This document shows, piece by piece, positions 1 through 30,931 of a DNA stretch of 30,931 bases (position 1 is the first letter of the stretch; every line of letters begins with the position of its first letter). Both the position numbers and the translations under genes were made by a program. The notes under the pieces were generated by a model, which made no database searches, was not told where the DNA came from, and saw nothing but the letters and a program-made list of their open reading frames with translations. Location of the stretch: positions 1 to 30,931 of the IMG/VR virus record IMGVR_UViG_3300046543_000274; one strand, written 5' to 3'. Origin of the DNA: a virus.

Positions 1-129
1 AAGCTGTTGCTGCTGAACCTGATATGACCACCCGATCAACCCAACAATAATCCCCAGCGCCACCGTTACCCAATGGTTTACCGTCGACGCACTAATCTCA
101 ACACCTCGCTCACCAATAGGAACATTCAT
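1..129 (-). CDS. N-terminal fragment of a small membrane protein (runs off window)
   Basis: An ATG at 129 opens a frame that stays open to base 1, giving 43 residues beginning MNVPIGERGVEISAS. Residues about 19-37 (HWVTVALGIIVGLIGWSYQ) look like one transmembrane helix, followed by a glutamine-rich start (QVQQQQL) that could lead into a coiled coil. It lies 30 bases downstream of the giant ejection-protein gene in the same direction. An N-terminal helix followed by a polar stretch is the layout of inner-membrane spanins (Rz) and of some holins, but too little is present to choose. The SD is weak (AGGAAAG about 15 bases upstream). Confidence 0.6.
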   Translation of the reverse strand, partial: MNVPIGERGVEISASTVNHWVTVALGIIVGLIGWSYQVQQQQL

Positions 130-159
130 AACATCTACATCTTTCCTTGACCATTTGAT

Positions 160-3100
160 TTACCGCACGATTTTTTGCTTCTGGGTTCCAGTTATCAAAC
201 CCTTTTCCACATCCCAACCGCTATGTGGGACTTGGTAGCCGTTGAACACATCAATCCCATACTGCATCGCCTTCCCCACATGCCGCGGACAGAGGCCTTT
301 CCAATCCCCAATCGTCGCGCAACCATCCGCAATCAACTTCCCAATATGCTGCTTCCCCAGCGGGTCGGCTTTCCTCGCATCGCGGATCAGGTTTGATGTA
401 TCATGCATCGGTGTGGAGATAAGCCCTGCATCCTCCTTGCCAGTTTGCAAGTCATAGATCAAATCCCTCACCCCGATCACCGTCTGCGCCGCCGTCCCAA
501 ACACCCAACCCAGCGCCTTCTCCCCAATCGACCGCCGATCCGAGAAGAACTGCTGACTTGCCACCTCCTCCACAATCCCGGTCCAAACCACATACGTCGC
601 AAGACTCGACAACACCGTCGGCAACTTCCTACTCGCCTCGTTAATCTTCCCCTCCAACCCAAGATGATACGCATCATTCAAATCATGAAACATCTCAATC
701 CGCCGCTGCATGTTTGTGCCCATAAAGCCATACAACGACGTCATCCATGGACCTAGAATATCCTGACTCGTGGCGATTGCGGGCAGATTTGTAATCGCCG
801 TCGATCCATGTGCCCTCCGCACTGCCATGTCAGCTTCACGGACCGCCGTCCCATGTTCCGCACTCCATGCAAACTCCTCCCTATACTTCGCCACCCACAG
901 CGGTACAGCGGACTGTAGGTCAGACCAAGCAACGACGGACGCCCCAATCTGCGACACCTTATCCCGCAGCCGGCGCTCTCCCATGTTCAACCCTTGCGCG
1001 CCACCGATGGTGTCTTGAAAGTTCCGTTCCCTTCGCTTAAGTTCCTCACTCATCCCCGTCGCCCAATCCCACAACTTATCCCCCATCTGTGGCGATTTGC
1101 CATACAGATCACTAACAGCCGTGCCAAACCATTGGTTCATCTTAAGTTCAGCGGTGAACCCAAGGAACTTCGGCACAGACTTAAAGATGTTCTGGTCAAG
1201 TTCCCTGCTCGACATCATCCACGCGGTTGATCCATGCTTCGCCGCGGTGATTGGGTTGAACGCGACATAGGTTGAGATAACATTCTGCCGAATTGCATTA
1301 GATGCCGCCTGTGCCACACTCATCGCCGCACAGTTAAACGAATTCTTCCCAGCGGTTCGTTGCAACCAACCATCCATCTGGTCCATGTATTCTTTGCCAT
1401 AATGACCCGTCACCGCTTGACGAAACTGTTGATCCTTTATAATCTTAGCGGCGTTTGCAACGAATTCACGAAATGCAATATCATGTATCTGCTGGCTAAG
1501 TCTCACCCCGATCTGGTCATAGCTCAGATCAAGAACTTGAATAGCCCCAGTCCGGCGTTTGATATAGTTGTTATTCGTCGCGGGCCAGAAGTTGGTTTCA
1601 GCCTTATCCAATTCGGGCAGCTTATTGACAAATCGACTCAATTCCGCATCCGGTATAATCGGATGGTACCACCCATCCCACTGTTTGCCATGCATCTCAA
1701 ACGGCCTAGGTTCCACACCCTCCGGCGCAATCCCATACTGCCGCTCATACATCGCGGAGGATTGCTCCCACAGCCCTTTCCAAATCTTTCCCATCTCTTG
1801 GGCGCGTTCCAAGTCCTCCACCGTCGAGTTCTTCTCCACCCATTTCATGAGTTGATCTGGGTCAACCCGCCAGCCTTTGGTCAGGGTTCGCCAGTTGTAG
1901 TCATTACCGAGGTTGGAGATAACAACAGCGAGATTGTTCCGGGTGAAGTTCTCGACAGGTTGCTTGGTGCGAGGGTCGATGAAAGGTGACTGTAGGGTTC
2001 GTTCCCCATCCTTCACCGGCCCCAACTCACGCAAGTCTTTCCCCGTTTCACGTTCTATTACCGCCGCAGCATTGGCTGAGCTAGCAGCGGGTTTGGAAAA
2101 GGTCTCAGTGAACAACCCATGCGTATCCCTGTGATCGAACCGCGACATTAACGTTTCATTGCTAGTCGACGCCGCGATGAAGTGTCCCACAGCTTGCCCG
2201 AATGCGCCGCGCTGTGCGAGGTCCTTAGTAATCGGCTCAAAGTACTTCGCCAATTGTGCCCGCATCCTGCCAATCAACTCTGCCTTATCCACCTTCGCAT
2301 CAGCGGTGACGGCCTTTTGTTCATTACGCCCCAATGTATCAAACGTCACCAGTGATTGGTTAACATCCTTCCATTCCTCAACCGTCAGTGACTTGAACGG
2401 CTTCTGCTGTGGGTCATTCCTTAACAACCAATCTGGCACCGGCAACTGCAACCCACTCACCTCATTCTCATTCTCCATCTTGGTGACGAAATCGGCGAGG
2501 TCAGTGAACCTGTTCCGGCCGATGGCTTGTGCCATACCCTGCACCGACATACCACTCGGCAACCCGACCTTGCTCAGCATATTCCTCGTAAACAAACTCC
2601 ACTCCGCATCCACCGGGCTTGGCTTCGTCACATCCCAGGGCTTGGCATAGAACTTGGTCAACCGTTGAAACTTCCCAACCTGCGCCTCAACCTTCTTTAA
2701 CTCCACGGCGATGTATGCATTCTCCATCCGCCGCTGTAATGCAATCACCGCCGTTCCTGGATCGCCATTAGCCAGCGCCCGAATTGCGACGTCTTGCGCC
2801 TTCTTAACAAGTTCAGAGAATTTGTCGCTATTGATCCCCTGGAACGCCATCTTGTTGACGGAGTCCCTAGCGGACTGAGCGATAACACTCCGGTCAACTG
2901 CGGTAACACCCGCCATTTGGGCCGCAGCTTGATACTCCTCGGTGATAATATGCACCTCACTTTCCGAGAAGGCCTGTGCTTTAGCCTCAGATAGAATGTT
3001 ACTGGGTAGGTCGCCATACTTCGCCTCCATCTTGCGGTCGGTTTCAACGTTGATGGTGTGTTCAAGCATTTCCTTGGCAGATCGTCCAGCCTTAGCGCTG

Positions 3101-5868
3101 TTGTACGAGCCAAGCGCCTGGATCATGTCCTCCCCTGATGGATACCCAAACTGCTTCGCCACCTCATCCACCGGAAAGCCGGACTTGGAATAGTAACTCG
3201 ACGGCAACAGCTTCTTCTGTTCGCCGGTCAGATCGCTCTCCAGCAACGAATACCGCTTCTGCGGCAATTGCTTACCGAGCGATGTCTGCCCCGCACCGAG
3301 GAATTGATCGACCGCAATATCAGGCCGCTGACGGATGGTCTGCTCCACCTCCTGCCGCATTGCTGCGCGGTTGTCTTTCCATTCCGCAGATTGCCGCTTC
3401 TTCTGATCTCGCTCCGCTCTCTCCTGCGCTTTAGCGAGGTCTCGTGCAAAGCGTTCTTGATACGACTTACTGATGGCAGCGAATGTTTTGGAGTCCAGCC
3501 CAAGCCCCGAGGCTTTCAAATTCTCGAGTTCATCCATCGAGAACCGCAGTTCCCCAGCACTGCCACCCGTCCCTTGCAATGCCCGCTGGCCAATCTCGCC
3601 CGAGCCAACCTTCTGAAACAACTCATCCGCCGTCGGCATACGCCCAAACATCTCAGCAAAGCGTTGTTTAATACTCTGCAACAAATCCCATATCTTCTCA
3701 AATATCTTCCCAATCGGGGTAATCTCTATCCGGTCAACATCCCTCGTCGCCGCCCACTCCTTGAACGCCTCAGCAATCGACTCCTCTATCTGAACCTCGG
3801 GTGCAAATCCATCATACCGATTGGCAATCCCATACCTATCCAGCCACCCTTCCCGCACCGCGGCCTCACTCAGCGCCTGCCATTCTTTGGCAGTGAATAA
3901 GCCTTGGTCCTTGAGGTAATGTATCGCCTCATGCCGCCCCGTTCCAACGGGATCAACACCCAGCAAATCATAAACAATCAATCCCGCCTTCGGTACATAA
4001 ACCCCCCTCGGCGTACCAACCCCAGAGTAATCAATCCCAGCACTCGGCACAACCTTCGCCCGACCGCCTGTAAGTTTGGCAATCTCCTCATGCACAATCC
4101 CAGCCATGCGCTTTTCATTAGCGGCGTAAAGCTCCGATGGCACAATGTCCGCGCTGACCTTATCACTTAATTGCCGCCCATAGGTTTCACTGAGTAGGTC
4201 CCGTAATGGCTCAACCCTATCCCATCCATTTGGCGTATCAAGCCTAATCGTCACCCGCTCTGGCCGATCTTCCCTCGCACCAGATACCCGATACCCCGAC
4301 GCCGTTTCAGCATCTGGATACAACCCCTTCAACTGCCGTGCCAAATCCCGAACTAGTGCGGGCCCGAACGAATTCGCCCAATGCCCAGCAATCCCATTAA
4401 CAGCTTCAATCTCAAGGTTCTTCCCCTGTGGAGTAATCACCATTCCCCCAACAGTCTTGCCATTCTCATCAAGAATGTCCAATCCATGCATCTGTGGACG
4501 TTGACTGATGTCGATATGTCCCCACCCAACATCACGTATAGTGGCTTCATTATGCTGCAACGTCAGCTTCCGATCCCCCATCGAGAACATCGGCTCCAGG
4601 CCATAGGAACCACGGACCTGCGGCAATTCGCCCTCAACTATCAACTTGGGCTCAGCCTGGGCCAACTCCGCCCCCTCCCTTGCCGTCACGCCTCCAGGCC
4701 AAGTGAGCAAATCATCGTGTAGTTGCTTGTGGACTGCGGGATCAATTCGTGCAACGTAATCCGCGATAGGCACCTCAACGTTGGCCCCCGTCCGCCGGGC
4801 AAGATCAAGTTTGTCGGCAATACCAGGCACCCATCCCAGCAACCCGTCATCGGGTTCAGGTAGCTTGTCGCCGTATAGAGCGATAGCTGCATCAGGGGAA
4901 ATTCCGAGATGAGACTGTCCATAGTGTTGCTCCATGAAGTTGCGGAACAACCCGGGGGCGAGTTCCTTGGTCTGGCTTCCTTGCGCCTGCTTTACAACTT
5001 CATCCAACCCTTCCACCAACTGAGCATTAACACCAGCCCGAAGGCTATCGACCACAGGCACAACGCCTTTAGGAACCTCTCGCCCCGCTTGCCCAAATGT
5101 ATTGAGGGTGTTCGTCTGCGACCTCCAGTGCGCTTCGAGCGTCGCCTCAAGGTGCGCGGTTGGGGGGTGTTCAATCGTAGGCTCATGTACCGGCACATCC
5201 CCCGATTGCATGCGGCGTTCAAACTCGCCCATTACATCCTTAGCCAACAGGTCCGCGTCAGGCACACCTAAGGTCTTGGCAAATTGGTTGATAAAAGCCC
5301 CGGTGCTGTGGATGAGCATTGACGCGAAATTACTCGGCGCATCAATTGCCAATCCCCCTGCACTCGCACCAAACGCCCCAAGGGTTGCGGCAAGAGCACC
5401 CAACGGCCCGGCTTTTTGCAAGTTGGGATATTTGTTCAACACATCCTGTGGCGAATACGACCTCACCGGTGCGTTGAAATCATCCTTCGCCGCCTCCAGC
5501 GCTGCATCAAACCCGCGATCCCACGGTGCATTGAGCGTTTTCAAAATCCCCGCATGCGCACCCGCAGCCTGGGACAGCACCGACAAATTGCCCCAATCAT
5601 TCTGGCTTACCCCTGCCGCCATTGGGTGACTGTGCACATACGCCATCAACTGCGGATCACGTTCCACAATCACCGACGCCATATCACGCTGCGTGGTTTG
5701 ATCATAGGACTTAACATCCGGCGCGATCAACGGAGCGGGCGTTCCCGTTGCATCCTCTAACTGCACACTCCTCGCCGCATCATCGGGCGTGGTGCCAAAC
5801 CCCGCAACCGTGCGTGACTTAGCGCTGGTAACGTAATCCTGTACCGCTTGATCAAGTTGATCGGGCAT
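160..5868 (-). CDS. Giant internal-virion/ejection protein with zincin-like HExxH motif (large polyvalent protein)
   Basis: At 1902 aa this is the largest protein in the window and the last ejection-type gene of the tail block, so it is probably packaged in the particle and injected with the DNA. The N-terminus (about 25-95) resembles the start of other phage polyvalent internal proteins. Residues about 470-535 contain the pattern NSFGPALVRDL...GYRVSGAR, recurrent in such proteins. Residues 646-650 read HEAIH, a zinc-metallopeptidase HExxH, with acidic residues downstream (EESIAEAF, about 695-702) that could give the third ligand. The middle, about 790-870, is charged and helical. The C-terminal third (about 1580-1750) resembles the LPD38-type domain (DLQSAVPL..., NLPA...SLYGF) and carries two hydrophobic segments. 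The ATG at 5868 overlaps the preceding stop as TAATG. The ejection role is inferred from size, position and family resemblance. Confidence 0.85.
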   Translation of the reverse strand: MPDQLDQAVQDYVTSAKSRTVAGFGTTPDDAARSVQLEDATGTPAPLIAPDVKSYDQTTQRDMASVIVERDPQLMAYVHSHPMAAGVSQNDWGNLSVLSQAAGAHAGILKTLNAPWDRGFDAALEAAKDDFNAPVRSYSPQDVLNKYPNLQKAGPLGALAATLGAFGASAGGLAIDAPSNFASMLIHSTGAFINQFAKTLGVPDADLLAKDVMGEFERRMQSGDVPVHEPTIEHPPTAHLEATLEAHWRSQTNTLNTFGQAGREVPKGVVPVVDSLRAGVNAQLVEGLDEVVKQAQGSQTKELAPGLFRNFMEQHYGQSHLGISPDAAIALYGDKLPEPDDGLLGWVPGIADKLDLARRTGANVEVPIADYVARIDPAVHKQLHDDLLTWPGGVTAREGAELAQAEPKLIVEGELPQVRGSYGLEPMFSMGDRKLTLQHNEATIRDVGWGHIDISQRPQMHGLDILDENGKTVGGMVITPQGKNLEIEAVNGIAGHWANSFGPALVRDLARQLKGLYPDAETASGYRVSGAREDRPERVTIRLDTPNGWDRVEPLRDLLSETYGRQLSDKVSADIVPSELYAANEKRMAGIVHEEIAKLTGGRAKVVPSAGIDYSGVGTPRGVYVPKAGLIVYDLLGVDPVGTGRHEAIHYLKDQGLFTAKEWQALSEAAVREGWLDRYGIANRYDGFAPEVQIEESIAEAFKEWAATRDVDRIEITPIGKIFEKIWDLLQSIKQRFAEMFGRMPTADELFQKVGSGEIGQRALQGTGGSAGELRFSMDELENLKASGLGLDSKTFAAISKSYQERFARDLAKAQERAERDQKKRQSAEWKDNRAAMRQEVEQTIRQRPDIAVDQFLGAGQTSLGKQLPQKRYSLLESDLTGEQKKLLPSSYYSKSGFPVDEVAKQFGYPSGEDMIQALGSYNSAKAGRSAKEMLEHTINVETDRKMEAKYGDLPSNILSEAKAQAFSESEVHIITEEYQAAAQMAGVTAVDRSVIAQSARDSVNKMAFQGINSDKFSELVKKAQDVAIRALANGDPGTAVIALQRRMENAYIAVELKKVEAQVGKFQRLTKFYAKPWDVTKPSPVDAEWSLFTRNMLSKVGLPSGMSVQGMAQAIGRNRFTDLADFVTKMENENEVSGLQLPVPDWLLRNDPQQKPFKSLTVEEWKDVNQSLVTFDTLGRNEQKAVTADAKVDKAELIGRMRAQLAKYFEPITKDLAQRGAFGQAVGHFIAASTSNETLMSRFDHRDTHGLFTETFSKPAASSANAAAVIERETGKDLRELGPVKDGERTLQSPFIDPRTKQPVENFTRNNLAVVISNLGNDYNWRTLTKGWRVDPDQLMKWVEKNSTVEDLERAQEMGKIWKGLWEQSSAMYERQYGIAPEGVEPRPFEMHGKQWDGWYHPIIPDAELSRFVNKLPELDKAETNFWPATNNNYIKRRTGAIQVLDLSYDQIGVRLSQQIHDIAFREFVANAAKIIKDQQFRQAVTGHYGKEYMDQMDGWLQRTAGKNSFNCAAMSVAQAASNAIRQNVISTYVAFNPITAAKHGSTAWMMSSRELDQNIFKSVPKFLGFTAELKMNQWFGTAVSDLYGKSPQMGDKLWDWATGMSEELKRRERNFQDTIGGAQGLNMGERRLRDKVSQIGASVVAWSDLQSAVPLWVAKYREEFAWSAEHGTAVREADMAVRRAHGSTAITNLPAIATSQDILGPWMTSLYGFMGTNMQRRIEMFHDLNDAYHLGLEGKINEASRKLPTVLSSLATYVVWTGIVEEVASQQFFSDRRSIGEKALGWVFGTAAQTVIGVRDLIYDLQTGKEDAGLISTPMHDTSNLIRDARKADPLGKQHIGKLIADGCATIGDWKGLCPRHVGKAMQYGIDVFNGYQVPHSGWDVEKGLITGTQKQKIVR

Positions 5869-6059
5869 TATTCAGTAACCTCATCTCGTCCATTCTGCGC
5901 GTATAAAACAACCTCATAATACCCCGTCTTCTCATCTTGCAAGCACTTAAATGTTTGCACCGTTTCAATATCATTATGCCACCCATCCCGATCAACTGTC
6001 ACGATAGTGGCATGATCAGGGTACTCCTTAAGAGCATCGATAAGTTCTACTTTAGTCAT
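5868..6059 (-). CDS. Small DGWH-motif protein, paralogue of the 25766-25951 gene
   Basis: This 63-aa protein starts MTKVELIDALKEYPD and contains VTVDRDGWHNDI. It belongs to the widespread but functionally unassigned type of small phage proteins with an N-terminal 'T.KEL...L...P....V' helix followed by a short strand and Asp-rich turn. About 16 of the first 35 positions match the 61-aa protein beside the terminase gene, including TK.EL, PD and DGWH. It sits between two ejection-protein genes, with an ATGA overlap upstream and a TAATG overlap downstream, so it is co-translated with them. I cannot assign a function. Confidence 0.8.
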   Translation of the reverse strand: MTKVELIDALKEYPDHATIVTVDRDGWHNDIETVQTFKCLQDEKTGYYEVVLYAQNGRDEVTE

Positions 6060-8158
6060 TTCCCATTTCCTACCTTAGGTGGGTTTACAAGATCATTGTA
6101 CTGCGTCGCCATCCAGATTTTCATAATTTGATCTTCACTTGGTATTGCCCCTTGCCAGATGGGGTTGGAAATAGTCTTGGCCTTAAATTCATCCGGCACA
6201 GCATCCGCTGATCTAAACCATTGCGGGCCTTGCCCAATACTCCCACCGAGCCAGCCAGCATGAGTGCGTTGGAGCAGTTTAGTCGCCGTTGCCTCAACCT
6301 CAGCATCTGGCATTGGTTTGTCATTTTGTAGTTGATAGTTCGACATAATGTCATGCAAGATTCCAGTGAACTGATTAAGCCCATCTTGGTCTTGTTCTTT
6401 CGTCAATCCCGCGGCCGATAAAATTCCAGTTCGCTGTAGATACCCAATCGCGTGCGACATCTGCGGGTTGGCATCGACTTTTTTATAGATGTCTCGTTGC
6501 CAAGCAATGATTTGTTTCTTCATTCCCAATGGCAGATCAACCTTGGAGATATCACTGGTCTGTGACATAAACGCCTGTGGATCATTAGCCGACAACCCAG
6601 CAAGCTGCTGCCACTTCTTCTCCCGTTCCGGTGTTAACGCCACATCACCCTTTGCGTTCTGCGCAAGTTGCCGCATAATCTGCTGTTGGATTTCCGGCCC
6701 ACCTTTGGCCTGACCTAGCGCCTGCCAAGCCTGGTTCAGGTTCGGATCAAGTTTAAATTCATCCACACTAGTTGGCAGTTTGTGATCCGGCCCAATCCCT
6801 TCAACCAACGACGAAACCAACGTGTCCTTATCCCTAAACAACTCGTCCCGATTTATGGTTTGGATTTTATTGAACTGCGACATCGCCCGATCTTCACTGG
6901 CCTCGGCGAATTCCTCATCGCCAGGGAATTGGGAGTTTGCCAACTGCCGTGCTTGCGCAGCCACAGTCTTCTCCGAAACTCCGTCAAGTGAGATACTTTC
7001 CCCATTCGCCGCAAGGTTCTGACCGAGGGTTTTGTTCAAATCCAACTTCGCCCCGGCATGTTGCATTGCGGCAATAGTCGTCGGGTCCCATCGCCTGAGT
7101 GGGATTATACTCGCAACCTGGGCCTGCACTTCATATGGGGCCTCTATCGCTGTGGGGTATTTGCCCGTGTCAACCCCAGCCTGCGCTGCAAACTCTGCCC
7201 ATGTTCCAGTGGTAATTTGAAAGAAACCCTGCGCTTGACCCGATGAAGTTGTCTTGTCTTTGTTAACAACATTCCTCCCGCCACTCTCATTCCCAAACAG
7301 CGCATTTAGCACCGGCCCGCCACCGGTAAACCCCTTCATAGTCTCCGCAGCATTATGCCCAGCACCGATGGTATTGCGCTGAACCTTCAACCATTGCCCG
7401 ATCCGCCCGGCATCCTCCCCATAAATCAGCTTCTTATTCACTGCATCGCTATAAAGTTGCAATGCCTTAACCGGATCGTTCTGGCCCATTCCCCGAAGCT
7501 GGGCAATTACCGCAGCATTAACCGAATCATTCTCCTCCTTGATATACTGCGGACTTCCAGGTGGATCGCCATTCGCCGAAGATATATCATGCGCCCGGGC
7601 TCGAATGTCATTAAGTTTCGCCGCATTCCCTTTCTCATCCCCAGGAACCAGTTCCATTCCCTTTATATCCGACGCCTGTGCGGCCTTGGCGCTGCCGATG
7701 TAATATTGTTTCGACTCATCTGCCGCATGTTCTGATCCATACAACAACATCTTAGCATGGTTTGTGCGGGCTTCTTGGTCGTAGAGCAACTGCCCATACG
7801 GACTAAGCCCAGCCTTACCATCTGCCAGGACCTTGTCCAAGCCCTGCTGATACGCCGTTAACGCCTGTGGTCCAGCATCAGCGCCACGCTTTTCCTTAAA
7901 ATCCACAAACAGATTATTCATCTGTTCCGTGGATTTCGCCCCAGCAGCAAGCGCGTTGGATTGTTCGTGCATCTCTTGCAGCGCATACGCCCGATCAAAC
8001 AGTTCCTTCCCCGCTCCTTCCTCCACCTGCCCAAGGTGCTGTGTCGCCGCAGCAATGTTCGTCCCAAACGCCGCTTCGGGGGGATTAACATTAAGACTCG
8101 GTGTCGGCCGGAACTCTGGCGTGCGATCCGGTACGCCGCTGTAGGGTATCTCAGGCAT
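6056..8158 (-). CDS. Internal virion protein with lytic transglycosylase domain
   Basis: In this 700-aa protein, residues about 283-360 form a soluble-lytic-transglycosylase-like domain. Its features are GNESGG with putative catalytic Glu291, then GQAQGFFQITTGTW (about 307-320) matching the usual 'G..G..Q' motif, then an aromatic/proline segment. The flanking regions (about 40-250 and 400-690) are mostly helical and Gln/Ala-rich, like T7 gp16 and other ejection proteins, although in T7 gp16 the transglycosylase is N-terminal. The predicted reaction is cleavage of the peptidoglycan beta-1,4 bond to let the DNA conduit cross the wall. The start is TGATG-coupled to the gp14-like gene. The domain call is strong; location inside the virion is inferred from gene order. 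Confidence 0.88.
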   Translation of the reverse strand: MPEIPYSGVPDRTPEFRPTPSLNVNPPEAAFGTNIAAATQHLGQVEEGAGKELFDRAYALQEMHEQSNALAAGAKSTEQMNNLFVDFKEKRGADAGPQALTAYQQGLDKVLADGKAGLSPYGQLLYDQEARTNHAKMLLYGSEHAADESKQYYIGSAKAAQASDIKGMELVPGDEKGNAAKLNDIRARAHDISSANGDPPGSPQYIKEENDSVNAAVIAQLRGMGQNDPVKALQLYSDAVNKKLIYGEDAGRIGQWLKVQRNTIGAGHNAAETMKGFTGGGPVLNALFGNESGGRNVVNKDKTTSSGQAQGFFQITTGTWAEFAAQAGVDTGKYPTAIEAPYEVQAQVASIIPLRRWDPTTIAAMQHAGAKLDLNKTLGQNLAANGESISLDGVSEKTVAAQARQLANSQFPGDEEFAEASEDRAMSQFNKIQTINRDELFRDKDTLVSSLVEGIGPDHKLPTSVDEFKLDPNLNQAWQALGQAKGGPEIQQQIMRQLAQNAKGDVALTPEREKKWQQLAGLSANDPQAFMSQTSDISKVDLPLGMKKQIIAWQRDIYKKVDANPQMSHAIGYLQRTGILSAAGLTKEQDQDGLNQFTGILHDIMSNYQLQNDKPMPDAEVEATATKLLQRTHAGWLGGSIGQGPQWFRSADAVPDEFKAKTISNPIWQGAIPSEDQIMKIWMATQYNDLVNPPKVGNGK

Positions 8159-8751
8159 CAGCCACCCCCAAAGAAGCTAGAGATACTAGCTCCCATTTGT
8201 TTGTTGGTAGGATTGGGGAACAAGCCAACTTGCGTTCCCTTGATCCACTCACTCGACACCGAGCTTGCCGCGCCAATGATGGAACTCTCCGCCCCGATCA
8301 GTGCGGCAGACTTAGCATTCTTCCCCGCTTGAATATCCGCCGTGGCTTGGGCGCTAAACTGAGCGCCTTCAACTTGGTAGTTGTACGCAGTCTTAGCTGC
8401 GGTAGATCGAATAGATGCTTCATTAAGCCGGGTAATATCCCGTTGACTAGACTGCACCTGCTTATTCGATCCCGAGTTCACATCCAGCCCGCTCGCAGCT
8501 TGCCCAACAACCACCCTTCCCATCTGCTGTGCGCCCGCAAGGCCTGATTGTTGGGCTTGGATTTCGCCGATGTTAATTGCATAGTTCGCATTCTGCTCTG
8601 CAATCGCGGCGTTCATCCGCGCAACGCCAGCTTGGTAGTCGTAGTATTGCTGTTGCGCCGTCCCGCCCATGAGCGAGCCGATGGCAGAGGACAATCCCCC
8701 ACCAATGGTTGCGCCAATTCCCCCTGCGCCGATGTCAGTGTTGAGTGACAT
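8158..8751 (-). CDS. Internal virion protein, T7 gp14-like
   Basis: This 197-aa protein has a glycine/alanine-rich hydrophobic start (GAGGIGATIGGGLSSAIGSLMGG) followed by a long Ala/Gln/Asn helical region (about 35-160) containing YDYQAGVARMNAAIAEQNA. This is the signature look of small podovirus internal core proteins such as T7 gp14, which are ejected first and form a pore in the outer membrane. It lies between the gp13-like gene and the transglycosylase gene, the expected T7 order. It overlaps the preceding gene by 17 bases. The similarity is of pattern and context rather than a firm motif, so the functional name is moderate confidence. Confidence 0.75.
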   Translation of the reverse strand: MSLNTDIGAGGIGATIGGGLSSAIGSLMGGTAQQQYYDYQAGVARMNAAIAEQNANYAINIGEIQAQQSGLAGAQQMGRVVVGQAASGLDVNSGSNKQVQSSQRDITRLNEASIRSTAAKTAYNYQVEGAQFSAQATADIQAGKNAKSAALIGAESSIIGAASSVSSEWIKGTQVGLFPNPTNKQMGASISSFFGGG

Positions 8752-9139
8752 TTTCTACCTCTAATTTAAACACCAGCCCACCCGGTCCAACCGTCACTTC
8801 CGCACCCATGCGACGAAGCCAATGCGCACTGTCACGATTGCAATGGCCAACGATGCGAGTGTACCGATGAAAAGCGGCCGCAACGACTCTATATCCCCAC
8901 CGTCCAACAACCATGGGATATTGCCGAACCACAGGAGCCGAATACATCCACAGATAGGTATCGTCGGAAAGGATGGTTGGGGGGATGAAGCCCAAGACCA
9001 CAAGCAAATGGCCGTCATAGTCACCCCGAAGGATAGGATCGCTAAGGCCACTAGCCCGAACGATGTCGGCGAGCTCATCTGGTTCAATAGGTAGCGCGGC
9101 AACTTCATGGGCTTCGATCCGGCGAACTGTGGCGTTCAT
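8735..9139 (-). CDS. gp13-like internal virion protein (DUF2833, acetyltransferase-like fold)
   Basis: This 134-aa protein has the layout of the T7 gp13/DUF2833 group: an N-terminal 'rrieahEvaaLpieP' segment, a central strand region (HLLVVLGFIPP), and a helix-strand end with ...HWLRRMGAEVTVGPGG, which recalls the last part of a GNAT fold. Members are virion-assembly or internal proteins and are not known to be active acetyltransferases. It is placed directly after the nozzle gene, as in T7, with an ATGA overlap. The family assignment is from recognisable pattern and synteny. Confidence 0.72.
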   Translation of the reverse strand: MNATVRRIEAHEVAALPIEPDELADIVRASGLSDPILRGDYDGHLLVVLGFIPPTILSDDTYLWMYSAPVVRQYPMVVGRWGYRVVAAAFHRYTRIVGHCNRDSAHWLRRMGAEVTVGPGGLVFKLEVENVTQH

Positions 9140-12021
9140 TTGTCATCCCCAATGGTAAAGCTGGGGAAAACGCCGAGAACTGTGGCGGGGTAGGGTAGGG
9201 ATTGCTGGATGCAATATTGCCCGGGGATGGTGTAGGTTGGGTTGAGGAATGTTCTGGCATCGCCGGTGTACAGGCCATTGACAATTTGAGTGGATTGGCC
9301 AATTAGCATCGAGCCCACATTGCCCTGAACCAGGTCCTTCATCGGGACGAGATGCGAGAAATCTGGCCCGATCTGCAAGCCAAGGGTCTGATCAACCCTC
9401 ACATCAACATTGCTAATCTTTTTAGCCTTGCCCTGAACCGTCGGCTCGCCCAAATCCAACGGCATGGTTTGGAGTCTGCAGGTATAGGACAAGCCCAGGA
9501 CAATTTGCACATACCCAGTCGCCGGTGCTGGCGGGGCAGGGAGGGTGAATTCCCCATTATACGGCATGGTAAACGGGGCGATGATAGTGGTGTTTGTCTG
9601 ATCATCCGTGGCGAGACCCGTGACACTCAACCCTGACAGATGTTCCGCGCCTTGGAATGCCAATGTCGCCGAGCCGATATACTGCAACCCGGAGTCAACG
9701 CACCAAGCATCCTTAAGCCCAAGTGGAAACACCCGTTCGGCGAACCGTTCAACATACTGTACCGTTTGCGAATTCACCACCCGTTCAACCACAGCATACA
9801 CCGCGTCAACCGTCCCACTTACCACACTCGGCTCGGTGACAGATGACACTGAATTATACAACCCCAACGTGACCTGATGGCTCCAGCCGACGAACTCTTG
9901 CTCTTTGAGGAACGTCAGCGTGAGCATCGTTCCATCATTCCTCACCGCCCAAACCATGTAAAACGGCTCTTGCGCCCACGTCCATTCGGTGAGGGTGAAG
10001 CCATAAAACAAATGCGACGCGGTGATGGAAATATCAGTCCCAGTGAAGGTGTTGAAGTAGATGTTGTAGGTTAGATCCCGAACCTTAGTCCCGTCTGAGG
10101 TAACGTAAAGAAAGTCATAATTCGAATTGATTATCGGCATATCATTCGCGCCGATGAACGATTGTTGCGCCGCGACGATGGAGAATGCCGACACGCCGCT
10201 ACTAACTCCGGAGAAATTAAACCCGCCGGTGATCGCCCAAGCGGCTTTGTCGGTGAGACACAGCAAGCCCGACGGCACAGAGGCGAAGGATTTAATCGTA
10301 TTCAACACCCCTGAGGTGAGGGTGCCGGTAATGGCATCCAACTCATTCGTCGGCCTGTGTGTGTTGAAGTTAAATGGCGCGCCCGGGACTGACATCCAGA
10401 AAGTCTGCGGCGCACCGAGGGTACTTGCCAAGACCAGCCGCTGTTGGAAGACTGTGCAGACACCTGGATTGCCCGCGCCTGTTGGAGTGAGAAAGGCTGT
10501 GGCGGTTGCGGCGCCAGAGGTAAATCCCACCGTTGGCGCTGACGCATAATCAAGCCCAGGGGATGTCACCGTTATCAACCCAACGCCCCATGTGGCGGAT
10601 AGGGTGGCACCAGTGCCTGAGCCGGAGGTTTGGTATTGGGGGATGGGATTGGCCGGGGTTGAGCCAGAGTAAATTGCCCCAGGACTTGCCACAGCCCAAG
10701 AGGTGATCGCCCCACCCGATACCCCCGTCACGGCCATGATGATGCCGTGGTTGAAGTTGACCGTATCGCCAACGACAAACCCAGTCCCACCTGCCGTGAT
10801 GGTTGGCACGCCGATAATTTGCAACACCGCTGCTGCTGTGGCCGCGATGGAGGGCGTTCCACCGGTTAGGGTAACGCCTGGCACGCTGGTGTAGGTACCA
10901 TTTCCCGTGACGATGATGTATCCAACACCCGTGCCGACAAATGGGTTTTGCGAATTGGGCGGGCCCTCGGCGAAGTCCGGCGTGATGTTGGAGTCGATGA
11001 AGTTGTCGGTGTAGGAAGTGCCGATGAAGCCATAGTAGTTGTTGATGTCTGCGAGGCCAAAATACGAAATGTCCGCGGCATAACAATTATACGCCACAGC
11101 GCCATCAACAAAATCCCAATTCAACTTGTTCGATCCACCATAAGTGCGAATGTCCACCACCGGCCCAATACCTTGGAGATTGGACGGCAAAGACTCTTGG
11201 TTCTGCGCATCGACCGAGGTGACGCGATATGTGTAGTACGACTGCCCCGTTGTCGCCGGGGTGGTGTAGATGTCAATGTTCGGGAGGGTGGTTTGAACAC
11301 TGGTGAGGTTGGGCGTTGCGGCAGTCGAGCCGAAGTCGATATTGGCAAATGCCCAACTGATCGCGGAGGTGAGGGTGAGTTCTTGGGGTGCATAAGCGGT
11401 ATGGGTCAGCACCATATGGGTGCCGTCGAGTTGGGTGTATTTTAACAGCGCCAGATCGGTGTCGAGGTATGGGCTGTCGATGGTGTAGATGCGCTGGACT
11501 TCGCCGCCAGAGACGTAGGCGGAATAACCCGTGGAATCAATCACAAACCCGAACAAATCTTGAAGGGTAACACTGGCCCCACTCACCGCGGCGACTTCGT
11601 AAAATCTGCCGTTGAGTTGTGTCATCCCCAAAACGCCGGAGACATAAACCCAATCGCCGAGGACAAAGTCATTGCCAGTTGCGGTGATTACCGCCGGATT
11701 TGCCTGGGTTGCGCCGGAGATGGTAAACCCATTCTCCAAAACCGGCGAACCTTGAAAGATAAACCGCAGTTTAAAGTTGCTAAATAGCAACTCATACCCA
11801 ACATTAAACGACGCCTGGAATGGGATCAGGCGATTGATCCCGGGTAGGCATTGGATAATGTACTCGCTCCCCGCCCGGGTACTTGCCCCTCCCCGATAAT
11901 CGACAAAGAAATTCTGCAACAGCGCCGCAGCCGAGCGGTACTTCTGCATATCCACGCGGGCGAATAGGGCAGGACTCCATTCGCCGGAATTGAAACTTGC
12001 CGTTACCGCAATGTCAGCCAC
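9136..12021 (-). CDS. Tail tubular protein B / nozzle (T7 gp12-like) with inserted beta modules
   Basis: The nozzle forms the distal tube of the short tail. The N-terminus has the family hallmark SFNSGEWSPALFARVDMQKYRSA followed by NFFVDYRGGASTRAG. The protein is 961 aa from the favoured GTG at 12021, longer than T7 gp12 (about 790) because of insertions. One is an Fn3-like segment at about 257-344 (YYTYRVTSVDAQNQES...LNW..V.GA..Y). The other is a Gly/Thr-rich beta module at about 404-510 (AGGTGFVVGDTVNF...VTGVSGGAITSW...SGTGATL). Similar modules occur in other structural proteins of this window. I favour GTG 12021 over an in-frame GTG at 12054: it overlaps the upstream stop as GTGGCTGA, a junction used elsewhere here, and places the conserved motif near the N-terminus as in homologues. 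Neither has a strong SD. Confidence 0.88.
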   Translation of the reverse strand: MADIAVTASFNSGEWSPALFARVDMQKYRSAAALLQNFFVDYRGGASTRAGSEYIIQCLPGINRLIPFQASFNVGYELLFSNFKLRFIFQGSPVLENGFTISGATQANPAVITATGNDFVLGDWVYVSGVLGMTQLNGRFYEVAAVSGASVTLQDLFGFVIDSTGYSAYVSGGEVQRIYTIDSPYLDTDLALLKYTQLDGTHMVLTHTAYAPQELTLTSAISWAFANIDFGSTAATPNLTSVQTTLPNIDIYTTPATTGQSYYTYRVTSVDAQNQESLPSNLQGIGPVVDIRTYGGSNKLNWDFVDGAVAYNCYAADISYFGLADINNYYGFIGTSYTDNFIDSNITPDFAEGPPNSQNPFVGTGVGYIIVTGNGTYTSVPGVTLTGGTPSIAATAAAVLQIIGVPTITAGGTGFVVGDTVNFNHGIIMAVTGVSGGAITSWAVASPGAIYSGSTPANPIPQYQTSGSGTGATLSATWGVGLITVTSPGLDYASAPTVGFTSGAATATAFLTPTGAGNPGVCTVFQQRLVLASTLGAPQTFWMSVPGAPFNFNTHRPTNELDAITGTLTSGVLNTIKSFASVPSGLLCLTDKAAWAITGGFNFSGVSSGVSAFSIVAAQQSFIGANDMPIINSNYDFLYVTSDGTKVRDLTYNIYFNTFTGTDISITASHLFYGFTLTEWTWAQEPFYMVWAVRNDGTMLTLTFLKEQEFVGWSHQVTLGLYNSVSSVTEPSVVSGTVDAVYAVVERVVNSQTVQYVERFAERVFPLGLKDAWCVDSGLQYIGSATLAFQGAEHLSGLSVTGLATDDQTNTTIIAPFTMPYNGEFTLPAPPAPATGYVQIVLGLSYTCRLQTMPLDLGEPTVQGKAKKISNVDVRVDQTLGLQIGPDFSHLVPMKDLVQGNVGSMLIGQSTQIVNGLYTGDARTFLNPTYTIPGQYCIQQSLPYPATVLGVFPSFTIGDDK

Positions 12022-12196
12022 GGATGCGCATCCACTTACGCTGTTGTAAGGCACATTGCAATGCTAGTTTAATGCGTTCTTTGTAGTTATACGGCGTGGG
12101 AGAGTATGTAGCAAGCCCAAACTCGCTTTCCCAAATCACGACGTATTTATCCGTTTTCTCAAGTTCATGGATTAGATATGTCGGAATAGTTGTCAT
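12014..12196 (-). CDS. Small hypothetical protein between gatekeeper and nozzle
   Basis: A 60-aa frame starting at 12196 (MTTIPTYLIHELEKTDKYVV) fills the gap between the two tail-tube genes exactly. It begins 5 bases after the gatekeeper stop and ends by overlapping the nozzle start (GTGGCTGA). A GGGTGAG sequence 5 bases upstream serves as SD. An in-frame ATG 12 codons earlier lies inside the gatekeeper gene and is less likely. The content is amphipathic with a basic C-terminus (QQRKWMRIRG). I do not recognise the family. Position suggests a tail-assembly or regulatory accessory. Confidence 0.65.
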   Translation of the reverse strand: MTTIPTYLIHELEKTDKYVVIWESEFGLATYSPTPYNYKERIKLALQCALQQRKWMRIRG

Positions 12197-12201
12197 GTCG
12201 C

Positions 12202-13353
12202 TCACCCAAATATCGGATACATTCCGCCCCAATCAAACCCAGACCACGGGCTGGAATAAGGCGAGGCGATTTCATATCCCCTGAACCTAATCCAATCGGG
12301 CGTTACATCATTCACCGTAAACCCCTCATTGCCATCGTTGGCTCGCGACCAAGTGATGGCATTGTTCACCTCCTGAATTGCCATATTCGCCAGCTTCTTA
12401 TCCCCTGTCAGCGGGATTGTTATCTCCGCACCAAGTGCCTTTGCCCAGGCATCGATGAAGTTCTGATCCATCGTATCTGGGTCGGTGATGTCTTGGCAAT
12501 AGACTGAAATGGCGAATTCTTGATTACACAACACCACTCGCTGGTTGCTTGGGCTTCCATAAGTGAGATTGAAAGTTGCACCAACACCTGCTCCAGTCGT
12601 GAAGGATTGTGCAACGGGATTTGGGATCGGGGCAAAGTACGACCCTCCTACTAGTGGCCCGGCAGCGATACCTGATTGCGCCGGGGCTGTTTGAGTGTTG
12701 TTTACTTGCGGGATCACAGAAACCGACGTGACGACTCCTCCACTGACTCCCGTGACGATGAGTTGGACCGGTCCGCCGACGGGTTGTAGTCCTTGCGCCG
12801 CGCTAGGTTGTTGCCCCGTCGTCGGATTAAGAGCACCAGGACCGAATACGATATCGCCAACAGAATAACCACTACCCCCATTAACAACAGCGGCCGCAGT
12901 AACGGGAACAAATGTGTCATTTTGCACCTTGTACTTCACTGGCGGACCTTGCCAGAAAGATGCCGCCCCGCCCGTTACCGCTGTGGTAATGGGAACGCCA
13001 CCAGCAAATCCGGTCTGGGTGCTGGGGATGACGAAACACATCCGCAGACAATCGGGCGGATATTGGTATTCATAATTCCACGGTGGCGATGGTTGGCCCG
13101 GTTGCCACAGGGTAGTCGCGGCCATAGTGTTCTCAGGCGTGCCTGGGGAACTGGTGATGTAGATTAGGTTGGCGGTTTTCAGCCCACAGTTCCACGGCGC
13201 CATACGCAAAAGTCGGCGACGGACATTGTCGATCTTGAGGTTAAGTTGCTTCGCCTCATTGGTGCTGTTTGCCGCAAGCTCGGCGTCGGTGACGTCTGTC
13301 CGAGTTCCTGGGACCTGTAGCGCCCAATTGGCAATGTCCGTCGCGGTGGTCAT
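12202..13353 (-). CDS. Tail tubular protein A / gatekeeper adaptor (T7 gp11-like) with an inserted beta module
   Basis: This 383-aa protein joins the portal/head to the nozzle. The N-terminal half has the gp11 layout: 'A.W.L......TD.......A...N......RR.LLR..PWNCG' (about 8-58) and YEYQYPPDCLRM (about 94-105). The C-terminal half has QRVVLCNQEF, DITDPDTMDQNFIDAWAKALGAEIT and a final helix-loop. T7 gp11 is about 196 aa. The extra length is largely a Gly/Thr/Val-rich insertion at about 150-266 (NGGSGYSVGDIVFGPG...VTGVSGGVVTSVSV...GAGVGATFNLTYG), similar to modules in the nozzle and the 1113-aa fibre. The ATG at 13353 has GGAAG 8 bases upstream. Confidence 0.9.
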   Translation of the reverse strand: MTTATDIANWALQVPGTRTDVTDAELAANSTNEAKQLNLKIDNVRRRLLRMAPWNCGLKTANLIYITSSPGTPENTMAATTLWQPGQPSPPWNYEYQYPPDCLRMCFVIPSTQTGFAGGVPITTAVTGGAASFWQGPPVKYKVQNDTFVPVTAAAVVNGGSGYSVGDIVFGPGALNPTTGQQPSAAQGLQPVGGPVQLIVTGVSGGVVTSVSVIPQVNNTQTAPAQSGIAAGPLVGGSYFAPIPNPVAQSFTTGAGVGATFNLTYGSPSNQRVVLCNQEFAISVYCQDITDPDTMDQNFIDAWAKALGAEITIPLTGDKKLANMAIQEVNNAITWSRANDGNEGFTVNDVTPDWIRFRGYEIASPYSSPWSGFDWGGMYPIFG

Positions 13354-13356
13354 GGA

Positions 13357-13668
13357 TTAGCTTCCGGTCGAGGGGGTGGCCGGCGGCTGGGCAGCATCAA
13401 CCGCGGACTGCAAGTTAGCGGCCAGGGTGCTGATCTGTGTCGCCACAGCCTCAACATCCGGATCGTCGGTGTTCGTGCCGATCTTCGCGGCAAGCGCCTG
13501 GATTTCGGTCACGGCGTTGCTAACTGCGGTGTTGATTGCGGCCGCTGAGGCCTGGAGGTCGGTGAGTGCGGACATGATTTTCTCCAATTGTTGCGCGAGG
13601 TAGTAGTTCGATGGAAAGCGTGGGATCGAATGATACCTAATGCTTTCCCTGGTTGACTGCGTTGCCAT
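13357..13668 (-). CDS. Small helical phage protein (possible trimeric coiled coil)
   Basis: This 103-aa protein starts at 13668 (MATQSTRESIRYHSIPRFPS), which has GGAGGT 7 bases upstream, the strongest SD in this area. The first 31 residues are basic and Tyr-rich. The rest (LQASAAAINTAVSNAVTEIQALAAKIG...VATQISTLAANLQSAVDAA) is a heptad-like Ala/Leu/Val coiled coil with a Pro/Thr tail. A second in-frame ATG at 13575 has its own GGAG, so a 72-aa short form may also be made. It lies just before the gatekeeper gene. Function is unknown; head-tail or fibre oligomerisation is only a guess. Confidence 0.75.
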   Translation of the reverse strand: MATQSTRESIRYHSIPRFPSNYYLAQQLEKIMSALTDLQASAAAINTAVSNAVTEIQALAAKIGTNTDDPDVEAVATQISTLAANLQSAVDAAQPPATPSTGS

Positions 13669-13834
13669 GATTGGTACCTCCAAGGCCAACGCTGTTATGC
13701 ATCTGGCCCTTTGGCCCGACGGGAGGACTGTAGGGTAGTTCCTTCGGCGGGTATTCGCACCCGCCACAAGTTGCGCGGTTACCTTGTGTTGGAGCGGGGC
13801 CTTCCTTGCTCCATGGAGATAGTACGTCAGCCAT
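13637..13834 (-). CDS. Small Pro/Gly-rich protein with CGGC motif
   Basis: This 65-aa protein (MADVLSPWSKEGPAPTQGNR...) has a CGGCEYPP motif at about 23-30, one CxxC pair, then a Pro/Gly/His-rich, probably unstructured tail. The start overlaps the preceding gene's stop as ATGGCTGA and has AAGGTAG about 7 bases upstream. Its 3' end overlaps the following gene by 32 bases in another frame. One CxxC could form a disulfide or bind metal only as a dimer. Not recognised; the coupled start and SD are the main evidence that it is a gene. Confidence 0.6.
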   Translation of the reverse strand: MADVLSPWSKEGPAPTQGNRATCGGCEYPPKELPYSPPVGPKGQMHNSVGLGGTNHGNAVNQGKH

Positions 13835-14336
13835 TGTTATCTACCTTGTTAGAGGGGATTGCACGAGGTTCAATCGGCCGCCGAGGAAACTCAACATCCT
13901 CCGGTCGCTGTGCAGGCTGGCCAGGTGGGCGAACTGCACCGGAAGTCGGAGGCATTGGCGGTGGAGGCCTCAACCCATGCGGATCATTCGCCCGCCGTTC
14001 AGCTTCTTCACGGTCGAACTTTTCCTTGGCAACCCGATCCGCCTCAGCGGCAACCTTCTTATCATTCTCCAACTGCTGCCGATCCATTTCAGCCTGGGTC
14101 AGGCGCTCCTTAGCAGGTCCACCAGCAGCGAGAATGGCCGCTTCATGATCCCGCTTGGCCCGTTCATCTTCCTCCTTCTTGGCGAGTTCAAGCCCTTCCT
14201 TACGCAGTTCCTCATTCTGCGCATCAATCTCCTTCATAGCTGAGGAGGATAGATGGGTTGCTCTCGGCGCAACCGTCGCAACCTTAGCAACCACATCAAG
14301 CAACGCAGCAAGTCTTCCAGGGTCTTTGATCGGCAT
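13827..14336 (-). CDS. Coiled-coil phage protein with proline-rich tail
   Basis: This 169-aa protein starts at the ATG at 14336 (MPIKDPGRLAALLDVVAKVA), preceded by AAGGGA. The open frame extends 26 codons further upstream without an SD, so I use the internal ATG. Residues about 32-115 are highly charged and Glu/Lys/Ala-rich (EIDAQNEELRKEGLELAKKEE), a long coiled coil. Residues about 120-160 are Pro/Arg-rich (GLRPPPPMPPTSG). The composition resembles scaffold-like or assembly-chaperone proteins, but the dedicated scaffold is upstream of the capsid gene. Function unassigned. Confidence 0.78.
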   Translation of the reverse strand: MPIKDPGRLAALLDVVAKVATVAPRATHLSSSAMKEIDAQNEELRKEGLELAKKEEDERAKRDHEAAILAAGGPAKERLTQAEMDRQQLENDKKVAAEADRVAKEKFDREEAERRANDPHGLRPPPPMPPTSGAVRPPGQPAQRPEDVEFPRRPIEPRAIPSNKVDNNG

Positions 14337-14337
14337 G

Positions 14338-14541
14338 TCAGTGTTTCCCTTGTGATCCACAATGGTGGATGGACGATGACGCCATCGGTGCCTTATACCC
14401 CCGACCGGCGTCAAGGCTGGGGATAGTTCGAATGTGAACCTGATGGATGCCGAGTTCTGACACCGCGCCAGGGTCGATTGCGCGGGAGTTGGGTTCTACC
14501 TTGCCCCCGGCCATTCGCGTTGGTGCACGTCCTTGTTTCAT
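14338..14541 (-). CDS. Small conserved-type phage protein, basic N-terminus
   Basis: This 67-aa frame starts at 14541 (MKQGRAPTRMAGGKVEPNSR), with an ATGA overlap with the preceding stop and AGAAGGG just upstream. The pattern 'MKQGR.PT.....GGKVEP.S.A..P.AV...G.H' looks like a short conserved protein of podovirus late regions that I remember without a function. It contains ELGIHQVHIRTIPSLDAGRGY. It sits one base before the next gene. An upstream GTG/TTG-type extension inside the previous gene is unlikely. Confidence 0.65.
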   Translation of the reverse strand: MKQGRAPTRMAGGKVEPNSRAIDPGAVSELGIHQVHIRTIPSLDAGRGYKAPMASSSIHHCGSQGKH

Positions 14542-14933
14542 GATCCCTTCTCCGGTTTGGCGAGGGCACGACTCCAATCATAGCGATTGCCGCCACGTTG
14601 GGTCATTTCCTCGCGTACTCGCTCGAACCCGCCGTGTTTGTCTTTGTCATACATATCCTCGAGGATGTGTTTGAACCGATCGGCGCACCGTTCGATTTCT
14701 TGCTTAATATGCAGCGGCGGCGGGATGCCGAGTTCGTTGTAGAGGTTCTGCATATCGTGAACGTCGTGGAAGTACATGATAAACCGCCGCACACGCTCAG
14801 GGACTTCGGTTTCAGCGTCACGCATATACTTGGTAATTTCACGCATCTCAAGCAACATTGCCCGCATGTCCCGGGCAATGCGCGTGAGACTTAGATCGTC
14901 TTCATCATCAATTTTCGGCTTATCGTTCACCAT
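14538..14933 (-). CDS. Hypothetical helical phage protein
   Basis: This 131-aa protein has an acidic N-terminus (MVNDKPKIDDEDDLS) followed by amphipathic helices rich in Arg/Glu/Met (ARDMRAMLLEMREITKYMRDAE, then a long helix to about 115) and a Trp-containing basic end. There is no signal peptide or membrane segment. The start overlaps the preceding membrane-peptide gene by 7 bases (ATGGTGA) and the end overlaps the next by ATGA. I do not recognise the family. The charge pattern and high helix content are typical of small head or tail assembly factors. Confidence 0.75.
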   Translation of the reverse strand: MVNDKPKIDDEDDLSLTRIARDMRAMLLEMREITKYMRDAETEVPERVRRFIMYFHDVHDMQNLYNELGIPPPLHIKQEIERCADRFKHILEDMYDKDKHGGFERVREEMTQRGGNRYDWSRALAKPEKGS

Positions 14934-15085
14934 CCACCCCTACCGAACAGGACAAAAATCACGATGATGACGAGAAGGATCGGGACAATTCCACCGCCCC
15001 AACCGTAGGTGTTATAGCCGTAATACCCACCACCGAGCCCGCCGAAGAGGAGGATGATGATGAGGACGAGAAGAATCGGGGACAT
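14927..15085 (-). CDS. Two-helix glycine-rich small membrane protein
   Basis: Reading the minus strand from the ATG at 15085 gives 52 residues. Two hydrophobic helices (about 4-14, SPILLVLIIILLF, and 33-47, IVPILLVIIVIFVLF) are separated by a Gly/Tyr hinge (GGLGGGYYGYNTYGWGGG), with a GRGGW end. The two halves repeat the core PILLV.I(I/V)I, so it looks like an internal duplication. It resembles DUF3309-type hydrophobic peptides of alphaproteobacteria. AAGGGG lies about 11 bases upstream, overlapping the end of the previous gene. A membrane or lysis role (pinholin/antiholin-like) is possible but unproven. Confidence 0.65.
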   Translation of the reverse strand: MSPILLVLIIILLFGGLGGGYYGYNTYGWGGGIVPILLVIIVIFVLFGRGGW

Positions 15086-15088
15086 GGC

Positions 15089-15232
15089 TCATTTCCCCTT
15101 CTTCTTGGGTTTCTTCGCCATATCTGCCGCGGTGAATTCCTTGCCAACCTTCTGTGGCACACCGCCGAAACCGCCTTTGGTATGGGCAGCGGCACGCATG
15201 AGCTTGGCTTGTGCAGGTGTTTTGCTAGGCAC
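15089..15232 (-). CDS. Small basic phage protein, GTG start (PSKTPAQAKLM type)
   Basis: This 47-aa protein starts at the GTG at 15232, which has GGAGG 6 bases upstream and overlaps the preceding stop by 8 bases (GTGCCTAG). The sequence pattern 'PSKT.AQ.KLM.AAAH.....GVPQ.VGKEF..AD' is a recurring small podovirus and siphovirus protein of unknown role. The C-terminus is very basic (KKPKKKGK). A longer reading starting further upstream would include a low-complexity Arg/Ser segment that is an out-of-frame shadow of the preceding gene, so I reject it. Confidence 0.75.
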   Translation of the reverse strand: MPSKTPAQAKLMRAAAHTKGGFGGVPQKVGKEFTAADMAKKPKKKGK

Positions 15233-15491
15233 GTCTACCTCCTCGACCCACTGGGTCACGGTTTGTGTTAAGATTAACGCCAGGGTTTTGGATTGCCCAG
15301 ATGAGCGCCTCGAGGCCGATTGTGGCCAGTGCGGCCTCAGGGTAAGCCGCCGAGATGACGGCGATGACATCCTCGGCGATCTGCTCGGTGTTGCGCGCAG
15401 TCGGGTCTTGGATGATTGATATAACATCGGTTAGCGGGAACTGCCGCACCGCATCAACCATGGCGTTTAGTCGGGAATAGGTGAGGGTCAT
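15225..15491 (-). CDS. Hypothetical small protein
   Basis: This 88-aa protein begins MTLTYSRLNAMVDAVRQFPL at 15491, with the ATGA overlap with the lipoprotein gene. It is helical in the first half, with a hydrophobic stretch at about 41-66 (DVIAVISAAYPEAALATIG...LIWAIQ) that is only moderately hydrophobic, then a polar Arg/Gly end. Not recognised. The reading frame is supported by coupling on both sides. Confidence 0.7.
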   Translation of the reverse strand: MTLTYSRLNAMVDAVRQFPLTDVISIIQDPTARNTEQIAEDVIAVISAAYPEAALATIGLEALIWAIQNPGVNLNTNRDPVGRGGRRA

Positions 15492-15874
15492 TTGAAGTCG
15501 TGGGTGATGATCCAGTCAACGGTGGACTGGGGAAGGGCGTATTTGTGCTGGATGAGGGCAATGTCAGTGGGAGAAAGCGCCTTCATCTTGATGCCGTTGA
15601 GCAACCCACCCTGCTGGAGGGTGACAAGCCCGGCGAAGATCGCGGCGACGGCACTGGCTTGGGTAAGGTTCGACCCGCCCGCCGTGACGTTACATGCGTT
15701 GATGACAGAGTTGAGCGCGGTGGTTTGTTTGTCGCTGAGAACAAGGCCAGATGCTGACAGGGCCTGGGCGGTAGTGCAAACATACTCAGCAACCGCCGTT
15801 GCGTCGGCCTGGGCCTGGGCATTACACCCAGCAAGGGTCAACCCAAGAAGTGAAACTACCAGAAACTTTCTCAT
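15488..15874 (-). CDS. Phage lipoprotein
   Basis: This 128-aa protein has a classic lipoprotein signal: basic start MRKF, hydrophobic core LVVSLLGL and lipobox TLAGC with Cys17. After cleavage the mature protein starts C-N, with no Asp at +2, so it would be sorted to the outer membrane in a Gram-negative cell. The mature part is Ala/Thr/Ser-rich and helical, with two more cysteines (about 33 and 61). Located in the small-gene block after the holin-like gene, it could be an outer-membrane component of lysis or superinfection exclusion. It is longer than usual Rz1-type spanins. The ATGA overlap with the upstream gene supports the start. Confidence 0.8.
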   Translation of the reverse strand: MRKFLVVSLLGLTLAGCNAQAQADATAVAEYVCTTAQALSASGLVLSDKQTTALNSVINACNVTAGGSNLTQASAVAAIFAGLVTLQQGGLLNGIKMKALSPTDIALIQHKYALPQSTVDWIITHDFK

Positions 15875-16059
15875 GTCGCTAATCCTGCTTTAGTCCGTTG
15901 AGCCTTGATGAACGCGTAGAGGATTTCCTGATCCTCAGTAGTGATCGTAACGTGAACCATCCATCCTTTGGAAAGGATGATGCTGTTGTCGTTCTGCCAT
16001 GCGATGTCCACCCCAAGGTCTTTGAGGGTAATCTCGGCGATAGTAACTGTGTTCGCCAT
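15871..16059 (-). CDS. Hypothetical small protein overlapping a lipoprotein gene
   Basis: This 62-aa frame starts at the ATG at 16059 (MANTVTIAEITLKDLGVDIA), with GGAG 9 bases upstream, and ends by overlapping the next start (ATGA). It has alternating strands and a C-terminal helix (EDQEILYAFIKAQRTKAG), with no membrane segment. Its first 125 bases are shared with the end of the 75-aa lipoprotein frame. The frame is open another 32 codons upstream, but those are unlikely to be translated from there. Function unknown. Confidence 0.68.
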   Translation of the reverse strand: MANTVTIAEITLKDLGVDIAWQNDNSIILSKGWMVHVTITTEDQEILYAFIKAQRTKAGLAT

Positions 16060-16162
16060 TGATGGTTGCTCCTGTTTCGGTTGAGATACTGGACCAGTAT
16101 TGGGAAGATGGCTGACTTGCACATCCGGCCAGGGCCAGGGGGAATAACAAGGCAAATCTCAT
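15935..16162 (-). CDS. Small lipoprotein, possible outer-membrane spanin-like
   Basis: This 75-aa frame starts at 16162 with MRFALLFPLALAGC: a short hydrophobic signal and an LAGC lipobox (Cys14), then ASQPSSQYW. The ATG overlaps the stop of the 54-aa gene as ATGA, with AAGGGTGG about 8 bases before it. Its last 125 bases overlap the next gene in another frame, the kind of nesting common in Rz/Rz1 pairs, although here the overlapping partner has no N-terminal membrane anchor. The mature protein is polar, with Tyr/Arg/His and no strong proline run. Moderate confidence that it is made; low that it is a spanin. Confidence 0.58.
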   Translation of the reverse strand: MRFALLFPLALAGCASQPSSQYWSSISTETGATINGEHSYYRRDYPQRPWGGHRMAERQQHHPFQRMDGSRYDHY

Positions 16163-16323
16163 TTACACACCACCCTTGCATTTATAGGCAGCCCGCCCAT
16201 AGATAGAATGGTTAGCTCATGCTGGACGTAGGCGATGCATTCTCGTGCGTTGGCAAACCGTCCTTCAGGAACGGCCTCGACCATATGCCCGTTGAGGTAG
16301 AGGACGAGGGCTAGGTGTTTCAT
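16159..16323 (-). CDS. Small hypothetical protein downstream of holin-like gene
   Basis: Translation from the ATG at 16323 gives 54 residues (MKHLALVLYLNGHMVEAVPE...ELTILSMGGLPINARVVCK). The start overlaps the stop of the holin-like gene as ATGA and the stop overlaps the lipoprotein start as ATGA. It fills what would otherwise be a gap. It looks like a short alpha/beta protein with a 'fan..eC..yv' helix. Not recognised. The double coupling and clean open frame are the evidence. Confidence 0.62.
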   Translation of the reverse strand: MKHLALVLYLNGHMVEAVPEGRFANARECIAYVQHELTILSMGGLPINARVVCK

Positions 16324-16577
16324 TTCAACGACTCGTTGACAGTTGGGGCAGGTGCGTTGGCGTCCACTACCTTAACCCCATTATCTGCGTTGTTGACAGA
16401 TTTGATCATCGCCGACTTCGAGTTGGTATAGAATGACCATCCGGCAATGGCGATGGTGACGATCGCGCCCGCAAGGGCTGTGGCTGTGTCACTGTCGATA
16501 TAGCCTTTCCCCACAGCCCAACCACCGGCGGCTGCAAGGATGGAACGAAGGATACCTAGAACTTGATCACTATTCAT
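16320..16577 (-). CDS. Holin-like membrane protein (Pam3-gp28-like pattern)
   Basis: This 85-aa protein starts MNSDQVLGILRSILAAAGGWAV at 16577, with AGGAAG 6 bases upstream. Two hydrophobic helices (about 6-23 and 33-52) are separated by a short turn (GKGYIDSDTA), then a polar tail ends in ESLK. The pattern 'D.VL...R..LAA..G...GKG.ID..TA..L.GA.V.......W..' matches putative phage holins of the Pam3-gp28 type. Holins form inner-membrane lesions that time lysis. It directly follows the second tailspike and heads the small-gene run. No endolysin is visible next to it. Confidence 0.72.
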   Translation of the reverse strand: MNSDQVLGILRSILAAAGGWAVGKGYIDSDTATALAGAIVTIAIAGWSFYTNSKSAMIKSVNNADNGVKVVDANAPAPTVNESLK

Positions 16578-16591
16578 GTTGAGCTTCCTTT

Positions 16592-18676
16592 CTAACACGC
16601 GCCGGGAACACCATTCACGGTGAAGAAGGCTGCGGTCGGCACCCCAGCGGCACAGGTCGACCCAATCACCGATCCTGAGCCAACCGAGCCGCTGATGAGG
16701 GTGGTAACGTCAAAACCTTGGTTTCCATATATGGATATGTTCGCAGGTGACGATCCTAATAGTATCCCAAATGCCCCGGTGCTGGTAAAGTCGTGGAAGG
16801 TATTATTTGATATAACACTTGGCCCAACAGTGAAGCCAGAGTTCAAGGTGATGCCCTTATTCCCAACATAATTCCACGGCGATTGATTTTCTCCCTCAAA
16901 CGAGTTGTTTGTTAGGGCAATCCAGAAGCCGGCGTTTAGAAGTATACAGTTCGACCCACAGAAGTCGTAGTGATTTGCCGTCATGTTAAGTGTTTGTGGT
17001 TGGCCACTTGTTGCGGAGTCGGCCCTAAACCCATGCGCATAACCCAGGATTTGATCGCCAGTCATAGCAAGGGACTGACTATTGCCCTCCCACTCCACCC
17101 CAACTCCACCGAAGACTTGGGCTCCTGTCTCACCCCAACCGGCGTTGAGGTATGAGTTTGTCAAAGTGCAATTGAGACATTGGTCAAACTGAATGGTCGG
17201 CTGCTCAATCATTACTTGAGCGCCGTAGTTGAACATAATGATTGTATCCATAGTAATTTCTAATGATGGATTTGAAGCGGTGTATACAACACTAATCGAT
17301 GGAGGGATGCCACCAGTGCCATAGCCGATCGCCCCATCCCATTCTTGGAGGGTGATATGGCTGATGTCGATTTGAAGTGTACCAACTTCGGAGATACAGG
17401 TGGGAGTACCGCTATTGCCAGTTGCGCCACCTAGGCATAGAATATGATCAATCCATTCCACTTCGGCTATGTTTTGATCGAGGCCGATTGCTCCAGGAAC
17501 AAGCTTGAAGGTGAGCCCGGAGATGTGGTTGCCACCTGTGGCAGGGGCCCATTTAAATACGCTCTCGTCAGGAAACACTGTTTGAATGATAGAGTTTGGA
17601 AGCTGACCTTTTATACCAACCCCTTGAGGGACGGTTAGGCCTGTTGAAGTGGCGATGTAGTATGTTCCGTTACTGAAGTTAATTGTGCCCGGTGGAGATA
17701 AGGCACCAGCAGCCGTGAGTGCGGCTTGGATTGCCGCGCCGTCGTCGTGGTAAATACCTTGAGTTGTGGCGGCAGTGGTTGATGCACCGGCAAGGGTTAG
17801 GCTTGTGGTCCCGCCACCGCTAGAAATGGTGGTAACCAGCGCATCTGCAAGTGACCCTGCCCATGCCGTTGTCGGCACCCAATCGATGAATGGGAAAGCG
17901 GTGTAGCCTCGATCTTCGAAGTAAACTTCGCCATTTGCCACAATGCCGACAGTTGTGAACGTGCCGCTTATGTTTTTGAGTACGGCATATCCCGACGGCG
18001 CTGTGCCTGAAGCTGGCGCTGTCCAGGCAACGAGGTTGAAGTTGGCATAACCTAACGATGCACTGCCGGTGGTGGTTTGGAAGGATGCGATCAGAGCGCC
18101 CACACCACCATTAGCATCGAGGGAGGCAATTCGGTATTGATAAGTGGTGACGCCTGGCGTGCCTTCCGGCGTGACAACCCCTCCGGTTGGGGGATTGAGA
18201 GTGAAGGCGGCGCCTGCGTGATTGACGCGGATGCCTTGTCCATTGACGAAATCCTTCGCCAGGGCTAGTGTCAGGGTGTGCGATGCTGCTGAGATTGTGC
18301 CCGTGGTGTTTTGGGCCGATCCACTAACGTTGGCAATGCCAGCACTTGGGATCGTGCAACTCCCGCCAAGCGCGCAGGTAACGCCGTTGACGATGGTTGA
18401 TCCAATCACCTGCCCGACCTTGGAGGCGGTGCTGATCAGCACGTAGGTATCGGTAAAGCCAGAGGTGTTGGTCGTGCCGTTGGTGATGGTGGTTGACCCA
18501 CCGCCCCCAACTGCGGCCTGGACGAAGGCGGTGCTCGCACAGGAATTGTCACTGGTCCCAGGTGGGCGAGTTTGGCAAAACACCTGTCCCTGCGCAATGG
18601 CGTGTTCAGTCCCACGTTGGGCGAACGGAACGGCGAGAGCGATGAGGGCGAAGAACCCGATGAGCCACTTATACAT
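16592..18676 (-). CDS. Tailspike-like protein, beta-helix, with N-terminal signal peptide
   Basis: This 694-aa protein begins with a Sec-type signal: basic MYK, hydrophobic core about 4-18 and a plausible cut after AIA28. Next come a Cys-containing linker, a Gly-rich stretch and an Fn3-like module at about 176-258 (TYQYRIASLDANGGVG...WTAPASG...GYAV). From about 309 (IYHDDGAAIQAALTAAG...INFSNGTYYI) it has the 'DDGAAIQAAL' start and short Asn/Gly-rich strand repeats of a right-handed beta-helix of the pectate-lyase or spike type, suggesting polysaccharide binding or depolymerisation. No catalytic residues can be fixed by eye. The start overlaps the upstream stop by 8 bases (ATGTATAA). The beta-helix DNA is clearly lower in GC than the N-terminal DNA. 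Confidence 0.8.
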   Translation of the reverse strand: MYKWLIGFFALIALAVPFAQRGTEHAIAQGQVFCQTRPPGTSDNSCASTAFVQAAVGGGGSTTITNGTTNTSGFTDTYVLISTASKVGQVIGSTIVNGVTCALGGSCTIPSAGIANVSGSAQNTTGTISAASHTLTLALAKDFVNGQGIRVNHAGAAFTLNPPTGGVVTPEGTPGVTTYQYRIASLDANGGVGALIASFQTTTGSASLGYANFNLVAWTAPASGTAPSGYAVLKNISGTFTTVGIVANGEVYFEDRGYTAFPFIDWVPTTAWAGSLADALVTTISSGGGTTSLTLAGASTTAATTQGIYHDDGAAIQAALTAAGALSPPGTINFSNGTYYIATSTGLTVPQGVGIKGQLPNSIIQTVFPDESVFKWAPATGGNHISGLTFKLVPGAIGLDQNIAEVEWIDHILCLGGATGNSGTPTCISEVGTLQIDISHITLQEWDGAIGYGTGGIPPSISVVYTASNPSLEITMDTIIMFNYGAQVMIEQPTIQFDQCLNCTLTNSYLNAGWGETGAQVFGGVGVEWEGNSQSLAMTGDQILGYAHGFRADSATSGQPQTLNMTANHYDFCGSNCILLNAGFWIALTNNSFEGENQSPWNYVGNKGITLNSGFTVGPSVISNNTFHDFTSTGAFGILLGSSPANISIYGNQGFDVTTLISGSVGSGSVIGSTCAAGVPTAAFFTVNGVPGAC

Positions 18677-19076
18677 TCGAGTCAGTCACTGTGAGAGGGT
18701 TGCTGGAACCGGTGACGGCCAGGGCTTGCCATGCGCCTTGACACTCGCCGGAGAAAGTGCGTGAACCACCATTAGCGTAGATGCGGTAACCTCCAGCAAG
18801 AGCGGAGGTAGTGGGGGAAAGTGCTACGTTGGACAAGGACACCTGTCCACTCACGGCATTCTGTAGTGTGCTGGCACTAGTCCAACTTGGGTTGCTGGCT
18901 TGGACAAAACACGGGAACACGACAATGTCCACGGTCCCCGGGTTGTCGAAGGTGATCTGTGTCCGCTGTTGGTTGGCCGGTGCCACCACCTCCGACGTAG
19001 TGCCGAGGTTGCTGAACGCATAGACCTTGCCACCTGAGGTGGGGCCTACCGGTGCTACGTCGAAGGCAGAAGGCAT
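18669..19076 (-). CDS. Hypothetical phage structural-type protein
   Basis: This 135-aa protein starts MPSAFDVAPVGPTSGGKVYA at 19076, with AGGAT upstream. It is beta-rich with frequent Thr/Ser/Gly and the pattern 'QQRTQITFDNPGTVDIVVFPCFVQAS', 'AGGYRIYANGGSRTFSGECQGAWQALA'. This pattern is common in small phage proteins that decorate heads or tails. Two Cys (about 56 and 112) may pair. It sits between the 185-aa protein and the spike. Function unassigned. Confidence 0.7.
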   Translation of the reverse strand: MPSAFDVAPVGPTSGGKVYAFSNLGTTSEVVAPANQQRTQITFDNPGTVDIVVFPCFVQASNPSWTSASTLQNAVSGQVSLSNVALSPTTSALAGGYRIYANGGSRTFSGECQGAWQALAVTGSSNPLTVTDSNV

Positions 19077-19082
19077 GGCGAG

Positions 19083-19640
19083 TTATCCTAACTGACGAGC
19101 AGATTTGTTCAGCTTATCCATCATCGCGGCTTGGTTAACCGAGATAGTGGCAAGCTGTTTGACGAGGTCCTCGAGGCCGGGGATGACGAGTTGTTGCGGG
19201 ACCTGTGCCTTGTCCCGGATCGAGGCCATTTCGGTGTCGAAGCGTTCGATGAGGGACTGGCTGTGGGAGATGCCATCCATTCCTTCGGGTTTGTACTGCC
19301 AAGCTGTGGCGAAGGAAGCGGAGATTTCCCGAGCTTCGGCGTCGAGCGGGTCCATCTCAGGGGTGGGATCGCCGAGGAACTCAACGTCCCCGGGATTGCC
19401 CTTACCCTTATGGCAGACGATGATGTTGCCGTCGACTTCATCAAAGCTGCCACCTTTGGCAACTCCAACACCTTCCGGCTTCTCCGTCCAGTCTGCGGGG
19501 TCCTTCAAGTCCAGGAACCGCGGGACTTGCATGCGGAGCCGATCCTCACGCCCGGTCTTGCGGTTGATTTGCTTGTATTCCCATTCCCAAGGTTCGACAA
19601 CGTTAAGGTAGTGGGAAGTGCGTAAGCGCCAACGTGCCAT
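19083..19640 (-). CDS. Conserved phage protein of the capsid-spike interval
   Basis: This 185-aa protein starts at the ATG at 19640 (MARWRLRTSHYLNVVEPWEW), which follows the upstream stop by one base and has GGAG about 8 bases before. The N-terminal part 'MARW.LRT.HYLNV....WEYK..NR.TG' and 'IIVCHKGKGNPGDVEFLGDPTPEMDPLD' is a pattern I recall from podoviruses next to the cement gene, function unknown. The C-terminal 60 residues are an amphipathic coiled coil (IPGLEDLVKQLATISVNQAAMMDKLNK). No signal peptide. A role in head completion is possible. Confidence 0.75.
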   Translation of the reverse strand: MARWRLRTSHYLNVVEPWEWEYKQINRKTGREDRLRMQVPRFLDLKDPADWTEKPEGVGVAKGGSFDEVDGNIIVCHKGKGNPGDVEFLGDPTPEMDPLDAEAREISASFATAWQYKPEGMDGISHSQSLIERFDTEMASIRDKAQVPQQLVIPGLEDLVKQLATISVNQAAMMDKLNKSARQLG

Positions 19641-19641
19641 T

Positions 19642-20298
19642 TCAATTCTCCGTCCATTCAATGTAACCATTGACAGTGCTGGGGGCAGTGCCGCCCACGT
19701 AGTTTAGGCAGTACTGCTCCGTGGTAGCGCCTGAGGGAATGTCCAGGCCCTGACTATAGGCATCAACACTAGTGCCGAATTGCCAGATCAAGGTCGGGTT
19801 CGTTACAGGGGTTGTCGCAAGAGCGGAGAGGATGATACTCGAGCGAATGGTGGTGACGGTACCGCCGATGGTAGGATTGCCACCGGTGGTATTATACGCA
19901 ACCACCACCGCTGTAGCGGCAGGGTTTGCGGAGTTGAGTGGGTAGGCAATCGGACCATACGTCGCGGCAACAGCAGCCGTGCCGGTGTCGAGGCCTAGGT
20001 TGTGGTTGAGGTAGATCGGCTGGGTCAAGCCAGTTCCGGTTGCGCCAATCTCGATCCTCCGCACACTGATGGCTTTGGTTGCCGAGCCAGAGATGCAGAA
20101 GAAGTCGGTTGGAGTGGCGGCCGGGACTAGCTTGAGGATTGCCGCGGAGTAGGTCTTTGCCCGAATGTTGGCGCAGTTAATACCAACAGCCGGGACATAG
20201 TTGACTCCGCAACCCGCAGTCTGTGCGTGTGCAGAAGGCGCCGGAACTAGGGCATAAAGCCCTAGCGCCATCGCCGTGGAGAGGAGGAGTTTCTTCAC
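19642..20298 (-). CDS. Secreted-type phage protein of unknown function
   Basis: This 218-aa protein has an unmistakable Sec signal peptide: MKK, core LLLSTAMALGLYALVPAP and cut after SAHA25 (AHA|Q). The mature part begins TAGCGVNYVPAVGINCANI, has four Cys in all, and is rich in Ala/Thr/Gly with strand-like repeats (SAAILKLVPAATPTDFFCISGSATKAISVRRIEIG). It lies among head genes, between the capsid cement and the 185-aa protein. It looks like a beta-sandwich decoration-like protein. A periplasmic signal on a protein in this position is odd. Start by ATG at 20298 with AGGAGA nearby. Confidence 0.8.
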   Translation of the reverse strand: MKKLLLSTAMALGLYALVPAPSAHAQTAGCGVNYVPAVGINCANIRAKTYSAAILKLVPAATPTDFFCISGSATKAISVRRIEIGATGTGLTQPIYLNHNLGLDTGTAAVAATYGPIAYPLNSANPAATAVVVAYNTTGGNPTIGGTVTTIRSSIILSALATTPVTNPTLIWQFGTSVDAYSQGLDIPSGATTEQYCLNYVGGTAPSTVNGYIEWTEN

Positions 20299-20310
20299 AG
20301 CGATTTCTCC

Positions 20311-20868
20311 TTAGTTCGCGACGTTCACGCCAGCGGGATAGCCGGAGTAAGTCGGGCCCGATGCCGGGATTTGCTGGTCAAGACCCATCGCCACAAACGC
20401 TTCGATCTTGCCGAGTGAGTTGGTGGAGGTGGTGATGAAGTTTAGTTTAAGAAACCGGGGGATACCCTGACCCGGGATTGTGCGTGGAACATCAACATTG
20501 GCGAGTTGGGTACCGGCAAGAACAGCCGCAGCCGCATAGGCCGGGGATGTCCACATGGTGGTTAGGGTGCCGATACCACCAGAGCCATCATCAATCGCGC
20601 CCTGGAGTTGGAGTTGGATGGTGGTGCCGGCCGAGAAACCCACCGTAGCGATGGCGGAGAGTTTCATTGCCGGATCATCGCCAATGCCGATGTCTCGTGC
20701 GCCGCCACCATTGGCAGAGGATGGAATACCCGAGGTAACGCCAAGGTCGAGGATGTTGGACGCCGCCTGAGTGCCGGTGGTGGGAAGGTCAGCATAGGCC
20801 GAGGTGGTGATGCCACCGCTTGCCCCATTGCTGGTCCCGGTGAAAAGCATAAGTCCGTCGATGATCAT
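20311..20868 (-). CDS. Bbp16-family capsid cement protein
   Basis: This 185-aa protein begins MIIDGLMLFTG, the conserved start of the Bbp16 cement family, followed by ...ASNILDLGV...GGARDIGIGDDPAMKLSAIATVGF and the closing '...LKLNFITTSTN.LGKIEAFVAMGLDQQ'. The family clips the capsid lattice at three-fold positions to stabilise the head in BPP-1-like podoviruses. It is encoded directly after the major capsid gene, as in BPP-1. AAGGAC about 8 bases before the ATG at 20868 gives the start. Confidence 0.87.
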   Translation of the reverse strand: MIIDGLMLFTGTSNGASGGITTSAYADLPTTGTQAASNILDLGVTSGIPSSANGGGARDIGIGDDPAMKLSAIATVGFSAGTTIQLQLQGAIDDGSGGIGTLTTMWTSPAYAAAAVLAGTQLANVDVPRTIPGQGIPRFLKLNFITTSTNSLGKIEAFVAMGLDQQIPASGPTYSGYPAGVNVAN

Positions 20869-20911
20869 GATACAGGTCCTTTTTAGGTGCTGGTTGCTCG
20901 CTGCTAACTCG

Positions 20912-21955
20912 TTAGGTCACCTGCGCTTCGGTGGAGGTGATCGCGTCAACCGTTCGGATGGGAACGCCACGGAAGGTGGTGACGACCATACCGTTGAACT
21001 CCTCGAGACGGAGCAAGACGTTGGTTTTGTTCATCGCCTGTAGGTCGAGGTAGGTGCGGATGATACGATTGCAGTAGAACACCAAGCGGCCCTGGTTTGC
21101 GCGGACCTCGGGAGTGTCCGAAGTCTGGATGGCGGTGGCGTTGGCAGGCGCAGTTGGCAAACGATACAACCCACGAACGAGGAGGTTGATTAGGTTCGCC
21201 GCCGAGACACCTGTTAGCTGCGTCACGTCGATGTTGGCGATACGGAACACATAACGCCAATCGCGGAGGACAAGGCCGATTTCCCACTTGAAGTGGTCCC
21301 GGTAAGCTTGGTAGGTGTTGGATGCGCTGTCCAGCACAGGCCATTCGCCCATATCCCGATGCTGAAGGCCAGTGATTTTGCCCTTCGGGAAAGTTGCGTG
21401 GAGAGTGTCGTTGCCCCACACCACGCCCCAGATGGAGGTGTTGGTGTTGGACGTGCCGCCGCCGTTGAGGACGTTGTTGGCGGTCTGCGAATTAGCAGTC
21501 GTCACTGTGCTGTACCGTGGTGCAAGCCCGGTGAACCGCTCAGGGTTGACGTGCTGGTTGCCGTAGATTAGGGTTGTGGCAACCTGCTGGGACATACCCT
21601 CTAGGAACGCTTTAACTTCGGAGAGACGGAACTCCGCGGTGTTGCCGTTGAGGTCCGCAATGTCCTTGTCGATGACGGCGTAGGTTTCGAGATTACCGCA
21701 CGTGTCGACGATTTGCGCGGTCGTGCTTTTGGCATTGGGAACACCTGTGTTAAGCAAGCGCCAAGTTGCCTGCGGAAGGCCGGTCCGGACTGTGGTTTTG
21801 TGTCCGGTTTCCTGATTGCCCTGGACAACGAGCATGTCGTCAAGGATTTCATTAGTCTGGGAGAGGAGTTCGATGATCGAAGCTATTCTACCCATGCCGT
21901 CTGTTCTTTTGGCCCAATCTGCGTACGTTAGGGCCACACTACCGATGGTCGCCAT
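20912..21955 (-). CDS. Major capsid protein (BPP-1 Bbp17-like, HK97 fold)
   Basis: This 347-aa protein has the typical starting segment 'TYADWAKR.......IIELLSQTNEILDDMLVVQGN', then GHKTTVRTGLPQATWRLLNTGVP and 'AVIDKDIADLNGNTAEFRLSEVKAFLEGM', the N-arm and E-loop/P-domain features of BPP-1-type capsid proteins. A conserved later section is 'GNQHVNPERFTGLAPRYST'. No N-terminal delta-domain is evident, in keeping with a separate scaffold gene. It is followed by the cement gene. The ATG at 21955 overlaps the HNH gene's stop (TAATG). Confidence 0.9.
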   Translation of the reverse strand: MATIGSVALTYADWAKRTDGMGRIASIIELLSQTNEILDDMLVVQGNQETGHKTTVRTGLPQATWRLLNTGVPNAKSTTAQIVDTCGNLETYAVIDKDIADLNGNTAEFRLSEVKAFLEGMSQQVATTLIYGNQHVNPERFTGLAPRYSTVTTANSQTANNVLNGGGTSNTNTSIWGVVWGNDTLHATFPKGKITGLQHRDMGEWPVLDSASNTYQAYRDHFKWEIGLVLRDWRYVFRIANIDVTQLTGVSAANLINLLVRGLYRLPTAPANATAIQTSDTPEVRANQGRLVFYCNRIIRTYLDLQAMNKTNVLLRLEEFNGMVVTTFRGVPIRTVDAITSTEAQVT

Positions 21956-22440
21956 TACAGTGTTCTCCTGTGAATTGCAAACTCTCCAGCGATTTCATCA
22001 GCCGCCCGTAGGTATGCTTGATGCGCTTCTTCTGGAGAATTAAAATTACCCAAGAACTTCACCTGACGACCGAATTGGATTTTTGAATACCACTGTAGGT
22101 ATCGTTTGTCCAAGTACGCCCCTCTGAGGCCGGACTCTCCAAGTGTAGATTGAGCATTGAAGTTATTCTGCGTACGCGTACATACTCGTAGATTAGCGAT
22201 ACGATTATCGCTGCCGTCACCATTGATATGGTCTATTTCGTCGGGATATTCTCCATAGACGTAGTACCATGCCAAGTGATGTTCGTAATGTTTAGTGTAG
22301 TCGATTATGATACGACGATAGCCGTGGCCGGTGAATGCACCTGCACGATCACCTTCCTTGGCCCGACCACGAGACACACGGTTGGTGAACCAGCCTGTTT
22401 CGGGATTGTAATCGAACATATCTTCAAGATATATGGTCAT
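21955..22440 (-). CDS. HNH homing endonuclease with AP2-like domain
   Basis: This 161-aa protein has an HNH core at about 51-95: HHLAWYYVYGEYPDEIDHINGDGSDNRIANLR, in which His71 and Asn80 are probable metal/catalytic residues. The C-terminal part, about 102-154 (SGLRGAYLDKRYLQWYSKIQF...EEAHQAYLRAADEIAGEFA), is an AP2-like DNA-binding domain. This domain pair is typical of free-standing homing endonucleases that move between phages. It sits exactly between scaffold and capsid genes (ATGA in front, TAATG behind), and its DNA is more AT-rich than its neighbours (24 of 60 G+C in bases 22141-22200, against 34 of 60 in 21601-21660, by hand). Confidence 0.92.
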   Translation of the reverse strand: MTIYLEDMFDYNPETGWFTNRVSRGRAKEGDRAGAFTGHGYRRIIIDYTKHYEHHLAWYYVYGEYPDEIDHINGDGSDNRIANLRVCTRTQNNFNAQSTLGESGLRGAYLDKRYLQWYSKIQFGRQVKFLGNFNSPEEAHQAYLRAADEIAGEFAIHRRTL

Positions 22441-23099
22441 GCATTCCCCGACGGAAGGTTCGGATACATCATTTCCGCTAGGCTCTTACGGGGTTGATTG
22501 GGCGCTTCCTGACCATTGGGCGATGGGCCGCGTCCGGTGACATGTTTGCCCTCGATAAAGGATTGCGACATCTTCCAGAAGGTTTTGACGAATGCAGGGT
22601 GATCGCCTGCGCCGGTTAGGTTCATGGCTTCTTCGAAATCGGCGCGGAGCTTTGGGTCGAGGGAGGCTTTGAACTGGCCGATGTCGGATTTGATTTGGTC
22701 AAGTCGGCCCGCCATGTCAGGGTCTTTCTCAACCTGGCTGCGCCAATCAGCCCGCATGGCTTCGACGAATTTCACGTTTTCCTTCGACAGTTCCTCAACT
22801 CGCCCGTTCCAAACGCCCATCAACTTATCGGCCTGAGCTTGTGTGAGATTAAGTTCCTTGAAGACGGGGATAGCTGCGTCGATGGCGGACTGGTCGAGGG
22901 ACTTACCATCGGCAGGTTTGAACTCGTACTTTTCCGGGGCGCCGGTCGGGGTGGTGGCATCGGGTTGTTTGGCATCAGTTGTCGTAGTCCCTTGGCTCTG
23001 ATCCTTGAGTGTCCCGTCCGAAGTCCGGGCTTCCGGCGTATTCCCCGGAATCTGTTCGGTCGGGGTTGACTGCGGCGTCGAGTTCGGTTCGTCGGCCAT
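22437..23099 (-). CDS. Capsid scaffolding protein
   Basis: This 220-aa protein has a disordered Pro/Thr/Gln-rich N-terminus (about 1-55), then EKYEFKPADGKSLDQSAIDAAIPVFKELNLTQAQADKLMGVW, a motif of podovirus scaffold proteins. An amphipathic helical region and a basic C-terminal end (NQPRKSLAEMMYPNLPSGNA), probably the capsid-binding part, complete it. Gene order before the major capsid gene fits. GGAGAG 8 bases upstream of the ATG at 23099 supports the start. That start lies inside the preceding gene, 125 bases before its end. Confidence 0.85.
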   Translation of the reverse strand: MADEPNSTPQSTPTEQIPGNTPEARTSDGTLKDQSQGTTTTDAKQPDATTPTGAPEKYEFKPADGKSLDQSAIDAAIPVFKELNLTQAQADKLMGVWNGRVEELSKENVKFVEAMRADWRSQVEKDPDMAGRLDQIKSDIGQFKASLDPKLRADFEEAMNLTGAGDHPAFVKTFWKMSQSFIEGKHVTGRGPSPNGQEAPNQPRKSLAEMMYPNLPSGNA

Positions 23100-23385
23100 T
23101 AGCTTCTCTCCACATTGTTATGTATTGGTCTGGGCAGTTCTGCATTATGTCTAGATAGATACGAAGTCCTACGTTGCGTTCACCCTTCACCGCAGCTTCG
23201 GTATATGGATTGCCAGTCCATGGATCGGAGAACATATGGCAGGACTCGAGGAGGTCGTAGAACCATTGACGCCCACCTGGACTTGAAAGACAGGACTTGA
23301 GAAAGTCTGTCTTCATCTGGTCCGCCCGTTGCTGGGCTTTTTCAGCAGCGCGGATTTGTTTACGATCGGAGGCGTTGTAGGGCAT
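22975..23385 (-). CDS. Bbp19-like phage protein
   Basis: This 136-aa protein has the conserved section 'SSPGGRQWFYDLLESCHMFSDPW...AAVKGERNVGLRIYLDIMQNCPDQYITMWREA' (about 35-95), which matches a small protein family encoded upstream of scaffold in BPP-1-like phages (Bbp19). Its role is unknown. The last 41 codons read through the scaffold's start in another frame; that extension is acidic and Asp/Gly/Ser-rich and probably less conserved. The ATG at 23385 overlaps the DUF4177 gene's stop (TAATG). Confidence 0.82.
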   Translation of the reverse strand: MPYNASDRKQIRAAEKAQQRADQMKTDFLKSCLSSPGGRQWFYDLLESCHMFSDPWTGNPYTEAAVKGERNVGLRIYLDIMQNCPDQYITMWREANGRRTELDAAVNPDRTDSGEYAGSPDFGRDTQGSEPRDYDN

Positions 23386-23570
23386 TAGGACTTGGGCCGC
23401 TTTGCTAGGATGAAAACCGAACAGGTGGTGTAGTCGGCGTTGAAAGCTGAACTCTCGTTAACAATCTCCCAGCCTTCCCCACCGAGGGCGTTGAACCATT
23501 CTAGACGAAGCCTTGACACATCCATGGATGTGAAGGTTTGGTTAAAGCTTTTATATTCCCACTGGGTCAT
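23385..23570 (-). CDS. DUF4177-like small protein
   Basis: This 61-aa protein is MTQWEYKSFNQTF... with 'LEWFNALGGEGWEIVNESS......VFILAKRPK', the 'WEYK...LN.LG.EGWE.V......FKR' pattern of DUF4177. The family is widespread and of unknown function, a small beta-helix-beta fold. It is found directly after the portal gene and is ATGA-coupled to it (23567-23570). Confidence 0.8.
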   Translation of the reverse strand: MTQWEYKSFNQTFTSMDVSRLRLEWFNALGGEGWEIVNESSAFNADYTTCSVFILAKRPKS

Positions 23571-25339
23571 TGGCCTAACATCTTTTCGAGGGCGTTACCA
23601 TCACCCACAGGGGCGGTGGCTAGGTTCTTTGCGCCGGCGCTGAGCTTCTGGGCGATGTCAGCTTGCTGGGCTTGCTGCATTTGGTCGGCACGTTGCTTGC
23701 GGATTGCGGCGAGAGCTTCGGGCGAACGGATCATCTTTGGGTCGTTGCCGAGGAGGCTGCTGATTTTGTCCAGGCCGTAGTCTACGTCGATGTTGTCCAT
23801 GGCAGATGGATCGATGCCTGCTAGCTGAGCGCCGAGGGTGAAGACACGTTCGATTGATCCGGCAGAGGTGGCTTGTTGGGCTTGGGACAACATGCTCACA
23901 AACTCAATGTTCAGGAGTTGTCCCTGTACCTCTGGTGGTGGCGGTGGTAGGACGCCTGCTCGATTGGCAATATTGAAGGTGCGCTCAACAATGGGTTTGA
24001 GGACTTCTGTATCAATTCTCTCCAATACCGGTCCAAGCATAACAAGCGCCTCAGATTTCCTGAGGTCCCATTCAACCGCCGTAACGTTCGAGCGAGTTTC
24101 GTACTGACTGGCGACCTTGAGGACGTCATTAAAGAAGACTTGCGAGACACGGTTCTTGACCTCCATTAAGTCTTGGGTAATTTCCTGGACGGGGAACTTG
24201 GTTTCATACACAGACGCAAAACCCGGTTTGCCACCGTTCGTGAAACCAGCAACATAGGTAATGCCGCCTGGGGTGAGATTGGCAGGTTGGTTCTTGAGTT
24301 GAACATCAGCCACAAGCGGAGGATTGACCATCTTGTCAATTGCCTGAGCTTTGCGACGTTGCTCGAGTTGGATTTGCTTAATGTCAGGTAGCGCATCCAT
24401 GCCTGGGCTTCGGCCGTAGGGATCATTGGAGACAATGTCCCATCGGCCTATGATAGCTGGCTTTTCACTATAGCCTCGCTTGCGTAGAAATCCAGGAGGT
24501 GCCGTAGCGCCGCCCTGAGGCGATGTGCTTCCGCCCCATTCCCAATAAGCTTCTCGGTAAGCCCAACGGGCATCATAACCGAAAGATCGAGCATTGCCAT
24601 CGTCATTGGGCTCGATGGAATGAGCGACGATGAGTTCGCGGGTTCGGTTGGCGCCTGAGGTGTCATTGTATAGTTCCTGGATTGGGGCCGAGCAGTTTTC
24701 AAGGCCGAACTCACTGACGCAGGCATCAACGGTCATGGTGAATTCGCGGTAGAAGATGCAGGGGCGATAGTTGCCGTCGATGTCGACGTAGTATTCGCCG
24801 AGGCATGGGTTGATGAAGTTGACGACGGTTTTGAAGTCGGGGTATTCGAGGGTGACTGCGGTGCCGAAGACCACCATGTCGAAGTAGAAAACGCCGATTG
24901 CGGTGTAGAAGTTGCTCTCAGCAAAGATCAGATAAAGTAGGCGCTCACACTCCGCAAGCCACAAAGATACGGGCGAAGTCTGAGTGGAGTCGAGCTTCCC
25001 AATCTTTAGACGGAACCATTGTTGGGTTGGGGAACTCTTCCCAGAAACTAGGCCTGACGCCAAGTTGCGGGCGCAGATGGTACCCGTAGAGTCCAGGATG
25101 TGCTGGTTGATCGGGGCTCCGCGGGCCATTTGGTTCGGGGTGATCAGCCATTTGTATCTCCTGGGCAGGATGAAGTCGGCGAGTTCTCGCCAATGAACCC
25201 ACCATGAATAGCGATTGACACGAAGCGCGATGAGTCGACCTTCGCAGTAGCGATGGTAAGCGTACTCGGCTTCGCTAATCGGGCGAACTGGGCCGACCGT
25301 TCGAGCCTTGAACGGGTTATTGCCCGGCGACTTGGCCAC
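23567..25339 (-). CDS. Portal protein (podovirus head-tail connector)
   Basis: This 590-aa protein has the podovirus portal layout: 'Y.RYCEGRLIALRVNRYSWWVHWRELADFILPRR' at about 28-65, 'LDSTGTICARNLASGLVSGKSSPTQQWFRL' and '...LAECERLLYLIFAESNFY...DMVVFGTAVTLEYPD'. A second conserved segment is 'GRWDIVSNDPYGRSPGMDALPDIKQIQLEQRRKAQAIDKMVNPP', followed by the C-terminal helical barrel. It forms the 12-subunit entry ring for DNA. The start codon is GTG at 25339, with a weak AAGAAAGA before it, inside the end of the preceding small gene. The stop overlaps the DUF4177 start. Confidence 0.9.
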   Translation of the reverse strand: MAKSPGNNPFKARTVGPVRPISEAEYAYHRYCEGRLIALRVNRYSWWVHWRELADFILPRRYKWLITPNQMARGAPINQHILDSTGTICARNLASGLVSGKSSPTQQWFRLKIGKLDSTQTSPVSLWLAECERLLYLIFAESNFYTAIGVFYFDMVVFGTAVTLEYPDFKTVVNFINPCLGEYYVDIDGNYRPCIFYREFTMTVDACVSEFGLENCSAPIQELYNDTSGANRTRELIVAHSIEPNDDGNARSFGYDARWAYREAYWEWGGSTSPQGGATAPPGFLRKRGYSEKPAIIGRWDIVSNDPYGRSPGMDALPDIKQIQLEQRRKAQAIDKMVNPPLVADVQLKNQPANLTPGGITYVAGFTNGGKPGFASVYETKFPVQEITQDLMEVKNRVSQVFFNDVLKVASQYETRSNVTAVEWDLRKSEALVMLGPVLERIDTEVLKPIVERTFNIANRAGVLPPPPPEVQGQLLNIEFVSMLSQAQQATSAGSIERVFTLGAQLAGIDPSAMDNIDVDYGLDKISSLLGNDPKMIRSPEALAAIRKQRADQMQQAQQADIAQKLSAGAKNLATAPVGDGNALEKMLGQ

Positions 25340-25484
25340 TGGTGTCTTTCTTAATCAAGCGGCCATCTTTGTGCATGAGCGCTGCGGCCATTAGGAGGAA
25401 GTTTGGGTCGGGCGGTTGGGTGGTGGACATCGGGCCCTGGGGTTGGGTGGGGACATCTTTGCGAATGGGGACGACGAGGGCCAT
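25317..25484 (-). CDS. Small protein upstream of portal
   Basis: The ATG at 25484 opens a 55-aa frame: MALVVPIRKDVPTQPQGPMS followed by 'PDPNFLLMAAALMHKDGRLIK', ending in GQVAGQ. The 'PN.LLMAAA.MH..GRL' core is a small conserved element that I recall preceding portal genes in podoviruses, function unknown. It begins 3 bases after the previous stop and overlaps the portal GTG by 23 bases. A start at the internal ATG (25430) is an alternative. SD is poor. Confidence 0.6.
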   Translation of the reverse strand: MALVVPIRKDVPTQPQGPMSTTQPPDPNFLLMAAALMHKDGRLIKKDTSGQVAGQ

Positions 25485-25487
25485 GAC

Positions 25488-25769
25488 CTATTGCCCCAAC
25501 AATGTCTTGCCCTGCCCGCCGATGGTGTTGGCTTGGGCAGGTGCGGCGGCTGCGGCGAGGAAGGAAGGCGCTTGCTGTGGTGCGGCGCCCTGGGGTGAGC
25601 CTTGGGGTTGTTGGGCTGGGGGCGGGGTTGGTGGGACGAGGGGTGCGGGCGGGGCCTTGGGCTTGGGGGCGAGGAGACTGCCAGCAGCACCGACAAGGGC
25701 TGAGCCAAGGCCGATTGCCGCGGAGACTGGTTCGCAGAGGATCACGGAGTAGAAGTCATGGGGTTTCAT
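25488..25769 (-). CDS. Small Pro/Ala-rich protein, 'CEP' family of podoviruses
   Basis: This 93-aa protein has ILCEPVSAAIGLGSALVGAAG (about 9-29): a short hydrophobic stretch with a 'CEP' start, followed by a Pro/Ala/Gln-rich disordered middle and the closing GGQGKTLLGQ. Podoviruses often encode this kind of protein (M.CEP.... then a Gly/Ala helix and 'LLG' end) near the portal. Function unknown, possibly virion-associated. The ATG at 25769 overlaps the stop of the previous gene (ATGA). A GTG at about 25745 would give a form starting nearer to CEP, but has no SD. Confidence 0.72.
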   Translation of the reverse strand: MKPHDFYSVILCEPVSAAIGLGSALVGAAGSLLAPKPKAPPAPLVPPTPPPAQQPQGSPQGAAPQQAPSFLAAAAAPAQANTIGGQGKTLLGQ

Positions 25770-25951
25770 GCCGCAGTTTCCCTTGCCTTGACCCATGCCT
25801 TTTCCTTAACAGGCCGGATGGTGATTTCGTTGTGACTAAGAAAGTAGATCAGTTCACGGATTTCCAAATGCCAACCATCTTCATCGACTATGACGACGTC
25901 AGTGTTGTCGGGGAACTTGGCAAGCTGGGCGGTGAGTTCTTCTTTGGTCAT
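25766..25951 (-). CDS. Small DGWH-motif protein, paralogue of the 5868-6059 gene
   Basis: This 61-aa protein starts MTKEELTAQLAKFPDNTDVV and has VDEDGWHLEI. It matches the 63-aa protein beside the giant ejection gene at about 16 of the first 35 positions (TK.EL..L...PD, V.VD.DGWH..I), while the C-terminal halves differ. It is ATGA-coupled to the terminase stop and to the next gene. The family, an N-terminal helix followed by a strand, is common in phages and of unknown function. Confidence 0.8.
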   Translation of the reverse strand: MTKEELTAQLAKFPDNTDVVIVDEDGWHLEIRELIYFLSHNEITIRPVKEKAWVKARETAA

Positions 25952-27468
25952 GCGGCAATCCTCTCGGGATCGTAGGGATCGTACTCGGACTCGACAAGAT
26001 CGGCGTGGGGGAACTCGCCACCAGCGATTGCGGACGGGGCAAGTGGGCCGCCGAATGTACAGGCAAGGGCATCGAGATCGTCAAGGACAAGGTTGGGATT
26101 GTCCTCCATTAGGTCTTCTTTGGAGAGGAGGAGGATGGCGCCGGTCTTCTCCTGGATGGTATAGCGGATGGCGAGCATTGCTTGCTTTAGTTCGGGGTCG
26201 TTGGGTAGGGCGCCACCTTTAAGCCACGCTCTGATAGCGCCGTACATAGCGGCGCGCATGTTGGCGTATTTCTCGCCAGAATTGTCATTGCTGATGCCAG
26301 TGATGGAATCTTTGCCCCCGAATTGCACTTCTGTAACAGCAAGACGTACATTGCGACATTGATCAACAACGCCACCACCGACACCGCCGCCATCAATGAA
26401 TATGCCATCTGGGCGCCACAGTTGCCAGCATTCGAAGATTTTGTTGGTGAGTTCGGTGGTGGAGAGGCCATTGAAGGAGAGCCGGGCTATGGATCGGGCG
26501 TCCCGACCTTTGCGGGGGAAGATGACGGAGTTGTTGCCGCCGTATCGGGCGACGTCAACCCCCATTGCGAAGGGGGTTGAGCGATCGGTGTACGGGACTT
26601 CGCGGCGCATTGCTTCGTCGATGTCGGCTGACGAGAAGAATTCTTGAAGACCACGCCTCGGGAATTGACCGAGAACGCGGACGCGAACGAAATCACTATC
26701 CGCGCCATAGGTCTTTATCCATCTTTCAAAGCGGGATTTGTTGGTGATCTTGACTGTTCTGCTGTCGATCTGGCGGCTGTGCCACGACTCCGCATGACTT
26801 CCTCCCTCAAAGCATTCTCGAAAGCGGCCCACGTTTCGGGTGGGGTTTCCAAATACGAGCCAGAGGATTTGAGTGTCCGTGTCTGTGAGCGCGCCCTCGG
26901 CTGTTTCCCAAATGATGTCATCGATTTCTGACGCCTCGTCAAAGAGAAGGATGATGCGCTTGCCTTGGTTGTGGAGGCCAGCGAATGCGGCGGGATGGTT
27001 TTTGGACCACGGCACCATGTCGATGCGCCAGGTGAACTTGCGACCGGGATCGCGGGAGAAGAGGGCAGTGGCCTCGAGTTGGAATAGGTCTTGGGAGAAC
27101 CAACAGAGATTGAACCACTTGCCAAGTTCTGCCCAGGTTTTGGTTTTTAACTGGACTTCAGTGTTGGCGGTGATGGTTCCACGGCAATCGGGGTAGGTGC
27201 AGAACGCCCAGAGGATGATCCAAGCGACGGTGGCGGACTTGCCAATGCCGTGACCGGAGGCAGTTGCTTCTTGGATTGCAGCGTTGGGAGTAAGGAGTCC
27301 CACTCGGATACGCTCAAAGAGTTCACGCGACCACTCGTCTGGGCCATCGAATTTCTCCAAGGTTGATCCCGGCACTCCCCATGGATAGGCGCCAAGGGTA
27401 AAGCCAAGTGGATCGCCGGAGTATTTGGCAAGCCACTCGAAGATTGCGTCGTGGTTAGCGTCAGCCAT
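25948..27468 (-). CDS. Terminase large subunit
   Basis: This 506-aa protein is the packaging motor ATPase and nuclease. The Walker A region is ASGHGIGKSATVAW (Lys77) with the flanking 'EATASGHG', and Walker B is RIILLFDEASEI (Asp177, Glu178). The C-terminal RNase H-like nuclease has AMGVDVARYG (Asp305), GIFIDGGGVGGGVVD (Asp359) and VLDDLDALA (Asp463/464/466). A motif for ATP coupling (WLVFGNPT) lies at about 203-210. I use the ATG at 27468, which overlaps the preceding small gene's stop as ATGGCTGA; a GTG three codons earlier is possible. No small terminase gene is next to it. Confidence 0.93.
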   Translation of the reverse strand: MADANHDAIFEWLAKYSGDPLGFTLGAYPWGVPGSTLEKFDGPDEWSRELFERIRVGLLTPNAAIQEATASGHGIGKSATVAWIILWAFCTYPDCRGTITANTEVQLKTKTWAELGKWFNLCWFSQDLFQLEATALFSRDPGRKFTWRIDMVPWSKNHPAAFAGLHNQGKRIILLFDEASEIDDIIWETAEGALTDTDTQILWLVFGNPTRNVGRFRECFEGGSHAESWHSRQIDSRTVKITNKSRFERWIKTYGADSDFVRVRVLGQFPRRGLQEFFSSADIDEAMRREVPYTDRSTPFAMGVDVARYGGNNSVIFPRKGRDARSIARLSFNGLSTTELTNKIFECWQLWRPDGIFIDGGGVGGGVVDQCRNVRLAVTEVQFGGKDSITGISNDNSGEKYANMRAAMYGAIRAWLKGGALPNDPELKQAMLAIRYTIQEKTGAILLLSKEDLMEDNPNLVLDDLDALACTFGGPLAPSAIAGGEFPHADLVESEYDPYDPERIAA

Positions 27469-27586
27469 GGAACACACTAGAAAACAGACCCAGCGCCATC
27501 AAGCCGATGAAGCCCAACGACACCAGCGAGGCGCTGGGTCCGACCAGCAGCGGGGGAGGCCGCTTGCTGATTGGGGGATTAGTCAT
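27461..27586 (-). CDS. Small single-helix membrane protein upstream of terminase
   Basis: Reading from the ATG at 27586 gives 41 residues: MTNPPISKRPPPLLVGPSAS, then the hydrophobic segment LVSLGFIGLMALGLFSSVF and HG. It is flanked by perfect couplings: TAATG with the 1113-aa gene's stop and an 8-base ATGGCTGA overlap with the terminase start. A GGGGGG run lies a few bases before the ATG. One transmembrane helix is predicted by eye. The gene also contains the inverted repeat described separately, so part of its sequence may be constrained as RNA structure. Function unknown. Confidence 0.6.
   Translation of the reverse strand: MTNPPISKRPPPLLVGPSASLVSLGFIGLMALGLFSSVFHG
27487..27540. repeat. 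Perfect 11-bp inverted repeat, hairpin-forming
   Basis: GACCCAGCGCC at 27487-27497 is the exact reverse complement of GGCGCTGGGTC at 27530-27540, separated by 32 bases. In the minus-strand transcript this makes a GC-rich stem followed by TGTTTTCT, which is partly U-rich. It lies inside the 41-aa gene and its proximal arm is 19 bases before the terminase ATG. It could be an attenuator or partial terminator between the fibre and terminase genes, a ribosome-access hairpin, or a packaging-related site. Confidence 0.6.
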
Positions 27587-30500
27587 TAGTTCCCCCCGCA
27601 GGTGTAGTCGAAGACAAGGCTGCTCGTGCCAGTGCCGAGGGTCCAGGTAAAACCAGAGGCAGATATGGCAGAGAGATAGTCACCGCCGGTGATTGCTGCG
27701 CCCCCCGGGGATGCTGGAGTCACGGTACAGAAGGCTGTGGTTGGGTAAGCATGAGCGAAGGTGATCGTGCAGGCGGTTGGAGACCCTGTCCCCATAGTAA
27801 ACGATCCAAATATGTTTGTCGATCCGGCGGCGACGGATGGGCTCCCTGTGCCGCACGAGGAAATTGTTGGCGCGGAATCCTGCACGATGCCAACCGGCTT
27901 CCACAGCATGAACATGATCTGATGGCCAGACGCCGCACTGGCGGTAGCAGTGGACTGGAAGGTCAGCGTTGTAGAGACACAAGTGCTCACAGTTCCTATG
28001 AGCAAGGGTATAGCGGGGTTAGAGTTATCCATAACCGGCGTACCAGCCGGAAGTGAATACGCAGGACAGCCGCCGATGGATACGGATGTTGTTACTCCGC
28101 CAGTGACAGCGCTCCCGAGGTTGGTTTGACCGTTGTAGGTGTCTATCCAAGCGAAGTTTGTCCCAGGAAAGGCATTCTGATTGAAATGAATGTCTCCGAA
28201 TTGGTGGAATGTTGCCGCAGGAATGGATACTCCCTCATCCAATAAGCGCTCAGACCCTATCCCACCCCCACCTGCTTCTGCGTCATAAAGCAATAACCCT
28301 TGCTGAAAACTCATGAGCGCTAAATTTCCAGCCGTATATCCCGTATACCCACCAAGCGCGCCCTCCGTCATCAACATAGTATTGCCGCCGGCCCCGGTAA
28401 AATAATCCCAAACCCAAAATCCGCGCGTATCCCATCCTATAGTCCATGTCTCAGGACCGCCGCAACCTTGATTATCGCGCGACCAGGCGAGGACGTCCCC
28501 CGGTTTATTCATACAGACCGACATTCCATAACTCGGGCCTGCAAAAAACCAATTATTCGCAAAATTGTTATTATAGATAACGGGTGCCCCCGTTGGCGTG
28601 GTCGTTTGCGGAAATATAAAGGCAACTACGCCACCCGAGGTAGGGGCAGTATCCAGTCGATCATTCAGACAGTATCCGCCCGTTGTCGGTGCGTACCCAC
28701 CGAAAAAAGAGCTTGAATTAGAATTTACACACTCCCCCACGATGCTGTAAAGTGCGGTGCTTGCTTCTTGGCTATTGGCATTCTCATTATAGTACGTACT
28801 TCCAACCGCGCCACCCTCGACAATATCGGCAAACGAGTTGTATGAGTAGATATTACTAAACGAAGTGCTAGCCCCGGCGTTGTCGCCCATGACCATACGC
28901 CCAAATATATCAAACACAAATATATTTTCTTCTGCCAGTGAAGCGTTACATCCAGAGTGAGCGCTGCTCCAAAATGAGCATTCCATCTCAAGACCAATGC
29001 CGAAAGTACCCAGCCAATTCCTTTTTAGACTGAATCCCGTAAAGGTCTTGATCGCGGCTGGAATGATCCACATGTGACCCCCAGTCTCCGACTTGGTCGC
29101 ATTTGTCGTGGCGGAATTGTTGAGGGAATAAGGGGCCATTGTGACCGTCTGCGCGACCGGACCACCTCCAGTATTGCTAGTGGTTAATATCGTCGTCCCG
29201 AACGGAAAGGCGTCGGACCAGATAAAATCCCCTGGTTGCAATACGCTTGGACCGGCCGTAACTGTAACGTCTGGGCTGCCAGAGGAGGTGTTGACTGTGA
29301 AAGCATCCTCTACCGGCAACCGCCAAAGCCCAAACGCAGCACCAGTATATCCTGAAATGAGCGGAGAACTCGGAGTGATAGATACCCCAGGATTTGTGGC
29401 GGTGATAGTTGCCCCAGGCGCAATTGCTGGCTGTCCATTTGTCGGACCATACAGATATGTAATAATGCCATCGCCTACATGGAAACCCCATGTTCCAAAA
29501 TATTTATCTGCTCCTATGCTAATAACGGCATTGGAACCCGTTGTTACTGGGTAACCCTCGTAAAATCCACTATTAACAATGCCGCATCCCTGCATTCCAC
29601 CACCCGGCAGGCCAGTTCCGTCTGGTGATGTGCTGAAGTTGTCAAATATTACCCCATGAACGCCAGCGGGGAATACTAACCTAGTTCCCGAATCTGCACC
29701 CATCCATCCTTCGCACCGGATCATCATTGGACGAGTCACATGGAATGGCGCAGAGAAATAGTAGTTAGTGTACTCCTGCCCAGGAACTTTGGGGAAATGA
29801 ACGTCTGACTGGGAGGCTTGGGATCCCGTATTCATCAAGGACATTAAAGTGGGGACAATCGACGAATTGTCGGTAATTCCATCGCCAACCATTCCGATTT
29901 GTCGCACGTCGATCCCGTCGCTCAATTGGAGGATGTATCTGCCTGCGGTGCTTGAGCTTTGGCCAGATGGCAAGATGCAGGCGATCCCATCTGCTGCAAC
30001 AGGCGATCCCATCGTGCCGCCGTTGCAAAAGCCATAGGTTGTAGTGTTCCACTGATACGTCGCCTGACCACCATCGCCAGCGGCATAGAAGCCTGCCTGG
30101 GTGAGCGTATTGGTGCTGAAAGCGGTCGTGGCAGATATGAGCGCGGCGTGCGTGGCAAAACCAGTGATGGTTCCGCCGCCAGAGATTGTGATGGAGGCGT
30201 TGGGGGTAGAGCCGCCGACCGTCGCGCCGTTAATGGTAAGAGCGGTGGTCGGGCTTACTGTGTGGGTTCCATCGGTGATGGATAGGGAGCCTCCTCCACC
30301 GCCTGTGGCGTTGACGGTTTGGTTGGGGAACGAGCCGCTGATGGTGATGTTGGTTCCAGCGATCACGCCGCTGGGTGAGGCGGAACCAGTGCCGCCATTG
30401 CCGATAGGGAGGGGATTGGCAAGACCGCCGAAGGAGCCAGAGTTGTTGTATTGAATGGAGCCATTTGCGCCGCCTGGGGTTGTGCCACCACCCCCACCAC

Positions 30501-30927
30501 CAGTAGTGTTGCTGCCGTTGAGGGATGCGGCATTTGGGCCGAAGGTGGCGTTGAAGGTGACGCCAGAGCCGGTGCCAGATGTGGAGAGTTGGGTGAGGGT
30601 ACAAACACCGTTAAGGCCACCGGCGAGACCTGTGGATGGGATGGAGGTGGCGACGCCAGGATTGTTCAGGACCCAGGCCGATCCGTTCCAGGTGACGACT
30701 GGGTGGACGGTGTTTGGGCCGAGGAAGGTGGAAGTGTTGGGACAGTCGAGGGTAACGGTATCGTTGGTGGCGTAACCGGAACCGGGAGTGGCGACGGAGA
30801 ATGGGGATGCCATCACGCCCCAGAGAACGTGGTTGAGGGCGTAGATGCCGGAGGTGCCATTGAATTGGGCGTGGGCGTTGGTGCAATAGAGGAGAATGAT
30901 GGCAGCGGTAAGGAAGCGCTTTATCAT
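27586..30927 (-). CDS. Large tail fibre/tailspike with signal peptide and beta-helix
   Basis: This 1113-aa protein starts MIKRFLTAAIILLYCTNAHA, a Sec signal with a cut after AHA20, then QFNGTSGIYALNHVLWG. Residues about 41-131 form a Gly/Thr-rich beta module (PGSGYATNDTVTL...TSGTGSGVTFNATFG) related to those in the gatekeeper and nozzle. Residues about 144-260 are Gly-rich linker and collar-type repeats (GGANGSIQYNNSGSFGGL, GNGGTG). From about 338 (IDVRQIGMVGDGITDNSSIV) begins the 'GDG.TD' start of a pectate-lyase-like beta-helix, running to about 950, with a C-terminal knob (about 960-1113). It probably binds or cuts cell-surface glycans. The N-terminal DNA has more GC than the beta-helix DNA. 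The start is 4 bases from the window edge, so no upstream context is visible. Confidence 0.82.
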   Translation of the reverse strand: MIKRFLTAAIILLYCTNAHAQFNGTSGIYALNHVLWGVMASPFSVATPGSGYATNDTVTLDCPNTSTFLGPNTVHPVVTWNGSAWVLNNPGVATSIPSTGLAGGLNGVCTLTQLSTSGTGSGVTFNATFGPNAASLNGSNTTGGGGGGTTPGGANGSIQYNNSGSFGGLANPLPIGNGGTGSASPSGVIAGTNITISGSFPNQTVNATGGGGGSLSITDGTHTVSPTTALTINGATVGGSTPNASITISGGGTITGFATHAALISATTAFSTNTLTQAGFYAAGDGGQATYQWNTTTYGFCNGGTMGSPVAADGIACILPSGQSSSTAGRYILQLSDGIDVRQIGMVGDGITDNSSIVPTLMSLMNTGSQASQSDVHFPKVPGQEYTNYYFSAPFHVTRPMMIRCEGWMGADSGTRLVFPAGVHGVIFDNFSTSPDGTGLPGGGMQGCGIVNSGFYEGYPVTTGSNAVISIGADKYFGTWGFHVGDGIITYLYGPTNGQPAIAPGATITATNPGVSITPSSPLISGYTGAAFGLWRLPVEDAFTVNTSSGSPDVTVTAGPSVLQPGDFIWSDAFPFGTTILTTSNTGGGPVAQTVTMAPYSLNNSATTNATKSETGGHMWIIPAAIKTFTGFSLKRNWLGTFGIGLEMECSFWSSAHSGCNASLAEENIFVFDIFGRMVMGDNAGASTSFSNIYSYNSFADIVEGGAVGSTYYNENANSQEASTALYSIVGECVNSNSSSFFGGYAPTTGGYCLNDRLDTAPTSGGVVAFIFPQTTTPTGAPVIYNNNFANNWFFAGPSYGMSVCMNKPGDVLAWSRDNQGCGGPETWTIGWDTRGFWVWDYFTGAGGNTMLMTEGALGGYTGYTAGNLALMSFQQGLLLYDAEAGGGGIGSERLLDEGVSIPAATFHQFGDIHFNQNAFPGTNFAWIDTYNGQTNLGSAVTGGVTTSVSIGGCPAYSLPAGTPVMDNSNPAIPLLIGTVSTCVSTTLTFQSTATASAASGHQIMFMLWKPVGIVQDSAPTISSCGTGSPSVAAGSTNIFGSFTMGTGSPTACTITFAHAYPTTAFCTVTPASPGGAAITGGDYLSAISASGFTWTLGTGTSSLVFDYTCGGN

Positions 30928-30931
30928 GACA

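Follow-up and report, generated by a model that had tools for sequence, protein, structure and literature searches.

We analysed a 30,931-nucleotide stretch of viral DNA (the window; IMG/VR record IMGVR_UViG_3300046543_000274), in which a tail spike, a large fibre and a small protein adjoining the head genes all begin with Sec signal peptides (SPs). The textbook view is that the assembly of tailed phages is wholly cytoplasmic. We think it probable that the spike, the fibre and the small β-sandwich proteins of this phage are instead exported and oxidised, and that the spike joins the particle at lysis. A literature search for SP-bearing tail fibres found no report, and such an export route for spikes and fibres is not known to us among tailed phages.

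The window belongs to a podovirus of the epsilon15/BPP-1 type. It encodes a major capsid protein (MCP) of the epsilon15 GP7 family (20912..21955, on the minus strand, as are all of the features given here; PF20911, E = 3e-130) and a Bbp16-type cement protein (20311..20868; PF21190, E = 5e-6). Both lack an SP and serve as core controls, the MCP also as a lineage marker, and the portal, nozzle (phrog_376/394) and internal virion proteins follow the same order as in the epsilon15/BPP-1 type. The closest cellular match of the window is a Terriglobia (Acidobacteriota) assembly (81%), and the virus is a soil phage, probably with an Acidobacteriota host. The host link is not proven, as it rests on one binned contig; a search for the MCP in 299 Terriglobia genomes gave two matches only, one of which was the L089 genome itself.

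SPs were called with a rule-based scorer of the n-, h- and c-regions and of cleavage-site preferences, drawn from general knowledge, with a cut-off score of ≥6. On annotated Escherichia coli K-12 genes this cut-off passed 11 of 11 SPI proteins, none of 54 cytoplasmic proteins and four of 25 membrane-type proteins. The first-pass annotation had placed Sec SPs on three proteins of the window and had named a non-signal score as evidence against them; its coordinates are correct, its cut sites agree with those of the scorer and all three N-termini are called as SPs. The 1113-residue fibre (pre-protein, 27586..30927; score 11.8) has its SP at residues 1–20 (MIKRFLTAAIILLYCTNAHA, 30868..30927), with the cut after AHA20, and has 18 Cys residues in the mature part. 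The 694-residue spike (pre-protein, 16592..18676; score 8.3; 12 Cys residues) has a 28-residue SP (18593..18676) ending in AIA28, and the 218-residue protein (19642..20298; score 12.0) has a 25-residue SP (20224..20298) ending in AHA25; in all three the residue that follows the cut is Gln. Each N-terminus has the hallmarks of a Sec/SPI signal: a basic n-region, a hydrophobic core of about ten residues and an A-x-A cut site. A 128-residue protein with a lipoprotein-type signal (15488..15874; LAGC17; PF08139, E = 0.024, below the curated cut-off) also scores 12.0 and is predicted to be exported, but in another class (SPII). The remaining 23 genes of the window score ≤1.9.

As the fibre ORF runs to the contig end, its start could have been an artefact of that end; this was rejected on a homologue in L010 (1125 residues, score 11.0), which shares the 20-residue SP and whose ATG overlaps the stop codon before it.

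The family survey took in about 85 related virus loci. With the same gene caller for SP families and core families, 43 of 47 relatives of the three proteins carry an SP, compared with none of 406 proteins of the core head, packaging and tail families. This survey excludes chance. The first-pass annotation had argued against chance from three independent cases; three was too low a count, since in this podovirus clade the trait extends to dozens of protein families, often in several consecutive genes. Those exceptions that were checked are truncated ORFs, miscalled starts or a docking-domain fusion. The choice of start codon was considered as a source of the SP calls and rejected, since the same caller gives none in the core families; nor do miscalled starts explain them, as the apparently SP-less proteins of L047, L048 and L058 have miscalled starts and do carry SPs. 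The trait is not general to the epsilon15 group, being absent from the isolates and from the other cellular relatives except L093. It is not general to Acidobacteriota phages either: the fibres of the cultured phages Tunturi_3 and Tunturi_4 are SP-less in the halves searched, which shows that the host group does not require export.

Homologues share ancestry, so that raw counts overstate their independence, and the parity of Cys counts by family is a fairer figure. The mature exported phage proteins have even and odd numbers of Cys residues in the ratio 167:8 (42:5 by family; P = 2e-8), against 252:131 for phage core proteins and 232:219 for non-exported Terriglobia proteins. The +1 residue is Gln in 148 of 186 phage SPs (80%) and in 23 of the 37 SPs of the Terriglobia assembly; the scorer prefers Ala at this position, so the bias runs counter to it. 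Both signatures are independent of the SP score and seem to point to export and oxidation. They concern the mature protein and the cut site and would be unexpected in cytoplasmic or uncut proteins, which disfavours a reading that the first-pass annotation had put forward, in which the N-termini only mimic signals and are uncleaved membrane anchors or hydrophobic helices embedded in the virion. The membrane-type E. coli N-termini that pass the scorer leave some room for such anchors. The A-x-A cut sites are strong, however, with Gln so frequent at +1; Gln26 of the 218-residue protein is invariant in 21 homologues, whereas most of the leader varies; and the Cys parity suggests folding under oxidising conditions. 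We consider anchors very improbable.

The preference for Gln resembles the Q-rule of Bacteroidetes, in which most exported proteins have Gln directly after the SPI cut (PMC5837995). That rule was reported for Bacteroidetes, whereas here Gln is found, from sequence alone, in the SPs of a Terriglobia assembly and of its presumed phages. A Bacteroidetes host is disfavoured by the Terriglobia match and by the Gln in the SPs of that assembly, and also by the GC content of about 55% and the clear Shine–Dalgarno sites.

The spike gene lies between the cement and nozzle genes, in the receptor-binding slot, and adjoins the gene for a small SP-less protein. The body of the spike has a weak pectate-lyase-like similarity (PF12708, E = 0.004, below the curated cut-off), and the L087 spike has a weak Beta_helix match; neither the spike nor the fibre of the window has a PHROG match. 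The neighbour in the window is g135 (135 residues, 18669..19076), which overlaps the spike start. The SP-less neighbour and the mature N-terminus of the spike always agree in type: g135 is paired with TAFV (19 of 19) and g141 with CNGVF (seven cases), and two more matched pairs appear once a miscalled start is corrected. In the window spike the tail-fibre 'TAFV' motif, with a Cys pair, is at residues 33–52 (FCQTRPPGTSDNSCASTAFV, 18521..18580). In three relatives a canonical fibre in the same slot carries the docking module as part of its own chain, and there the SP is absent: L062 (docking domain, E = 2e-20; PHROG tail fiber, 9e-13), L036 (weak docking-peptide match, E = 0.006; PHROG tail fiber, 2e-20) and L061 (weak docking-peptide match, E = 0.004; PF12708, 1e-7). 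Residues 258–356 of the window fibre are related to this last docking-domain/pectate-lyase spike (E = 5.5e-6). The Cys pair of the TAFV-type fibre motif is present in 17 of 18 exported copies and in none of the three unexported copies. The AF2 model of g135 is a β-sandwich (pLDDT 81) with 15 viral fold matches at E ≤ 0.001, which are phage proteins where named; against the PDB neither this model nor that of the 218-residue protein gave a match at E ≤ 0.001. We propose that g135 is a cytoplasmic virion adaptor that docks the spike. With its docking module and its location in the slot the window spike looks like a tail spike or receptor-binding protein, and from the slot with its docking coupling, the SP-less fusions and the Cys pair confined to exported copies of the fibre motif we infer that it is on the virion.

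Export followed by joining the particle, one of the explanations given in the first-pass annotation, is thus the best supported. Another of its explanations is a live rival, namely that these exported, disulfide-bonded proteins lie outside the virion and serve as depolymerases (secreted or kept at the surface), as decoys or as blockers of superinfection that are set free at lysis or earlier. This would account for the SPs and the Cys parity equally well, as export alone does not prove virion membership, and the bodies of the spike and fibre are only weakly and patchily similar to tail spikes. It fits less well with the fusions to canonical tail fibres in the slot relatives, with the matching of mature N-termini to neighbours and with the complete genomes G003 and G004, in which there is no other obvious SP-less spike gene, and we regard it as rather unlikely. 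The window itself stops before the position at which an epsilon15-type spike would lie. In related genomes with fully readable gene lists, lysis-type genes follow the internal virion protein, and in the complete ones no SP-less spike of the epsilon15 type is present there. The same region encodes a 519-residue SP-less, Cys-free protein in the complete genome G011 and a 276-residue SP-less protein in G001, so some relatives may have an unexported fibre. Some relatives, such as L028 and L057, have docking-like proteins without an SP-bearing spike behind them. No peptidoglycan hydrolase domain was found in the fibre, spike or 218-residue protein, which separates them from SAR/SP endolysins.

The gene for the 218-residue protein has a GTG start behind a strong Shine–Dalgarno site (AAGGAG), and 24 of 25 homologues carry an SP. 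The AF2 model of the mature part is all-β (pLDDT 73), and the protein is probably a β-sandwich decoration associated with the head or tail. We hold it as a tentative possibility that the roles are mixed, with the spike and fibre joining the virion and the small proteins of 150–220 residues near the cement gene acting in the periplasm or on the cell surface, for instance in exclusion or in the timing of lysis; this reading overlaps with the favoured explanation, so our confidences in the several readings do not sum to one. The filling of the small slot by several unrelated SP families, some in series, and the lack of a fold match for the 218-residue model would suit mixed roles, but in the late block the genes of these small proteins come immediately after the cement gene, and the proteins are all-β, as decoration proteins often are.

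The genomes themselves show the SPs and their confinement to these genes, the signature of disulfides, the docking coupling and the SP-less fusions. In the mechanism that we favour, the receptor-binding spike, the accessory fibre and the small β-sandwich proteins near the head would be made as Sec pre-proteins, enter the periplasm, be cut by signal peptidase I and be oxidised there to form disulfides. The heads, nozzle and SP-less docking proteins (g135 or g141) would assemble in the cytoplasm as usual. Lysis would then mix the compartments and the mature N-terminus of the spike would bind the docking protein, at or after lysis, to complete the particle. The likely gain would be disulfide-stabilised appendages for a soil virus, which could not be made in the reducing cytoplasm. 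We give an even chance to the broader proposal that two-compartment assembly (DNA-filled heads with docking proteins in the cytoplasm; Sec-exported spikes, fibres and decorations, oxidised, in the periplasm; the two sets meeting only at lysis) has evolved at least twice among phages known or presumed to infect Acidobacteriota, and perhaps a further time in prophages of acetic acid bacteria. Should receptor-binding proteins indeed be exported and mature in the periplasm, the particle would be completed outside the cytoplasm, spikes stabilised by disulfides would be feasible and the host Sec, signal peptidase and Dsb systems would serve as host factors for the phage; mature spikes could also reach the medium as free depolymerases or blockers.

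Epsilon15 (Salmonella, Uetakevirus) and BPP-1 (Bordetella, Rauchvirus) share with the window the set and order of head, portal, nozzle and internal virion genes, and the MCPs are 43–47% identical. Their spikes and fibres lie after the internal virion proteins and are SP-less (the scores of epsilon15 gp20, Mtd and bbp9 are −7.8, −1.1 and −7.8), whereas that of the window, which has an SP, is encoded between the genes for cement and nozzle. Assembly of the filamentous phage M13 takes place in the inner membrane, from which the particle is extruded, while the window phage is tailed, with a DNA-filled capsid. The likeness to M13 is that its G3p is a receptor-binding virion protein with a Sec signal (PMC8310372). 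Sec-exported endolysins (fOg44 Lys44 and the SAR endolysins; PMC6116005) are late proteins of tailed phages that take the host Sec route before lysis, but they are lysis enzymes rather than particle parts, and SAR signals at first remain in the membrane. Tunturi_1, a Tunturiibacter phage (PP887698; PMC11924767), is like the window phage an Acidobacteriota podovirus with a run of large, SP-bearing, Cys-rich proteins, although it is cultured and is of an unrelated 63-kb lineage with another gene set; SPs are not mentioned in the paper that describes it (PMC11924767). The fused and unfused docking pairs offer a natural experiment and Tunturi_1 a cultured test system. Its SP-bearing proteins are the annotated tail spike gp14 and gp12, gp13 and gp17, with 20, 20, 10 and 32 Cys residues, respectively, in the mature parts.

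The window is a single IMG/VR virus record 30,931 bases long. Judged from its late genes, which encode a GP7-family capsid protein, a Bbp16-like cement protein, a portal, two nozzle proteins and internal virion proteins, the virus is an epsilon15/BPP-1-type podovirus. Its capsid protein is at most 55% identical to those of isolates and has many environmental relatives at 84–98% identity. Among cellular genomes, the best match (81%) comes from a contig in a Terriglobia (Acidobacteriota) assembly; Acidobacteriota are thus the likely host, on the strength of this one binned contig. The scaffold and capsid genes are separated by a 161-aa HNH-type homing endonuclease-like gene (21955–22440), and a similar gene occupies the same place in the related locus L005.

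The first-pass annotation had placed Sec signal peptides on the 1113-aa fibre, the 694-aa spike and the 218-aa protein beside the head genes. All three N-termini are present as described and score 11.8, 8.3 and 12.0, respectively, in a purpose-written scorer calibrated on annotated Escherichia coli genes, where the threshold of ≥6 accepts 11 of 11 signal-peptidase-I-type, none of 54 cytoplasmic and four of 25 membrane-type proteins. A fourth gene, for a 128-aa lipoprotein-type protein, scores 12.0; all remaining genes of the window score ≤1.9. This 128-aa protein (15488–15874; signal LAGC) is encoded two genes from a Pam3-type holin (16320–16598) and might act in lysis or at the outer membrane. 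In L010, whose capsid protein is 98% identical, the homologues of the spike, the fibre and the 218-aa protein carry the same kind of signals in different letters.

The signals recur in the same families across about 85 related virus loci: 24 of 25 homologues of the 218-aa protein, eight of nine of the spike and 11 of 13 of the fibre are positive, and none of 406 distinct proteins from 16 other families (terminase, portal, scaffold, capsid, cement, nozzle and others). These loci hold 186 signal-bearing genes on the coding strand, several of them adjacent in some relatives. Three apparent exceptions (L047, L048 and L058) were discarded as miscalled starts and two more (L007 and L015) seem to be truncated reading frames; L061, a fusion, genuinely lacks a signal. 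Separately, a gammaproteobacterial assembly encodes a major capsid protein of the epsilon15 type (L113:9884–10996) whose N-terminus resembles a signal (MKKIFSSQNQMMLFAFVATAMAMFGFADHASA/AG); a strong Shine–Dalgarno sequence precedes its start, and there is no alternative ATG close to where capsid genes usually begin.

Proteins arriving in an oxidising compartment are expected to have cysteines in pairs. With the signal removed, the count is even in 167 of 175 proteins (18 in the fibre, 12 in the spike and four in the 218-aa protein of the window), and with one representative for each exported family containing any cysteine the even:odd ratio is 42:5 (P = 2e-8 versus 1:1). The corresponding ratio is 252:131 for the head, packaging and tail (core) proteins, 62 of the even ones being cysteine-free scaffold, and 232:219 for non-exported proteins of the Terriglobia assembly; core counts vary freely inside families. 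Cysteine content is 1.67% in exported versus 0.74% in core proteins. Glutamine directly follows the predicted cut in 148 of the 186 phage signals, although the scorer favours alanine there. A similar bias (23 of 37 exported proteins) is seen in the Terriglobia assembly (G013; loci L148–L183); it also bears on the host, since such a Q-rule has been reported for Bacteroidetes (PMC5837995). Given the cysteine parity and the +1 glutamine, the proteins are very likely exported, and the option that the segments are uncleaved anchors mimicking signals is unlikely.

Gene context suggests that the spike is part of the particle: its gene comes immediately after a small signal-less one, and the mature spike N-terminus follows the type of that neighbour. 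Beside homologues of the 135-aa protein of the window (g135) it reads CxTRPxGDxSNACASTAFV or a variant in 19 of 19 cases with an adjoining spike, a class assigned by eye because automatic labels had split it; beside the unrelated g141 type it reads QCNGVFPxxTxCGN in seven of seven, plus two after start correction, some rows being near-identical relatives. Three relatives encode the g141 docking module and the fibre as one fused protein: L062 combines the full docking domain (E = 2e-20) with canonical tail-fibre repeats behind it (PHROG, 9e-13), L036 has a weakly matching docking peptide, a tail fibre (PHROG, 2e-20) and a Peptidase_S74 end, and L061 has a weakly matching docking peptide and a pectate-lyase spike (PF12708, 1e-7). 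All three lack a signal and have few cysteines or an odd number of them (1, 4 and 7). Of 18 exported copies of the TAFV tail-fibre motif, 17 contain a pair of cysteines, which all three unexported copies lack, leaving out a fourth signal-less match that is an unrelated nozzle sequence; compare FCATRPAGDSSNACASTAFV (L033, exported) with KAPTPSPGDNDTSIATTAFV (L062, fused). This receptor-binding position is thus filled in some relatives by a conventional fused fibre and in others by two separate proteins, a signal-less docking protein and an exported spike. Signal-bearing proteins at L012:12221–13318, L071:3522–4853 and L073:12686–14014 contain a stretch related to the g141 β-domain (E = 0.0025–0.008), a hint of domain exchange between docking modules and exported proteins.

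The most likely course is export and late docking of spikes, fibres and small decorations: they would be cut and oxidised in the periplasm, while particles are built in the cytoplasm, and would attach through the signal-less adaptor at or after lysis. The main rival is that the signal-bearing proteins are secreted for a non-virion role. AlphaFold models of the 135-aa and 218-aa proteins (pLDDT 81 and 73) are all-β except for the leader; neither matched a PDB fold at E ≤ 0.001. The 135-aa model has 15 BFVD matches at this cutoff, to small tailed-phage proteins that are uncharacterised where named, which fits a particle protein without giving its identity.

Six related records of 44–50 kb, classed as linear by IMG/VR, are complete or nearly so, since their ends overlap exactly by 31–127 bases. 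In the four whose gene lists were read whole (G001, G003, G004 and G011) the spike in this position has a signal, and the large internal virion protein is followed by small lysis-type genes, with no epsilon15-type spike behind it. Some fibre-like proteins are not exported, as a cysteine-free 519-aa protein in G011 and a 276-aa protein in G001 lack signals.

Our literature search, which did not cover all journals, found no published account of signal-bearing tail fibres. The isolated relatives epsilon15, BPP-1, UFJF_PfDIW6, Caulobacter RapA and Microcystis Mel-JY33 have spikes without signals, and signals were not found on fibres of Tunturi_3 and Tunturi_4 (50 kb of each searched). In contrast, Tunturi_1 (PMC11924767), a cultured podovirus of Acidobacteriota with a different gene set from that of the window, has them on gp12, gp13, gp14 (the annotated tail spike), gp16 and gp17, with 20, 10, 20, 1 and 32 mature cysteines. 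Among 27 cellular loci outside Terriglobia, the spike region has almost no signal-bearing genes. Signal-bearing spikes and fibres are therefore a lineage-specific trait, which probably arose more than once. The exception among the 27 is a Gluconacetobacter prophage-like contig (L093:12923–16471), where two consecutive fibre-like genes encode strong signals followed by a shared motif, NWxQNYxPxxxEWxxWW, and five and 16 mature cysteines.
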